This document shows, piece after piece, positions 1-58,095 of a DNA stretch of 58,095 nucleotides (positions are counted from its first letter, which is position 1; each line of letters starts with the position of its first letter). Source of the stretch: Phycisphaerales bacterium. Its GTDB lineage: Bacteria > Planctomycetota > Phycisphaerae > Phycisphaerales > UBA1924. The translations under genes were made by a program, and so were the position numbers. The stretch lies in contig JARGPA010000021.1 of NCBI GenBank assembly GCA_029213305.1, forward strand, positions 1-58,095, read 5' to 3'. The notes under the pieces were generated by a model. It ran no database searches. It was not told the DNA's origin and was given only the letters and a program-made list of their open reading frames with translations.

Positions 1-144
1 AAGCATCAAATCGGACGCGTCGCGTATTATGCAACGCAAGCTTTGAACGGACGAAGCAGCGGCGCGAGAATCGATACCACAGAGTTGATGGGTAAAAATT
101 TGCGTGTTGTTTTTCCGGATGAAACATCAGCTTTGCGCCCGTGA
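1..144 (+). CDS. C-terminal end of an unidentified protein (partial)
   Basis: An open frame enters from the left edge and stops with TGA at 142-144, giving the last 47 residues of a protein. The stretch IGRVAYYATQALNG followed by RIDTTELMGKNL loosely resembles the last helix and strand of periplasmic sugar-binding or LacI-type effector domains, but this is too little to name a family. Codon use matches the neighbouring genes. The stop lies 12 bases from the stop of the convergent methyltransferase gene, so no other gene fits between. That it is coding is likely; its function is unknown. Confidence 0.5.
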   Translation, partial: KHQIGRVAYYATQALNGRSSGARIDTTELMGKNLRVVFPDETSALRP

Positions 145-156
145 AATCGTGTTCGA

Positions 157-1080
157 TCATTTCGATTGCACAACAAACAACATGTGATCTTTGTTCGGCA
201 ACCAACCCGGTGGGGGTTTGGTCTCTAGGTTTCTTCGAAACGGTGGGATTCCGAATCCTTTAAGTCTCCAGCTCACTCCCCAGACAGTATTACGAATGAA
301 GTCACGGATAATCCGGGATGGTTTTGATCGCATATGGCTGACGCGCTGATAGTTGATCAGATTGAGATCATTCTGCGTTGCGAGATATTCGATTGTGTGT
401 TGGCAATAAAACACTTGATGTTCTGGGAGATTACAGTACCAATACCGTTGAGCTTGAAGGCGCCAACCCCATGAACCGTGATCTCCTGTCAGCGCAACGA
501 AGATCCCACTGGGTGCAAGATGTTGCGAGACTTGCTTGAAGAATGCATCGGGTTCAAGAAGATGCTCAAGTACATCAATCGCGATGATTACATCGAACTG
601 ATGCTCCGGGTTGTCTTGATCCAGATCATCAAGTAAAGCGCCGAGGATTTTTACGCCTCGCTTTGAAGCAGTCTCAGCCGCAGCCTCTCCAGGTTCGAGA
701 CCAAAGCAACTCCATTGTGGATCTTGCTCGAGCATGTACGCGAGCAGTGCGCCGTTGGCGCATCCGATATCAAGAATTCGTTTTCCATTCGAATGTGTCG
801 AGATGCACGATGTGAGATCATCAAATCGACGCTTGCGTGGGGATGGGTCATGTTCCCAATGATCTCCGGACGCTTTTGTATAACAGTCGATAAGTGAATC
901 CATCGGAATTGATGGAGTTTTAAACTCAAGGGCACACTGAGTGCAACGGTGCATGGTGTATTCGATTTTTCCAAGATCGATTGGAACGCCTGCCACAGTC
1001 GCGGGCTGATTGTGCACGATGGGGCCACGCGCATTTGAATGAGTATTACAAATTGGGCACGAAGTTTGGACGGGTGTCAT
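157..1080 (-). CDS. Zinc-ribbon class I SAM-dependent methyltransferase
   Basis: The 307-residue product has an N-terminal cysteine pair CPIC (residues 8-11) and a second pair CTQC (46-49), as in a small zinc ribbon. A Rossmann methyltransferase domain follows: SAM motif I is LDIGCANG (103-110) and the acidic motif is DVIIAIDVLEHL (163-174). This layout is typical of Methyltransf_23-type enzymes found with sugar or polysaccharide synthesis genes; the substrate cannot be told. An ATG five codons upstream (1095) exists, but the ATG at 1080 has GGGAG eight bases before it and is preferred. Convergent with the partial gene at the left edge. Confidence 0.8.
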   Translation of the reverse strand: MTPVQTSCPICNTHSNARGPIVHNQPATVAGVPIDLGKIEYTMHRCTQCALEFKTPSIPMDSLIDCYTKASGDHWEHDPSPRKRRFDDLTSCISTHSNGKRILDIGCANGALLAYMLEQDPQWSCFGLEPGEAAAETASKRGVKILGALLDDLDQDNPEHQFDVIIAIDVLEHLLEPDAFFKQVSQHLAPSGIFVALTGDHGSWGWRLQAQRYWYCNLPEHQVFYCQHTIEYLATQNDLNLINYQRVSHMRSKPSRIIRDFIRNTVWGVSWRLKGFGIPPFRRNLETKPPPGWLPNKDHMLFVVQSK

Positions 1081-1119
1081 TGCCGAATCTCCCATGAGTG
1101 AGCAGGACGACGAATCGTA

Positions 1120-1947
1120 TTATCGTTCGTACATCTTGTCGATCATGGAATCAAACTTGCCAAGGTTCTGCTTGACGGTATCTTCGGGGCCCCAGAGTTT
1201 GATGAGAATCTTCGTGTTTGGAAGTTCAATCACTGCGGCATGAATCGCGTAGAAAGGACTCCCGTTTTGGCTCCCTTTTCCTGAAGGATCCAGATAGGTT
1301 CCATCGAGCTCGAAGGTTGTAACTGAAAAATCTTGTACAGTTTTTTTCGTTGTGCGAGTCTTAGAAGAACCTCCAAATGTGTCACTCATCGTTGACTCAA
1401 GTGATCGACGAATTTGTGTAATGCTCGCGGATTCTTTGGTAAAGACGACCGATGCATTTCCTAGTGGGTTTTGGATGTACATCTCAGCGAATGATCCCTT
1501 TGCGGGGACGGCCATTCTCCAATCCTCAGGCATGTCCCATGCATACCCATCAGCTTGGGCGTACTCTTCGTCGAATGCAGTGTTTGCAATTCCATTTTCA
1601 GGTTCGGTAGAGTTATTCGCGAGATCAACGACTTTCTTTGCTTTATCACGTGCACGGCCGAGGATTGATTTGGATCCTTCTTCAGCAACCCATTCACGCT
1701 CTTCGTCTTCGTTTGTAGAATCGTCAAGATCATTCGACTGTAGATCTTCAGTTTGATCGATCACTACAGGTTGAGATCCTTGATTAGCGATACCTTTATC
1801 ATCTGCGAGATCATCGAGGTAACTCGTGTCTGCTTCAAATTCAGGAGTTGCTGTTTCGTTGTCAGAGCTCGATTTTGAACAACCTTGCAACACAAAGGGA
1901 AGAGTGATCAAGATTGATATCGCGGCGGTTGTTCGTGGGGTTCTCAT
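1120..1947 (-). CDS. Hypothetical lipoprotein
   Basis: The 275-residue product starts with a short basic region, a hydrophobic stretch and a lipobox LQGC with the lipidated cysteine at residue 23, so it is probably exported and anchored by lipid. A low-complexity acidic and serine-rich linker (about 25-110) comes next, then a globular C-terminal part beginning YAWDMPEDWRMAVP, which recalls the opening strand of PsbP-like or similar envelope domains. I do not recognise the family. The start was chosen because the signal sequence begins there; an upstream start would add 25 residues before it. No clear Shine-Dalgarno site precedes the ATG. The gene may be cotranscribed with the methyltransferase gene downstream of it. 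Confidence 0.7.
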   Translation of the reverse strand: MRTPRTTAAISILITLPFVLQGCSKSSSDNETATPEFEADTSYLDDLADDKGIANQGSQPVVIDQTEDLQSNDLDDSTNEDEEREWVAEEGSKSILGRARDKAKKVVDLANNSTEPENGIANTAFDEEYAQADGYAWDMPEDWRMAVPAKGSFAEMYIQNPLGNASVVFTKESASITQIRRSLESTMSDTFGGSSKTRTTKKTVQDFSVTTFELDGTYLDPSGKGSQNGSPFYAIHAAVIELPNTKILIKLWGPEDTVKQNLGKFDSMIDKMYER

Positions 1948-2134
1948 ACGAAAGTTTAGGGGCAGGAGCTTCGAAAGGTGCAAAATAAAAAAAACAGCCA
2001 AGGCAAGCGGGCGATCCCTCAATCATCCGCCAAGCCCTGACTGTTCAAATATAGTTTGGCCCAAACCAAAGGATGTTGCAATCAAGAAATTCAAAAACTA
2101 CATGCAATGTTCGATTCTTGCGATCGAAGCAGGA

Positions 2135-2536
2135 TTATTTCCAGATGTCTGCTGTGATGAGTTCTACTGAGTTGCCAGACGGGTCACGAACATAAATGGA
2201 TTTACCTGGGTCAGTTCGATCCCATTCAATCTCTTGCTCAATTGGAATACCGTGTTTGGAGAATCGATCGAGCCAGTTTTGGAAATCGCTTTCTTGAATC
2301 CGAAATGCGACATGTCCTGGTCCGCGAGCTCCGTGAGAAGGAACATCTCGTCCTGGTCGATCAGAGATCGTAGGATTAAAGATTAATAGCACATGGTTCG
2401 GATCAATCCGGAACATGGCAGCAAGCTCAGATTTTTCACGAGGCATATCGAACCCAAGCACTTCATGATAAAACCATGCGGCTTCTTCGATGTTGTTTGA
2501 ATATAAAATCGTCTCTAAGATTGATTCTGGTTTCAT
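2135..2536 (-). CDS. VOC (glyoxalase/bleomycin resistance) family protein
   Basis: The 133-residue product is the usual size for a single VOC domain built of two beta-alpha-beta-beta-beta repeats. Visible hallmarks are AAWFYHEVLGF near residue 19, GPGHVAFRI with His75, and the closing YVRDPSGNSVEL with Glu125. His75 and Glu125 occupy positions that bind the metal in many members. The family covers glyoxalases, dioxygenases and resistance proteins, and the substrate cannot be predicted. An upstream start (2551) would add five residues. Confidence 0.8.
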   Translation of the reverse strand: MKPESILETILYSNNIEEAAWFYHEVLGFDMPREKSELAAMFRIDPNHVLLIFNPTISDRPGRDVPSHGARGPGHVAFRIQESDFQNWLDRFSKHGIPIEQEIEWDRTDPGKSIYVRDPSGNSVELITADIWK

Positions 2537-2603
2537 GTAAAAGCGTAGCAATGATTCAGACTCAAATCAGCAAGGCAAAATCAAAGCTGTTGAAAGGCGA
2601 ACA

Positions 2604-3104
2604 ATGGGCAAGTCAAAGAATGAAAACTGGGCACCGAAACCGTTAACATCCATCGATGATCTATCTGCTGAGCTCGACAAGATCGAAACTGCTCATCAAG
2701 CAGGGACATTGAGCACACACGGGAAATGGTCAGTTGGTCAAAACCTCGAACACTGCGCTTTGTTTATGGAAGGCTCTCTTGATGGTTTTCAGATGGGGAT
2801 TCCTTGGCCGATGCGATTACTCGGTAAGTTGTTCATCAAGCGCATGCTCACCAAACCAGGCGCGCAAATGAAACCAGGATTCAATGCACCAAGCGAAGGC
2901 AATCCGTTAATGCCTAGTGACGATGTGAGTGTTGAGGAAGGTCTAACAAAGATGAAGGGGCTAGTTGCCCGTGTACAGAACGGTGAAACAATGACACAGG
3001 ATAGCCCGTTCCTTGGAAAAATGACCCACGAACTTTGGGTAGCATTACATCTCAATCATTGCCGAATGCACTTTGGTTTTTTTGATTACGGCGAACAAGC
3101 GTGA
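2604..3104 (+). CDS. DUF1569 (DinB-like) protein
   Basis: The 166-residue protein shows the DUF1569 pattern GKWSVGQNLEHC near residues 40-51 and HLNHCRMHFGFF near the end. DUF1569 belongs to the DinB/YfiT four-helix fold, in which three histidines bind a metal; His50, His152 and His156 fit. Many DinB-fold proteins are thiol-dependent transferases, but DUF1569 members have no settled function. ATG at 2604 follows AAAGG at good spacing. The gene is divergent from the VOC gene and convergent with fabG, 25 bases away. Confidence 0.8.
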   Translation: MGKSKNENWAPKPLTSIDDLSAELDKIETAHQAGTLSTHGKWSVGQNLEHCALFMEGSLDGFQMGIPWPMRLLGKLFIKRMLTKPGAQMKPGFNAPSEGNPLMPSDDVSVEEGLTKMKGLVARVQNGETMTQDSPFLGKMTHELWVALHLNHCRMHFGFFDYGEQA

Positions 3105-3129
3105 TCGAACGAATATTCGATTCGTCTCG

Positions 3130-3870
3130 TTAACACATTGTCATACCACCATCGACGGCGATGGTTTGCCCTGTAAGGTAACTTGATTCGTCGCTTGTTA
3201 CATACGCGACGGCGGCTGCGATATCTTCTGGTTTCCCAAGATCTCGTGTTGAGATCACAGTTTTAATGTGTTCTGTAACTGCAGCAGGGAGATCTTTGGT
3301 CATGTCAGTTTCTATGAATCCTGGAGCAACACAGTTGGCAGTGATGTTCTTTTTGCCAAGCTCGCGTGCGACAGTTTTGGTGAATCCAGTTAGTCCAGAC
3401 TTTGCGGCCGCGTAGTTTGATTGACCTGAGTTGCCTACAAGTCCTGAAGTTGAAGCGATATTGCAGATGCGTCCAAACTTACCACGCATCATTGGGCGCG
3501 CGGCGGCGCGACATGCAACGAACACGCTTTTGAGATTGGTATTGACAACATCGTCCCATTCTTCGTCGGACATCCGAAGGATTAGATTGTCCTTCGTAAT
3601 CCCCGCGTTGTTTACGAGGATGTCAAGACGTCCGAACTCGGATGCGACCCCCTCAATCATTGTGGCGACAGAGTCAAAGTCAGAGATGTCGCAAGTCTGA
3701 GCGCTTGCGGATCCGCCTGCGGCTTGGATTTCTGCTGTAAGCTCGTCGAGTGGGCCTTGTGATCGAGACACGCATACGACATGGCGTCCATCAGCAGCAA
3801 GTCTTGTTGCGATTGCACGCCCGATTCCTCTTGATGCTCCGGTGACGATTGCGACGCGTTTGTCAGTCAT
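3130..3870 (-). CDS. fabG: 3-oxoacyl-[acyl-carrier-protein] reductase FabG
   Basis: Short-chain dehydrogenase of 246 residues that reduces 3-oxoacyl-ACP with NADPH in the elongation cycle of type II fatty-acid synthesis. The cofactor motif TGASRGIG is at 10-17 and NNAG at 87-90. The catalytic residues Asn112, Ser140, Tyr153 and Lys157 (YAAAK) are all present. The ending TGQTIAVDGGM is typical of the family. It is the last gene of the rpmF-plsX-fabH-fabD-fabG operon, 36 bases after fabD. Context removes most of the doubt that normally attaches to naming a short-chain dehydrogenase. Confidence 0.95.
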   Translation of the reverse strand: MTDKRVAIVTGASRGIGRAIATRLAADGRHVVCVSRSQGPLDELTAEIQAAGGSASAQTCDISDFDSVATMIEGVASEFGRLDILVNNAGITKDNLILRMSDEEWDDVVNTNLKSVFVACRAAARPMMRGKFGRICNIASTSGLVGNSGQSNYAAAKSGLTGFTKTVARELGKKNITANCVAPGFIETDMTKDLPAAVTEHIKTVISTRDLGKPEDIAAAVAYVTSDESSYLTGQTIAVDGGMTMC

Positions 3871-3906
3871 GATTAGCTCTTTCTGTGAGCGATGTTGGTA
3901 TATCTA

Positions 3907-4848
3907 TTAGGAAACGGCTGCGGGTTCGATGTGATTCTGAACTTTGGTGCCTTTGCTGATTCTGCGCATCATGCCGCCGAGGGTTTTACCTGGCGCGAGC
4001 TCGTGAAACTGAGCAGAATCATGATGTTGAACAAGGTATTCGCAACATGCGGCCCAACGGACAGGTGAAGTGAGTTGATCAACGAGTCGTTGACGAATTT
4101 CATCTGCTTGCGTGTTGTGAGGTAATGCAGTTACATTTGACATTACAGTGCAGTTCAAAGGATTGATCTTTGTTGCGGCGAGTGCTTCTGCAAGCTGATC
4201 CGCGGCAGAGGCCATCAACGGTGAATGGAATGCGCCTGCAACGCTCAGTCGGGTTGCACGCAACCCTAACTCAGAAGCAGCTTCTTGAGCACGATCACAT
4301 GCCGCGGAAGATCCAGAGATCACGACTTGTCCAGGTGCATTGAAGTTTGCGGTCACAAGAATATCATCGCCGCGTGCTTTGTCGCAAACAGCATTTGCTT
4401 TTTCTTCATCTGCTCCGATGAGTGCGACCATGGAAGAGTCTACAGCTTGAGCAGCTTCTTGCATTGCTTTTCCACGGAGTGCGACAAGTTTGAGTCCGTC
4501 AACAAAGCTAAACGCATCTGCGAGATGGAGTGCTGTATATTCCCCGAGTGATAACCCCGCAGTTGCAACGATGTCGAGCTCCTTTGGTGTCAGGTTCTCG
4601 CTATCGAGCCATCCTGCGAAACAAGCAATGGAAGCAGTGTAAATCGCAGGTTGCGAAACATCCGTTCTATTTAGTGTCTCTTCAGGACCTTCGTAACAGA
4701 GAGTGGATAGGGGAGCGCCGAGTGAATCTCCTAAGAACTCATCTGCTTGTTCAAAGATTGCGCGTGCTGCTTCTGAGCTTTCACACCAGAGCTTGCCCAT
4801 GGAAACGACTTGTGCCCCTTGTCCAGGACAGAGAATGATATTGCTCAT
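3907..4848 (-). CDS. fabD: Malonyl-CoA:ACP transacylase FabD
   Basis: The 313-residue enzyme moves the malonyl group from CoA to acyl carrier protein, supplying the extender unit for chain growth. Evidence is GQGAQ at 9-13, the nucleophile motif GLSLG with Ser100, and His208 in GAFHSPLM. Length is normal for the family. ATG is preceded by GAGGG at good spacing. It lies 21 bases downstream of fabH and 36 upstream of fabG in the same operon. The C-terminal extension after the conserved domain is short and unremarkable. Confidence 0.95.
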   Translation of the reverse strand: MSNIILCPGQGAQVVSMGKLWCESSEAARAIFEQADEFLGDSLGAPLSTLCYEGPEETLNRTDVSQPAIYTASIACFAGWLDSENLTPKELDIVATAGLSLGEYTALHLADAFSFVDGLKLVALRGKAMQEAAQAVDSSMVALIGADEEKANAVCDKARGDDILVTANFNAPGQVVISGSSAACDRAQEAASELGLRATRLSVAGAFHSPLMASAADQLAEALAATKINPLNCTVMSNVTALPHNTQADEIRQRLVDQLTSPVRWAACCEYLVQHHDSAQFHELAPGKTLGGMMRRISKGTKVQNHIEPAAVS

Positions 4849-4869
4849 TTTTGAAAACCCTCGAGTAAA

Positions 4870-5883
4870 TCAGAGTTGCCAGAGCGACGAGCCCCAAGTC
4901 AGCCCTGCACCGAATGCGAGGAACATCACTTTATTGCCCGGTTTGATTCGGCCGCTCTTAGCGAGTTCAGTGAACACAAGTGGGGCAGACGCCGCGACTG
5001 TGTTCCCGTATCGATCAATATTGATTAACAGTTTTTCAGATGGGATTCCGAATCGGTCCCTCGCAGAATCAAGGATCCGTGAGTTTGCTTGATGACAGAC
5101 AAAGTGATCCACATCATCTGCAGTAAGACCTGCATCTGCGAGGGTGTCTCCGATGACTTGTTGGAACTTGGAAACTGCAAACTTGAATACTGCTTGTCCG
5201 TTCATTTGAACACGATTACACATCTCTACGCGATATTCAGAATCTTCTGGGATATCGAACTCTGAGCTTGGTATATAGAGGTGCTTGGATCCTTCGCCGT
5301 CGGTGTGCATCCGATGAGCGATCAAACCTCGACTCGTATCGTCATTTCTTCTTAGGATCAACGCGGCGGCTGCGTCTCCAAAGAGGATCGCAGAAGTGCG
5401 TCCTTCAGTCGAGTAATCCACATAGCGTGTGAGTGTGTCGGCGCCGATGACCGCGATTGTTTTGTAAGGACCCGCTTGGATCATTGCATTGGCCATCGAG
5501 ATGGTATAGATGAATCCTGAGCAAGCTCCATTGATGTCGATCGCAGCGATGTTACCAGCGCCAATTTTTCGAGCAACGACACATGCAACAGAAGGGGTAG
5601 GCATATCCGGTGTCATCGTCGCGACGAGAATCATATCCAGATCGTCTTTAGTAATACCCGCGTCTTCAAGTGCGGCATTGAGCGCTTTGATTGCGAGAGT
5701 AGAACTGAGTTCTCCGTTTGCGATGTCTGCTTTGCGTCGCTCTTTGATACCAGTCCGTTTAGTAATCCACTCGTCGGAAGTATCCATTACCTTTTCGAGA
5801 TCGGCATTGGTCAATCTGGTGTCAGGGAGTCCACTGCCAGATCCGATGATGTCAACGCCGAAGGAGCCGTTGGGTCGAGTCAT
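4870..5883 (-). CDS. fabH: 3-oxoacyl-ACP synthase III FabH
   Basis: Beta-ketoacyl-ACP synthase III (337 residues) condenses acetyl-CoA or another acyl-CoA with malonyl-ACP to start fatty-acid synthesis. The catalytic triad is complete: Cys121 in NGACSGF, His264 in VCHQAN and Asn294 in YGNTVAAS. The N-terminal region with SDEWITKRTGI is typical of FabH. The start codon overlaps the last four bases of plsX, which suggests translational coupling. Primer preference (straight or branched) cannot be read from the sequence. Confidence 0.95.
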   Translation of the reverse strand: MTRPNGSFGVDIIGSGSGLPDTRLTNADLEKVMDTSDEWITKRTGIKERRKADIANGELSSTLAIKALNAALEDAGITKDDLDMILVATMTPDMPTPSVACVVARKIGAGNIAAIDINGACSGFIYTISMANAMIQAGPYKTIAVIGADTLTRYVDYSTEGRTSAILFGDAAAALILRRNDDTSRGLIAHRMHTDGEGSKHLYIPSSEFDIPEDSEYRVEMCNRVQMNGQAVFKFAVSKFQQVIGDTLADAGLTADDVDHFVCHQANSRILDSARDRFGIPSEKLLINIDRYGNTVAASAPLVFTELAKSGRIKPGNKVMFLAFGAGLTWGSSLWQL

Positions 5884-6917
5884 GATGCAGGTTCACCTTG
5901 TTCGATTTCAGTGAGTTGTCCCAAGCGTTCAACGATCTCGTCGTTCACATGCCCACGAACATACTCAAGAGTGTTTCTAATTGCGGATTTGATTGTTCTC
6001 GCTTCTGAGTTGCCATGAGCGATCATCATCACCCCGTTGACACCCAAGAGTGGTGCTCCGCCGTATTCGTGATAGTCATTTTTTTTGTAGATTTGTTTCA
6101 CGATTGGTTCGAACTGTGCAGCCATCGAAGGATCGTGTTCATAAATCTCTTGAGCGATCGCTTGGAATATACTCTTTGCGAATCCCTCGATCATTTTGAG
6201 AACAGTATTCCCAACGAATCCGTCAGTAACGATGACATCCGCGGCACCTGCGAAGATGTCGCGTCCTTCAATGAATCCGATATAGTTAATGCCAGGTGTT
6301 CTTCTCAGAAGATCAGCGGTTCCCTTTGCAAGACCCGAGCCTTTTCCTTCTTCTGAACCAATGTTGAGCAATGCAACTCTTGGTGACTCTTCTCCGAGCA
6401 CTCTGCGTGCGTAGATGTCTGCCATGATCGCGTATTGCCAAAGGTGAGTTGCTCGTGGTTCCGGATTGGCGCCTGCGTCACAAAGAATGACGGGTCCATG
6501 GAACGATGGGAATGTCACAGCGATCCCAGGGCGATGTACGCCGCGGAGTCGTTTCATGTGCATCTGTCCCGCAGCGACACATGCACCTGTGTTCCCTGCA
6601 GAGATTACTGCATCACAACGGATTTCAGCTTTTTTCGAACCGAGCTTTGCCATCTTCACGATGGTTGAGTCTTTGTATTGACGTACTGCAACTGTCGGCG
6701 AGGCACCCATTGGGATTGCTTCGGTTGCATGCTCAATTTCAAGTCGATTGTCGTCGATGCCCTTTTCAATAAGAGCAGCTTCGATCTCATTACGAGGACC
6801 GATGAGTACGAGTGAGTCGGTTTCACTTAGATATGGGAGCGCATCGATACATCCATCGAGGATCGCCTTCGGGGCATGATCCCCACCCATGACATCTATG
6901 GCGATGCGTATCGACAA
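5880..6917 (-). CDS. plsX: Phosphate acyltransferase PlsX
   Basis: The 345-residue PlsX converts acyl-ACP and phosphate into acyl-phosphate, the acyl donor that PlsY uses for glycerol-3-phosphate. The N-terminal signature DVMGGDHAP (8-16) and internal motifs such as GNTGA and DGFVGNTVLK are characteristic. It lies between rpmF (43 bases upstream) and fabH (4-base overlap), the classic arrangement that joins chain production to phospholipid synthesis. Length is normal for the family. Confidence 0.95.
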   Translation of the reverse strand: MSIRIAIDVMGGDHAPKAILDGCIDALPYLSETDSLVLIGPRNEIEAALIEKGIDDNRLEIEHATEAIPMGASPTVAVRQYKDSTIVKMAKLGSKKAEIRCDAVISAGNTGACVAAGQMHMKRLRGVHRPGIAVTFPSFHGPVILCDAGANPEPRATHLWQYAIMADIYARRVLGEESPRVALLNIGSEEGKGSGLAKGTADLLRRTPGINYIGFIEGRDIFAGAADVIVTDGFVGNTVLKMIEGFAKSIFQAIAQEIYEHDPSMAAQFEPIVKQIYKKNDYHEYGGAPLLGVNGVMMIAHGNSEARTIKSAIRNTLEYVRGHVNDEIVERLGQLTEIEQGEPAS

Positions 6918-6960
6918 AGTCGACCTCCGATGCTTGAATCAGAAAAGACCAAACAGGTAT

Positions 6961-7158
6961 TTATGCGTTCGTGCCGATACCGAGTTTGCGAACCTTGATC
7001 CGAAGACCCGGGCGAACATATCCGGATTCAGCGCATGCACGGTGATGAAGCTTTGGCATACCACTCAACGGACAGATTGTTGGTGTCGTACCTGTGATCG
7101 CATCGTGTGACCGGCGGCGCTTTGAACGACCTCTGCTTTGGCGTTGTGCTGGAAGCAT
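6961..7158 (-). CDS. rpmF: Large ribosomal subunit protein bL32
   Basis: A 65-residue basic protein with the bL32 pattern: an N-terminal SKRRRSHDAI-type helix, then a degenerate zinc-ribbon region. In bL32 forms that bind zinc there are two CxxC pairs; here each pair has lost its second cysteine (CPLS and CAES). A C-terminal extension of about ten residues follows the usual end. The start at 7158 follows AAGGAG at good spacing, and a longer reading would include that site inside the gene. First gene of the rpmF-plsX-fab operon, the usual position for bL32. Confidence 0.9.
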   Translation of the reverse strand: MLPAQRQSRGRSKRRRSHDAITGTTPTICPLSGMPKLHHRACAESGYVRPGLRIKVRKLGIGTNA

Positions 7159-7285
7159 TGGTGCTCTCCTTGGTAGGTTGATCAAGAACTCAGTTGAGTG
7201 ATTCGATCAACGCTCGTAAATGCTGCAATCACTTGCAGCGTGGATTCATGATTCGCTCCGACAACAACGCCGGAGTAGGACGGGA

Positions 7286-7314
7286 ACGATAGCTCCATCA
7301 CGATCGAGAGTCAA
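7286..7314 (-). promoter_or_regulatory. Probable sigma-70 promoter of the rpmF-plsX-fab operon
   Basis: On the minus strand TTGACT (7309-7314) and TATCGT (7286-7291) are separated by exactly 17 bases. Transcription would start near 7279, leaving a leader of about 120 bases before rpmF. The leader shows no riboswitch I can recognise. The match is by eye only. Confidence 0.55.
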
Positions 7315-7326
7315 TGATCAGATTGC

Positions 7327-7355
7327 TGGACTCGACGAGCTCGTAAGGCTATATT
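7327..7355 (+). promoter_or_regulatory. Probable promoter of tRNA-Lys
   Basis: TGGACT (7327-7332) and TATATT (7350-7355) lie 17 bases apart, with a predicted start near 7362, about eight bases before the mature tRNA end. It is back to back with the fab operon promoter. Confidence 0.5.
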
Positions 7356-7369
7356 TGCACTGACAAATT

Positions 7370-7442
7370 GCCTCCCTAGCTCAATTGGTAGAGCAGCGGA
7401 CTCTTAATCCGCGTGTTCAGGGTTCAAGTCCCTGGGGGGGTA
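7370..7442 (+). tRNA. tRNA-Lys (anticodon CUU)
   Basis: A full cloverleaf can be drawn: acceptor arm GCCTCCC with GGGGGGT, D-arm GCTC/GAGC, anticodon stem GCGGA/TCCGC around loop CTCTTAA giving anticodon CUU, and T-arm CAGGG/CCCTG with TTCAAGT. The discriminator base is A, as expected for lysine. The 3' CCA is not encoded. The first acceptor pair would be G-U and the fourth U-G. A run of six T follows almost directly and may end transcription. Confidence 0.93.
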
Positions 7443-7597
7443 TTTTTTAAGGCATCTCCAACCCTCTGTCGAGTGTTTGTATGCCTTTTTTCATGCCCAT
7501 AGATGATTTGAACTTAAAATTCACACCCAGCCTTGGAAGGTTGATGTTTGGGGTGTTTCTTCTACGATCACACACGCGATGTTTTTGGAGACAAGAC

Positions 7598-7879
7598 ATG
7601 AGCAATGGACGAGAATATTCGTCATATCAACGCAAGCTCATCAATCGATATTACGACAATATCGACACAATTGTGCTCACTCGTCTCTCTGAGATTTCGA
7701 CTGACATGATCCTCGCAATGGGGGATCAGAAAAAACTTGATCGGCTTTGGACCCGTGCATATCAAGCGATAGAAAAAATCACCCCCAAAGATCAACCCAT
7801 TGAACCAAGTGTTCAACGAATTTTCGATGAGTGTGATATTGAAGCTTTCGGAAAGCTGGTATCAAAGCTTAGTAAGTGA
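7598..7879 (+). CDS. Conserved-looking small hypothetical protein
   Basis: A 93-residue cytoplasmic protein rich in charged residues and predicted helix, starting MSNGREYSSYQRKLINRYYDN. ATG at 7598 has GGAG seven bases before it, which decides the start against a longer reading from 7481. No known domain is recognised. Repeated spacing of hydrophobic residues suggests a small helical bundle. It ends ten bases before the end of the convergent GH15 gene and lies downstream of tRNA-Lys. Confidence 0.7.
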   Translation: MSNGREYSSYQRKLINRYYDNIDTIVLTRLSEISTDMILAMGDQKKLDRLWTRAYQAIEKITPKDQPIEPSVQRIFDECDIEAFGKLVSKLSK

Positions 7880-7889
7880 AAACAGAGTT

Positions 7890-9911
7890 TTACTTCGTTT
7901 TTCGATTCGCAACTTTCGTTGTATTACTTTGCTTTGCAGCTTCCTTAGCAACGAGTTCTTCGTGCTTCTCAATGTACATGACACAAGTTGAAACTACTGT
8001 CGCGTGTGACCATGTTAGTGGAGACACTGACATCGGCGCTCCTGAATATGGATCAAACTGTTCTGCGAGTACACCAGAAGTAAGCGTGTGGCCGACAGTC
8101 CACTCTAAGAATGGCATTGCAACTTTGAGCTCTTCAAGCGTCTCAGATTGTGCGATCTGATATTGAGCTTGCCAGAGTGTGCAGATTACCCATGGGTTCC
8201 CTGGGACATCATCGGTTTTCTCTGACTCGACCTGGTGATAGTAATCCCGTTCGTAACGAGCGCAACCACCGACATCGGTTTTCACCCATAGTCGATCGAA
8301 GAGGGATTTCATTTCAGCTTTAATCAACGGGTCTTTTGCATCGAAAGCACCAAAAGCAAACAACGCGTAGTTGGCGCTGTCTCGCGTCATATCCAGACGA
8401 TATGTTCCATCTTCAAGGGGGATTGCCATCCTCGCGAACTGTTGGCGTTCTTCGTGCCACATGTGACGGCGAAGAGCACCCTTCATTCGTTCAGCGCCTT
8501 CTCTGAATGAAGCTGCGCGATCCATTTCTCCGAAATCTCGAGCAAAGGCCGCCGCTGCATTGAGAGCGCCAATAGTTGCGGCGACAGTAAATGTGTGAAT
8601 CCCTCTCCGTTCTTCCCACAGATCCCACGATTGCAAAGGCAATCCATTGTGATCCCGATGTTCGAGCATCCAGTTTGCAGGGCGCACGACGAGGCTGATA
8701 TACAAGGGTTTAATGAACTCGACATCGCGGAATGCTTCGAAGTGTTCACGCAGCGCCCAGAGCGTCAATGCGGTTTCATCTTGCTGGATCGGGAGGATTG
8801 GTTGTCCTTCGATCATCCAAGGGTGCCATGAGCTTGCAAGATTGCCCTCGGGAGTGTATTTATGCAAGAAGTATGGTTTGTCTCCGATGCAATCGTGTGC
8901 GAATCTGAAGAAGTTCCGACTTAGTTCGCTCTGGCCTGCAAGGATTAATGAGTGTGCTACTAATGCACCATCGCGCATCCAGCAATAGGAGTAGTGATCC
9001 CCTGCAAAGTGAGTAATGTCCGAATCATTCGCTGCGATGATTGCGCCGCCGTTATCAATCTGCGTACGGAGAATGAGTTGACTACGGAAGTACAAATCTT
9101 GTACAGGTTCTGGGAGTAGATTTGTATTGATTGGTTCTTTGCGTGACCAAAGTTTCCAGTACGCTTCAGTCCTTGTAATCAAACGCTCAGGGCCAATTTC
9201 CCAGATCCGTTGATTGATGTGTTTCGCGTCTTCATATGTTTCAGTGCAGACAATCCACATAGTGGTTTCTTGTGTTGCATTGGGTTTGATCTGAAGATTG
9301 ACTCCGACTGTTGCGTCTACAGATCCTTGGGAGATAGCGTTTCGGCCGAGTTGTCCATCCTCAGCATCGCGCCAGGTGCCTTCGGCGCCGCCGACGCGCT
9401 TTGCGCCGATTGCCCAATGATCTACGCCAACCTTTGTATCGTTGCATGTGTTGATCAGGAAATACGCATCATCTTTGTACATGATGACAGCGCGAGTGGT
9501 GGGGTCGTAGTTTGCAGTATCCCCAACAGGTGATCCGTTGATTGAAAAATCACAGTGGAAGAAAATCCGAACATCGCGTGTCTTCCCAAGGAGATCTCGC
9601 ACGGCAAGCTTTCGGAAATACACTGGTTTGTGTAGATCGACAATATCGTTTGAGACGATCTCGATCCCAAGCTCTTCGTGTGTCAGGGTTACTTCAGTCG
9701 TGAGTGAATCAGGTTTGTATTGCAAACGACGATTCCAACCCTCATCTTCGATCCACGCCATCTGGCCATCGATCCAAACTCCGAATCTCTGAACATGTCC
9801 ATTCGTATGGTTGTGTCGTCCAACCATTGGGGAATAGAGATCACGGATCCGATAGAGATCATCGAATGTGATGAGAAGGCTACCGTTTCCAACAGGGATA
9901 TCTCTAGGCAT
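7890..9911 (-). CDS. Glycoside hydrolase family 15 (glucoamylase-like) protein
   Basis: The 673-residue product combines an N-terminal beta-sandwich (about 1-270) with a C-terminal alpha/alpha barrel, the usual plan of bacterial GH15 enzymes. GH15 landmarks are YCWMRDGALV near residue 309, LWEERRG near 433 with the likely general acid Glu, AEQFDP near 616 with the likely general base Glu, and PLTWSHA near 631. Members release glucose from starch-like glucans or split trehalose; no signal peptide is seen, so the enzyme probably acts in the cytosol, for example on glycogen. ATG at 9911 follows GAGGA, and a start at 9944 is possible. The start overlaps the end of a small upstream gene. Confidence 0.9.
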   Translation of the reverse strand: MPRDIPVGNGSLLITFDDLYRIRDLYSPMVGRHNHTNGHVQRFGVWIDGQMAWIEDEGWNRRLQYKPDSLTTEVTLTHEELGIEIVSNDIVDLHKPVYFRKLAVRDLLGKTRDVRIFFHCDFSINGSPVGDTANYDPTTRAVIMYKDDAYFLINTCNDTKVGVDHWAIGAKRVGGAEGTWRDAEDGQLGRNAISQGSVDATVGVNLQIKPNATQETTMWIVCTETYEDAKHINQRIWEIGPERLITRTEAYWKLWSRKEPINTNLLPEPVQDLYFRSQLILRTQIDNGGAIIAANDSDITHFAGDHYSYCWMRDGALVAHSLILAGQSELSRNFFRFAHDCIGDKPYFLHKYTPEGNLASSWHPWMIEGQPILPIQQDETALTLWALREHFEAFRDVEFIKPLYISLVVRPANWMLEHRDHNGLPLQSWDLWEERRGIHTFTVAATIGALNAAAAFARDFGEMDRAASFREGAERMKGALRRHMWHEERQQFARMAIPLEDGTYRLDMTRDSANYALFAFGAFDAKDPLIKAEMKSLFDRLWVKTDVGGCARYERDYYHQVESEKTDDVPGNPWVICTLWQAQYQIAQSETLEELKVAMPFLEWTVGHTLTSGVLAEQFDPYSGAPMSVSPLTWSHATVVSTCVMYIEKHEELVAKEAAKQSNTTKVANRKTK

Positions 9912-10146
9912 AACTTGGGGTTTCCTCAGATTTGAACAAGACAAAGGTATCTGGATGATCTATCGGCTGCATTCGAACCCTAAGTTGCTCGTATTCTCGC
10001 AACTGTGGGGCATTTGAGTATCTCATCGTTGAATTTGCCACCTGATCAGCCGTTTCGACCTGATCTTCGTTGTGAGGGTGCAAAATTTGATGTATGATTG
10101 TTTGGGTATCGAATGGGTATGAACCGATTAGATAGCTTTCATTCAT
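9904..10146 (-). CDS. Small hypothetical protein upstream of the GH15 gene
   Basis: An 80-residue reading frame starting MNESYLIGSYPF and ending TPSYA. Its stop overlaps the GH15 start codon by eight bases, and the GH15 ribosome site lies inside it, an arrangement typical of coupled genes. Codon use resembles the neighbours. No domain is recognised. The ribosome site is weak (AGAAAG). It could be a non-coding leader instead, so the call is tentative. Confidence 0.45.
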   Translation of the reverse strand: MNESYLIGSYPFDTQTIIHQILHPHNEDQVETADQVANSTMRYSNAPQLREYEQLRVRMQPIDHPDTFVLFKSEETPSYA

Positions 10147-10272
10147 TGTCTTTCTGAACAATTTGCATCGTATTCTCGATCCAGATTGCTCATCTTGAAA
10201 GAAAATCAGTCTCGAATGTGCAGAACTAGAGGCTCTCTACGAGTCGCTAACGATTTTTTAAGGTCTCTCAGA

Positions 10273-11337
10273 ATGCAAAACCGTAGTCATAAACAACAGA
10301 TAATGGGTTTTACACTCATTGAGCTTCTCGTCGTTATTGCGATTATCGGACTCTTGCTTGGGTTGTTGTTGCCTGCACTTGGGAGTGCAAGAGCATCTGC
10401 TCGACTCGTCCAGAGTCAGGTAAATCTTCGATCTATGGCTCAGATCCACGAGGCCTATGCAGGCGATTATCGTGAGAGCATGATCAATCCGTTCGATGTC
10501 CAGAAATATCTCGATAGTAGAGGAAACGGACCAGGGTTTGGAGGCTGGGGAACTTCTAAGAAAATCGGTTCCTCATCTGTAGCAGAATGGTCAGAAGGAT
10601 CAGGTAACACCAGGCAATGGTACTCAGAGATGTACGCGTTTCATTGGTACTCAGTGATTGGAGGCTGGATCAGTCAAGGGGATTATGCTTCCGATGTTCA
10701 GTTTGCACCTGCAGATCGAGTTCTGATTACACGCAATGAACGACTCGAAGAAGATCCTCCGTTCCCGAATTGGTCACTTGAAACAGGATTCTGGGATGGG
10801 TCATATATCTTGTCACCAACGATTTGGTTCTCCCCTGAACGATATCGAGAAGATGGACGACCTGATGCGATTCGAAATAATCCAATCGGGTCGAAAGTAA
10901 AGCGCAACAAACTGTCAGGCGTCACTTACCCATCACAAAAAGTCCTCATGTGGGAACGATTCGATTGGTCCAAAAAAGAGCGCAATGCAAGTTTCCGTGA
11001 TCCAAACTTCGGAGGTGACCCGTTTATCTTCGGGAAAGAGCAAACATTCCCACAATGGAATAATCCAGATGCAGAACCATCAGTGGCCACTGCGGATGGG
11101 AGTGTTTCGAGAGTGAAAATCAGCACGATATTCAGTCAAATGGAAAGCGATAACACAAGAGCTGCTCGATCGTTTACGCCTACAGATTTCTGGGACCCGA
11201 AGTACTCTGCGCTTGAAGATTATGTCATGCACGAAGATAACTTTGAAATCGGTGATCCGAGATCAGGAATGGGCAAGTATCCAGCATTCTTCTGGGCCAC
11301 TCGTGACGGGATCAGAGGCCGAGACTTTGCTCGCTAA
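10273..11337 (+). CDS. Prepilin-type (pseudopilin) protein
   Basis: The 354-residue product carries a short positive leader, then the class III cleavage and methylation motif MG|FTLIELLVV and one membrane helix. PilD-type peptidase would cut after Gly12 and methylate the Phe. The large C-terminal domain includes ADGSVSRVKIS near residue 277, a pattern common in the type II pseudopilins of Planctomycetota, which occur in many copies per genome. Role in a secretion or pilus machine is inferred; no other secretion gene is nearby. ATG at 10273 is preferred, with AAGG upstream; an internal ATG at 10303 would leave a two-residue leader. Confidence 0.85.
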   Translation: MQNRSHKQQIMGFTLIELLVVIAIIGLLLGLLLPALGSARASARLVQSQVNLRSMAQIHEAYAGDYRESMINPFDVQKYLDSRGNGPGFGGWGTSKKIGSSSVAEWSEGSGNTRQWYSEMYAFHWYSVIGGWISQGDYASDVQFAPADRVLITRNERLEEDPPFPNWSLETGFWDGSYILSPTIWFSPERYREDGRPDAIRNNPIGSKVKRNKLSGVTYPSQKVLMWERFDWSKKERNASFRDPNFGGDPFIFGKEQTFPQWNNPDAEPSVATADGSVSRVKISTIFSQMESDNTRAARSFTPTDFWDPKYSALEDYVMHEDNFEIGDPRSGMGKYPAFFWATRDGIRGRDFAR

Positions 11338-11347
11338 GTCTACGAAT

Positions 11348-11388
11348 GTGCGAATCTGTGATTAAACCATATTGGTTCGCACGTTTTC
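11348..11388 (+). terminator. Possible terminator after the pseudopilin gene
   Basis: Arms GTGCGAA (11348-11354) and TTCGCAC (11376-11382) pair perfectly, with an inner ACCA/TGGT pairing in the loop, followed by GTTTTC. The stem is modest and the T-run short. Confidence 0.45.
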
Positions 11389-11722
11389 AAATCTGACCAT
11401 CGAGTAACGCTGCAGCGAGATCCTCTGCGCTCGATCCGGAATTTGAATCTGAATCGCTTGGACCCATTGCGGTTATTCGATCCTTTGGATCTCCGATGTA
11501 GTTGAGTTGGATACCGAAGTTCTCGCCGAGTTTTACTGCAGAGCCTTGTCCAACGGCGGTGTTGTTGACACGCACTTCGAGGTCTTCTTCAGCCTCTTTC
11601 CCCAACTCGACAATCGATCCTGGGATCCAGTTACGGATCTCGCTCATCATTACTGCTCGTTCTCCAAGCACGACAACTAAGGGCACTTCAAGTTTCTTGA
11701 TTGAGCGAATATCGTTACTCAT
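11387..11722 (-). CDS. FliN/SpoA-domain protein (flagellar switch-like)
   Basis: A 111-residue protein made mostly of one SpoA (surface presentation of antigens) domain: LEVPLVVVLGERAVMMSEIRN followed by PGSIVELGK and VKLGENFGIQL. This matches FliN of the flagellar C-ring, where it binds CheY-P and sets rotation direction; the type III secretion SctQ family shares the domain. A chemotaxis operon in the same window supports the flagellar reading. ATG at 11722 has GGAG upstream at good spacing. It follows fabF by 160 bases, with no other flagellar gene nearby, and has a serine-rich tail after the domain. Confidence 0.75.
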   Translation of the reverse strand: MSNDIRSIKKLEVPLVVVLGERAVMMSEIRNWIPGSIVELGKEAEEDLEVRVNNTAVGQGSAVKLGENFGIQLNYIGDPKDRITAMGPSDSDSNSGSSAEDLAAALLDGQI

Positions 11723-11881
11723 AAGGACTCCATCGGCAAGATCTGCGCTCAAGTTCAGGCGCAGTGAACGAAACGAACTGTGATATGAATATCGCAATCG
11801 CTGTGCCAAAAAATGGATAGAGTTGGGTTGAGCTTGATTCAACAACCAGCTCAGATTGAGTAGAACGAGTCGTTGTGGTAC

Positions 11882-13156
11882 TTAACCTTCGTACTTCGAG
11901 CAGATCAGAGAGACATTGTGTCCCCCAAACCCGAATGTATTGTTCATTACATGCTTTATAGGCATTTCACGAGCAGTATTCGCAACGATGTCGATCTTGT
12001 TGAATCCCTCATCGAGATTATCAAGATTGATCGTCGGCGGCACAACTCCTTCATGAATCGCGCCAATACATGCGATGAGTTCAACAGCTCCCGATGCACC
12101 AAGGCAGTGCCCGTGCATGGATTTTGTCGAGTTCATGACAAGGCCGTTCCCAGGAACTGAGTGGTTTCCGAAGACTGTTTGAACTGCGGTAACTTCTGCT
12201 TTATCTCCAAGAGAAGTGGAAGTCCCGTGTGCATTGATGTATTGGATATCGCTTGGATTGAGTCCTGCGTCGTCGAGTGCCCATTTCATTGAGTTGCATG
12301 CGCCTCGGCCTTCAGCATGTGGCGCGGTAATATGGCCTGCGTCACATGAGTTTCCTGTGCCTGTGAGTTCTGCGTAAATGGTTGCTCCGCGAGCCTTTGC
12401 GTGCTCTTCGGACTCAAGTACATACATTGCTGCGCCTTCAGAGAGAACAAATCCATCGCGATCGACATCGAATGGACGAGATGCTTTTGTAGGTTCATCG
12501 TTGCGAGTAGAGAGCGCTTTCATTGTCATAAAGGCGCCGATGCACAACGGGGTGACGGCGGCTTCTGCTCCGCCTGCGATCATCACATCAGTTTTACCAG
12601 AACGGATGTAGTTCATTGCGTCGCCGATTGCGTGTCCGGATGATGCACAAGCAGTTGCATGCGCAGTTGCAGGACCCTGCATATTGAACTGGATTGCGAC
12701 ATTTCCTGTGATCGCGTTGACCATGAGCTTTGGTACAGTAAACGGATTGATTCTTGAGGGTCCTTTATCACGCATTGTGAGGACTGCAGATTCAATCGCG
12801 TAGATACCACCGATCCCTGAACCAACTACAACTCCATGTCGTGTTGGATCCCCGGATGTATGGTCCCATCCAGAATGTGCAACTGCTTGGATCGCGGCAC
12901 TCAACCCGAGTTGAGCAGAACGATCGAGTCTTCGAGCTTCTTTTTTCTCAATGACTGATGCTGGGTCCCAGTTTTTGACTTGCCCAGCAATACCAACTGA
13001 CCAACCTTCAAACTTGTCGAACTCAGGGTTGTCGATTGGTGCAATCCCTGATTGGCCTTCACGCATTGCGTGCCAAGTGTCTTGAGCATTGAGCCCAAGG
13101 TCGGTGAGTGCACCATAACCGGTAATAACAACACGGTGATTTGGTCTTTGAGTCAT
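11882..13156 (-). CDS. fabF: 3-oxoacyl-ACP synthase II FabF
   Basis: Beta-ketoacyl-ACP synthase II (424 residues) extends acyl-ACP by two carbons with malonyl-ACP. The Cys-His-His triad is visible: Cys170 in ATACASSGHAIG, His310 in NAHGTST and His350 in HGHCLGASG. Length is normal. It is read with acpP, about 100 bases upstream, across an intergenic hairpin. Unlike the usual rpmF-plsX-fabHDG-acpP-fabF order, this pair sits more than 4 kb from the other fab genes. Confidence 0.95.
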   Translation of the reverse strand: MTQRPNHRVVITGYGALTDLGLNAQDTWHAMREGQSGIAPIDNPEFDKFEGWSVGIAGQVKNWDPASVIEKKEARRLDRSAQLGLSAAIQAVAHSGWDHTSGDPTRHGVVVGSGIGGIYAIESAVLTMRDKGPSRINPFTVPKLMVNAITGNVAIQFNMQGPATAHATACASSGHAIGDAMNYIRSGKTDVMIAGGAEAAVTPLCIGAFMTMKALSTRNDEPTKASRPFDVDRDGFVLSEGAAMYVLESEEHAKARGATIYAELTGTGNSCDAGHITAPHAEGRGACNSMKWALDDAGLNPSDIQYINAHGTSTSLGDKAEVTAVQTVFGNHSVPGNGLVMNSTKSMHGHCLGASGAVELIACIGAIHEGVVPPTINLDNLDEGFNKIDIVANTAREMPIKHVMNNTFGFGGHNVSLICSKYEG

Positions 13157-13208
13157 AAGGGTGTACTCGAGCTGGGTCTTGTTTGATGAGTTGAATCAAC
13201 ACAAGAAC

Positions 13209-13234
13209 GCCCCATCAGGATCGTCTGATGGGGT
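13209..13234 (-). promoter_or_regulatory. Intercistronic hairpin between acpP and fabF
   Basis: Arms GCCCCATCAG and CTGATGGGGT pair over ten positions (one G-U) around a six-base loop. On the minus strand the following bases are GTTCTTGT, so termination would be partial at best. A partial terminator or RNA-stabilising stem here would let acpP exceed fabF, as is common for this gene pair. Confidence 0.6.
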
Positions 13235-13259
13235 GCTCATGTATTTCCTGGGGGATAGA

Positions 13260-13508
13260 TTAGTCGATCCCGTTTGCCTGTTTAATAAACGCGACGGCTT
13301 GGCCGACGGTTTGAATTTTTTCAGCTTGATCATCTGGAATGGATGTTTCAAACTCATCTTCGAACTCCATTACGAGTTCAACAGTATCAAGTGAGTCCGC
13401 GTTGAGGTCTTCAACGAAGCTGGTAGCACTGCTGATCTTGGCCTTATCAGTGCCCATTTGTTCAGCGACAATATCGATCACTTTTGCTTCAATTTCCTGT
13501 TCGGTCAC
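13260..13508 (-). CDS. acpP: Acyl carrier protein AcpP
   Basis: An acidic 82-residue acyl carrier protein. Ser39 in [11 protein letters not shown] is the site for the phosphopantetheine arm. Translation most likely begins at GTG 13508 with GGAG upstream, giving [19 protein letters not shown] as the first helix; a longer reading to 13607 would add a stretch unlike any ACP. The product carries all intermediates handled by FabD, FabG, FabH, FabF and PlsX of this window. Confidence 0.93.
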
Positions 13509-13851
13509 AGCGTCGTCTCCGGATAATGAGGGACTGTGTAGTTGAGTTGGGGCATCCCGAACTCCCAAACCACTTCGTCCCGTTTCAGGCCCAGATTCTA
13601 GCCGCAAATACTCGGTTTGCCAAATCGAGCCCTCTCCAGATCAGGAAAGAGTCGATTTTGGACATTGGGACCCACTTTGGTGAGTTATCGACCGCACTAA
13701 CCGGTATTTCCCGACTCATAGGTGGAGTCAATTCATCAGTTCGCACTCAGAGTGATCTTCAATCTTGATCCAAGCTGTCGGGTAGTCGAAAGAAGGGGGG
13801 ACCGGCATGGTGCTGGTTTGAACTGCCCGAATGGGTCGTGGAGGATAGGTT
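13509..13851. other. Intergenic region between divergent acpP and DUF1444 genes
   Basis: This 343-base stretch holds the acpP promoter and leader on the minus strand and the ribosome site GGAGG (13839-13843) of the plus-strand gene. Reading frames in it have no ribosome site and no protein-like composition. No RNA gene was recognised. Confidence 0.5.
13595..13623 (-). promoter_or_regulatory. Strong-looking sigma-70 promoter of acpP
   Basis: On the minus strand TTGGCA (13618-13623) and TAGAAT (13595-13600) are separated by 17 bases, five of six matching in each box. Transcription would begin near 13588, giving a leader of about 80 bases. It is the best promoter match seen in the window, which fits the high demand for acyl carrier protein. 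Confidence 0.7.
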
Positions 13852-14655
13852 ATGGGAGCGATGCCCAAGGAACCAGAAGCGTTTGCCGAACAAGTGGCCA
13901 AGCTCATCGAACAGATGCAGCCCGGATTCCATATCGATCGTGTGAATGCTCAAGAACTGCTCGTTAACGGGCGCCGTCTTGATCTCGAGAACCTATTTAG
14001 AATGGTTGCTCACGAACCCGATCGTGGAACTGATATCGTAGAGCACTTCCTCGATCAGCTCTTTGCTGGCGAACAGATGGAAGTTGCAGAGGAATCATTT
14101 GATCAGGTCAAAGCTCGGATCATGCCTCGCATTCAACCGATTTCTATCTTTGAGCATCTTTCCGAAGAACTCGTTGCTCATGTGCCTTATGTCAATGACA
14201 CTGTGATTGTGTTCGTGCTTGATATGCCTCACATGACGGTGAGTATTACAACAGAGCAAGTCATTAAGTGGGGGATCACGATTGATGATCTCGAAGAGAT
14301 GGCAAGAGAGAATCTTGATCTCTACGCTCCAGAGCTTGAGATGCAAGTGATCGAATCCGCAGAAGGCGGCAAAGCAGTTATTGTCGCAGAACAAGATGGA
14401 TATGACGCAGCTCGTCTCTTGATGGGTGATCTTCATATGAAGCTTGCGCTCCACCTTGGTGCAGATTTTTATGTCGCAACTCCTGCACGAGACATGTTTA
14501 TCGCGTTGAGCTGTGAACCTGTTGAGTTCGTGGATCGATTGCGTAGAAGAGTCGCAGAAGATTTTTCCCGTTTGCCATACCCGATCACTCAAGATTTATT
14601 CTTGGTGACTCAAGATGGAATCGCAGGAACTACCTGGATGCGAGAAGCAGCATAG
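13852..14655 (+). CDS. DUF1444 (UPF0354) family protein
   Basis: The 267-residue cytoplasmic protein resembles the DUF1444 family (Bacillus YtpQ): a middle segment with VAHVPYVNDTVIVFVLDMPHMTVSIT and a C-terminal part with ARDMFIALSCEP and ITQDLFLVTQDG. The function of this family is not established. ATG at 13852 follows GGAGG with seven bases between; an ATG at 13861 is less likely since its ribosome site would be too close. The gene stands alone, ended by a strong terminator. Confidence 0.8.
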   Translation: MGAMPKEPEAFAEQVAKLIEQMQPGFHIDRVNAQELLVNGRRLDLENLFRMVAHEPDRGTDIVEHFLDQLFAGEQMEVAEESFDQVKARIMPRIQPISIFEHLSEELVAHVPYVNDTVIVFVLDMPHMTVSITTEQVIKWGITIDDLEEMARENLDLYAPELEMQVIESAEGGKAVIVAEQDGYDAARLLMGDLHMKLALHLGADFYVATPARDMFIALSCEPVEFVDRLRRRVAEDFSRLPYPITQDLFLVTQDGIAGTTWMREAA

Positions 14656-14698
14656 AGATCGAATCTAGGGATACTTAGATCTCTCAATACATACTATA

Positions 14699-14729
14699 AA
14701 AACCAGTTGAATGATTCAGCTGGTTTTTT
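14699..14729. terminator. Bidirectional rho-independent terminator
   Basis: Arms AACCAGTTGAAT and ATTCAGCTGGTT pair with one wobble around a single-base loop, with A's before and a run of six T after. It serves the DUF1444 gene and, read from the other side, the convergent FkbM methyltransferase gene. Confidence 0.85.
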
Positions 14730-14739
14730 GTGCGAAAAC

Positions 14740-15456
14740 TTATTGAAGCGATTGAGGTAAAAACACATAGTTGAGAAACACTTTGTCGATTTGGTCTCGA
14801 ACATCATTCCACTTACTCAATGGGACAAGATTCTTTTTATAAAAGAAATGAGCTCGATATCCAAGCGATGCAAGCTGATCAAACATTCGTGACTCAGATG
14901 CGAGTTCATCGTGACATTCGATTAAAAGCGCTGGACGATCTCGAGTGAGCACTCCCATGGCGCCTTCAACGACTTCTGCTTCGTGCCCTTCAACATCGCA
15001 TTTGATGAACGCGATTGATTCAACTTCGTGTTGCGAGCAATAGTCATCTAATGTCGTCAATGGGATGGTTATCGAGTTATCTGCATTCGGTAGATCGAAC
15101 GAAATTGATGCGCCTCCAAGGTGGTTCATTTCACGATTGAGTGTGACTTCACCCGAGTTTGAAGATAAACCAGTTGGTGCGATTTCTAGTTGACGAAGAT
15201 TGAACCCGGATTTAATTCTTTTGAGATGTTCAATCATCTCAGGTTGAGGTTCAAATCCTACGACTCGGCCTCCCAAACCTGCTTTTTTACACATCCAGTA
15301 GCTATAGATCCCTGTGTTTGCGCCGATATCGATGATTGTTTTACCTGAAAGATCTAGAGAGAGCAAAAAACGGATCTCGTCTTTTTCAGTATTGAGCCGA
15401 TATCGCCATGCGCGATGGATCATGTGTCCGTATTCATATATTCCCAGCTTTGACAT
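14740..15456 (-). CDS. FkbM family methyltransferase
   Basis: A 238-residue SAM-dependent methyltransferase. Motif I is IIDIGANTGIYSY (41-53), and FIKCDVEGHEAEVVEGA in the second half is the hallmark of the FkbM family, which O-methylates sugars and polyketides. The substrate is unknown. Start at 15456 (MSKLGIYEYG) was chosen because the longer reading from 15534 would overlap the divergent amidotransferase gene. No partner glycan genes lie next to it. Confidence 0.85.
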   Translation of the reverse strand: MSKLGIYEYGHMIHRAWRYRLNTEKDEIRFLLSLDLSGKTIIDIGANTGIYSYWMCKKAGLGGRVVGFEPQPEMIEHLKRIKSGFNLRQLEIAPTGLSSNSGEVTLNREMNHLGGASISFDLPNADNSITIPLTTLDDYCSQHEVESIAFIKCDVEGHEAEVVEGAMGVLTRDRPALLIECHDELASESRMFDQLASLGYRAHFFYKKNLVPLSKWNDVRDQIDKVFLNYVFLPQSLQ

Positions 15457-15503
15457 GCTTAGATGGTATCTGAATGAACAGTGAGCGTATAGGATGAGAC
15501 CTG

Positions 15504-16202
15504 ATGATATTGCTGATTGATAACTACGATTCATTCACATGGAACCTGGTCCAGCGTCTTGGGGAAATTGACTCTTCGCTTGAACCGGGTAGAGATTTGC
15601 TTGTTGTGCGTCATGATGCGATTACGCCTCAACAAGCGGAACAGTTAGATTCAGGGAAGGGTCCAACTCATATCATCATCTCCCCTGGTCCCTGTACTCC
15701 CAAAGAAGCAGGGGTTTCAAGCGAAATCATCGAGCACTTTGCAGGAAAAATTCCTGTACTCGGAGTTTGTCTCGGACATCAGTGCATGGCCGATTTGCAT
15801 GAAATGGTCGTAGAACGGCACCCAGTATTAATGCATGGAAAAACTTCGAGGATTGTCCATGATGGGAAGGGGCTCTTCTCGCAAGTTGATTCACCAACGA
15901 CAGTTGCTCGATATCACTCTCTTGTTGTTCGCAGAGATTCTGTTCCAACACTCGATATGGAAAATGATGGGTGGGAAGTATCTGCATCATGCTTTGATGA
16001 GATTGATGGCCAAGAGGTTGAAGTTGTCATGGGACTCCGTCGAGTATGGATCGATCCGGCTAAAGCACCTATGGAGGGGGTCCAGTTTCATCCTGAGAGC
16101 TTTATGACCCCTGCTGGGACGATGATGCTTTGGAATTTCTTGTCGATGGGGCAAGGGAGCAAGCAACTCCCAAAACCGATAGTTGATTGTTCAAGACTCT
16201 GA
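15504..16202 (+). CDS. Anthranilate/aminodeoxychorismate synthase glutamine amidotransferase (TrpG/PabA type)
   Basis: A 232-residue class I glutamine amidotransferase that frees ammonia from glutamine for a chorismate-using partner. LLIDNYDSFTWNLVQ at the N-terminus, SPGPCTP near 60-66, the nucleophile Cys89 in LGVCLGHQ and the GVQFHPES motif near the end are typical of TrpG and PabA. The two cannot be told apart here, and no trpE or pabB is beside it. An insertion of about 20 residues between the conserved blocks and a short tail make it longer than the usual 190-200. Confidence 0.9.
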   Translation: MILLIDNYDSFTWNLVQRLGEIDSSLEPGRDLLVVRHDAITPQQAEQLDSGKGPTHIIISPGPCTPKEAGVSSEIIEHFAGKIPVLGVCLGHQCMADLHEMVVERHPVLMHGKTSRIVHDGKGLFSQVDSPTTVARYHSLVVRRDSVPTLDMENDGWEVSASCFDEIDGQEVEVVMGLRRVWIDPAKAPMEGVQFHPESFMTPAGTMMLWNFLSMGQGSKQLPKPIVDCSRL

Positions 16203-16233
16203 AATCTGCAAGGATTCAGTGTATTGTTTAGTC

Positions 16234-16707
16234 ATGCTTCACCCTGCACCAACAACAAAGATCGATCCCACCCTCGCTCGAGGCACTATTCTTGAAGTCA
16301 GACGCGCCACAGCAACTAAGCCGGCCGTTGTGATTGTCGAGTTTCCCAACAACAGTTATAAAACGGAACTCATGATCAAAGGAGAGATCGAACCCATTGA
16401 ATCTTGCGTAAACAAGATCGTCATGGGCCGGATCTTTGCACAAGCAAGACGGATCGATGTGCCTCAAGCAGGAGGACGAAAGATTGATCCATGCTTTGGT
16501 CCTCCGCGTAGAGTGATGGGAACAGTCGTCGCGGTAGATCCGCATGCAGATGTTGTGGTAATGGATGCTGGAGCTCCAGTGATTCTCTCGTTGACGGCAC
16601 CTGGACAGAAAGCGTCACAGTTTGCAAACGCAGAGTTTATAGCGTGTGATGTTTTGCCTGGAGCAAGCTTTAAGTTTGTTCAAGAATGTGAAAAGAGCAA
16701 TGCATGA
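16234..16707 (+). CDS. Hypothetical protein upstream of the YbjQ pair
   Basis: A 157-residue protein with many beta-strand-like stretches, for example AVVIVEFPNNSYKTELMI and GTVVAVDPHADVVVMDAGAPVILSL, suggesting two small beta-barrel units. No family is recognised. ATG at 16234 avoids overlap with the amidotransferase gene, though the ribosome site is weak. The stop overlaps the start of the next gene (ATGA), so the two are likely coupled and part of one operon. Confidence 0.65.
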   Translation: MLHPAPTTKIDPTLARGTILEVRRATATKPAVVIVEFPNNSYKTELMIKGEIEPIESCVNKIVMGRIFAQARRIDVPQAGGRKIDPCFGPPRRVMGTVVAVDPHADVVVMDAGAPVILSLTAPGQKASQFANAEFIACDVLPGASFKFVQECEKSNA

Positions 16708-17075
16708 TTGTTGTGAATACTGAGTTGGTTCCAGGTAGAGAAGTTGTTCAGATTCTCGGACTCGTGCAAGGCAACACCGTTCGTGCAAAGAATGTCGGGA
16801 GAGACATCGCAGCGGGATTCAAGAATATGGTCGGCGGCGAACTCAAGGGATATACCCAACTGCTCGTCGAATCTCGAAGACAAAGTGTTGAACGAATGAT
16901 CGCTCAAGCAAATGAGTTGGGTGCAGATGCAATCGTTAATGTGCGATTCACAACGAGCGCTGTGACAAATGGCGCTGCAGAGCTCTACGCGTACGGTACT
17001 GCAGTTAAACTCATGTCGATGAATGTTGGGACTGTTCAATCTGCACCGATTTCGGATGAGATCGTAGGAGAGTAA
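16704..17075 (+). CDS. YbjQ/UPF0145 family protein
   Basis: A 123-residue protein with the YbjQ (DUF74, UPF0145) pattern: an N-terminal strand ending in PGREVVQILGLVQGN, then GGELKGYTQLLVESRRQSVERMIAQA and ADAIVNVRFTTSAV, finishing with a YGTAVKL strand. The family forms small pentameric or similar rings of unknown role. It overlaps the preceding gene by four bases and precedes a second, membrane-anchored homologue by two bases. Confidence 0.85.
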   Translation: MIVVNTELVPGREVVQILGLVQGNTVRAKNVGRDIAAGFKNMVGGELKGYTQLLVESRRQSVERMIAQANELGADAIVNVRFTTSAVTNGAAELYAYGTAVKLMSMNVGTVQSAPISDEIVGE

Positions 17076-17077
17076 CG

Positions 17078-17581
17078 ATGGAAGGACTCATCGGGATCGC
17101 GATCCAGATCGGAATTGCAGCTCTACTCCTCGGGATCGGGTTCGGAGTCGGTGGAGTAACTGAACGTCGACACTTTAAAAAACTCAACTCCAGAGAGTTT
17201 CTTTACAAGGGATTCCTGGTAACTAATCTATCAAAGATTCCATATGCGGATCCCCGATCACCTGGTACTTTGGTGACAGGTGAGTGTGTAATCGCAACAG
17301 ATTATTTTAAGAGCTTTGTTGCGAAGCTGAAGAAAATAATCGGCGGCGAACTCCGTATCTATCTCTCTTTGATGGATCGCTCGCGCAGAGAATCGATTAT
17401 TCGTCTTATCGAGAGTGCACAATCGCAAGGATTTGATGCAGTTTGTAATGTTCGCTTTGTATCAGCGGATGTGGGGGGATCTACATCCAATCGCAAAGGC
17501 AGTACAATGGTTGCGATCATCGCATCAGGTACTGCGTACAAACGCGCAGAGTTGAGCGAACACCAAACTATGGTGTCGTGA
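17078..17581 (+). CDS. Membrane-anchored YbjQ-like protein
   Basis: The 167-residue product has an N-terminal hydrophobic helix (about 4-26) and then a domain alignable with its neighbour: GGELRIYLSLMDRSRRESIIRLIESA and DAVCNVRFVSADVG match the same positions in the preceding YbjQ protein. It is probably a paralogue that gained a membrane anchor. Its stop codon overlaps the GTG start of the PrsW-like gene, so translation of the two is likely coupled. Confidence 0.75.
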   Translation: MEGLIGIAIQIGIAALLLGIGFGVGGVTERRHFKKLNSREFLYKGFLVTNLSKIPYADPRSPGTLVTGECVIATDYFKSFVAKLKKIIGGELRIYLSLMDRSRRESIIRLIESAQSQGFDAVCNVRFVSADVGGSTSNRKGSTMVAIIASGTAYKRAELSEHQTMVS

Positions 17582-18393
17582 ATATGTGGGCACGACGAAA
17601 AAACAAACTTCGTGGACGGAATCAATCTGTTCATGTAGAACCAACAATGGCGGCAATGCGCGGCGAGTTGGATGCACAAAACGATCCTACACAATCAAAA
17701 GCTCACGCGAAAATAGATAATGAACATCTTGCGGAATCATTCGCCGCAGAGGCTGAGCGAAGTGTCTTTGATGAACCTACATACTCAGTCGAACTCGGGG
17801 GAGAAGTTCCTGAAAATGCGTTTACTTATGAGAAGTTTCTTGCAGAGCAACTCGATTCAACTTCAACGTTCGAAAGTTGGTTTGCAACTGGAGTCATCGC
17901 AGCGTTTTCAGGGGTCCTAGCAATCGCGGGCGCGATCCTAGGGCAGTTAGCAAACACTGGACTGACAGGTTCTGTTCAGTTCATCGCGATTGCGATATTT
18001 GCTCCCGTGATTGAAGAAGTGATGAAAACCGCGTTACTTCTTTGGGGTGTTGAGCAGAAACCGTATCTATTCAAGACCCCTGTGCAGTTGATGATCATCG
18101 GTGGGATCTCGGGATTTGTGTTTGCAGCTGTCGAGAATGTGATTTATCTCACAGTGTATATTGAGCAACCTGATCTGTTCATCATCGTGTGGAGATGGAC
18201 TGTATGTGTTGCACTCCATACATCTACAACACTGATTGCAAGTATTGGCCTCGTCAAGATCTGGCAACGAGTCATGCGAACAGGTCAGTACGCGAAAGCT
18301 GAGATCGGCGCTCGGTATCTCTTCTTCGCAATCCTGATTCATGGGATCTATAACGGCACAGTCTACCTCCTGGGTGTTGTTGGGGTTTTTTAA
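17578..18393 (+). CDS. PrsW-type intramembrane glutamic protease
   Basis: A 271-residue membrane protein with a soluble N-terminal part (about 1-100) and several hydrophobic helices. PrsW signatures are visible: EEVMK (146-150), ENVIY (186-190), His214, and His255 with Asn259 in HGIYNG. In Bacillus subtilis PrsW cuts an anti-sigma factor; others process membrane proteins. The target here is unknown. GTG at 17578 overlaps the previous stop; ATG at 17584 is an alternative start. It closes a four-gene run with two YbjQ-like proteins, which may act with it or be its substrates. Confidence 0.85.
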   Translation: MNMWARRKNKLRGRNQSVHVEPTMAAMRGELDAQNDPTQSKAHAKIDNEHLAESFAAEAERSVFDEPTYSVELGGEVPENAFTYEKFLAEQLDSTSTFESWFATGVIAAFSGVLAIAGAILGQLANTGLTGSVQFIAIAIFAPVIEEVMKTALLLWGVEQKPYLFKTPVQLMIIGGISGFVFAAVENVIYLTVYIEQPDLFIIVWRWTVCVALHTSTTLIASIGLVKIWQRVMRTGQYAKAEIGARYLFFAILIHGIYNGTVYLLGVVGVF

Positions 18394-18513
18394 GGCGGCG
18401 AATTGCTAAACTTTGGGTCTATTACCCCAAATCCCCGATAATATGGGACATTTCCGTGGTGTGAATTCTTCTTTGAGGTACCATCCGCGGTGATTGAACC
18501 CGTAGGAGACTCT

Positions 18514-19065
18514 ATGCTCGAATCTAAAATCTCTCGCCTATCCGTTGCATTGCTCATCGCAACATCGGTAACGCAACTCAGCGCGAATACTGAAGAACCT
18601 GTCAATCCTCGATATGTAGATGGATCCGGATCGGATGGTTCCTACGACTCAAATCAAGGATATTCGAGTGATGATCGCGATGAGTATGTAGAAACTTGGG
18701 TCTACGTCTTTCTCCCAGGATCAGGCACATTCGCGCTTAGAGATATTCTCGATGAAGGCTCAGAAGCTTCTGTGTCATTTGCAAACTTCGGACGATCTCT
18801 CGATAGTTTCGAAAGAACTCACTTGATGTCGCATTCTCCAGATCAATCTAACGGCGGGCTGGTGCTGTTAGTGCCGCCTTCACGATGCGCGGCGGACTTT
18901 GATCATGATGGTGATGTTGACTCAGAAGATTTGCTTGCGTTCGCTCAAGCATTTGTCGGCGGACATGCAACAGCTGATCTCAACGGAGATGGTGTGATTG
19001 ATCTTGACGATCAGTTCGTATTCTTCGGGCAAGCTTCAGCAGGCTGCGCGATCCCGATCGAATAA
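18514..19065 (+). CDS. Secreted protein with C-terminal dockerin-like EF-hand pair
   Basis: The 183-residue protein has a signal peptide (cut likely after the SA at 23-24), a Gly/Ser/Asp-rich linker and a short middle domain. It ends in two calcium-loop motifs: DFDHDGDVDSED (128-139) and DLNGDGVIDLDD (155-166). Cys125 and Cys178 flank the pair and could form a disulfide. Such dockerin type I-like ends are very common on exported planctomycete proteins. ATG at 18514 has AGGAG six bases before it. No cohesin gene is present. Confidence 0.8.
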   Translation: MLESKISRLSVALLIATSVTQLSANTEEPVNPRYVDGSGSDGSYDSNQGYSSDDRDEYVETWVYVFLPGSGTFALRDILDEGSEASVSFANFGRSLDSFERTHLMSHSPDQSNGGLVLLVPPSRCAADFDHDGDVDSEDLLAFAQAFVGGHATADLNGDGVIDLDDQFVFFGQASAGCAIPIE

Positions 19066-19080
19066 ATAGTTTGAATCGAT

Positions 19081-20085
19081 TCACACAATCCGTGGATCAA
19101 CCCATCGGTAGAGCACATCAACAACCAAGTTAAACACAATGAGCATGGTTGCGAAGACAAGCACTACTCCAATGATTAAAAAGAGATCTTTGTTTTGAAC
19201 TGCATTGACAAAGTGTTCTCCCATTCCAGGGACAGTGAATACGCGTTCGATGACGAATGAACCTGTCATTGCCATTGCAGTTGCAGGCCCTAAGAAACTG
19301 AGCACAGGTAAAAACGCGTTTTTGAGCGCGTGCTTGAGGAGCACCGAATACTCTGCGGCGCCCTTTGCTCTTGCGGTGCGGATGTAATCTGCTCCTAATG
19401 CATCGATCATGCCCATGCGTGTGAGTCTTGCGATATAAGCAGCGAAAGGGAGAGATAAAGTGATCGCGGGGAGCACAATACTCCTTGGTGTTCCCCATTG
19501 TCCGATTGGGAACCAATCAAGATTGATTGCAAAAACCAATAGCATTACTGTCCCGATGACGAATCCGGGGAGAGAGATCCCGATCATTGATACTGCAAGT
19601 GTTGAGAGATCCAAGAATGAGTTTGGTTTGACTGCTCCGATGACCCCTGCGCCGACTCCGATGAAAAGAGCGATCAGGATCGCGGATGCGCCGAGTGTGA
19701 CTGATACTGGGAGTGTATCACGGATTATTTCGTTGACTGTTGCATCGTCGTATTTGAGCGATGGACCAAAGTCGAAGATTGGTCTTGCAGGAACTGGAAC
19801 TCCGAGCTGTTCACTCAATTCTCGCTCTCGTTTCATTTGACCTGAGAAGTAATCCTTTGCGTATTGATATCCTGTTGCGTTACTAAGATACGAAACATAA
19901 AACCTCGGAAATGAATCGAGGTTGTATTGCTTGTTCATCTGTTCGATGACTTCGGGTTTAGGCCGTTTCTCAGGGTTCTCGAGTGGATTCCCTGGGACTG
20001 CCCATGCGAGTGTAAGCGTGATCGAATAGACAATGAGTAAGATAATCGGAAGTGCAAGTAGTCTGCGCAGAATGATAGTCATCAT
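19081..20085 (-). CDS. Oligopeptide/dipeptide-type ABC transporter permease (OppB/DppB family)
   Basis: A 334-residue inner-membrane permease with about six helices. The start MTIILRRLLALPIILLIVYSITL is typical of OppB, and the cytoplasmic coupling region RTARAKGAAEYSVLLKHALKNAFLPVLSF is the EAA loop that contacts the ATPase. It follows the binding-protein gene with a four-base overlap. The usual partners (OppC-type permease and ATPases) are not found downstream; a convergent gene ends 15 bases away. Confidence 0.9.
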   Translation of the reverse strand: MMTIILRRLLALPIILLIVYSITLTLAWAVPGNPLENPEKRPKPEVIEQMNKQYNLDSFPRFYVSYLSNATGYQYAKDYFSGQMKRERELSEQLGVPVPARPIFDFGPSLKYDDATVNEIIRDTLPVSVTLGASAILIALFIGVGAGVIGAVKPNSFLDLSTLAVSMIGISLPGFVIGTVMLLVFAINLDWFPIGQWGTPRSIVLPAITLSLPFAAYIARLTRMGMIDALGADYIRTARAKGAAEYSVLLKHALKNAFLPVLSFLGPATAMAMTGSFVIERVFTVPGMGEHFVNAVQNKDLFLIIGVVLVFATMLIVFNLVVDVLYRWVDPRIV

Positions 20086-22016
20086 GGCGATGTAGCCTCC
20101 AAGATTGGATCACTCTGGTGACGCATGGGTTTGGGTTCATTGGGCCCGCGGTCATCATCAAGCACATCAATCAAATACGCATTCTGCTTTGTGCGAGGAT
20201 GTGTTGAGAGTCCAGTAATTTTGTGAGGATCAAACATATAGATCGTCGCATAATGGAAGATGGGAATTAACGGCAGATCCTCTTCTGTAATGATTCGCTC
20301 TGCTTCACTTAAGAGTACGAGGCGTTTCACTTGATCGAGTTCTCTCGAAGCTTGATCAAGCAATGAGTCAAAGATTTCGCTGTCGTATGCGCGATCGTTG
20401 TTTCCGTCAGTTGAATAGTTGATGTCAAGAAAAGTGGTAGGGTCGCCGTAGTCTCCAAACCAACCAGCGCGAGCAGTCATGTATTGCTTATTTTTGAGAT
20501 CGTCACGGAAGATTTTAATTTCGTTCTGTTCAAGTTTGGTTTTTACCCCAAGATGCTTCTGCCAGCTTTTCGCAATTGCTTGTGCGATCAGATCGTGACC
20601 CGAGTCTTTGTTAAACGCGAGTGAGACAATGAAATCATCCGGGAAGTTTGCATCTTTGAGTAGTTCTTGTGCTTTATTAATAATTTCCTGGCGCGCATCT
20701 TCTGAACTCGCGTCCCCGATGTTGGGTAGCCCTTTGGGAGAGGTGTATCCCCCGATCGAACCGGGGGGGATAAGCGTCGAAGCAGTTGGTTCTCCCAGTC
20801 TTCTCACTTCATCTGCAACGGATTTTTTATCCACACACATTGCAAATGCTCTACGGACTCGTGCGTCAGCAAATGGATTTGGTTGTCCATCAGGGAGATT
20901 TGGTTTGCAGTTGAAGTTGTAGAAATATGTCCCAAATGAGGATACAGCATGCGTGTGAGCGCGAGGATCAGCAGGGAGGAGTCGATCAATCGTGAACTGG
21001 TCGAGTCCTTGTGCGCGATATTCTGCGACTTGTTCTGCGTGTTCTTCGAGGAACTCAAGCTTTTGAGCAACCATATCTCCTCTATATGGAGCAGTCACAT
21101 CTGAAATCCAGTCAAGTGCGCCTGTTTGGTAGGCCAATACCCCTGCATTAGGATCGGTGATGGATGGAATCAAGATAGAATCAATCGCAATCGAGTCCTT
21201 GTCCCAATAGTTCGTGTTCTTTTCAAGTCGCATATCTCGTTTCATTCTCCAACCATCGAGAACGAATGGACCGTTGGATATCAGCACCTTAGGTTTGGTC
21301 CAACCTGGTTTGCGGATCAATCGAGCAGTGACAGGATCGGGTCTTTCGTATTGTGAAACGAGAGGTTCGTAAACCGGAGCGAAAACCACGAATGCGCATA
21401 GCTCAAGGAAGTAGGGGACTGGGTGTTTGAGTGTAATTTCAAGTGTGTGATCGTCGATTGCTTGCATGCCGACGATTTCATCGAACTTGCTTTGAGTCTC
21501 AATCCAAAGTTCATACGCTTGCTCTTGTCGATCTGCGCTCGATTCAAATGAGCGTTCAGAGAATTTTTCGAGTTTAGTTTGGCGCCAATCGTAGAACTCT
21601 TGAGCACCTTGGATATTGAGGAACATATTTACATAATCTGACACCAGATCTGGAAGCATCGCTCTTCGCCACGAATAACGAAAGTCTTCACTTGTTACTG
21701 GTTCTCCGTTTGACCAACGAGCATCTTTGCGTAGATGGAAGGTATAGGTAACTCCGTCGTCTGAGAGGTTCCAAGACTCTGCAACTCCAGGGATGATTGA
21801 AAAGTCGTCTGAGAGTACATCGTTTTGTACCAACCCCTGGTAGAGCAATCGGGCAGTTCGCAAGTCATGCATCCAACTCATTCGCTGAGGATCAAGGGTG
21901 TTGACCTCAGAGGAGTTGATGAAGACAAGATCCGCCGGCGGCTGAGGGCGATCAGAGATCACCGAGAATCCGACGAGGAAGATCAGGAGAACAATTGGTA
22001 CCAACATCCGCAACAT
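20082..22016 (-). CDS. Extracellular solute-binding protein, family 5 (OppA-like)
   Basis: A 644-residue exported protein with an N-terminal hydrophobic segment (about 1-20) and no lipobox. Family 5 features include SSEVNTLDPQRMSWMHDLRTARLLYQGLV near the start and LRKDARWSNGEPVTSEDFRYSW, which is the SBP_bac_5 signature region. It would capture oligopeptides or similar solutes for the permease it overlaps. It is longer than the typical 540 residues; the extra length lies in a helical insertion near residues 150-190 and a C-terminal extension after the domain. Confidence 0.9.
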   Translation of the reverse strand: MLRMLVPIVLLIFLVGFSVISDRPQPPADLVFINSSEVNTLDPQRMSWMHDLRTARLLYQGLVQNDVLSDDFSIIPGVAESWNLSDDGVTYTFHLRKDARWSNGEPVTSEDFRYSWRRAMLPDLVSDYVNMFLNIQGAQEFYDWRQTKLEKFSERSFESSADRQEQAYELWIETQSKFDEIVGMQAIDDHTLEITLKHPVPYFLELCAFVVFAPVYEPLVSQYERPDPVTARLIRKPGWTKPKVLISNGPFVLDGWRMKRDMRLEKNTNYWDKDSIAIDSILIPSITDPNAGVLAYQTGALDWISDVTAPYRGDMVAQKLEFLEEHAEQVAEYRAQGLDQFTIDRLLPADPRAHTHAVSSFGTYFYNFNCKPNLPDGQPNPFADARVRRAFAMCVDKKSVADEVRRLGEPTASTLIPPGSIGGYTSPKGLPNIGDASSEDARQEIINKAQELLKDANFPDDFIVSLAFNKDSGHDLIAQAIAKSWQKHLGVKTKLEQNEIKIFRDDLKNKQYMTARAGWFGDYGDPTTFLDINYSTDGNNDRAYDSEIFDSLLDQASRELDQVKRLVLLSEAERIITEEDLPLIPIFHYATIYMFDPHKITGLSTHPRTKQNAYLIDVLDDDRGPNEPKPMRHQSDPILEATSP

Positions 22017-22106
22017 ATGTACACCATACCGTGAGCGGGTTGGGAAGTGTTCAAGAGTGTCTTAGAATATGTCGTTTTATAGAATGATTTGGATTGAACT
22101 AAGCGA

Positions 22107-23240
22107 TTAACGCAAGAATCGTTCATCTGCAAAATCAAACTCTGTGACTACAAATGACCCAGGGCCGAGGTGAAGCGAGGCTGCATTACGGAATGCTTTG
22201 TCATCTCCAGATTCGAGCTGATCAGCAAAGCTAGTCTGGCGAATGTTTCCATTCACAACATTACTCAACTCTGCATGCTTTTGGAGAGAGAAGTAAAGCA
22301 AAGTTTCTCCTGCTCGCGTTGCTCGGACAGTAAGATCACGTTCTGATGTAGGTTCAATCGTTTTACCAAGAACACGACGAAGTGAAATCGAGATGACATC
22401 TGCACCGAGCCCGACCGCGGCCTTGACAGCTTCTGGTGTTGTCTGAGAACTGATGTCCGAGATCGAAACGGTGGATGCTGCTGAAGCGTCGATCGAAAGA
22501 CCCAACTCAAATGAAGGATCGTCTGACACACTCAACGAGCGAAGACGAGGCCCGACAATATCTGCGAGAGCGACAATCGCGTGCGAGCGAGCATCACCCA
22601 TATCATTTGATGGTAGTGAAGCGGCAATACTCAACGCGCGGATCGATGCTCGAAGTAGCTCAGGTTCTGCAGAACTGTTTGTTGCAGAAGCTTTGAGCGC
22701 GTCGATGACTCCGATCGCGTCGTTAGGAGTCATTGCGGGGCCGTGACGCTTGGTTGTACTGAAAAGTTGTCCTGCACGCGATGTTGCAAAGATGAGTACT
22801 CCGAGATCGTCTGAGTTCAATCCTGCTTTGATCCGTGTTGCAGCAGTAGGGGTCCCAAGATCTCCAGCAATCCGGAGCGATGAAAGATGAGCTCCGATTG
22901 AATCACTTGATTCAAGCGAGTTCATCAAAGGCGTAATCGCAGTCGCGTACGCTTGACGGAATGCAACTGAGACACCTCGTTCTTGAAGTGGTTTAGTGAG
23001 CGCTTCGAGAGCTTTACGAGTGTCCGCCGCGTTGTCACCTTCAGCGCGAACAGTCCATGCTTCGATAAATGACTCAATCTGAGTTCTTTGAGCACCATTG
23101 ATCGAGATTGCTTCAACGGTGGATCGAGGTAGATCACTACCGCTTTGTGCGATGACTGATGGAGTGAGCAAGCTCAGTGCAATAATGCAAAGGATGGACT
23201 TGCTGATGTTGATTACTTTGGAGAGCTGGAATCGAATCAC
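22107..23240 (-). CDS. Secreted hypothetical protein, alpha-helical repeat-like
   Basis: The 377-residue protein begins with a signal peptide cut likely after residue 31 (VIA|QSGS). The rest is rich in Ala, Ser and Leu with repeated amphipathic helices, for instance LSSLRIAGDLGTPTAATRIKAGL, suggesting HEAT-like repeats, so a scaffold role is possible. No enzyme motif is seen. Translation starts at GTG 23240, with AAAGGGA upstream. No family is recognised. Confidence 0.7.
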   Translation of the reverse strand: MIRFQLSKVINISKSILCIIALSLLTPSVIAQSGSDLPRSTVEAISINGAQRTQIESFIEAWTVRAEGDNAADTRKALEALTKPLQERGVSVAFRQAYATAITPLMNSLESSDSIGAHLSSLRIAGDLGTPTAATRIKAGLNSDDLGVLIFATSRAGQLFSTTKRHGPAMTPNDAIGVIDALKASATNSSAEPELLRASIRALSIAASLPSNDMGDARSHAIVALADIVGPRLRSLSVSDDPSFELGLSIDASAASTVSISDISSQTTPEAVKAAVGLGADVISISLRRVLGKTIEPTSERDLTVRATRAGETLLYFSLQKHAELSNVVNGNIRQTSFADQLESGDDKAFRNAASLHLGPGSFVVTEFDFADERFLR

Positions 23241-23376
23241 GGGTAGTTCCCTTTGATGCGGCTTGTGAATGATTTGAATCTGACGATCGGATCTTCGATC
23301 AGCCTTCTGTTCGTAGAGAGTTTATCGCCTGTTTTGTGTCTCGTCAGGTTTTTTCTCGATCTGTCGTATATCGAGC

Positions 23377-24357
23377 TTAATAGACCTCTAGGAACATTCG
23401 TTTGGTCTTTTTGATCTTCTTTGGGATCATCTTGCGTTCCCAGTGATCGATTTCTGACGCGATCTCAGGGTCAATCTGAAGATATTGAGCAAGTTCTTGG
23501 GGGTCAAGAAGCTTGGCAAGTGTTTGGAATACACCGAGTTCCATTCCTGCGATGCCGCAGATATAGATCAGGGTTCTCCCAGATTTGAGCATTCCGATGA
23601 GTTCTCCACTGTTGTCATGTGCGAGTCGATCTTGCACATAGAGCTTTGAATCTTGGTCAGGTGTCGTATGGCGTGAGATCGCGGTGTGATACGAGAAGTT
23701 CTCGTTTTCCGCTTCCCAATTGAGCAAAGTGTCGTGATAGAGCAAGTCCGTTTCATATGGAGCGCCCATCAATAGAGCAATCTTTGACTTCACCTTTGCA
23801 TTGAGTAGATCAGTGATCATCCCTCTAAATGGAGCAATACCGGTACCTGTCGCGATGAATATGTAATCGTGGAGTTCGGGTTGAGAAGGGAGTAGGAATC
23901 GTTTACCAACTGGTCCTGTGAGAGTGATTTCTTCGCCGACATTGAGATTGCAAAGGTAGTTCGAACACACTCCTGTGACAAGGTTGTGCGAATCCCAATG
24001 TTCATCAATGAGTCTTTTGACTGTTGTTGTTAGGATTGTGCCGTCGCCTGTCTCGCCCCCGGTTGGTGCCGCGATGGAGTAGAGTCTCAGTTTGTGTGGT
24101 TTACCGTTTTCTGTAGTACCAGGTGGGATGATCCCAAAGGATTGTCCTGCGTGCCAGGAGTTTTCTAATGGAGTACCTGAAACATCAATCTCGATGTGTC
24201 TCGCAAATCCTGCAGCCTTCCGAGAAGCACTACACAGTCTTGTCGCGTGAATCTTTCCAACTACAGGAGCATTGGGTTTGACGATGTGTTGATCAACATC
24301 GGGAAGAGTTGGATTATCCGAAGACTCGACAGTTTGAGATTGGTTAGAGCTTGTCAT
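23377..24357 (-). CDS. Plant-type ferredoxin-NADP(+) reductase
   Basis: The 326-residue FAD enzyme moves electrons between ferredoxin or flavodoxin and NADP(H). FAD motifs are RLYSIA (91-96) and GVCSNYL (129-135). The nucleotide-binding motif is GTGIAPFRGM (171-180), and YICGIAGMELGV lies near 270. The chain ends in LEVY, with the C-terminal aromatic residue that stacks on FAD in plastid-type enzymes. The first 30 residues are a polar extension. A BoxA-type reductase is the main alternative, but the ferredoxin domains of BoxA are missing. Confidence 0.85.
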   Translation of the reverse strand: MTSSNQSQTVESSDNPTLPDVDQHIVKPNAPVVGKIHATRLCSASRKAAGFARHIEIDVSGTPLENSWHAGQSFGIIPPGTTENGKPHKLRLYSIAAPTGGETGDGTILTTTVKRLIDEHWDSHNLVTGVCSNYLCNLNVGEEITLTGPVGKRFLLPSQPELHDYIFIATGTGIAPFRGMITDLLNAKVKSKIALLMGAPYETDLLYHDTLLNWEAENENFSYHTAISRHTTPDQDSKLYVQDRLAHDNSGELIGMLKSGRTLIYICGIAGMELGVFQTLAKLLDPQELAQYLQIDPEIASEIDHWERKMIPKKIKKTKRMFLEVY

Positions 24358-24384
24358 GATGCATTGATCTTAGGATTTGGGTGT

Positions 24385-24410
24385 AAAAAAATCCGCATTT
24401 CATGCGGATT
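24385..24410 (-). terminator. Rho-independent terminator of the coiled-coil lipoprotein gene
   Basis: Arms AATCCGCAT and ATGCGGATT pair perfectly over nine bases around a three-base loop. On the minus strand they are followed by a run of T (A's at 24385-24391). It separates the lipoprotein gene from the FNR gene. Confidence 0.88.
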
Positions 24411-24456
24411 CGTGAGTGATTGTTCATCAGATATATTGAGAGCAGAGATGAGTAGT

Positions 24457-25896
24457 TTAGTCCTCGTCTTTTGCAGGATCTGTTTCTTCGTCATCTGCAG
24501 TTTGTGTATCTTCGTCGTCGTAGTACTCTTCGTCTGATTCGTAGTCATCTTCGAACTCAGGTTCAGGTTCTACGCCTCCGAGCAGATCGAGCCGGGCTGC
24601 GGTTGCTTCGATTTTGTCACCTTCGTCGCCGCGGATTCGCGCACCACGAAGTGCAGATGCAGCTCCTTGGTATGCATCTTGTGACGCTTCGTGTGCTTCT
24701 GCTTGGGATGCACGAGCAGATTCGACTCTTGATGTCCAATCGCCTTGGATTCCTGCTTCTGCAAGGGCGTGGTACAAGATTGCTTCTTCTCCAAATCCGA
24801 TTGCTTGGCGCGAGTAACATTCTGCAAGGGTTTGTTGTGCGGATGCTTTTGTCAAAGAAGAAATCTCTTTGAGTGCTGAGTTTGCATCACGAAGTGCACT
24901 GATCGAAGCGCGAGTGGTTGAGATTGCTTTTTGGTTTGCGGATTCGACTTCGTTTGAACGCAGTTGAGCATATTGCGCAACTGCATCGTTGATCCGATTA
25001 GTTGATTCGTTTGTTGCTTGCTCAGCGTCGCGAGCATTGTTTCTGCTAGTCTGTGCACGATCATTTAACTCGTTGCGAGCTGCTCTCAGGAGTGTGATTT
25101 GAGAGTTTGCTTTTTCAACATTGAGTTGAATCTCGCGAGCACCTGGACGAAGTTGTCCAACGACTCCTTCGTTGCGCATTGCTTCGAGTTCAAACTGATC
25201 AGCGCGAAGTGTGTGTTCACGGACTCGTTCTGCGATTTGAGCTGCTTCTGTCGCACTCACTCGAGGCATCTGGAGTTCTAGGCCACCAGCTACATTTCTT
25301 TCCTCGTCTGATTTCGCACTCAAGTCTGCGATGATCGAGTCGATCTCTGCGATTTCGGAGTTAATCCGATCGAAAAGAGTTGTGTGATGTTGAATGTCAT
25401 CTTCGCGTAGTTTGATGATTTTATCAATCTCTGCGATCTCTTGTGATGGATCAAACTGATCTGCAGCTAGTGCGATCGCATTCATCGTCAACCATTCGTT
25501 GATCATGCCTCGGATTACACGAGCTTCGTGTAACGCAGCAGTCTCCGCTGTTGATGCATCCTGAGACGCAAGTGATGCTTGTCCGAGCTTTGAAATCGCG
25601 AGAGTTACAGCTGCAGCTTCTGCGAACCCGTTTTCGGATCCAGCAAACCCTGCGACCAAGTCCTCGGTTTCTTTGTATGTTTGTTCATTGAAAGGACGAG
25701 CAGCGGTTGAATCCCCTGCAGCAATCGAAGTAAACGATCGGCCTGCTTGTTTCACTGCTGCTTGTGCGTCATCAGATTTTGAGCACCCTGCAAGACCACT
25801 CAATGCGATCAACATAGATATGGAGGTAATTGTGATACCTCTGCGGAGTGCTGTTGATCCCTCAATGGATGTCATGATCGGAGTAGTGTTGGTCAT
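24457..25896 (-). CDS. Lipoprotein with long coiled coil
   Basis: The 479-residue product has a lipobox SGLAGC with the lipidated Cys38. A long helical region runs from about 45 to 430, rich in Ala, Glu, Gln and Arg with heptad-like spacing and segments such as IAEIDSIIADL and IRLREDDIQHH-like stretches, and it ends in a very acidic tail (about 435-479). It may span or organise the periplasm. I do not recognise the family. ATG at 25896 was chosen as it begins the signal sequence, with AGG nearby; ATG 25875 is possible. Confidence 0.7.
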   Translation of the reverse strand: MTNTTPIMTSIEGSTALRRGITITSISMLIALSGLAGCSKSDDAQAAVKQAGRSFTSIAAGDSTAARPFNEQTYKETEDLVAGFAGSENGFAEAAAVTLAISKLGQASLASQDASTAETAALHEARVIRGMINEWLTMNAIALAADQFDPSQEIAEIDKIIKLREDDIQHHTTLFDRINSEIAEIDSIIADLSAKSDEERNVAGGLELQMPRVSATEAAQIAERVREHTLRADQFELEAMRNEGVVGQLRPGAREIQLNVEKANSQITLLRAARNELNDRAQTSRNNARDAEQATNESTNRINDAVAQYAQLRSNEVESANQKAISTTRASISALRDANSALKEISSLTKASAQQTLAECYSRQAIGFGEEAILYHALAEAGIQGDWTSRVESARASQAEAHEASQDAYQGAASALRGARIRGDEGDKIEATAARLDLLGGVEPEPEFEDDYESDEEYYDDEDTQTADDEETDPAKDED

Positions 25897-26068
25897 GCCT
25901 GCCTGATCCTCAAATATTCGGCTTCGGGTCCCCGTTTCATACTCGAAACAGGGGTCATCGGTTCCCATCTTCATCAAACCACTCGTAAAAACGGGAACCC
26001 CATCCTAGCACACTGAGACATATAAATGTAGGGATTCAATCTGAGGTTCCCAATCGAGCAATTCAAGC

Positions 26069-27457
26069 TTATGGCGAAGGATTGCTCGGTTTCGTGTTCT
26101 GGTGGATTGATGTATCATCTGTATAAGGCTGCGCTTGGAATCCATAGTCAGGTCTGGGTTGGTACATGGATCGGATCCATTCCATCGCATTTTTGTATTT
26201 GATTTCACGAGTTGATCGGAAAATTGGTCGAAACCCTCTTCCAGGACGATTTGCAGGGATTTCAGGGTGAGGCCGAAGTGAGTTCTGCTCGATCATTCCC
26301 ATCTGGAGCAATGGGGATCGCTCAGGATCTTCGTAATTGATTAGACGAGCACCGTCGCTCATAGTGAAGTTGTCAATGATGTAAAAGTTCGTGTAGAGAG
26401 CTTCAACGGAGTTTGGACGATGATTGATGAGCTTAAATCGGCCAGCTTCGGCGCCACCATGACAGCGAGTCGAGGCACACGCATTGATTAACCAGCCGCG
26501 ATCGCTGTACACATTTTGCTTAAAATCCTTGATGGATGTAGGATCTTCGAGAACCTGGATTTGTGAATAGAGATCCCTTGCTTTGAGAGAGAAGATGATT
26601 CTGAGTTTTTCGATCTCAGGTAACGAGAAAATTTTATTTCGTTCGTCCTGATTCGCAGAAAACTCGTCTGGTTGTCTTCGGATGAGTTCTTTAAGTGTCT
26701 CGTCATCGATCCGGAGCTTTGGCGGATTCCTGAGATCAATCTCATAAATTCTCATGAGATTGATCTGCTCTGGTGTCAAAGGCGTAATCTGTGGGCGAGT
26801 AGGGCGCCGACTTGGAAGGTTAAGCTCTGGGTCTGAATTTGATTTACTTGGTTCTGTTGACGCGGGTGACTCGATCTTTGTTGAATCATCCTTGTTTTTA
26901 GTCTTTTTGTTTTTTGTACCAAGTTTGTCATACTCTGTAAGCCAGGTATAAAGGAGCTTAGCTCTTGGGTTGTTTGGATCAATATCGAGCACAGATCGGA
27001 GTTCTTTCACCGCAAGGGCGTACGCCTGTCTTGCTCTTAACCATTCGATTAGAGTGAGTCTCGATTCGATATCATCATCAGGAATCGCAGAACGCATCTC
27101 TTTATATCGTTCTTCTACTGGTGGGAGCAAGGTAACTTTCGCTACACGATCTCGTTGAAAAGTTGTCTCGATGCCATCAATATCAACGACGACGATGAGC
27201 GAGTTCTGACGGATGAGTTCGCCGGTAACTTTTCGCCCACTGAGCAGTGTGATGACACATTCTTGGATTCCAGTTTTTGTGCTCGTTTTCTCATCCGATT
27301 GAACAGCAGGATCGGTATTCGGTGCCTGTGCATTTGCGACGCTAAGAAAACTGAACATCAGCGAGATTCCCACAATGCTCAGTTGTGCGATCCGTACCAA
27401 CTTGGTTGATACTGAGGGATCATTGACGATAAAGAGTTGAAATGGGATCAGTTTCAT
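26069..27457 (-). CDS. Exported hypothetical protein with CX4CH (cytochrome c-like) motif
   Basis: The 462-residue protein has a signal peptide (cut likely after residue 43, ANA|QAP) and an SH3-like segment with SGRKVTGELIRQNSLIVVV. A TPR-like pair of helices (about 130-175) and a Lys/Ser/Pro-rich linker follow. The C-terminal part contains CASTRCHGG at 327-335, that is CX4CH, a variant of the heme c attachment motif, then GRFKLINHRP as seen in planctomycete cytochrome-like domains. Heme binding is unproven. There is no Shine-Dalgarno site, but a CATACT hexamer lies six bases before ATG. Confidence 0.7.
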   Translation of the reverse strand: MKLIPFQLFIVNDPSVSTKLVRIAQLSIVGISLMFSFLSVANAQAPNTDPAVQSDEKTSTKTGIQECVITLLSGRKVTGELIRQNSLIVVVDIDGIETTFQRDRVAKVTLLPPVEERYKEMRSAIPDDDIESRLTLIEWLRARQAYALAVKELRSVLDIDPNNPRAKLLYTWLTEYDKLGTKNKKTKNKDDSTKIESPASTEPSKSNSDPELNLPSRRPTRPQITPLTPEQINLMRIYEIDLRNPPKLRIDDETLKELIRRQPDEFSANQDERNKIFSLPEIEKLRIIFSLKARDLYSQIQVLEDPTSIKDFKQNVYSDRGWLINACASTRCHGGAEAGRFKLINHRPNSVEALYTNFYIIDNFTMSDGARLINYEDPERSPLLQMGMIEQNSLRPHPEIPANRPGRGFRPIFRSTREIKYKNAMEWIRSMYQPRPDYGFQAQPYTDDTSIHQNTKPSNPSP

Positions 27458-27715
27458 AAGATGAGTATGGGTGATCAGAGCAGCGGGTGCGTTTCTGCAG
27501 TCATATTGATGTAAAACGAGAGCAAGTTGCTATTTGCAATGATACGGGGCGCTATATCAATATACCTGATTTTTTTGATCCCGGTTCCATTCATGCTGGG
27601 AGGAAAAACGCACAAGGTGAGGCACTGATGAGGTTTACAACTAAGAAAATGACTCGTTGCTGTAGATCGGGTTCGTGAGTTGAGAGACTGGTTGTATCTT
27701 TATGTTGGATATGAA

Positions 27716-27757
27716 TAGAAAAATGCACTGCTCAGATGATCTCTAAGCAGTGCATTT
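27716..27757 (-). terminator. Rho-independent terminator of the chemotaxis operon
   Basis: AAATGCACTGCT (27721-27732) and AGCAGTGCATTT (27746-27757) are perfect 12-base arms. On the minus strand the stem is followed by TTTCTATTC, giving a T-rich tail. It lies about 75 bases after the cheY stop. Confidence 0.8.
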
Positions 27758-27803
27758 GATCTGGTTTATTCACAAATGAAACCAAATTGGTAGTCACTTT
27801 GTG

Positions 27804-27821
27804 TGAGCAGTGCGCTGCTCA
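27804..27821. other. Short hairpin next to the cheY stop
   Basis: TGAGCAG and CTGCTCA pair perfectly around a TGCG loop, nine bases after the cheY stop. No T-run follows. It may protect the 3' end of the transcript. Confidence 0.5.
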
Positions 27822-27829
27822 ATGTCGAG

Positions 27830-28204
27830 TTACGAGTTAGCGCCACACTTTGAAAGAGTCTCAGTGATGCGCTCGCTGAGCAAGTCTGGAGTGAACGGTT
27901 TCACAACATAGTTGTTGACGCCTGCCTTGATTGCTTCAATCACTCGGCTCTTTTCAGCTTCTGTAGTCACCATGATTAACGGCGTGCTCTTGTCTGTTTC
28001 TCGGAATGTCTTGACAAAGGTCAAGCCGTCCATGACAGGCATGTTCCAATCTACAAGACAGAGTTCAGGTTTGAATGAACCGATTTTGTTGAGTGCGTCC
28101 TGCCCATCGCAGGCTTCTTCAAGCTCGTTGTATCCAAGTTGCTTGAGGACTGATTTCTGGATGTTACGCATAGTCTTAGAGTCGTCGATTAAAAGGATTC
28201 GCAT
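27830..28204 (-). CDS. cheY: Chemotaxis response regulator CheY
   Basis: A single receiver domain of 124 residues. The acidic pocket Asp7-Asp8, the phosphorylation site Asp52 in LVDWNMPVMDG, the Thr in MVTTEAE and the Lys in VVKPF are all present. Phosphorylated by CheA, it would bind the flagellar switch (a FliN-like protein is encoded at 11387-11722). Start at 28204 follows AAGGA at good spacing; a longer reading into cheX is not needed. Last gene of the operon. Confidence 0.9.
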   Translation of the reverse strand: MRILLIDDSKTMRNIQKSVLKQLGYNELEEACDGQDALNKIGSFKPELCLVDWNMPVMDGLTFVKTFRETDKSTPLIMVTTEAEKSRVIEAIKAGVNNYVVKPFTPDLLSERITETLSKCGANS

Positions 28205-28244
28205 GGGAATGTTCCTTGTGGAAAATATGTATTCTTCGAATAGG

Positions 28245-28739
28245 TTAGGCTGCGGTTGATGTTGAGGTTGAAGCAGTTTCTGTCGCATTCCGAAGTGCAA
28301 CTTCGAGTACCACTTCGCCGCAATCTGTGTTACATGGAATTAGCACGCATGGGATGTTAGAACTCGATGCGACACGATGTCCTGCTCCGATGACTACTGA
28401 AGGGCAAGAGATAGATACTGACTTGCGTTGGAACTCAGCCTTTGCGTTTCCAGAAATCATATTGATGAGTTCGCCGACAGCGTCTGCAAAGTCGTCAGAA
28501 TCTGCGAGCATTTCCATGCCTGTAAACAGGGCAACGATTGATTCTGCAGCGTCGATTGGCATTGAGAGCACGATTGTGCCGACCATTTCGCCTGACACTC
28601 CGATGATTCCAGAAACATCATGGGATGTCTTCGAATCAGTCTTGATTCGTGGTTCACCAATTTCAACAGGTAGTTGGAACATGGTACTGAAGACATTCTG
28701 AATCGATGTCATAAACGGGGTAATAAAACTAGCGTCCAT
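28245..28739 (-). CDS. cheX: Chemotaxis phosphatase CheX
   Basis: The 164-residue protein has the CheX pattern: DVSGIIGVSGEMVGTIVLSMP near 41-61 and DAVGELINMISGNAK (86-100). Glu90 and Asn93 are the ExxN pair that removes phosphate from CheY-P in the CheC/CheX/FliY family. A short Thr/Ser tail ends the protein. ATG follows AAGGAG at seven bases. It lies between cheA and cheY, and no cheZ or cheC is seen in the window. Confidence 0.88.
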   Translation of the reverse strand: MDASFITPFMTSIQNVFSTMFQLPVEIGEPRIKTDSKTSHDVSGIIGVSGEMVGTIVLSMPIDAAESIVALFTGMEMLADSDDFADAVGELINMISGNAKAEFQRKSVSISCPSVVIGAGHRVASSSNIPCVLIPCNTDCGEVVLEVALRNATETASTSTSTAA

Positions 28740-28774
28740 CCTTGGGCTCCTTCAAAGGGATGATGAGATCAGTG

Positions 28775-31105
28775 TTAAAGTGCGCCGGTCATTGCGCCGC
28801 GTTGATTCCGTGAGACTCGCATAAGTTCTGCGATGTCCATAATGAGACTGACGCCGCCGTCGTTGCGGACCGTTGCTCCTGAGAGCGGGCCTTCGCGTTG
28901 AACGCCGTCGAGGGGTTTGATAACGATTTCTTGTTGACCGATTACGCGTGATACACGCAAACCGATGACTCTTTGATTAAAACCAATGACAACAACAAAG
29001 TTTTCATCTGTTCTATTCTCTGGAGCGACATTGAATACCTCTTGCGAGCTGATCAATGGGTACACAGATCCTCGAAGATGAATAACAGGTTCGTCGCCTA
29101 GTTCTGAGAGCATCTCAGGTGATGGGTGAACAATCTCAGTGATATTTGTTAATGGGATTGCGAACACTTCATCTGAAACTGCAACCATCATCGCAGGCAT
29201 GATCGCGACAGTGAGAGGGATGCTGATGTTAATCGTGGTTCCTTCACCCGTTACCGAATCAATCGAGATCGTGCCTTTGAGCTTGCTCTCGATATTGGTA
29301 CGGACTACATCCATTCCAACGCCTCGGCCGGACAGATCTGATACCTCATCTGCGGTAGAGAACCCAGGTTCAAGGATGAAACGGAATACTTCTTCATTTG
29401 ATAGTGCAGGGAGTTGCTCCATCGAGATCAGTCCGCGTTCTACTGCTTTTTGTCCGATGGTATCTCTATTGAGTCCTTTACCATTGTCGATGATCTGTAC
29501 ACTGACATGACTGCCTTGATGTCCTGCAACAATCTGAATTGTGCCAGTTTCATCTTTGCCAGCCGCGAGTCGATCTGCGGGGGTCTCAATTCCATGGTCG
29601 GCGCTGTTTCGTAGAAGATGGACTAGCGGATCACCGAGCTCCTCGATGACCGATTTGTCGACTTCGGTGTCGCCTCCGATGATTTCGAGTTTCATCATCT
29701 TTTCAGTCTTCGTCGCAAGATCACGGATCAATCGCGGGTACTTGCCAAAGAGCTTGTCGAGAGGTTGCATTCGGGTCCGCATTACTGCGAGTTGGATATC
29801 ACCTGTTACACGATCAAGAGTGCTCGCGGTGATCTCGATTTGCTCCATGAGCTCTGCGTCTTGAACAACTCGATCGAGTGTTTCTGACATTGCTCCGATT
29901 CGATTTTTTTGGAGTACGAGTTCGCCGACAAGATTCATGAGTGATTCGAGACGAGATACTTCAACACGGATCGTCTGCTCGATGATATTCGCAGGACCCT
30001 TCTTTGTTGCTTTGAGCTCGGTCTGATTTGCAGTGTTAGACTGATTCGAAACAACAGATTCTGCAACTTCAGTTTCCTCTGCAGCGCTGTATTGAGTCTC
30101 ATCGAAGTTAGAGTCAGCCTCGTCACTGCCGTAAGGGATCCCATCAGTTTTGAGCGCTGTATATGGGTCGCAACCTGAAGAGAGAACTCCCTCACTGAGG
30201 GTTCCACCTTCTGCAATGACACTTATTCTCTCGATGAGTGTATCTGCAGGCCAACTGACGATTTGCTGATTAACGAGTGCCTTTGTTTGCTCGTTGAGCA
30301 GGAGGCACATTCCATGAAGGCGAGGAACAATCTGTGTGATATGATCGTCTGTAAGTGAATCAATTCCTTCGAGGGATTTGGCCAAAGAGTTTGCAAATAT
30401 TACAATTTCTTTGATCTCAAAGAAATCAACAGTTCGAGCGATTTCTTCGAACATCTCAGAGACAAAGAGACCCGCAGATGATCGGCTGTCTTGATCGAGT
30501 AAGTCGTTTAGTTTATCTGTTGCTTGGGAAATAGATTCATCAATGTCTGTTGCGAGATGCTCGATTAAATCGAGTTTTGATGCATCCAACGAAGTGAAGG
30601 TGACTGTTCTGCCATCAGCATATTCAGTGTGTTCACTCGAAGAGGAATCTGAAAATCCGTTTGTAGTTTCATTGGCTGCGTTTGTATCACTCCCCGCATG
30701 ATTGAGGGTGCCGCCCTCTCCGAGAATAGTGAGCTTTCGGATAAGGTCTGGGTCCGCAGGAGTAAGATCAGTAGTTCCTTCGGTGAGTTCGTCAAACTGA
30801 ATTTTCAGGATGTCGACTGAATCGAGGAGTAAGTCCATCTCCTCTTTCCCAATTAATAGATCCCCGTTACGAGCAGTGTTCAGCGCGCTCTCTGCAGAGT
30901 GTGCGATTGCAACAAGATTTGTGAGAGCAAGAAATGAAGCACTCCCCTTGATTGTGTGCAAGGCGCGGAAGATTTGGTTGAGTAGTTCTAAATCTGATGG
31001 TCTCGACTCGAGTGAGACAAGATCGACTTCGAGTTGTTCAAGAAGTTCACCTGATTCGGTAAGAAAATCTTGCATGATTTCTGGATCAAAGTTGTAATCA
31101 CTCAT
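28775..31105 (-). CDS. cheA: Chemotaxis histidine kinase CheA
   Basis: The 776-residue kinase has an N-terminal HPt domain with phospho-accepting His50 in RALHTIKGSAS, then a long variable region (about 110-380) where a CheY-binding domain is not obvious. Dimerisation helices come next with EVSRLESLMNLVGELVL, then a GHKL ATPase with the N-box HLLRNSADHG near 491 and the G-box SGRGVGMDVV near 592, and a CheW-like C-terminal domain. It phosphorylates CheY and CheB. Its start overlaps cheR by four bases, with AAGGA upstream. Confidence 0.93.
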   Translation of the reverse strand: MSDYNFDPEIMQDFLTESGELLEQLEVDLVSLESRPSDLELLNQIFRALHTIKGSASFLALTNLVAIAHSAESALNTARNGDLLIGKEEMDLLLDSVDILKIQFDELTEGTTDLTPADPDLIRKLTILGEGGTLNHAGSDTNAANETTNGFSDSSSSEHTEYADGRTVTFTSLDASKLDLIEHLATDIDESISQATDKLNDLLDQDSRSSAGLFVSEMFEEIARTVDFFEIKEIVIFANSLAKSLEGIDSLTDDHITQIVPRLHGMCLLLNEQTKALVNQQIVSWPADTLIERISVIAEGGTLSEGVLSSGCDPYTALKTDGIPYGSDEADSNFDETQYSAAEETEVAESVVSNQSNTANQTELKATKKGPANIIEQTIRVEVSRLESLMNLVGELVLQKNRIGAMSETLDRVVQDAELMEQIEITASTLDRVTGDIQLAVMRTRMQPLDKLFGKYPRLIRDLATKTEKMMKLEIIGGDTEVDKSVIEELGDPLVHLLRNSADHGIETPADRLAAGKDETGTIQIVAGHQGSHVSVQIIDNGKGLNRDTIGQKAVERGLISMEQLPALSNEEVFRFILEPGFSTADEVSDLSGRGVGMDVVRTNIESKLKGTISIDSVTGEGTTINISIPLTVAIMPAMMVAVSDEVFAIPLTNITEIVHPSPEMLSELGDEPVIHLRGSVYPLISSQEVFNVAPENRTDENFVVVIGFNQRVIGLRVSRVIGQQEIVIKPLDGVQREGPLSGATVRNDGGVSLIMDIAELMRVSRNQRGAMTGAL

Positions 31106-31983
31106 GACTGAGTTCCTTCCGAAGTTGCCGCAAACGCGTTCTTCTGATAACAGAACCCTTGCGGAATTTGAAGTTGTGTGAAGTCTTCAGTGAGGGATTT
31201 AATTCGTTCGGAGTGCCCGATGAATAGTGTGCCGTCTGCAGCGAGTTGGTTTTCAAACATCGAGACTACATCTCGTTTCATATCGTCATCAAAGTAGATG
31301 AGTACATTTCGACAGAAGATTACATCCCAAGTCCCGTGACGTTTCGCTGCGAGTCGATCTTTGAGATTGTGCTTTTCAAAGTTCACCATCGAGCGGATAG
31401 TTTCATCAAGTATGAACTGGCGCCCATCTTCCTTGAAGTATCTGTTTTTCATCAAGTTCGAAGTAGTGCGGACGGCATAGGAGGTATATGTGCCGCTGTT
31501 TGCGACATCCAACGCTTTCTCTGAGATGTCTGTCCCAAGGATTTCGATATGCCAATCGCTCAAGCGAACTCCGAGGGTTCGATGCAGGAGCATCGCGATT
31601 GTGAATGGTTCTTCTCCTGTGGAACACGCAGCGGACCAAATTCTCAATCGCTTTGTTTTTGCTCGAGCATCGAGGATTTGTGGAAGGATTTGCTTTTCGA
31701 ATACATCGAGCTGGGATTCGTTGCGGAAGAAACTCGTTTCATTTATGGTGATGCGATTAAACATCTCTTGAAACTCTTCCATTTGATAAGGACCCATCGT
31801 GAGATATGCGATGTACTGATCAAAGTCATTCATCTCAAGCTCACTAATACGATGTGACAGCCTGGATTCAATGATGTATTTCTTGGTATCAGGAAAATGG
31901 ATCCCAGATCGATCGTAGATGATCTTGGCCATTGTCTTAAACTGTTGCGGATTCATCGCGATTTTCTTGCTTGTAAAACTCAT
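31102..31983 (-). CDS. cheR: Chemotaxis protein methyltransferase CheR
   Basis: The 293-residue enzyme methylates glutamates of chemoreceptors with SAM to drive adaptation. The N-terminal helical domain has IYDRSGIHFPDTKKYIIESRL. The catalytic domain shows RIWSAACSTGEEPFTIAML, ILGTDISEKAL, NVLIYFDDD and LFIGHSE, all standard CheR motifs. It lies between cheW and cheA and is likely coupled to cheA by a four-base overlap. A later ATG (codon 10) is also possible as start. Confidence 0.93.
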   Translation of the reverse strand: MSFTSKKIAMNPQQFKTMAKIIYDRSGIHFPDTKKYIIESRLSHRISELEMNDFDQYIAYLTMGPYQMEEFQEMFNRITINETSFFRNESQLDVFEKQILPQILDARAKTKRLRIWSAACSTGEEPFTIAMLLHRTLGVRLSDWHIEILGTDISEKALDVANSGTYTSYAVRTTSNLMKNRYFKEDGRQFILDETIRSMVNFEKHNLKDRLAAKRHGTWDVIFCRNVLIYFDDDMKRDVVSMFENQLAADGTLFIGHSERIKSLTEDFTQLQIPQGFCYQKNAFAATSEGTQS

Positions 31984-32018
31984 GATTCGCGTGCTTTCTA
32001 ACTAGAAATTGGATGGGA

Positions 32019-32516
32019 TCAAGCTGCGGCTTTTTTCATACTCGAAATAGTGTTGAGTGATTCCGCTGAGAGTAAGCTGTCAAGATTAAGCAAGATCAAT
32101 AGACGATCATCAAGCTTGGCAACACCAGAGACAAAGCTCGCGTCAACTGAGGTTGTCATCTGTGGGGTGGGTTCAATAATTGATTTATTGATTCTTAAAA
32201 CTTCATGCACAGAATCGACAATAAACCCGAGGGTAGTTCCGTTGAGTTCAACGACAATTATTCGTGAATCATCATCAAGACTTGATGCTTCGAGTCCGAA
32301 CTTTAACCGAAGATCGAGTACAGGAATAATCCGTCCACGAAGGTTGATCACGCCCTCGATTCCCTCAGGGCTCTGGGGGACTTTGGTTAATGAAATCATT
32401 CGATTGATTTCTTGAACACTCAAAATATTCACAGCGAATAGTTCTTCGCCGACGGTGAAACTAACTAGTTGGATTTGAGATTCAGTAGGTTTCGATTGAC
32501 TTGAATGTGCATTCAT
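32019..32516 (-). CDS. cheW: Chemotaxis adaptor CheW
   Basis: A 165-residue CheW: two beta-barrel subdomains with VSFTVGEELFAVNILSVQEINRM, GVINLRGRIIPVLDLRLKFG and TLGFIVDSVHEVLRI. It links CheA to receptors in the signalling array. GGAG stands five bases before ATG 32516; a TTG four codons upstream sits inside that ribosome site and is rejected as start. Adjacent to cheR. Confidence 0.93.
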   Translation of the reverse strand: MNAHSSQSKPTESQIQLVSFTVGEELFAVNILSVQEINRMISLTKVPQSPEGIEGVINLRGRIIPVLDLRLKFGLEASSLDDDSRIIVVELNGTTLGFIVDSVHEVLRINKSIIEPTPQMTTSVDASFVSGVAKLDDRLLILLNLDSLLSAESLNTISSMKKAAA

Positions 32517-32627
32517 ATTGTTCTCCAAGACTGCAGATGTCTCATTCGGTATCGTTCGTAATCCTGTCCCAATTCAGTCCATAATGGGAAACTGCGTCAG
32601 TAGTGGGAAAAAACACACTTTTGGGGA

Positions 32628-33731
32628 CTATGCGGAAATTCTACTTGGAATAGATAATCCGCCTAGATTTGTAATCAAATCACGAATTTGAGTTGGTGAT
32701 AAGACGAGATCCGCTAACTTGTTTTCAATCACTGCTTTGGGCATTCCATACACAACACAAGTGGATGCTGATTGAGCGATGATTTGTCCACCAGTTTTCT
32801 GAATGGATGCAGCACCCTTAGCGCCATCTGCGCCCATACCTGTTAGTTGGATTGCGAGCAGGTTTTCGCCATATATTTCGCTGGCTGCAGAAAACAACAA
32901 ATCAACTGAAGGCCTATATATCACACCTTGGATTTCTTCCGAGAGTTTGGCGATGACTTTTCCGCCTGCAGCACTCGTCGGTTTGAGATGATTCCCGCCC
33001 TGTGCGATGTAAATTCCTGGGTCAGAGATGATGGTGCCGTGCGCTGCGAGTTTTACTTTGCATTTACAGAGTTGATCGAGTCTGTTCGAAAGGCTCTTTG
33101 TAAAGAGCTCAGGCATGTGTTGAGCAACGATAATCGGAACCCGTAGATTTGAAGGGAGCTTTGAAAAAATCTCCTCAAGCACTGGAGGTCCGCCTGTAGA
33201 TGATCCAACAACGACTGCTTTTACCCGTGAGAAATCAATCTCTTTTTCGTTCACATGCTCTTGTATAGATTGATTTTTGGTTTTCGATATCCGAGCTGAG
33301 GGTCTGTGAGTGGTTTGTTGGATTACAGTGCGATGACCTCCGATTGCGTGGAGCTTTGCGAGAAGTTCTTGTTTGAATCCTGCGTCGTTTTTACCCACAG
33401 TTGCAGGGTCTTTTCCGATGACATCAGAAGCTCCGATTCGCATTGCTTTAAATGCTTCTGTTGATCCATCAACTGTTAAAGATGAGCACATGAGAACTGC
33501 GGGTTTGAAATCGTGACATAGAGCTTTAATTTCTCGCAATGCACTCAACCCATCTTTTCGAGGCATTTCTATATCAAGTGTGATCAGGTCAGGTTTGAGG
33601 GAGAGGGCTTTCTCCACGCCGTCTTCGCCGTCTCGTGCAGTTCCAACCACTTCAAACGCAGAGTCTGAAGCAATCATTTCACTGATCATTTTGCGCATAA
33701 ATGCTGAGTCATCGACAACTAGTACTCGCAC
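32628..33731 (-). CDS. cheB: Chemotaxis protein-glutamate methylesterase CheB
   Basis: A 367-residue response-regulator enzyme. The receiver domain has Asp7, Asp8 and phospho-site Asp53 in LITLDIEMPRKDG. The methylesterase domain has Ser178 in GSSTGGPP, His205 in AQHMPELF and the Asp in GMGADGAKG. When phosphorylated by CheA it removes receptor methyl groups and opposes CheR. GTG is the start, with GAAGGG upstream. It is the first gene of the che operon; no convincing promoter was found upstream, where the intergenic region also holds the tRNA-Leu terminator. Confidence 0.93.
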   Translation of the reverse strand: MRVLVVDDSAFMRKMISEMIASDSAFEVVGTARDGEDGVEKALSLKPDLITLDIEMPRKDGLSALREIKALCHDFKPAVLMCSSLTVDGSTEAFKAMRIGASDVIGKDPATVGKNDAGFKQELLAKLHAIGGHRTVIQQTTHRPSARISKTKNQSIQEHVNEKEIDFSRVKAVVVGSSTGGPPVLEEIFSKLPSNLRVPIIVAQHMPELFTKSLSNRLDQLCKCKVKLAAHGTIISDPGIYIAQGGNHLKPTSAAGGKVIAKLSEEIQGVIYRPSVDLLFSAASEIYGENLLAIQLTGMGADGAKGAASIQKTGGQIIAQSASTCVVYGMPKAVIENKLADLVLSPTQIRDLITNLGGLSIPSRISA

Positions 33732-33851
33732 GTCTGGTCCCTTCTCATATACAAATTCAGTCTGAATATGGTTGAGATCGGACGAGCTATTGGGGCTCTT
33801 GAGTTCGATTCCTGATTGTCGTAGAAGTGGACAAATATAAGAAGGATTGGC

Positions 33852-33889
33852 AAAAAAAGAAGCAGCACCGGGGATTATCCGGTGCTGCT
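33852..33889 (-). terminator. Rho-independent terminator of tRNA-Leu
   Basis: Arms AGCAGCACCGG (33861-33871) and CCGGTGCTGCT (33879-33889) form a perfect 11-base stem with a seven-base loop. On the minus strand a run of seven T follows. It lies nine bases beyond the mature tRNA end. Confidence 0.9.
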
Positions 33890-33897
33890 AGTTTGAA

Positions 33898-33981
33898 TGC
33901 CCAAGAGAGGACTCGAACCTCCACTCCCTTGCGAGAACCACCACCTCAAGGTGGCGCGTCTACCAATTCCGCCACCTGGGC
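33898..33981 (-). tRNA. tRNA-Leu (anticodon GAG)
   Basis: An 84-base class II tRNA with a long variable arm. On the minus strand the acceptor arm is GCCCAGG with CTTGGGC, the anticodon stem CCACC/GGTGG holds loop TTGAGGT with anticodon GAG, and the T-arm is GGAGG/CCTCT with TTCGAGT. The discriminator is A and CCA is not encoded. It reads leucine CUU and CUC codons. Confidence 0.94.
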
Positions 33982-33997
33982 AGGTCAAGCGAGGAGA

Positions 33998-34025
33998 AGT
34001 ATAGGCTCTTTTCAAGCAGAGTCGA
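33998..34025 (-). promoter_or_regulatory. Probable promoter of tRNA-Leu
   Basis: On the minus strand TCGACT (34020-34025) and TATACT (33998-34003) are 16 bases apart. Transcription would start near 33990, about nine bases before the mature 5' end. Confidence 0.55.
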
Positions 34026-34176
34026 CTAATTCACGCTTGCGGATTCGCAATTCTGAACCGGGATTCTTCACTTAGAGGCTTCCAGCATAGATTTGGCAAG
34101 CTAGGATTGCGATGAAAGCTGATTCGTAACAGCCGTACACAGATCAGAAGGTTCTCCATCTATATCGAGGTTAAGT

Positions 34177-34647
34177 ATGTCAACCGAACTTTCAAACACC
34201 AAACAATCTATTTACAAAAAAATAGAACTGGGCGCTACCGACTCAGGAGTATTCTCTGAAGTCTCTCTGACGAACGATGGGCTTTCTTGCAAGGCGCTCA
34301 ATTCCGCCGAACCGGCCTTTTATTGGGTGCGGGTTTTAGACAATGATGTTTGGATTAGTCTTGAAACTGAAGATCGTTGGTTATCGGGTTCGATCGAAGA
34401 AGATCTCGTCAATACCGGTGACAAAATCGATGAACTGATCGAAGAAGAAGTCATCGATCTTGGCGATGATGGTGCGAAAGTCTCGATTGAGCATTTCCGA
34501 TCACCAGAAAAAATATATGTATTTCGATCGAAGCTTTCGACACAGATTGATGATCCCGCAGTTACGGATCGTGCGTTGATCTGGCTCAAAGGGTACGAAC
34601 TTGTATTCCGTGAGCTCGGGGATATGGACGAGTCTGATGAAGATTGA
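34177..34647 (+). CDS. Hypothetical acidic protein
   Basis: A 156-residue acidic cytoplasmic protein. The order of strands, for example FYWVRVLDNDVWISLETEDRWLSGSI and KIYVFRSKL, suggests a compact beta fold with a C-terminal helix and an Asp/Glu tail. No family is recognised. ATG 34177 follows GAGG at six bases. It precedes the glycosyltransferase gene by 54 bases on the same strand and could be read with it. Confidence 0.7.
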   Translation: MSTELSNTKQSIYKKIELGATDSGVFSEVSLTNDGLSCKALNSAEPAFYWVRVLDNDVWISLETEDRWLSGSIEEDLVNTGDKIDELIEEEVIDLGDDGAKVSIEHFRSPEKIYVFRSKLSTQIDDPAVTDRALIWLKGYELVFRELGDMDESDED

Positions 34648-34701
34648 TTCAAACTTCAACTCATGCTTGATTGATTCAAGTAGGAAGGCGGAATCTGAAC
34701 T

Positions 34702-36192
34702 ATGCGGATCCTGATGCTTGGGTGGGAGTTTCCACCCTTTATGTCGGGCGGGCTCGGGACCGCTGTTGAAGGGCTCACAAAGTCGCTTGTGTCTCAAGGG
34801 CATGAGGTTGTCTTTGTATTACCACAACCCATCCCAGTGGGGCACAAATCTCATGTTGAACTCATCGGTCCACGCATCTTGGCAGAGCGAGCCGCAGAGT
34901 TGAGAAGCGGCGGACGAGCTGCACAAACAGTTTCAATCAATGCAGAATCACTCGGTTCACAGATAACTCATGAACCAATCAACGCAAAGAACGATCAAAC
35001 AGAATCATTGATTCGGAAGATTCACAGCTTTGAGAGTTTGCTTCCAAGCACTTATCCCAGTTCATATCCAGGGGTAGACGCGGGGGATGTTCTTCGCAGA
35101 GTTGTAGAATCAATTGATGAACAACAAGATTCAAATCTTGATAGCCCGATTGTTGGATCCGCTGCAAAACTATTCACTTCAATCAAGGGCTCATCCGCAG
35201 ATGAACTCGCGTCCGTGATCGAATCAGTACTTGAGTCCCTCGGAGAAATGGGTACCGGGAGCAGCGGATACGGTTCTGATCTCTTCGGTGACGCAGATCG
35301 GTACGCGCGTCTAGTTGCTGCTCTCGGACTCACAGAACGATTCGATGTGATTCATGCGCATGATTGGTTGACTTATCCTGCAGGATTGTTGCTCAAAGCA
35401 ATCACGAACAAACCATTGGTTTGTCACATTCACGCTACTGAGTTTGATCGCTCTGGAGAGCACATAAACCAAGGTGTGTATGACATTGAACGATCCGGTA
35501 TGGAAGGTGCAGATCGCGTTATCGCAGTTTCGCGATTAACGAAAGCAATCGTCCATACTCGATATGGAATCGACGATAAAAAAGTGGATGTCGTATATAA
35601 CGGGGTTGCACAAGATGGTGTTCAACCCACGAAGGGCGCTGCGATTGAAACGGGGGACAAGATTGTTTTGTTCCTCGGACGGATCACAATGCAAAAGGGT
35701 CCCGAGTATTTCATCGAAGCCGCAAAGCGCGTTCTCGAAAAAGAAGATCGGGTCAAGTTTGTTGTCGCGGGTTCTGGAGATATGGCAGTTCGGATGATCG
35801 AGCACGCCGCCGCAATCGGGATAGGGCACAAGGTTCTCTTTACAGGATTCTTGAGAGGACGCGATGTTGATCGTGTCTATCAAATGGCAGATTGTTATGT
35901 TATGCCTTCTGTCTCTGAGCCATTTGGAATTGCACCACTCGAAGCAATGCGAAACGATGTACCTGTAATTGTCTCTAAGCAATCAGGGGTATCTGAAGTC
36001 CTAACACACGCCTTGAAAGTAGATTTTTGGGACACGGACGAGATGGCGAACAAAATCGTTGCCGTCTTGCGTTATCCACCATTGAGTCAGACTCTGCGTG
36101 AACACGGACGATTTGAACTTAGAAGCCTGAACTGGGATGGTGCCGCGGAAAAATGCGTCAAGGTCTTTGCGCGTGCGATGGTAGACGCGTAA
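34702..36192 (+). CDS. Glycosyltransferase, GT4/GT5 family (glycogen synthase-like)
   Basis: The 496-residue enzyme has a GT-B fold. The N-terminal motif GWEFPPFMSGGLG (7-19) resembles the sugar-nucleotide loop of glycogen and starch synthases. The donor-binding half has FLGRITMQKGPEYFIEAA and EPFGIAPLEAM near residue 411. A poorly conserved insertion of about 130 residues (roughly 70-200) separates the first strands from FDVIHAHDWLTYPAGL. It could build glycogen-like or other glucans; the GH15 gene elsewhere in the window degrades such polymers, but a functional link is only inferred. Confidence 0.85.
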   Translation: MRILMLGWEFPPFMSGGLGTAVEGLTKSLVSQGHEVVFVLPQPIPVGHKSHVELIGPRILAERAAELRSGGRAAQTVSINAESLGSQITHEPINAKNDQTESLIRKIHSFESLLPSTYPSSYPGVDAGDVLRRVVESIDEQQDSNLDSPIVGSAAKLFTSIKGSSADELASVIESVLESLGEMGTGSSGYGSDLFGDADRYARLVAALGLTERFDVIHAHDWLTYPAGLLLKAITNKPLVCHIHATEFDRSGEHINQGVYDIERSGMEGADRVIAVSRLTKAIVHTRYGIDDKKVDVVYNGVAQDGVQPTKGAAIETGDKIVLFLGRITMQKGPEYFIEAAKRVLEKEDRVKFVVAGSGDMAVRMIEHAAAIGIGHKVLFTGFLRGRDVDRVYQMADCYVMPSVSEPFGIAPLEAMRNDVPVIVSKQSGVSEVLTHALKVDFWDTDEMANKIVAVLRYPPLSQTLREHGRFELRSLNWDGAAEKCVKVFARAMVDA

Positions 36193-36279
36193 CGAAGATG
36201 CATTTCCGATACTCAACTCAATAATAAATGTAAGCACTCAGGATCGAGATATGTTCGATGTGCTTTGTCGTCGATTTGG

Positions 36280-37797
36280 TTAACCGACATCTCTGCCTTG
36301 GAACAAGATCACCGCGAGGGATAAGAACACTGTTATTTGACAGAGTCCATAGAAGAAAATCAAGATGACATGTGATCCAGGGATCGGTTGATTCTGTGTC
36401 ACGGCGTCGAGGAGCCAGAAGGCTTGCATGTTGGGGACAAGACTCCAGACGACAAGAGGTGCAGGGTGGATAACCGTCGGCTGAAGGAAGATCGAGTCTC
36501 CAGCCATCGGAGGCCGAGCAATAGATAGTGTTTCGCGACCAACTTGCTGGATCACGAGTCGGTTATCGTTGACAGCAGTGATAACGAGCGCGGGTTCTGC
36601 TCTTGCGTCTTTCTCGGGAACGATTGATTTGTCGAAGGGTTCAAAGGTTGGGGTGATGAGCCCAACTCCACTTGGAGATGAACCGTAGTAAAAGGAATCG
36701 CCGAGTTTGAGTTCAACAGTAGGGGGGCCAAGAAGTGTGATAATCAGACGAGCGCCCGGCTTGCGAAGCATCACCTCTTGGTACGCGTCATCATCGCGGA
36801 GTTCTGAATCATCAAGTGCAAGGAGTTCTTTTAGGGACACATATCCGCGAGGATCAAGTTTACTTTCGATGAACTCTTCGACTGTCTTCCTATTGCGCTT
36901 TGCAGCAAGGTCCCAAACATAGTCTTTGTGGAAGTCATATAGGTCGAGATCCAAAGGAGATGCTGCGATGGATACTTGCCCCACCCGTTCATTCTCGTAG
37001 ATTCCTCGGCCGAACCAATAGTTTGAAAGCAATCCAACTAGGAAAACCGCAGTACAGATCGTAATCGTTAGTACCTGTCCCAATCGAGTCGAAATCGCAG
37101 TCGCGAGTGCTGTCATCACGAACAACGCCATTGCAAGACACACGCATGCAAGCATGATCTGTGGTTTGATGTTCTCAACAGGAGACATCATCGTCCAATC
37201 TTCATGGATGAAGAGTGTTACGATGTATCCGATCCAGATCATGGGTAACAACAAGAGCGACGCTGCTTGTCCGAATGACCAGCCGTAGAAGTAGTTGCCG
37301 ATTGCACCCAGAGCGATTGATCCAAAGATCGCTATTACGCTCATCAAGATAACTGGGAGATTGGGTTCTTGAGCAGCAGTCGAGAGAATCCCATGTCGAA
37401 TTCCCATCAACAAGAATGCGATCATAATCCCGATCGCCACGAACATTGCGCCTGAGATCCCAAGGAACTTACCCAGGATAATGCTTGTTCGTCCGACTGG
37501 CTTTGAAACAACTGTAAGTACTGTCTTGTTCTCGATTTCTCTTGAGATCGCAGCGGTCGAAATAAACGCGGCAAGGATAATACCGAGCAGGAAGACCCCA
37601 CCCATCGAGACATCGAGGAGCATCTTGTTGTCACCGGATACTTCGCCTGGGACATTCTTGGCGCCCATTGTAAATCCGACGATCCAGGTATTAATCAACT
37701 GGATAAAGGCAGCAAGGAGCAGCATGATGAAAAAGACAGGCTGTCTAATGCTCTCTTTAAACGCGTTTCGTGCAATTGTGAGAATTGGTGTGATCAT
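36280..37797 (-). CDS. ABC-2 type transporter permease
   Basis: The 505-residue membrane protein has one N-terminal helix (about 15-40), then a cluster of helices at 65-260, a soluble extracytoplasmic domain (about 270-450) and a last helix near 480. The segment AAISREIENKTVLTVVSKPVGRTSIILGKFLG is the cytoplasmic coupling region found in Gld/Nos-type exporters. The same pattern occurs in the permease at 44305-46254. No ATPase gene is beside it; it may share the ATPase at 42983-44308. Start ATG 37797 has no clear ribosome site. Confidence 0.85.
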   Translation of the reverse strand: MITPILTIARNAFKESIRQPVFFIMLLLAAFIQLINTWIVGFTMGAKNVPGEVSGDNKMLLDVSMGGVFLLGIILAAFISTAAISREIENKTVLTVVSKPVGRTSIILGKFLGISGAMFVAIGIMIAFLLMGIRHGILSTAAQEPNLPVILMSVIAIFGSIALGAIGNYFYGWSFGQAASLLLLPMIWIGYIVTLFIHEDWTMMSPVENIKPQIMLACVCLAMALFVMTALATAISTRLGQVLTITICTAVFLVGLLSNYWFGRGIYENERVGQVSIAASPLDLDLYDFHKDYVWDLAAKRNRKTVEEFIESKLDPRGYVSLKELLALDDSELRDDDAYQEVMLRKPGARLIITLLGPPTVELKLGDSFYYGSSPSGVGLITPTFEPFDKSIVPEKDARAEPALVITAVNDNRLVIQQVGRETLSIARPPMAGDSIFLQPTVIHPAPLVVWSLVPNMQAFWLLDAVTQNQPIPGSHVILIFFYGLCQITVFLSLAVILFQGRDVG

Positions 37798-37887
37798 TGA
37801 GGGGTGATGCTAGGTTCGTCGTGAAGAGATTTTGCAGCGCATGTTGTGCGCTTTGTGTAATCAGGGTTGTCTTCACTCTGGAATCAA

Positions 37888-38175
37888 TCAGTTTGTGTTG
37901 CATTCGGTACGCTTGCGGCGGCGTAGAGTTCTCAATTTGCTCAAACAAAGTTTCTCAAACCGCTCATCTGACTGAACCGAGGTCAATCTTCGTTCGTAGG
38001 GATAGTCACTCTGGTACTCTGGGTAGTCGATTTCTACGAATTCGGGCTTTGTGTGGAAAAACTGCTCAGATGTCTCAGAAGCAAGCTCGGGGGTTGAAAC
38101 TATGCGAGAGCATGCCCACAATACCCCTCGATACAGATCCCTAGAATCGAGCTTTGAGTTTCTCGCCGAATTCAA
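37888..38175 (-). CDS. Possible small hypothetical protein
   Basis: A 95-codon frame starting at TTG 38175 (a shorter one is possible) with a mixed, protein-like composition: an acidic middle part rich in Tyr and Glu and a basic Arg/Lys tail. It lies 90 bases upstream of the ABC-2 permease and on the same strand, and occupies most of an otherwise empty 472-base gap (37798-38269). The opposite strand carries an overlapping frame of similar length with poor composition. There is no ribosome site of note and no recognised family. Doubtful. Confidence 0.3.
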   Translation of the reverse strand: MNSARNSKLDSRDLYRGVLWACSRIVSTPELASETSEQFFHTKPEFVEIDYPEYQSDYPYERRLTSVQSDERFEKLCLSKLRTLRRRKRTECNTN

Positions 38176-38269
38176 GAGTTCTCAAATACGATAGATATGG
38201 AATACTCAACCCGCGTTGGTTTGAGTTCCCATTTAGGTAAGTAACCTCGAAGTCGAGAAAGACACTCCC

Positions 38270-40387
38270 ATGAATCAGGGCGACTATCTGACTTATCGCA
38301 AGGCATCATCGATCAGCTTGATCGGTCTCGTGCTCCAATTGCTCATTACGCTTGTAGTGTTCATATATAGTAAATATGCGAACGATTATGCAGCGGCCGG
38401 TGCGGCTAGATTCCTCGCGACAGGACTCATCGCATGGGGTTTGTTGTTGTTGGTATTCGATCTGCATCGACGCGAACGTATCGAAGCGATGGAAACTGAG
38501 CAACTCGCAGTTTCAGGAGCATCTGCTGCAAGCGCGTTTGATTCCGTTGGAGACAATCTCCGAGTTGCATCTCGTAGACTCGCATTTGTCTACAAATGGA
38601 TTATGCCCGCCGGCGGGATCATCATCGGTGCGATCAATATTTGGATCGGTACTGGGCGCTTGAGAGCAGTTACCGCTGACGCAGAGTTCATCGAACGGTA
38701 TCAACAGATCCATGTTGGATGGGCACTCGCAATCGGTATCGGTATGGCCGTCGTTGGGTTTGTCTTTGCTCGTTTTGTTTCGGGTATGGGCAAAATTCCT
38801 GCATGGTCAAATCTCCGTGCAGGTTCAGCAATTTCAGTCGCCGCGGCGCTCGTTGGAATTCTGCTCGCAGTTGGGGGATTCTTAGATCTCTCGTTGGGAA
38901 TCAATACTGTTCAGGTTTGGAACTTATTCCTGATCCCAATTGGGATGATTGCATTTGGTATCGAGATTGGTCTCAATCTTCTACTTGATGTGTATCGTCC
39001 TCGTAAACCAGGTGAAGTACCTCGGCCGTCATTTGACTCACGATTCCTAGGGCTTTTAGCGGCTCCAGATCGAATTGCAGAAAATGTCGGCGAAGCTGTG
39101 AACTACCAGTTTGGTATTGATGTCACTTCGTCATGGTTCTATCAGCTTCTTTCCAAGTGGATTATGGTTTTCGTGGTTGCTGGAGTTGGTGTAGGTTGGT
39201 TGATGACATCGCTTGTTGTTGTTGAACCCCATGAGCGAGGATTGATCATTACTAATGGAGTTGTCAGTTCTCCATTGCACAGCTTTGGTGAGAGCGGGGA
39301 AGGCGATATTGGTCCTGGACTTCATATCAAACTCCCTTGGCCATTCTCAAAGTATGAAACTCCAGTCGTCAAGTTAAAGCGAGGACAAACAGAACTACGC
39401 ACAACCACGGGTGTACGAGTACTCCAGTTAGCGTCGAATCCTCCAACACCAGGCCGTGGTCCAATCCTTTGGACAGAGAATCATTCTGGGACTGAACTAC
39501 TCAACATTGTTCAGCCGGACGCTGCTGAAGATGGAAGTACAGATCAGTCTTCATCGGTTGCTCAATTATCACTCTTGGCAATTGAAGTTCCTGTTCAATA
39601 TGTAATCCGAAATGTCAAACTCTTTGATGAGTTTGCTGCTCCTGGTCAGCGCGAGCAGATGCTGTTACAACTTGGTAGACGAGTCGTAACACAGTATTTG
39701 GGTGAACTTTCAATCAGCGATGTGCTTGCAAATCATCGGATTTCCATGCCTGTCGAACTCAAGAGCAGATTAGAAAAAGCGTACGGCGAACTCAATGACG
39801 GGCAAGGGACTGGTATTGAGATCCTCTTTGTAGGGATCAACGGCGTACATCCACCTACAAAGGTTGCACCTTCGTTTGAACGAGTTATTATCGCGAAACA
39901 GAATCGTGAATCACTCATCGAAGATGCAAAGAAAACTCAGATCACTACCCTTGCTGAGATTGCAGGGAGTGTTGAGCTTGCGAGTGAGATCAATGACAAA
40001 TTGATCACACTCGTCGATTTGCGAAGAGAAGTTGGGCGCGATGCCGCTCAATACATCGAAGCAGAACTCGAAGTTCAGAGACTGATTGAGAAAACCGGTG
40101 GAGAAGCAGGGGAAATGATCCTTTCAGCGAGTGCGAATCGTTGGGTGCGTCATATGTCCGAGCGTGGCCGCGCGAGCTTGTTGCAAGGTCAACAAGAAGC
40201 GTATCTTGCTGCTCCTTCCCTCTATCAAAGCAATATGTATTTTGATGCCTTGCTCGAAGCGATGAAAGAAGCTCGTGTGTATTTGACACCTGCTGATCTC
40301 GCATCGCTCAAGGTTCGTCTCGAGCTGCAAGATAAGCAGGTCGGGACACAAGTGTTCGACGCCGAAGCGGGCGCCGAGTTACAGTAA
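38270..40387 (+). CDS. Polytopic SPFH/band 7 (HflK-like) membrane protein
   Basis: The 705-residue product has about six hydrophobic helices in the first 240 residues, a further helix near 295-315, and then an SPFH domain starting VVVEPHERGLIITNG and including GPGLHIKLPWPFSKYETP and EVPVQYVIRNV. A helical stalk-like region follows with IEDAKKTQITTLAEIAGS. HflK in other bacteria is about 400 residues with one membrane helix, so the N-terminal membrane module is extra. No FtsH is nearby. First gene of a six-gene operon; ATG 38270 has only a weak ribosome site. Confidence 0.8.
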   Translation: MNQGDYLTYRKASSISLIGLVLQLLITLVVFIYSKYANDYAAAGAARFLATGLIAWGLLLLVFDLHRRERIEAMETEQLAVSGASAASAFDSVGDNLRVASRRLAFVYKWIMPAGGIIIGAINIWIGTGRLRAVTADAEFIERYQQIHVGWALAIGIGMAVVGFVFARFVSGMGKIPAWSNLRAGSAISVAAALVGILLAVGGFLDLSLGINTVQVWNLFLIPIGMIAFGIEIGLNLLLDVYRPRKPGEVPRPSFDSRFLGLLAAPDRIAENVGEAVNYQFGIDVTSSWFYQLLSKWIMVFVVAGVGVGWLMTSLVVVEPHERGLIITNGVVSSPLHSFGESGEGDIGPGLHIKLPWPFSKYETPVVKLKRGQTELRTTTGVRVLQLASNPPTPGRGPILWTENHSGTELLNIVQPDAAEDGSTDQSSSVAQLSLLAIEVPVQYVIRNVKLFDEFAAPGQREQMLLQLGRRVVTQYLGELSISDVLANHRISMPVELKSRLEKAYGELNDGQGTGIEILFVGINGVHPPTKVAPSFERVIIAKQNRESLIEDAKKTQITTLAEIAGSVELASEINDKLITLVDLRREVGRDAAQYIEAELEVQRLIEKTGGEAGEMILSASANRWVRHMSERGRASLLQGQQEAYLAAPSLYQSNMYFDALLEAMKEARVYLTPADLASLKVRLELQDKQVGTQVFDAEAGAELQ

Positions 40388-40478
40388 AAATGCTCACAGG
40401 AAAATGATTTCTTGATGAGATTGGTAATCGCCTTAACAGGCAAACGCACCCGGACAATCGGGTATTGGAGAATGAGTC

Positions 40479-41471
40479 GTGTTCAAGCTGAAAAAGCAAA
40501 CGATTCCGCTATTTGCAATCCTCTTCTTGGGAGTGATCGTGCTCTTTAGCGCGAGCTTCACGGTTCGCTTTACGGAAACAGCCGTCAAAACAAGATTTGG
40601 TTCTGCGAATGAGAACTCAATTATTACTGAGCCTGGATTCAAATGGAAGTTGCCTTATCCATTCGAGAGTGTCACAAAGTATGACACCCGGATTCGGATG
40701 GTGGAGACTCGCTCAGAGACCGTGCAGACTGCAGATGATTTTCAGATCATCGTCGAGTCGTACCTGAGTTATAAAGTTGCAGATCCACTCAAGTTCTTCA
40801 GAAGCTTCTCCAATGCAGGTGAACGAGCAATCGATCACTTCAACAAAGCTGAGAATGATGTTCTTCGTGATCTCCTACGAAGTGCGCTGGGTGAAACAAG
40901 TACATATAAGATGAGTGATCTCTTTGCATCACAGAGTGGCGCTTCAGTCATTCCATTGCTTGAGCAACAACTCTTTGATCTTCTTGTTAGCGGCGGAAAC
41001 GGCGGACAACCACTCTCCGATTACGGAATTCTGATTACTTCAGTCGGAATCGATCGCATTGTTTTACCTGAAGAAACAACTTCTGCAGTGATTAATCGAA
41101 TGGGTGCAAACCGAGATCGTCTCGCAGAACGATACGAGTCTGAAGGGCGATCCCAAGCTCGCGCTATCCGCGCTGAAGCAATCAGTAATGCGGATCGAAT
41201 CCGTGCATTTGCTCAGCGCCGTGCAGATGAAATCCTTGCAAAGGGTGAAGCAGAAGCTGCGCCATACCTTGCGCAACAAAACATCAACCCAGATTTGGCA
41301 GTATTCATTCAGAACATCAAACTGATGCGTGAAGCAATGTCGAAGAAGTTCACACTGATCTTCTCTACATCTGATTATGGAATGCAGCTCTTTGATCCTG
41401 ATATTCTCAAACAATCCCAGGGTAATCTACCAATTCCTAGCCAGGATCCTGATATGGAATCGGAGGGATAA
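40479..41471 (+). CDS. SPFH/band 7 protein, HflC-like
   Basis: A 330-residue protein with one N-terminal helix (9-29), then an SPFH domain with ETAVKTRFGSA and EPGFKWKLPYPFESVTKYDTRI. A long coiled region follows with EGRSQARAIRAEAISNADRIRAFAQRRADEIL, the region of HflC that contacts HflK. Length and layout match HflC. Translation begins at GTG 40479 with GGAG eight bases before. Probably pairs with one or both neighbouring SPFH proteins in a ring on the outer face of the inner membrane. Confidence 0.88.
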   Translation: MFKLKKQTIPLFAILFLGVIVLFSASFTVRFTETAVKTRFGSANENSIITEPGFKWKLPYPFESVTKYDTRIRMVETRSETVQTADDFQIIVESYLSYKVADPLKFFRSFSNAGERAIDHFNKAENDVLRDLLRSALGETSTYKMSDLFASQSGASVIPLLEQQLFDLLVSGGNGGQPLSDYGILITSVGIDRIVLPEETTSAVINRMGANRDRLAERYESEGRSQARAIRAEAISNADRIRAFAQRRADEILAKGEAEAAPYLAQQNINPDLAVFIQNIKLMREAMSKKFTLIFSTSDYGMQLFDPDILKQSQGNLPIPSQDPDMESEG

Positions 41472-41474
41472 TCG

Positions 41475-42980
41475 ATGACAGATGAACCTCAAGATCAAGG
41501 TCCAGAACAATCAACTCCAAAGAATGAAGCTCCGCAAAGCGCAGGGCAAGATGTTGATTTAGCAAGCGGTGATTCACTCGTTAGTGATCAAGCACCAGAT
41601 GATGAGTTGATTTCAACTCGCGCTGCTTCAGTTCGATTCAATCGAACGAGCAGTACGGGGAAAGTATCAAACAAAGATCGGATGGATGCAGCGAACCAGT
41701 CACTCGCGGATGCACTTCGCATTACATACGGGTTCTTGCAATTCGGTATGATCATTCTGCTCATCCTCTTTGTGTTTAGTGGATTCCAGAAGATTAATGA
41801 AGGCGAGCAAGGGATCGCGGTTTTCCTTGGGAAACCATCTCGTGCGCAGCTTGAACCCGGCGCTCATCTTACTTGGCCATACCCAATCGGCGAGCTCATC
41901 CGCGTCGGCGGAGGAACAGTCGAAGTACCACTTGCTCGGATATTCATGCCGAATGCTCCAGGTGCAAACAGTGAAGATTCATTGCTCGATCTTCCAATTG
42001 ATCGTTTCAGTGGCGCTGGTAGATTGAATCCACTCCGCGATGGTTCGTTGATTACCGCAGATCTCAATATCGCTCACGCACAGTGGACAGTGAATTATCA
42101 TCGCTCGAATCACCTTCGTTTCGTGGAGAACATTCTTCCTGAACAGGAGATCAGTGTCATCGTTATCGCAGTCCGTCGTGGTGTCGTCAGGACAATGGCA
42201 GAGACTCCGATTGATGATCTCTTAAAGAAGTCAGCCGAAACGATGGCTGCGCAAGTCAAAGAGATTGCTCAGGAAACACTTGATGGACTCGAATCAGGAA
42301 TCACAATTGATCGGGTCGTTCTTGTACGCAAAACACCTCCTTTAGCGTTGCTTGATCAGTTTGCTTCTGTACAGTCTGCTGCACAGAATGCAGGCAAAGA
42401 ACGCGAAGATGCACTCCTCCAACAAGATCAATGGCTCAACGAAGTTGCAGGCAGATCTGCGGATATCCTCATTGAGATGATCAATGAATACGAGCGATTG
42501 ATTGAGCTGAACCTCTCAGATGAAGCTGCGACCTTGTTAGAAACTATCGATATCGCTCTCTCAGGTGGTGAAGTTGAATACAACGGAGTCAATACCTCAG
42601 CTTTGGTATCGGGTGAAGTCTCAGAGATCCTCAATGCTGCCCAATCAAAGGCATCATCGAGAGTTTCACAAGCAATTGCTGATCTTGAACAGTTTAATGC
42701 AAAGCAAGCTCAATTCGAAGCTAATCCAATCCTCATGGTTGTACGAGATTGGTCATCTGCAATGACTGCATTCTTGGAAAAAGATTTCGTTACTACGATG
42801 TATCTGCCTGAGAATGTTGATGTCGAGTTGTTGATCAACAATGACCCAGACATCGAACGCGAACGAGATCGAATCCGTAAGAGAGAAGAATCTCTCAAAG
42901 CAGTGCAGCAACGACGCGAAGATTTCAAGAACGATATCTTTAAGTCTAGACGAGGAATTACTGAGGAAGAGGGCCCATAA
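41475..42980 (+). CDS. Third SPFH/band 7 protein, HflK-like
   Basis: The 501-residue protein has an acidic N-terminal region (1-70), a membrane helix near 90-110 and an SPFH domain with KINEGEQGIAVFLGKPSRAQLEPGAHLTWPYPIGELI and AQWTVNYHRSNHLRF. An extended coiled-coil region (about 240-460) comes after it, ending in a basic charged tail. The layout is that of HflK. GGAGG eight bases upstream and a three-base gap after the HflC-like gene support cotranslation. The start of the ABC ATPase lies two bases after the stop. Confidence 0.85.
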   Translation: MTDEPQDQGPEQSTPKNEAPQSAGQDVDLASGDSLVSDQAPDDELISTRAASVRFNRTSSTGKVSNKDRMDAANQSLADALRITYGFLQFGMIILLILFVFSGFQKINEGEQGIAVFLGKPSRAQLEPGAHLTWPYPIGELIRVGGGTVEVPLARIFMPNAPGANSEDSLLDLPIDRFSGAGRLNPLRDGSLITADLNIAHAQWTVNYHRSNHLRFVENILPEQEISVIVIAVRRGVVRTMAETPIDDLLKKSAETMAAQVKEIAQETLDGLESGITIDRVVLVRKTPPLALLDQFASVQSAAQNAGKEREDALLQQDQWLNEVAGRSADILIEMINEYERLIELNLSDEAATLLETIDIALSGGEVEYNGVNTSALVSGEVSEILNAAQSKASSRVSQAIADLEQFNAKQAQFEANPILMVVRDWSSAMTAFLEKDFVTTMYLPENVDVELLINNDPDIERERDRIRKREESLKAVQQRREDFKNDIFKSRRGITEEEGP

Positions 42981-42982
42981 AC

Positions 42983-44308
42983 ATGAGCGATCCTGCAACA
43001 TCCACGGAACTCCATCCATCCTCAGACTCAAGCAATGCCAGAGTTGACAACTCTCGCAAAGCAGTCGTGGGTTGTCAGCAACTCTCAAAGGTGTTCAAAG
43101 ATTTTTGGATGCGGGATCGAGCAAGGGCCGTCGACAAGCTTGATCTAGTAATTTACGAGCATGAGATCTTTGGACTCTTGGGTCCCAACGGTTCAGGGAA
43201 GAGCACGATTATCAAGATGATTCTAGGTTTGCTCAAACCAACCAACGGCCGAGTCGCAGTTTTTGGAAAACCCCCAACTGATGTCGCGATCAAAAAGCGG
43301 ATCGGGTATCTTCCAGAAGAGAGTTATCTCTACCCGTTCTTGAATGCTCGTGAAACTTTGGATTACTATGGGAAATTATTCGGTCTCGATAGTAAAACGC
43401 GTCAGGGTCGAATTGATGAGCTCCTTCACATGGTTGGACTTGAGCATGCTCAGTTCCGTCCAGTACGCGAATATTCCAAGGGTATGCAGCGCCGTATTGG
43501 TCTAGCGCAAGCACTGATCAATGATCCTGATCTATTGATTCTTGATGAACCAACAACGGGTCTAGATCCGATCGGGACTCGACAAGTAAAAGATCTGATT
43601 ATCGAACTGGGCCGACGCGGGAAGACCATTATTCTTTCAAGTCATCTCCTGACTGATGTTGAAGATGTGGTCGATCGGATGGCCATCCTATATGGCGGTA
43701 AAATCCGCGACGAGGGTACTTGTGATAGTCTCCTCTCAAGTAAAGAACGTACTCTCATCGAGGCGGATGAACTGGATGATCAAACTATCGCTGAGATTGA
43801 TGAGATTATTCGTCGTCGTAGCAGCGGGGCAAAGTCGATCAGGACTGTCTCTGCACCCAAACAAAGACTCGAAGATATCTTCATGGGTATCGTTGAGCAA
43901 GCTCAGAACGAGAAAACTGCTACTTCCGGTGCAATGCACGGCGGCGCTACCGCGGCCTTCTTGATGGCTTCAGAAGCCGCTGGAGATCAAGGAGATGATC
44001 TCATCTCGTCACTCATTGGAGGATCTGAAAACGAACCTCCAGAGTCTGATGAGACAATCGCGTCAGGAACAAGCGAGCAGAATGAAGTCAAAGTGGAAAC
44101 CGAAGAAGGATCTGTTGAAGATGGGTCGCAACTCATCGGTGATCTCTTGGGCGACAATGATGATGACGTCGCGATCTCTGAAAGCGAAGATTCAGTAAGT
44201 AAAACTCCAGTCGACGAACAACTCGACTTGGGCGTAATCGGTTCGCTTACAGATGACGGCGACGAATCCACTGATTCCGACTCGAATGACAAGGAGTCGA
44301 ATAAGTGA
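42983..44308 (+). CDS. ABC transporter ATP-binding protein with long acidic tail
   Basis: The 441-residue protein carries a complete ATPase: Walker A GPNGSGKST (67-75), Q-loop region PEESYLYPFL, signature YSKGM (164-168), Walker B LLILDEP (184-190) and H-loop SSHLL. It resembles the GldA/NosF/CcmA type that works with ABC-2 permeases. Past about residue 320 comes a disordered tail of some 120 residues dominated by Glu, Asp and Ser, which is unusual for the family. GTG of the permease gene overlaps its stop by four bases. Confidence 0.92.
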   Translation: MSDPATSTELHPSSDSSNARVDNSRKAVVGCQQLSKVFKDFWMRDRARAVDKLDLVIYEHEIFGLLGPNGSGKSTIIKMILGLLKPTNGRVAVFGKPPTDVAIKKRIGYLPEESYLYPFLNARETLDYYGKLFGLDSKTRQGRIDELLHMVGLEHAQFRPVREYSKGMQRRIGLAQALINDPDLLILDEPTTGLDPIGTRQVKDLIIELGRRGKTIILSSHLLTDVEDVVDRMAILYGGKIRDEGTCDSLLSSKERTLIEADELDDQTIAEIDEIIRRRSSGAKSIRTVSAPKQRLEDIFMGIVEQAQNEKTATSGAMHGGATAAFLMASEAAGDQGDDLISSLIGGSENEPPESDETIASGTSEQNEVKVETEEGSVEDGSQLIGDLLGDNDDDVAISESEDSVSKTPVDEQLDLGVIGSLTDDGDESTDSDSNDKESNK

Positions 44309-46254
44309 CTATCCGCGAACGCATCGCAAAGCTGAATCATCTCCAACAGTTGAAATCATTCAAAGTGATCGCAAGTGTGATCATTGCGATTGTCGCGTCT
44401 CTTCTGATTGGGTCCGCGATTATAAAGAACACGACTGAAAACCCTGTGTTCGAACAACGAATCAATGAAATGCCGGCCACAGTAACGAATTTTGCGGGCG
44501 AGGAAATCGAAAACCCTCAGCTTGCTCAGGTTCGACAAATCCAACAACTACTCAATAAAGCAAAGCCCGGAACACTGATGGCTGTGGGAACCGCGGCTGT
44601 TTCGATCATGCTGATTTTGGTTGTATGGATGGGATTGGGATTGGTTTATCCAGCGCTAGTCGTCGTTGCAGTTGGATTATTCTATTTTATGCAAGGGAGT
44701 TCTCTTGAAGTCTTTGCATCAATCGCAGTTGGAATGATCATCTTGACGCTGAGTTTTATGGTCCTCTTGCGAGGGTCTTCGATCGCGTTGAGTTCTTCTC
44801 GTCCTATTCCCGCAATCGCACGCAATGTGCTCGCTGAAGCGGTCCGAATGAAGATATCCCTGATATTCATTATCATCTTGTTCTTTGTTCTCGCGGCGAT
44901 GCCGATGCTGATGAATGAAGACCAGGCGCTTCGATATCGTGTTCAGTTATTCTTGAAGTATGCTTCAGGGTTTACATTCTTATTCGTTGCTTTGCTTGTT
45001 GTGTTCTTTGGCGCAGCGACAGTAACGTACGAACAACGCGAAAAGGTCATTTGGCAAACAATGACGAAACCCGTGGCCGCCTGGCAGTATCTTCTGGGTA
45101 AGTGGTTGGGTGTTGTCACTCTTGCAGCGGTTCTCCTCACTGTCTCTGCGACAGGGGTTTTCCTGTTTACTGAGTATCTTCGGAATCAACCCGCGATCGG
45201 GGAGGTCGCTGCTTATCAAGCAGGGGATGGTTCAGATATTACTGAGGATCGTTTGAATCTTGAGACTCAGGTACTGACATCTCGAGAATCTGTTCGGCCT
45301 TCTTTACCGTTCTCGATCAACGATCCAATCTTCGAAAATGCATTGGAAGCAAGAATTCGACAAGAGACGATTTCCAATCCTGGGTATAACCCAGATCCTA
45401 GTGAAAGAGCGGCGCTCAAAAATAAGATCTTCCAAGATGAAATAACGGAATACCTTTCGATTGATCCGAACGCTGAGAAATATGAAGAGTTTGTTTTTTA
45501 CGGGTTAGGGAAAGCAAAGAAACAAAATCTACCTTTATCTCTTCGATATAAAATCGATGCAGAAGGAAATCGGCCGGACATTTTCTATATTCTGACTTTC
45601 GCGTTTGATGACGGAACCGTTCTCCCGCCGCGAAGAACCGGATTGGGTTTTTCACATACGATGACGCTCTCTCCTGAGTTCATCAATTCCAACGGTGAGG
45701 TCCGCTTACAGATCATCAACGGGCAGTTGCTTGCAGCTGCAGACGGAAACTTTGATGTTCAAACAAACATCAATACATTTACAATCCCTCCTGATGGGCT
45801 TGAAATCTCATACACAGTGAGCGGATATCGTTCAAACTTCGTTCGAGTCTTTATCGTGTTGTGGGTAAAACTCGCGATGCTTGCAATGCTCGCAGTATGG
45901 GCCTCGACCTTTGCAAGTTTCCCAGTTGCTTGTTTGATTGCCGGCGGGTTATTCTTCATCGGGCAGATGTCTGGATTCGTCCAAGATGCACTACCTGGTT
46001 GGGGAAAAGTGAACAACAGTGGGGATCCTTCGATCTATCGAACATTAATCTATTACTTTGCAGATTGGATCAGTTCGATCTTCAGGGTTTATAACGATCT
46101 GCGTCCAACATCTCGACTCGCAGATGGTGAAGTACTCTCGTGGAGTTCAGTAACACGCGGAATGATGGCGCTGGGCACGATCTGTACTGTGTTTTATTTG
46201 CTTGGTGTGCTTATTTTCCGTCGCCGACAGTTGGCAATCTACTCAGGTAATTAA
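44305..46254 (+). CDS. ABC-2 type transporter permease with large extracytoplasmic domain
   Basis: The 649-residue protein has membrane helices near 20-40, 90-165 (several), 190-215, 225-250 and 260-285. A large soluble domain (about 290-510) comes next, and then four helices to the end. The coupling segment TYEQREKVIWQTMTKPVAAWQYLLGKWLGV is like that in the permease at 36280-37797. Translation starts at GTG 44305 in the overlap with the ATPase gene. It probably forms the membrane part of an exporter with that ATPase; the cargo is unknown. Confidence 0.88.
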   Translation: MTIRERIAKLNHLQQLKSFKVIASVIIAIVASLLIGSAIIKNTTENPVFEQRINEMPATVTNFAGEEIENPQLAQVRQIQQLLNKAKPGTLMAVGTAAVSIMLILVVWMGLGLVYPALVVVAVGLFYFMQGSSLEVFASIAVGMIILTLSFMVLLRGSSIALSSSRPIPAIARNVLAEAVRMKISLIFIIILFFVLAAMPMLMNEDQALRYRVQLFLKYASGFTFLFVALLVVFFGAATVTYEQREKVIWQTMTKPVAAWQYLLGKWLGVVTLAAVLLTVSATGVFLFTEYLRNQPAIGEVAAYQAGDGSDITEDRLNLETQVLTSRESVRPSLPFSINDPIFENALEARIRQETISNPGYNPDPSERAALKNKIFQDEITEYLSIDPNAEKYEEFVFYGLGKAKKQNLPLSLRYKIDAEGNRPDIFYILTFAFDDGTVLPPRRTGLGFSHTMTLSPEFINSNGEVRLQIINGQLLAAADGNFDVQTNINTFTIPPDGLEISYTVSGYRSNFVRVFIVLWVKLAMLAMLAVWASTFASFPVACLIAGGLFFIGQMSGFVQDALPGWGKVNNSGDPSIYRTLIYYFADWISSIFRVYNDLRPTSRLADGEVLSWSSVTRGMMALGTICTVFYLLGVLIFRRRQLAIYSGN

Positions 46255-46274
46255 CTCGAAAGGAGTGTGAAGAC

Positions 46275-48239
46275 ATGTCGCATGGAATTCGTGTTCGTCT
46301 CTTGGCGCTTCTGTTCTTGTTCGTAGGGCTTGTTGGTTCTGGGTACTTTGGTACCGCGATCACTTCCTCTGCGGGCACCCATGAACTGACTTACACTGAT
46401 CGCGCAGAAGATGGGGATCCACCGATGGTGGCGCTGGGTGTCGCACTCGGAGCTTTGCGAGGAATTTTCGTTAATGTTCTGTGGATCCGTGCAACAAGCG
46501 CGAAGGAAGACGGGCAGTTCTACGAAGCAATCGATCTCGCAGAATGGATTACTCGACTCCAACCACGATTACCTCAGGTATGGACATTCCACGCATGGAA
46601 TATGGCCTACAACATCTCGGTAACAACTCAAACCCCTCAAGAACGGTGGGGCTGGGTGAATGCGGGACTTCGACTTCTTCGCAATGAAGGTATCCGTGCA
46701 AATCCAAATGACATGCATATGCACAAAGAGCTTGCATGGATTTTCTTACACAAGATATCTGGGTACACGGATGATGCAAACCAGTATTACAAGAAACAGT
46801 TTGCATATGAATGGCAAAACATTCTTGGTAGAAAACCAGTAATCGATGCTGAACATCGTGATCGTCCGAGTGTAATCCAACAATATGTTGATTGGATTCA
46901 ACCGATTGTTGATGCGCCTGCGACAAGAACCGGACTCGCACAAGCAAATCCAAAGGCTGAGGAAATCGCGCAAGCATATGAAAATGGAATGGGTGAGGCT
47001 CTCGGAGTCCGATTCCTAGAGCGATACACATTACAACAAGAAATGACTTTAGCTGGAAAACTCACGACAGTGAAGAAAACAGCTGGTCCTAGAACACAAG
47101 CGTTCATGCTTCTCAGTGAACAGTTCACAGATGAGCAAGCTTGGACTGATTTGGTTAATCATGTTCGCAAACGGGTTCTTGAGGATGAGTACTTCATGGA
47201 ACCAATCCGCATGATTCAACAAATGCGGAAGTTCGGACCCATTGATTATCGACTTCCTTCTGCCCACTCACTCTACTGGGGTTCACGAGGTACCGATGTA
47301 GGACGAATGACCGTGAACGAGCATAATGCGGATTCTCTGGACTTTGTGAATGCATATCGCTTGGTCATGCAATCCGTTCAAGATCTCTGGCGACACGGAG
47401 ATATGTACTTCAACTACCTCGATGTACACGAGCAACGAGTTGCGTATTACCAAGGTGTCCCAAATGCATATTTCGTTCCATCCTACGGCGGGATGCTCAA
47501 CGAAATCGTTCAAAACTCAGGCCTCTTTGAAGCTGATCGTCGACCATATCGTCAGTTCTCAGCAGGTTACGAGAACTTCTTGAGAGATGCAGTTCGGTTC
47601 TTCTATCGCAGAGGTGATCTTGCTCGTGCTGAATATTGGTACGACATTCTCCGTAACTGGAAAGGCCAGAACATGAACGACACCACTCGTATTGACGAGA
47701 TGGCGTTGTCGCTCAAGGACTTTGCAGACAAGCAGTTATATGACTCGCTCGGTTCACCCCAAGTGGCAGTATCCGAAGTCTACGGCGCTCTTCAAGGAGC
47801 ACTGTTCTCTGGATTGATGATCGGCGATATCGATGTCTTCAGCGCTCAATGGGAGTATGCTCGCAAGACACATGCGTACTACTTCTCTGAGCAGTTCCGT
47901 GTTGTAGTTGCATCTTCGGGTGGAGCAAGAATGGAGTTCATGGATCGCGACTTCGCGTTCCTTGCAGGGAATCTCTTTGTGAATATTCTCTCAACTCTGG
48001 GTCCCGCAGAAGCAGAGTTACTCTATGGAAATGCCCCTGAGGATCTCAGACAGTATGCTTACGACGCGTTAGTTGTGAGATATAAGGGATACATTGATAA
48101 CCTCGCTGCCAATGGTGAATCTGACTCATTCGAAATATTGTTCCCTGAACCTGCTCGGATGGAAGAGTTCCGTGTGATGTATGAACGCAAACGGACTGCT
48201 CGTGAAAATCAGGGTGACGAAGGTGCGAGAAAGAACTAG
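46275..48239 (+). CDS. Large membrane-anchored hypothetical protein of the SPFH-ABC operon
   Basis: A 654-residue protein with one N-terminal helix (about 8-28) and a long soluble part that should lie outside the inner membrane. It is rich in Trp, Tyr and aromatic helices, with TPR-like stretches such as ATSAKEDGQFYEAIDLAEWITRLQP. No enzyme motif is recognised. ATG follows AAGGAG at nine bases; the gap to the permease is 20 bases. It is the last gene of the operon and may be an envelope partner of the exporter. Confidence 0.8.
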   Translation: MSHGIRVRLLALLFLFVGLVGSGYFGTAITSSAGTHELTYTDRAEDGDPPMVALGVALGALRGIFVNVLWIRATSAKEDGQFYEAIDLAEWITRLQPRLPQVWTFHAWNMAYNISVTTQTPQERWGWVNAGLRLLRNEGIRANPNDMHMHKELAWIFLHKISGYTDDANQYYKKQFAYEWQNILGRKPVIDAEHRDRPSVIQQYVDWIQPIVDAPATRTGLAQANPKAEEIAQAYENGMGEALGVRFLERYTLQQEMTLAGKLTTVKKTAGPRTQAFMLLSEQFTDEQAWTDLVNHVRKRVLEDEYFMEPIRMIQQMRKFGPIDYRLPSAHSLYWGSRGTDVGRMTVNEHNADSLDFVNAYRLVMQSVQDLWRHGDMYFNYLDVHEQRVAYYQGVPNAYFVPSYGGMLNEIVQNSGLFEADRRPYRQFSAGYENFLRDAVRFFYRRGDLARAEYWYDILRNWKGQNMNDTTRIDEMALSLKDFADKQLYDSLGSPQVAVSEVYGALQGALFSGLMIGDIDVFSAQWEYARKTHAYYFSEQFRVVVASSGGARMEFMDRDFAFLAGNLFVNILSTLGPAEAELLYGNAPEDLRQYAYDALVVRYKGYIDNLAANGESDSFEILFPEPARMEEFRVMYERKRTARENQGDEGARKN

Positions 48240-48277
48240 TTTCAGCACTCGAGTAACCACTTGTATCAATAGATAAG

Positions 48278-48310
48278 AAAAGAGCCGGAACATCAAGTTC
48301 CGGCTCTTTT
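48278..48310. terminator. Bidirectional terminator between the SPFH-ABC operon and purC
   Basis: Arms AAAAGAGCCGGAAC and GTTCCGGCTCTTTT pair perfectly over 14 bases around a five-base loop, with T's on both strands. It ends both convergent units. Confidence 0.92.
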
Positions 48311-48342
48311 GTGATATTTAGTTGTTCAAATCTCAGATGCGA

Positions 48343-49383
48343 TTAGTGCGCCGTTCCCACGAGAAGATCTCTCGCTTGAGCATACTTTTCGAGTGTCCCG
48401 AGTACGACATCATCTGGGAGTGCAGGACCAGGAGGAGTCTTGTTCCAACCACCTGATTGGACGAGTTCTTGGAGGAACTCTCTGACATACTGCTTGTCGA
48501 AGCTCTTTTGAGCTTGTCCAGGAGTATATTCTTCTGCTGGCCAGAATCGTGATGAGTCTGGAGTTAAAGCTTCATCAATCAGGATTGGATCGTTACTGAT
48601 TATGTTTCCATCATTGTCGATCGGGAGTCCAAACTCAAACTTTGTATCCGCGAGGATGATCCCGTGATCCTTTGCGTATGCACTCGCTGCAACATAGATG
48701 TTGAGTGAGCGATCACGAAGTTTTTCCATCAGGGTTCTGCCACCGAGTGACTCGATGTGAGCGCACGCCTCTTCGAACCCGATGTTCTCGTCATGTCCAT
48801 CATCTTCTTTAGTCGCTGGAGTAAAGATGGGTTCAGGGAGTCGATCACATTGTCGAAGACCTTCAGGGAGTGAGACGCCGCAGACTGAACCTGTGCGTTG
48901 GTAATCCTTGAGTCCTGATCCTTCGAGGTATCCACGAACGACGCATTCAACGGGGATAACTTTACACAATCGACCGATCGTGGTGCGCCCTTCGAGCATC
49001 TCTCGGGTTGTTTGATCATTAAACGCGTCATCTGGGATCAGATTGACATCAGTCGAAATCAAGTGAGTCGATGACAATCCTTGATCTTCAATCCAGCGAA
49101 GCCAGAAAGTTGCGATTTCAGTCAGCATCTTCCCTTTTCCAGGGATCGCCGTCGGTATAACAACATCAAATGCTGAAATCCGATCTGAAGCCACGATGAC
49201 AAGCTGAGCTTGAGTCGGATTCCCATCCATATCCTGCTGTGGCGGGATCGTATAGGTATCTCGGACCTTTCCGACTCGTTTATTTGGAAGATTCAGGTTC
49301 GTATCGAAAACCGCGGGTTCTAAATCCGACAAAGAACCTGCAGTTGAACCACGATGATCTGGGTTGGAATAGTTTGTGTTCAC
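48343..49383 (-). CDS. purC: Phosphoribosylaminoimidazole-succinocarboxamide synthase PurC
   Basis: SAICAR synthase of 346 residues joins CAIR and aspartate with ATP in purine synthesis. Family motifs are GKVRDTY near 38-44, ASDRISAFDVVIPTAIPGKG, VRGYLEGSG and TKFEFG with DEALTPDSSRFW. It belongs to the longer type (about 300-350 residues). Start is GTG 49383 without a ribosome site; TATCCT lies six bases upstream, so a leaderless message is possible. The gene is not in a purine operon here. Confidence 0.93.
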   Translation of the reverse strand: MNTNYSNPDHRGSTAGSLSDLEPAVFDTNLNLPNKRVGKVRDTYTIPPQQDMDGNPTQAQLVIVASDRISAFDVVIPTAIPGKGKMLTEIATFWLRWIEDQGLSSTHLISTDVNLIPDDAFNDQTTREMLEGRTTIGRLCKVIPVECVVRGYLEGSGLKDYQRTGSVCGVSLPEGLRQCDRLPEPIFTPATKEDDGHDENIGFEEACAHIESLGGRTLMEKLRDRSLNIYVAASAYAKDHGIILADTKFEFGLPIDNDGNIISNDPILIDEALTPDSSRFWPAEEYTPGQAQKSFDKQYVREFLQELVQSGGWNKTPPGPALPDDVVLGTLEKYAQARDLLVGTAH

Positions 49384-49469
49384 AGAGTGAGGATAGCCAG
49401 CCTAGAGCAATTTTCTACAGAAGGATCTTCTGATTATCTCGTGAATAGAAACTCTCTCGAAACATGCGG

Positions 49470-49493
49470 TTTGGGTCGCTTGTGGGACCCAAA
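49470..49493. repeat. Inverted repeat in the purC/GH10-like intergenic region
   Basis: TTTGGGTC (49470-49477) and GACCCAAA (49486-49493) are perfect arms with an eight-base loop. No T-run follows on either strand. It could be an operator or RNA stem for one of the divergent genes. Confidence 0.5.
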
Positions 49494-49576
49494 TCCCATA
49501 TCCTGTATGTAGATTATTGAACTGATCCTAAACCGATCATGGCTTCGGATGATGATTGAGGAGTGAACCACACAAG

Positions 49577-51310
49577 ATGCTGCGATTTGTTGCCCCTGAA
49601 AACTCCTCTGCGATCCCTCATCAGATCCTCCAAGGCGCCTATCTCATAGGACCTGACTCTGTTCCAATTGCAGGGGAAGTCATTCTTGAGAAAGGGTTTA
49701 TTCGATGTGAAAAAGGGACTCGAGAGGCTGCTTCTCTTGCGTTGCAGTTTGATCTCGACGATTCAACACTTCGATCATTGCATTCTGATCTAAATATCAG
49801 TGGACCAATCATCGACGATATCCAACTCCGGCCGATGGGCACCTGGGTTTTGCAGACTTGTTTGCTTCATGATCGAAAACGACCATATGTACTTGAGCTT
49901 GAACTTGCGCGGCATCGAATCATGCTGTTTTTGACCAAACTTGAGGATTGGCAAGCGTTCGATATCGCACCCGACTCACAAGTGATGAGATTGTTTGAGC
50001 AAGCTCGAAACGCATTCACTAAGGGGCTCGTTGCTTCAAGCTCGCATGAGAACGGTATTGAGAAGGCAGCGAAATACGGCCTGTTGGCGCTCTGGATCTC
50101 GCTCGAAGTTTCAGAACGACTCAGCATACTCCAAACCAGACGAGACTTCACAGATCGGATGAACGGGAAACTCTATCTCTCTGTCTCAGAAGACGGCGGG
50201 ATCAACAAAAGAGCAATGCCAGTACTGCATCCAACACGAGGCGGAGTCGTCCTCCCGACCCGTCCTGCGATTGGAGCATCAGTATCCCCCGGTGTACTCA
50301 ATCCACAAACCAAAGCGGCTGCGATCGAATCCTGTGACTTCATATCGCTTCCAATGAGATGGGTTGAACTCGAACCATTGGAAGGTGAGTATGCATACAC
50401 CCCAACAGACCAATGGATCGAATGGGCAATACGAACTGCAAAACTACCAGTTGTTGCAGGACCAGTGATTGATTTTCGGCCTCAGAGTGTGCCTGAATGG
50501 CTCTATATCTGGGAGAATGATTACGATACTCTTCGTGAACTTGTGTATGAACATCTCAAAGCAACGGTAACTCGTTATCGTCGCACGATCAGCCGATGGA
50601 CAGTTTGTTCAGGCCTCCATTGCGGTGAACATTTCAAACTCGATTTTCAACAAATGATCGATCTCACACGGATTTGTGTTCTGGTTGTCAGGAAACTTCA
50701 TCCGCGAGCAAAGGTCCAAGTCGAAATCATCGAACCCTGGGGCGAATACCACACGAGTGATCGACGATCACTCCCTCCGGTTCTCTATGCGGAGATGTTG
50801 ACGCAATCTGGAATTCCGATTGATTCATTCTCTCTTCGCGTACAGATGGGATCATTCGAATCGGGTCAACAAACACGAGATCTGATGGCCTTCAGTTCAA
50901 TGCTTGATCAATATTCGATGCTCGATCGTCCGATCGCAATCTCTGCGTTTGGCGCTCCCTCTGGACCTTTGGTTTCAAGTGATAATGATCAACATAAGTA
51001 TCCAAACTCAGGTCAATGGCGTCAACCATGGACAGAACAAGGACAAGCAGATTGGATGTCTGCATACGGAGCTGTTGCTTTGTCGAAACCATATGTCGAG
51101 TCCATCTGTTGGCACGAACTCGCAGATCCTAATGGCGCAACCGAAATGCGAACTGGTGGACTTCTCGATCGACGATTCGAACAACGAGAATCATACCAAC
51201 GCATGATCGAACTCCGACATGCAATACAAAGCGGGAAGTTGCCCAATCGGTTGATGGATGATGAGTTCCTTTCACCCAACTCTACGATGTCTTCATCTTT
51301 AAGCAAGTAA
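49577..51310 (+). CDS. Glycoside hydrolase family 10-like protein
   Basis: The 577-residue protein has an N-terminal beta-rich domain (about 1-190) followed by a TIM-barrel-like domain. GH10-like features are SLPMRWVELEPLEGEYAYTPTDQWIEWA, the strand RRTISRWTVCSGLHCGEHFKL, and ICWHELADP near the end. In xylanases the fourth and seventh strands carry catalytic Glu in NE and TELD contexts; these contexts are altered here, so xylanase activity is doubtful. No signal peptide. ATG 49577 is chosen; GAGGAG lies 13 bases upstream, and a TTG at 49556 is possible. Confidence 0.7.
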   Translation: MLRFVAPENSSAIPHQILQGAYLIGPDSVPIAGEVILEKGFIRCEKGTREAASLALQFDLDDSTLRSLHSDLNISGPIIDDIQLRPMGTWVLQTCLLHDRKRPYVLELELARHRIMLFLTKLEDWQAFDIAPDSQVMRLFEQARNAFTKGLVASSSHENGIEKAAKYGLLALWISLEVSERLSILQTRRDFTDRMNGKLYLSVSEDGGINKRAMPVLHPTRGGVVLPTRPAIGASVSPGVLNPQTKAAAIESCDFISLPMRWVELEPLEGEYAYTPTDQWIEWAIRTAKLPVVAGPVIDFRPQSVPEWLYIWENDYDTLRELVYEHLKATVTRYRRTISRWTVCSGLHCGEHFKLDFQQMIDLTRICVLVVRKLHPRAKVQVEIIEPWGEYHTSDRRSLPPVLYAEMLTQSGIPIDSFSLRVQMGSFESGQQTRDLMAFSSMLDQYSMLDRPIAISAFGAPSGPLVSSDNDQHKYPNSGQWRQPWTEQGQADWMSAYGAVALSKPYVESICWHELADPNGATEMRTGGLLDRRFEQRESYQRMIELRHAIQSGKLPNRLMDDEFLSPNSTMSSSLSK

Positions 51311-51326
51311 CAGAATCGAGCAATCG

Positions 51327-51761
51327 TTGAATCAATCAAGTGAGCACCATGAATTGATAACTGATTGGACTCGGACACCCGCCGCGATCTTCGCAAGTTC
51401 TGTTCTCATCATCATTGCAGTTTTGGGAATCACTCTTGCTTGGAACAGATCAAATCAGAATACGAATCCAAGTGATTTAGTGATTCATCAATTGGGAAAG
51501 TCATCCCTGAGTACTGATGATATTTATCCTGAGACAACGAGCGATTTTCAAGTCATTCATCGGGTTGATATCAATACTGCGACTCCCGCAGAGTTGGATC
51601 TAATTCCAGGAATCGGACCATCGCTCGCTCAAAGCATTATCGAGTATCGTCGTGATCACGGACGATTTGATGCTATCGAAGAACTCGACGAGGTCTCCGG
51701 GATCGGACCAAAGACAATCGAAAAAATCCAAGGCTATGCAATAGTCACCCAAGGCGGATAG
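51327..51761 (+). CDS. ComEA-like helix-hairpin-helix protein
   Basis: The 144-residue product has one membrane helix near 22-42 and a C-terminal pair of helix-hairpin-helix motifs: VDINTATPAELDLIPGIGPSLAQSIIEYR and VSGIGPKTIEKIQGYA. This is the ComEA layout, where the HhH domain binds incoming DNA outside the membrane in natural competence. Other HhH membrane proteins look alike, and no comEC is near. The only in-frame start near the expected place is TTG 51327; a later TTG (51354) would shorten the N-terminus. It starts 16 bases after the GH10-like gene. Confidence 0.8.
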   Translation: MNQSSEHHELITDWTRTPAAIFASSVLIIIAVLGITLAWNRSNQNTNPSDLVIHQLGKSSLSTDDIYPETTSDFQVIHRVDINTATPAELDLIPGIGPSLAQSIIEYRRDHGRFDAIEELDEVSGIGPKTIEKIQGYAIVTQGG

Positions 51762-51863
51762 ACTCTTGTAGATCAATACCATTGGCTCATGATGTTTATA
51801 TCGTTTATCGAGGACATTATGAGGATGAGTATGCGCACAATTTGAGAAACCCCCTCGACTCAG

Positions 51864-54800
51864 TTGGACTATTTACACTTGGATTTACTCACTCCAATCA
51901 TTGCAGATAAGGAATTCCGTTCGTTTGCCAAAGGGCTCGACGATGGGCGCCGTACAATCGCAACAGGATCAGTTGGATCATCAATTTCGATGATTGCAAG
52001 CGCGTTGCATAAACGAGTGAATAGACCTGTTTTAATTGTGTGCGCCCATTTAGATGAAGCTGAAGATATCTACGCAGAAGTAGGATCTGTCAGCGATTGC
52101 AATCGCATGGTCTTCCCAGCACTTGAACTCTCCCCCGGAGAATCAAGTGTCAGCGCGGAGCTTTTCTCACAACGCAGTTTAATTATTTCAGAAATCCAAA
52201 ACGATCAGTGCACAGATATCCTGATCGCGCCAATCGCGTCGTTGATGCAACCCGTCCCAACTCCCAATCGGGTTCAAGAGTTGGTGAGAGAAGTTCGAGA
52301 TGCAAGTGTTGTAGTTCCAAATGAACTCATTGAATGGATGATCAATGCAGGATACGAACGCGTTGAGACAATTGAGTACCCTGGACAGTTCACAATGCGT
52401 GGGGGAATCATCGACATTTTCCCGCCGACAGGATATTCCCAAGCACTTGGGGGGACACCAATACCAGTTCGTATCGATTTCTTCGGAGATGAGATCGAGT
52501 CCATTTCAGAAATAGACATCGATACGATGGGGTCTGATCGTAAAGTGGACTCAGTCCTGCTTGGTGCAATCGGTGATTCACAACTCGCAGGTAGCCGCGA
52601 TGATGTTTCTTTTCTTGAGTATCTCTCAAGGGACACGATTGTGTTGTTGGCTGAGACATTCGAGGTTGTCGAGCAAGGTAGAGGCTACTTTGAAAGAATC
52701 AGCGACGGAAGAGCAATCTACGGCCCACCTGCAGTTCTCAAACTTCTCGAAACTAGATTCCACGCACTCGCAGAAGTGAACCAGTTCTCTGCAGGGAAAG
52801 CAGACGCAGATGCGCTCGTAGGATTACCAGTTTCGACTTTGCCACCGTTTGATCGGGAGATCTCAACTGCAATCCGAGAACTCGGAGAGTTAAAAGAACA
52901 AGTAGAGACTGTTATCCTCGCGTGTGGTTCAGATGGGGAGTTCGCTCGTTTAGGCGAGCTTTTATCACTCCATGTGCCTGGGGTTGATATCCGTCGCGAG
53001 ATTCTTGATGTTCGTAGGGGATTTGTTTTTGAAGGTTCAGATCCCAAAGCAGGGATTGGACGATTCGCGATCGTTCCAGCCGGCGAGTTGTTACATAGAT
53101 CCAGTGTTCGTCGACGGATTCAAAAAATCCGTGCAGGCCGAACAATGGACACATTCCTTGATATTCAAATCGATGATTATGTCGTCCACAACGAGCACGG
53201 CATTGCCAAGTTTGTTGGGATGTCAGTCATGGATGCGTCAGGGACTGCAAAGCAGCGCCGACAGTTTGAAAAAGGGTTTGATCCGACCGCGAAGAAACGC
53301 AAAGAAGATCAAGAAGAGTATCTCACACTCGAGTTCGCGGGTAGGAGCCGATTGCATGTTCCGTGTTCTCAGATCGGACTAGTCCAGAAATATGTAGGCG
53401 GATTCAAAGGGAAACCCCCATTGAGCTCAATCGGAGGGAAGAAATGGAAAGCGCAGAAAGAACGAGTTACTGAGTCCGTTAAAGATCTTGCATCAGAAAT
53501 GTTGAGAGTTCGAGCTGCGAGAGAGCATGTGCCTGGGTACTCATATCCTCAAGATACTGCGATGTTCAAAGAGTTCGAAGCAGAATTCCCTTACGAAGAA
53601 ACCGAAGATCAACTCGGATCGATGGTAGAAATCAAAAAAGATATGCAATCTTCCCGTCCAATGGATCGACTCATCTGTGGGGATGTCGGATTTGGAAAAA
53701 CCGAACTCGCAATCAGAGCAGCATTCAAAGCAGTAGAAGCAGGTAGACAGGTTGCGATACTTGTCCCAACGACAGTGCTCGCAGAACAGCACGAACGAAC
53801 ATTCAGACAACGATTTGCAGATTATCCCTTTCGTGTCGAAGCACTCTCCCGATTCAAATCAACGAAGGATTTAAAACGAACAATTGAGGATCTGAAACTT
53901 GGAAGAGTAGATGTAGTCGTAGGAACTCATCGACTTTTGTCGAAGGATATCAAGTTTGCAGAACTCGGGATGGTCGTCATTGATGAAGAGCAGCGGTTCG
54001 GTGTTGAGCACAAAGAGCAGTTGTTACGTCTTCGACTCACAGTTGATGTCCTAACGCTCAGTGCAACTCCTATCCCACGGACTTTACATATGTCGATGTT
54101 GGGACTGAGAGATATTTCGAGTCTTACCACGCCTCCGGTTGATCGAAGATCCATTGTGACAGAAGTTATCCCGTATAACACGCACCGGATCGCTCGAGCA
54201 ATACAACGGGAACTCGCGCGTGAAGGACAAGTGTATTATGTCCATAATCGCGTGCACAATATCGAATCCGTCGCAGACAATGTACGCAAGCTTGTCCCAG
54301 GAGCAAAGGTGATCATCGGGCATGGGCAAATGAGTGGACAAGATCTCGAACGAGTAATGCACAAGTTCATGACCCGACAAGCAGACATTCTTGTCTCTAC
54401 AACAATTATCGAATCCGGTATCGACATTCCAACAGCAAATACAATGATCATCAATGATGCAGATCGGTTCGGGCTCTCCGAGCTCCATCAACTCCGAGGC
54501 CGAGTCGGACGATCACATCCGAGAGCATATTGTTATTTGTTGCTTCCTGAAGATCGAACTGTCAAAGAGGTTGCCCAAAAACGTCTCAAAGCAATCGAAG
54601 AATACTCGATGCTCGGCGCAGGATTTAAGATTGCAATGCGCGATCTTGAGATTCGAGGTGCAGGGAACTTGTTGGGCGCTGAGCAATCAGGACACATCGC
54701 AGCAGTAGGATATGAAATGTACTGTCAGTTGCTCGATCAAACAGTCCAACAACTCACAGAGAGTGGAACTCCAGAACAGGTTGTACACACCAGTGTTGAC

Positions 54801-55253
54801 ATTGGTATTTTCGGTTACATCCCCAAAGCATACATCCCAAGTGATACCAGACGAATCGAAGCATATCGACGATTTGCAACTGCAAAGACTCAACAGGAGA
54901 TTGATCAAGTTGTTGATGATTTATCGAGTGCTTACTCAGATCCCCCAGAGCTTGTACGAAGACTGATCCTTCGAGCGCGAGTCCGCGCAGAGTGTCAAGA
55001 ATGTTTCGTTCGAGGCGTGAGTCAACGCGGAGATGATGTGGTTTTCCTCACCTCAAACCCGGAGTTGATTGTTGATCGACTCAGTTCTGCGCCGGTTGAA
55101 ATTAGTGTGCTCGAAGGTGATCTCGCACAAACAAACGCAAAGTCTGCAAGCGGGCAAAAAATGAACGAGGTTTACGCTCGGCCTGGGAAACAACCAAGCT
55201 CGCCAATGCAACGATCAAAGGCCATTCTTTCTTGGCTCATTAAATCTAACTGA
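51864..55253 (+). CDS. mfd: Transcription-repair coupling factor Mfd
   Basis: The 1129-residue ATP-dependent DNA translocase releases RNA polymerase stalled at damage and brings in UvrA. A UvrB-like module has MRGGIIDIFPP. An RNA-polymerase-interacting domain with DDYVVHNEHGIAKFVGM follows near 430. The RecG-like motor has Walker A GDVGFGKTE near 607, DEEQRFG near 704, SATPIPRT, and DRFGLSELHQLRGRVGRS. The TRCF C-terminal domain closes the protein. TTG 51864 is used as start because a stop lies just upstream in frame; another TTG is at 51879. No ribosome site was found. Confidence 0.95.
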   Translation: MDYLHLDLLTPIIADKEFRSFAKGLDDGRRTIATGSVGSSISMIASALHKRVNRPVLIVCAHLDEAEDIYAEVGSVSDCNRMVFPALELSPGESSVSAELFSQRSLIISEIQNDQCTDILIAPIASLMQPVPTPNRVQELVREVRDASVVVPNELIEWMINAGYERVETIEYPGQFTMRGGIIDIFPPTGYSQALGGTPIPVRIDFFGDEIESISEIDIDTMGSDRKVDSVLLGAIGDSQLAGSRDDVSFLEYLSRDTIVLLAETFEVVEQGRGYFERISDGRAIYGPPAVLKLLETRFHALAEVNQFSAGKADADALVGLPVSTLPPFDREISTAIRELGELKEQVETVILACGSDGEFARLGELLSLHVPGVDIRREILDVRRGFVFEGSDPKAGIGRFAIVPAGELLHRSSVRRRIQKIRAGRTMDTFLDIQIDDYVVHNEHGIAKFVGMSVMDASGTAKQRRQFEKGFDPTAKKRKEDQEEYLTLEFAGRSRLHVPCSQIGLVQKYVGGFKGKPPLSSIGGKKWKAQKERVTESVKDLASEMLRVRAAREHVPGYSYPQDTAMFKEFEAEFPYEETEDQLGSMVEIKKDMQSSRPMDRLICGDVGFGKTELAIRAAFKAVEAGRQVAILVPTTVLAEQHERTFRQRFADYPFRVEALSRFKSTKDLKRTIEDLKLGRVDVVVGTHRLLSKDIKFAELGMVVIDEEQRFGVEHKEQLLRLRLTVDVLTLSATPIPRTLHMSMLGLRDISSLTTPPVDRRSIVTEVIPYNTHRIARAIQRELAREGQVYYVHNRVHNIESVADNVRKLVPGAKVIIGHGQMSGQDLERVMHKFMTRQADILVSTTIIESGIDIPTANTMIINDADRFGLSELHQLRGRVGRSHPRAYCYLLLPEDRTVKEVAQKRLKAIEEYSMLGAGFKIAMRDLEIRGAGNLLGAEQSGHIAAVGYEMYCQLLDQTVQQLTESGTPEQVVHTSVDIGIFGYIPKAYIPSDTRRIEAYRRFATAKTQQEIDQVVDDLSSAYSDPPELVRRLILRARVRAECQECFVRGVSQRGDDVVFLTSNPELIVDRLSSAPVEISVLEGDLAQTNAKSASGQKMNEVYARPGKQPSSPMQRSKAILSWLIKSN

Positions 55254-55256
55254 GTT

Positions 55257-55301
55257 TTCAGGTTAGAAAGCTCGTTTCTACAGGGTTTTATCAAACCTGA
55301 A
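55257..55301. repeat. Inverted repeat after mfd
   Basis: TTCAGGTT and AACCTGAA pair perfectly, enclosing a smaller AGAAA/TTTCT stem. It lies just after the mfd stop and may act as a weak terminator, though no T-run follows. Confidence 0.35.
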
Positions 55302-55429
55302 CACATAGAACCGACAAATGTGGTACACTTCCTTGTTATCAATTAGATGATTTCCAAGACGAGTGAAAAGAAGAACTGCGGCCAAGATCTCATGTTGAAC
55401 TGAGAGGCACGCAACCCGAAGGAAGATCG

Positions 55430-56176
55430 ATGTACCAGACGAAGAAAATGTCACCGAACAGTGAAACATCAGCTGATGGGGCAAACCCGCCTCAGTTCAG
55501 AGTTGCAAACGATACACAACTTGATATTCAACTCTCAGCCCTTCGCCGACGACTCATTCGTGAATCATCACAAGCGACAGACTTACTTACACAATCTCTC
55601 GAAGTATTATGGAATCCAGACGCAGAAGGTGTCCGTGAAATTCGTAGAATCGAAAAACAGATCGATATTGAAGAAGTCCGTATTGAGCAAGAGTGCTTCA
55701 GAATCCTTGCACTCCAACAACCATTTGGTGCAGACTTCCGCTTTCTGACATTCAGTTTAAAAGTGAACTCAGATATTGAACGATTGGCAGATCATGCATC
55801 GTCGATTGCGAAGATCAGCAAGAAGTTTGAATCTGATTCCCCGGATTGGCCTGATTCTTTGAGAGAGATGGGAGAGAGAGTCCCCTTGATGTGTCAAGAG
55901 TTACTGCGTGCTGTTGTTCAGATTGATCCAGCAGCTGCGCAAGAAGTAGTTGACAAAGATAAAGCAATCGACAAACTCGATAAGCAAACATTCCAAGAAC
56001 TTGCGATCAAGATTGAAACGAATCCAAATCATGCTGCAGATTACATGTTGATGTATCGCATATCACGCGAGTTGGAAAGAGTGGGGGATTTGCTTGGGAA
56101 TATTGCTGAGGATGTGATCTATCTCGTGACAGGTGATATTGTGCGCCATTCGCCCAAGCCTCCAAAGTCCAATTGA
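55430..56176 (+). CDS. phoU: Phosphate transport system regulator PhoU
   Basis: The 248-residue helical protein has two three-helix PhoU repeats: one starts near 30 and holds EIRRIEKQIDIEEVRIEQECFRILALQQPFGADFRFL and IERLADHASSIAKI; the second holds KDKAIDKLDKQTFQELAI and RISRELERVGDLLGNIAEDVIYL. These ExxxD-type motifs bind metal clusters. PhoU dampens PhoR signalling and Pst uptake when phosphate is plentiful. No pst genes are adjacent. ATG follows AAGGA at six bases. Confidence 0.92.
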   Translation: MYQTKKMSPNSETSADGANPPQFRVANDTQLDIQLSALRRRLIRESSQATDLLTQSLEVLWNPDAEGVREIRRIEKQIDIEEVRIEQECFRILALQQPFGADFRFLTFSLKVNSDIERLADHASSIAKISKKFESDSPDWPDSLREMGERVPLMCQELLRAVVQIDPAAAQEVVDKDKAIDKLDKQTFQELAIKIETNPNHAADYMLMYRISRELERVGDLLGNIAEDVIYLVTGDIVRHSPKPPKSN

Positions 56177-56229
56177 CTCTGATCTTATTCAAGTACACAG
56201 AACAACTTCCACACAGTACGACTCTGATG

Positions 56230-56235
56230 TATACT
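56230..56235 (+). promoter_or_regulatory. -10-like box just before the start codon (possible leaderless promoter)
   Basis: TATACT, five of six consensus bases, ends seven bases before ATG 56243. Transcription from it would begin at or next to the A of the start codon. The -35 region is weak. Confidence 0.4.
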
Positions 56236-56242
56236 GGTCGAC

Positions 56243-57742
56243 ATGATTATCGTCGGCATTATTGTGTTTATCATCGGGGTTCTTATCTTCGGATTCGCAT
56301 GGCGAGGCCGAGTCAGTGAGCATGGGCAGTTCTGCAAGAAATGCAAGTTTAACCTCGATGGATTGTCGATTGATTCAGCAGATGCGATATGCCCTGAATG
56401 CGGCCGCGACATACATCATGAGACGAGTAGACGGATAAAGCTTCGACGAAGATCTCGAATCGGGCTCGTGTTCGCGTCATTCACGCTCATCTTAGGGATT
56501 GGGATCGTGACAGTTGGATCCGCAGGGAAGACAAGTGTAATTATCGCCGCGATGCCTGACTGGATCGTGATACAGCTGACAGAGTTTGGAAATAATGAAG
56601 CCCTCGATGAACTGATCGTACGAACTTCGCTCGTTCCGAGCATGATGTCTGTTTCAAACTGGGATCACGCGATTGAAGCAGGATTAGCAATCCAAGCAGA
56701 TCCATCAATAACTTGGGATCTGAGATGGGGACAAGTGCTATTTGACGCATTGAACTCAAATCAAATGAGTGATGCGCAACTCGAGCAATATTTCACCAAC
56801 GGCTACCAGCTTGAACTCCGAGTTCGAGATCGGGTACACCCTAAATCACCTAAACTTCCAAACTCGCTAATTTTAAACCAATCTAGGATGGGATGCATCA
56901 CCGGAGGAGTGACAGATTATTCATTCCGTTATGACATAACAGCTTGTCGAGTCGAAGGGTCGGTTCCGTTCTTTGAGCGCGAACTCTCAGATCATCGAAA
57001 CTATGTAAGGGTCTTTCAGGATAGTGCTATATCTTCTAATTCGGCATGGTTCAATAACTTATCTGAAGTCTTTGACAAAGCCCCAGGTGAGCAAATACAA
57101 CTTGTGTTCGAATACACAACTCGACTCGATCAAGGAGATCGTCTTGATCCTATATTCGAATCAAAGGTACAACACAGAGTCGCCGTAAGAGTAATTGATC
57201 CAAGCAAACCGATTGTTCGTGTTGTGAAGAATGATGAGATAGCTCAAAGTCTCTTCGAATCGACAACCATAAGTTCGTTCTCGATAGAGAAGATCCCCCC
57301 AGAACCGAGATTAAAAGCTCGTAGATTGAGTCCAACTTCAATATTTATCGTTGAAGGGATGATACCACACTATATATCGCTGCAGTTCTATTTAGTTCTT
57401 GAAGGCGAAGAGTTTAAGATTGGTTTCGCGAGTAATGAAACATCGAAGATGAATAGCTTTGGGGGTTGGTTGAAAATTGATTCGACGCCTAAAAATGGTT
57501 TATCCCAGGAGCAAGTCGTAGATATTCATTCGAAGTTACTTGAAATGGACCATGTCACTGTCATCGCGAAGACTGAAGTAGACAGAATGCTTGAAAAACC
57601 AAGTGTTGATGAGATCGTTGGCGTGAATCTTATCTTTGAGGATGTACCCGTTGAAATCGTAGAGACTTTGAATACCACAAACCCTGGGTTTGATGCTCGT
57701 ATGAAACCAACCCGGTTCGAATCCTTCGGCGACACCCCATGA
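56243..57742 (+). CDS. Membrane protein with zinc-ribbon insert, unknown function
   Basis: The 499-residue protein begins with a membrane helix (1-20). A four-cysteine zinc ribbon follows: Cys31, Cys34, Cys50 and Cys53 in FCKKC and CPECG contexts. Then a basic stretch RRIKLRRRSR and a second helix (about 75-97) precede a large soluble domain of about 400 residues that should lie outside the membrane. No family is recognised. There is no ribosome site; TATACT lies seven bases before ATG, as for a leaderless message. Confidence 0.7.
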   Translation: MIIVGIIVFIIGVLIFGFAWRGRVSEHGQFCKKCKFNLDGLSIDSADAICPECGRDIHHETSRRIKLRRRSRIGLVFASFTLILGIGIVTVGSAGKTSVIIAAMPDWIVIQLTEFGNNEALDELIVRTSLVPSMMSVSNWDHAIEAGLAIQADPSITWDLRWGQVLFDALNSNQMSDAQLEQYFTNGYQLELRVRDRVHPKSPKLPNSLILNQSRMGCITGGVTDYSFRYDITACRVEGSVPFFERELSDHRNYVRVFQDSAISSNSAWFNNLSEVFDKAPGEQIQLVFEYTTRLDQGDRLDPIFESKVQHRVAVRVIDPSKPIVRVVKNDEIAQSLFESTTISSFSIEKIPPEPRLKARRLSPTSIFIVEGMIPHYISLQFYLVLEGEEFKIGFASNETSKMNSFGGWLKIDSTPKNGLSQEQVVDIHSKLLEMDHVTVIAKTEVDRMLEKPSVDEIVGVNLIFEDVPVEIVETLNTTNPGFDARMKPTRFESFGDTP

Positions 57743-57800
57743 TGTAGATTGATAGGGATTAGTAGATAGAAAGTGGGGGAAGGGATTATGTGCGCGCACG

Positions 57801-57828
57801 AAAAAGCCTGCTCGTGAAAGCAGGCTTT
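57801..57828 (-). terminator. Rho-independent terminator of the 16S rRNA unit
   Basis: AAAGCCTGCT (57803-57812) and AGCAGGCTTT (57819-57828) form a perfect 10-base stem. On the minus strand a run of five T follows. It lies about 220 bases past the 16S 3' end; read on the plus strand it could also serve the zinc-ribbon gene. Confidence 0.82.
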
Positions 57829-57971
57829 ACGCGGTTCCTTGACCGGTAAACAGTTGGGTCCAACTTCATTACTCATTACTGAGTAACTATCCGCCCACTT
57901 AACCTCGCGAGAGATAAATGTATATGACGGACGACAATGTGCTCATAGATCTTGATTCGGTTCGCACCGAG

Positions 57972-58019
57972 ATGATTACCATTTTGATTCCCCGTTAGGA
58001 GTTTCATGGGGGTAATCAT
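57972..58019. repeat. Inverted repeat flanking a 30-base spacer, 3' of 16S rRNA
   Basis: ATGATTACC (57972-57980) and GGTAATCAT (58011-58019) are perfect nine-base arms. In the precursor RNA they may form a stem used in 3' processing. Confidence 0.45.
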
Positions 58020-58028
58020 ACGATCAAG

Positions 58029-58095
<67 letters not shown>

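Follow-up and report, generated by a model that had tools for sequence, protein, structure and literature searches.

The window, a stretch of 58,095 nucleotides on contig JARGPA010000021.1 of a Phycisphaerales bacterium, contains a run of six genes, here called K1, C, K2, A, M and T (Table 1). The first-pass annotation described these as an operon of three SPFH proteins, an ABC ATPase, an ABC permease and a large envelope protein. The six plus-strand open reading frames, their order and their spacing were recovered as described, with intergenic gaps of 91, 3, 2, -4 and 20 bases from K1 through T. However, the locus is not limited to six genes, as a divergent permease gene (Mp) is a seventh member. 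A strong two-way terminator-like hairpin beyond T marks the end of the locus. No RNA element was found between positions 36000 and 49500 using the Rfam gathering score. The Pfam scan covered the six operon genes and four neighbours; for two of these neighbours, Mp and purC, the scanned sequence lacked the first residue.

Table 1. Features of the locus and their positions in the window.
Feature	Position	Strand	Description	Basis
K1	38270-40387	+	HflK-type SPFH protein, 705 aa	TIGR01933, Pfam Band_7
C	40479-41471	+	HflC-type SPFH protein, 330 aa, one TM	Band_7, TIGR01932, PDB
K2	41475-42980	+	Second HflK-type SPFH protein, 501 aa, one TM	TIGR01933, PDB
A	42983-44308	+	NosF/ABCA-like ABC ATPase, 441 aa	PF00005, PDB
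M	44305-46254	+	ABC-2 permease, 649 aa, about 9 TM	PF12679, hydropathy
T	46275-48239	+	TM anchor and modelled all-helical TPR-like domain, 654 aa	
Mp	36280-37797	-	Second ABC-2 (NosY-type) permease, 505 aa, about 8 TM	PF12679, hydropathy
Hairpin	48278-48310	both	Terminator-like, 14 pairs, between T and convergent purC	

The presence of three SPFH proteins was supported by Band_7 matches in K1 (32 bits) and C (83.8 bits; cut-off 23.6) and, for K2, which had no Pfam match at E<=0.01, by the hflK model TIGR01933. C had been annotated as HflC-like, which agrees with its score of 113 bits against TIGR01932 (cut-off 134.4) and its match to HflC in the PDB (7vhp_G, E 1.1e-23). K2 had been annotated as the HflK-like member and does match TIGR01933 (74.7 bits) and a solved HflK (7vhq_E, E 1.2e-4), but this likeness is not exclusive to K2 since K1 scores 72.3 bits with the same model (cut-off 159.4). 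None of the three proteins reached the curated NCBIfam score for HflK or HflC, and the HflK-type SPFH fold after one TM segment was found. The N-terminus of K2 is long, and in some relatives, though not in the window, it is His-rich. A His-rich tail was rejected as a general feature of K2 because only 10 of 60 K2 proteins had at least 8 His within the first 70 residues.

K1 consists of a six-TM domain (residues about 6-247), a conserved linker, TM7, the SPFH domain and a coiled coil, which confirms the annotation of an extra multi-helix membrane module in the first SPFH protein. The nature of that module had not been foreseen: it is predicted to have the cation-diffusion-facilitator (CDF; YiiP/ZnT) fold with the metal ligands absent. 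The six-TM fold of a CDF was found in the module, and the Foldseek matches were weak (best E 3.8e-3). PF01545 was not detected in the window K1 at E<=5, nor at E<=10 when the first 310 residues were scanned alone, and among relatives it appeared in 2 of 22 (best 0.012), below the gathering score. CDF proteins bind metal through HxxxD-type motifs in TM2 and TM5, and both are absent from the window K1. Among 181 aligned K1 rows, one of which is the window's own protein entry, none kept both sites (TM2, 0; TM5, 2). K1 differs from YiiP and ZnT transporters in having no Pfam match, no such sites and a fused SPFH domain.

In other genomes HflK is directly fused to three kinds of exporter, in the order [X-HflK]-HflC-HflK, where X is an intact CDF, a P-type ATPase or an ArsP-type permease. 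A CDF-HflK query matched 39 of 294 genomes of the phylum at E<=1e-30, with the CDF part covered in only two genomes (G309 and G186) among the matches listed, and two more fusions (G015 and G020) were found in the class sample. With the CDF part covered in so few of the matches listed, the idea that such fusions are common in the phylum was rejected. One 764-aa HflK-like ORF (L256), whose N-terminus resembles a frame started at the wrong place, was not counted as a fusion. The CDF-HflK fusions have the HxxxD-type ligands in their sequences. In the SPFH tree K1 forms a separate clade (99/83) and the CDF-HflK fusions fall elsewhere, with classic and second HflKs (100/99). The tree thus lends no support to descent of K1 from these fusions and does not establish a shared origin of the CDF part; K1 may go back to an independent fusion or to an old shared one.

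The ABC ATPase and ABC permease were annotated correctly. A matched PF00005 with 113.8 bits and resembled ABCA3 (E 3.2e-68) and NosF (7o0y_B, E 3e-52) in the PDB, and its C-terminal tail is acidic. M matched PF12679 with 34 bits and Mp with 48.5 bits (cut-off 27.2 for both); M also has a large loop, at about 290-515, that separates TM segments, and its family profile matched NosY (7o0y_D, E 6.5e-7). The pairing of an ABC ATPase with PF12679 permeases over the cut-off is that of a NosFY-type ABC-2 exporter, whereas the score for the gliding protein GldA (TIGR03522) was 193.2 bits against a cut-off of 402.6. Among the solved prokaryotic structures listed, NosF is the closest to A and NosY the closest to the M family. 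However, the locus differs from NosDFY (PDB 7o0y) by two different permeases, the M loop domain, the SPFH partners and the lack of a NosD gene among the six operon genes and four scanned neighbours. T was described as a large envelope protein, and it is modelled as membrane-anchored, with the TM segment at its N-terminus, but it had no Pfam or NCBIfam match at E<=0.01, so its assignment to a known envelope family was rejected. The model is all-helical and TPR-like, and the fold search gave helical-repeat likeness alone (best Foldseek E 8.1e-3).

Conservation was assessed in stretches fetched around T from 80 genomes of the class, a sample that is uneven by strength of the T match. The order K1-C-K2-A-M-T was found in 62 of 80 loci (a second count also gave 62, with a set differing by one locus), which rejects chance neighbours. 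The first-pass annotation had named separation of the six genes in relatives as evidence against it; this was not seen, as the genes do stay together. The K1-C-K2 triple, whether whole, cut or split off, was present in 71/71 genomes with a strong T match and 1/9 with a weak one, and 71 of the 72 fetched class genomes showing the triple or a visible part of it had at least one ABC gene with it. A-M-T occurred without the triple in 8/80 class stretches, all among the nine weak-T genomes. T homologues were found in 199/294 genomes of the phylum, and among 20 loci drawn from other classes by these homologues, nine had the triple and nine had A-M-T without it, three of the latter with Mp. The exporter thus has no need of the cage. 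In one genome (G131) the triple is located away from A-M-T, and of the six cases in which T or A-M-T is apart, four still have Mp, A and M with the triple. Among the named loci, T was not found in two (L144 and L156) although the stretch continues. Mp is divergent in 78/80 named loci and is the codirectional first gene in 5/20 loci from other classes; it was rejected as a fixed member since it was undetected in L112 and in the six further loci of family f8 (L206-L208, L211-L213).

The best explanation, with a probability of roughly one half, is that K1, C and K2 form a three-subunit HflK/C-type membrane cage that would corral a NosFY-like exporter of A, M and Mp together with T. The three SPFH proteins would likely co-assemble into one membrane cage, with SPFH domains that should be periplasmic, like those of E. 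coli HflK/C. The SPFH chamber could then cover the side of the M/Mp pair from which substrate leaves, with A as the driver, while membrane-anchored T may hold substrate or assembly partners inside the chamber and the six helices of K1 may link the cage with the exporter patch. The Planctomycetota cluster is a candidate for a genetically encoded "caged" exporter. A more tentative proposal is that hard-wired caged exporters are a whole class in bacteria. Each would have a three-subunit HflK-HflC-HflK shell with its first HflK welded to a CDF, a P-type ATPase or an ArsP permease, or in Planctomycetota to a CDF-like domain that would recruit the ABC exporter, and substrate would pass into a private periplasmic SPFH chamber.

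FtsH is the best-described content of bacterial SPFH cages, and stomatin forms its dome on the cytosolic face. In the E. coli HflK/HflC-FtsH cage (PDB 7vhp, 7wi3, 9cz2), as at the locus, the SPFH proteins are of HflK and HflC type and have one TM segment before the SPFH domain. Among solved structures this cage is nearest in sequence, and the fold of the K1 SPFH part is also closest to it. However, it has two subunits and the partner FtsH, whereas the locus has three, one with a six-TM domain and all scoring under NCBIfam cut-offs, and its gene partners are an ABC exporter. The stomatin dome encloses AQP1 and UT-B (PMC12407830), and the proposed principle of an SPFH ring fencing a transporter is the same. 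The dome is a human homo-oligomer without a fused transporter or an operon. SPFH genes also occur in conserved operons with NfeD, although no NfeD gene was among those scanned at the locus; in the main text of the survey of these operons the words transporter, cation and ATPase are absent (PMC2636767). Neither an SPFH-transporter fusion nor this operon was described in the titles and abstract openings of the matches listed from full-text literature, in which subscription journals are thinly covered.

The first-pass annotation proposed that the cage surrounds the exporter instead of FtsH. The HflK-exporter fusions and the stomatin dome (PMC12407830) are in line with this, but K1, C and K2 are the sole HflK/HflC-like proteins found in the genome and A-M-T also occurs without the triple. 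The three proteins could therefore be the lineage's HflK and HflC, caging an FtsH encoded elsewhere, with the ABC genes adjacent through shared regulation (e.g. envelope stress) and not through a shared complex. Each of the three has a match below cut-off to an HflK or HflC model, and one copy of FtsH was found, as a 681-aa ORF on contig C7. The E. coli ftsH gene also lies apart from hflKC. The genome's third Band_7 match, on contig C34, looks flotillin-like from its sequence and adjoins an NfeD-like ORF. This reading is nevertheless unlikely, as FtsH is absent near the locus, as annotated, three genomes have both the triple and a classic HflK-HflC pair, the tie to exporter genes is tight (71/72) and triples elsewhere include direct fusions to exporters. 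That A, M, Mp and T are an independent envelope exporter sharing an operon with the SPFH genes without a functional tie would fit the A-M-T sets, with or without Mp, that stand alone in other lineages and the wide spread of T (199/294 genomes), with the triple in only 9/20 of the loci fetched from other classes. It is quite improbable given the ABC genes beside 71/72 class-sample triples and the Mp, A and M retained in four of six separated cases.

A further explanation, which overlaps the caged-exporter reading, is a metal-handling patch in which a P-type ATPase, the CDF-like K1 and the NosFY-like ABC exporter would export or deliver copper or zinc for periplasmic metalloenzymes, with the SPFH ring as a scaffold. 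A P-type ATPase lies in or beside the operon in 32/80 class loci and in 9/9 other-class loci with the triple. These relatives' ATPases and the second permease had not been foreseen as locus members. Most of the ATPases have DKTGT and CPC, and the His-rich K2 N-termini (10/60), NosF and NosY as two of the nearest solved relatives, and the relatives in which HflK is fused to a metal exporter point the same way. However, CPC is altered in three of the nine ATPases from other classes, the window K2 is not His-rich, none of the 181 K1 rows has the ligands at both sites, and no metalloenzyme gene was among the scanned neighbours. Also, no P-type ATPase was found in the 80 named loci or in the eight loci fetched from the family to which the window belongs (L037-L044), though three loci from another family of the same taxonomic order do show one (L052, L054, L055). 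A metal-handling patch is rather unlikely. Under the caged-exporter reading, the system probably began in metal export or in supplying periplasmic proteins with metal, because its relatives are metal exporters. In the window's lineage the K1 metal sites are lost and a P-type ATPase is unseen in the locus, so what is exported there today may be something other than a metal. The nearest P-type ATPase in the window's own genome has SPS in place of the usual CPC.

If the caged-exporter reading is right, it bears on the purpose of SPFH cages, as gene fusion and gene order across unrelated exporter families would name their likely content. The triples are testable bacterial models for SPFH rings that fence transporters, an idea newly raised for human cells by the stomatin structures. 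A periplasmic chamber at an exporter would be a way to handle a toxic or scarce substrate, such as a metal.

Six consecutive ORFs encode three SPFH proteins (K1, C and K2, the triple), an ABC ATPase (A), an ABC-2 permease (M) and a predicted TPR-like protein (T), with spacings of 91, 3, 2, -4 and 20 bases. T had no match in Pfam or NCBIfam at E<=0.01. The row of three SPFH genes and ABC genes reported by the first-pass annotation is real, and the locus is wider than described there; additional features are a predicted CDF (cation diffusion facilitator)-like domain in K1, a seventh gene, a P-type ATPase (P) in relatives and exporter-HflK fusions. Upstream of the operon, CheA-, CheR- and CheB-like genes are consecutive (28775-33731, minus strand). 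A 584-aa ORF at 49556-51310 has a glycosyl hydrolase family 10 match below threshold (20.6 vs 22.1 bits).

Features of the window locus and of the loci used for comparison
Feature	Location	Strand	Description
K1-C-K2-A-M-T	38270-48239	+	six consecutive ORFs
K1, K2	within 38270-48239	+	HflK likeness
C	within 38270-48239	+	HflC likeness
A	within 38270-48239	+	ABC ATPase
M	within 38270-48239	+	ABC-2 permease
Mp	36280-37797	-	second ABC-2 permease
14-pair hairpin	48278-48310		terminator-like read on either strand; between T and convergent purC
P-type ATPase-SPFH single ORF	L214:5467-8484		1006 aa; PF00122, PF00702 + PF01145
P-type ATPase-SPFH single ORF	L253:5231-8209		993 aa; PF00122, PF00702 + PF01145
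ArsP_1-type permease (PF03773)-HflK	L252, L254, L255, L264, L215, L257		first gene of HflK-HflC-HflK triple
Classic pair + operon	G018: L268 + L073; G028: L262 + L069; G072: L269 + L056

T was found in 144 of the 150 class genomes, and stretches around it were fetched for 80 of the 144 and annotated using one profile per gene. This sample is skewed to close relatives because it took 71 of the 95 genomes with a top T match at or below E 1e-26 but just 9 of the 49 that matched less well. The search for the same gene order suggested by the first-pass annotation found K1-C-K2-A-M-T in order in 62 of the 80 loci; in 13 of these, a P-type ATPase gene separates K2 from A. Mp was found in 57 of 80, some of the stretches ending short of its position, and was divergent everywhere except L054; it was missing at L112 although that stretch covers its position. 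Contig ends interrupt four of the 18 remaining loci (L075, K2 only; L098, C-K2; L106, part of K1; L107, P-A-M-T with the remaining genes on L202). In five (L197-L200, L204) T stands apart from a Mp-K1-C-K2-A block on another contig or at a distance, with M accompanying the block in four, and in one genome (L058, L201) the triple is separated from A-M-T and lacks Mp. The other eight have A-M-T and show no triple in the fetched stretch. The triple or its visible part thus occurs in 72 of 80 genomes, with an ABC gene adjoining in 71 of the 72.

Presence of the triple followed T-match strength (strong 71/71, weak 1/9), and the full order was also seen in six extra weak-match genomes of family f8 (L206-L208, L211-L213), which were chosen for an HflC near T or a good HflC score. 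HflC matches occurred in 127 of 150 class genomes. Five of the eight triple-less genomes had no HflC anywhere at E<=1e-5, one had a classic HflK-HflC pair (L209), and G006 and G048 had weak HflC matches. Among the best 80 of 108 K1 matches, titled mostly Phycisphaerales, Phycisphaeraceae, Phycisphaerae or Planctomycetota, 64 loci had this exact order preceded by divergent Mp; many of the remaining loci lie on short contigs, and T was not found at L144 and L156 even though the stretch continues past.

Across the phylum, 199 of 294 genomes matched the T profile. Among 20 hand-picked T loci from other classes, nine had the triple, all with a P-type ATPase: three begin with the ATPase (P-Mp'-K1-C-K2-A-M-T, Mp' being divergent), five are Mp-K1-C-K2-P-A-M-T with Mp heading the same-strand run, and one is alike but with no Mp within the stretch. 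T was alone in two. Because the other nine have A-M-T without the triple (Mp in three), the wider core is A-M-T, often plus Mp, and the triple and P-type ATPase belong to it in many lineages. In the class, 32 of 80 loci had the ATPase inside or close by, including three of f2, a family in the window's order (L052, L054, L055); it was found in none of the eight loci retrieved for the window's family (L037-L044) and none of the 80 K1-matched loci. Its nearest relative in the window's own genome, on contig C3 (L217), scored 665.7 bits, compared with 848-962 bits for the nine locus-linked ATPases of other classes. It has a His-rich N-terminus and SPS at the usual CPC position, which is also changed in three of those nine (TPC, CPS, none), and is possibly a gene that departed from the operon locus.

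Beyond the parts list, we infer a working model in which K1, C and K2 would build a single mixed ring and A with M and Mp a full exporter, together a putative SPFH cage complex. Among the prokaryotic structures listed, NosF was nearest to A (E 3e-52) and NosY to the M family (E 6.5e-7). The exporter exit would open into the ring chamber, where the T helical domain would likewise be placed. CDF proteins have both termini inside, so an arrangement of six helices followed by TM7 and an SPFH domain in the periplasm would suit K1. The E. coli HflK/C SPFH domains are on the periplasm side, according to a 2009 survey (PMC2636767). In a published stomatin study (PMC12407830), the stomatin dome encloses AQP1 and UT-B, and its authors liken it to HflK/C around FtsH; it is a precedent for an SPFH ring enclosing a transporter.

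The first-pass annotation had proposed that the cage could serve this exporter instead of FtsH. The linkage of triples to ABC genes agrees with most of that reading; the exporter does not need the ring, as A-M-T stands alone elsewhere. Several observations count against a caged exporter: exporter genes occur without ring genes in many lineages, K1 did not group with CDF-HflK fusions in the SPFH tree, and the triple is the only HflK/C found in the window's own genome (38 contigs, 92.3% complete), so that FtsH may be the client after all. The sole FtsH copy found there is on contig C7, which bears out the earlier statement that FtsH is not near the locus. The single further Band_7 match, on C34 in partly masked sequence, looks flotillin-like and adjoins an NfeD-like ORF. 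Against an FtsH-only reading, three genomes (G018, G028, G072) carry a classic HflK-HflC pair and this operon together.

HflK is fused to other transporters elsewhere. Annotation of 25 HflK/HflC loci (20 picked from CDF-HflK protein matches, favouring long frames, and five earlier) gave 12 HflK-HflC-HflK triples with a transporter fused to the first HflK, all above Pfam cut-offs: CDF in four, ArsP_1 permease in six and P-type ATPase in two. Twelve had no fused transporter, and L256 was assigned to neither group. All but one of the four CDF triples have a P-type ATPase gene downstream, and HflC- then HflK-like frames come after both P-type ATPase-SPFH ORFs. Some ArsP_1-HflK fusions have a long His-rich loop; the L257 frame is incomplete. 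PF01545 and PF01145 occurred together in 119 of 120 relatives (best 120 of 498 at E<=1e-20, protein collection), and source names among the matches listed included Planctomycetes, Kiritimatiellaeota, Lentisphaeria, Omnitrophota, Chloroflexota and Entotheonellia. In the midpoint-rooted SPFH tree (92 rows), the K1 (support 99/83) and K2 (99/95) clades were separate from each other, and the fused HflKs were mixed with classic and second HflKs in another clade (42 rows, 100/99). Because the K1 and K2 clades are apart from the fused HflKs, these sequences indicate that HflK became linked to exporters either repeatedly or at a very early date.
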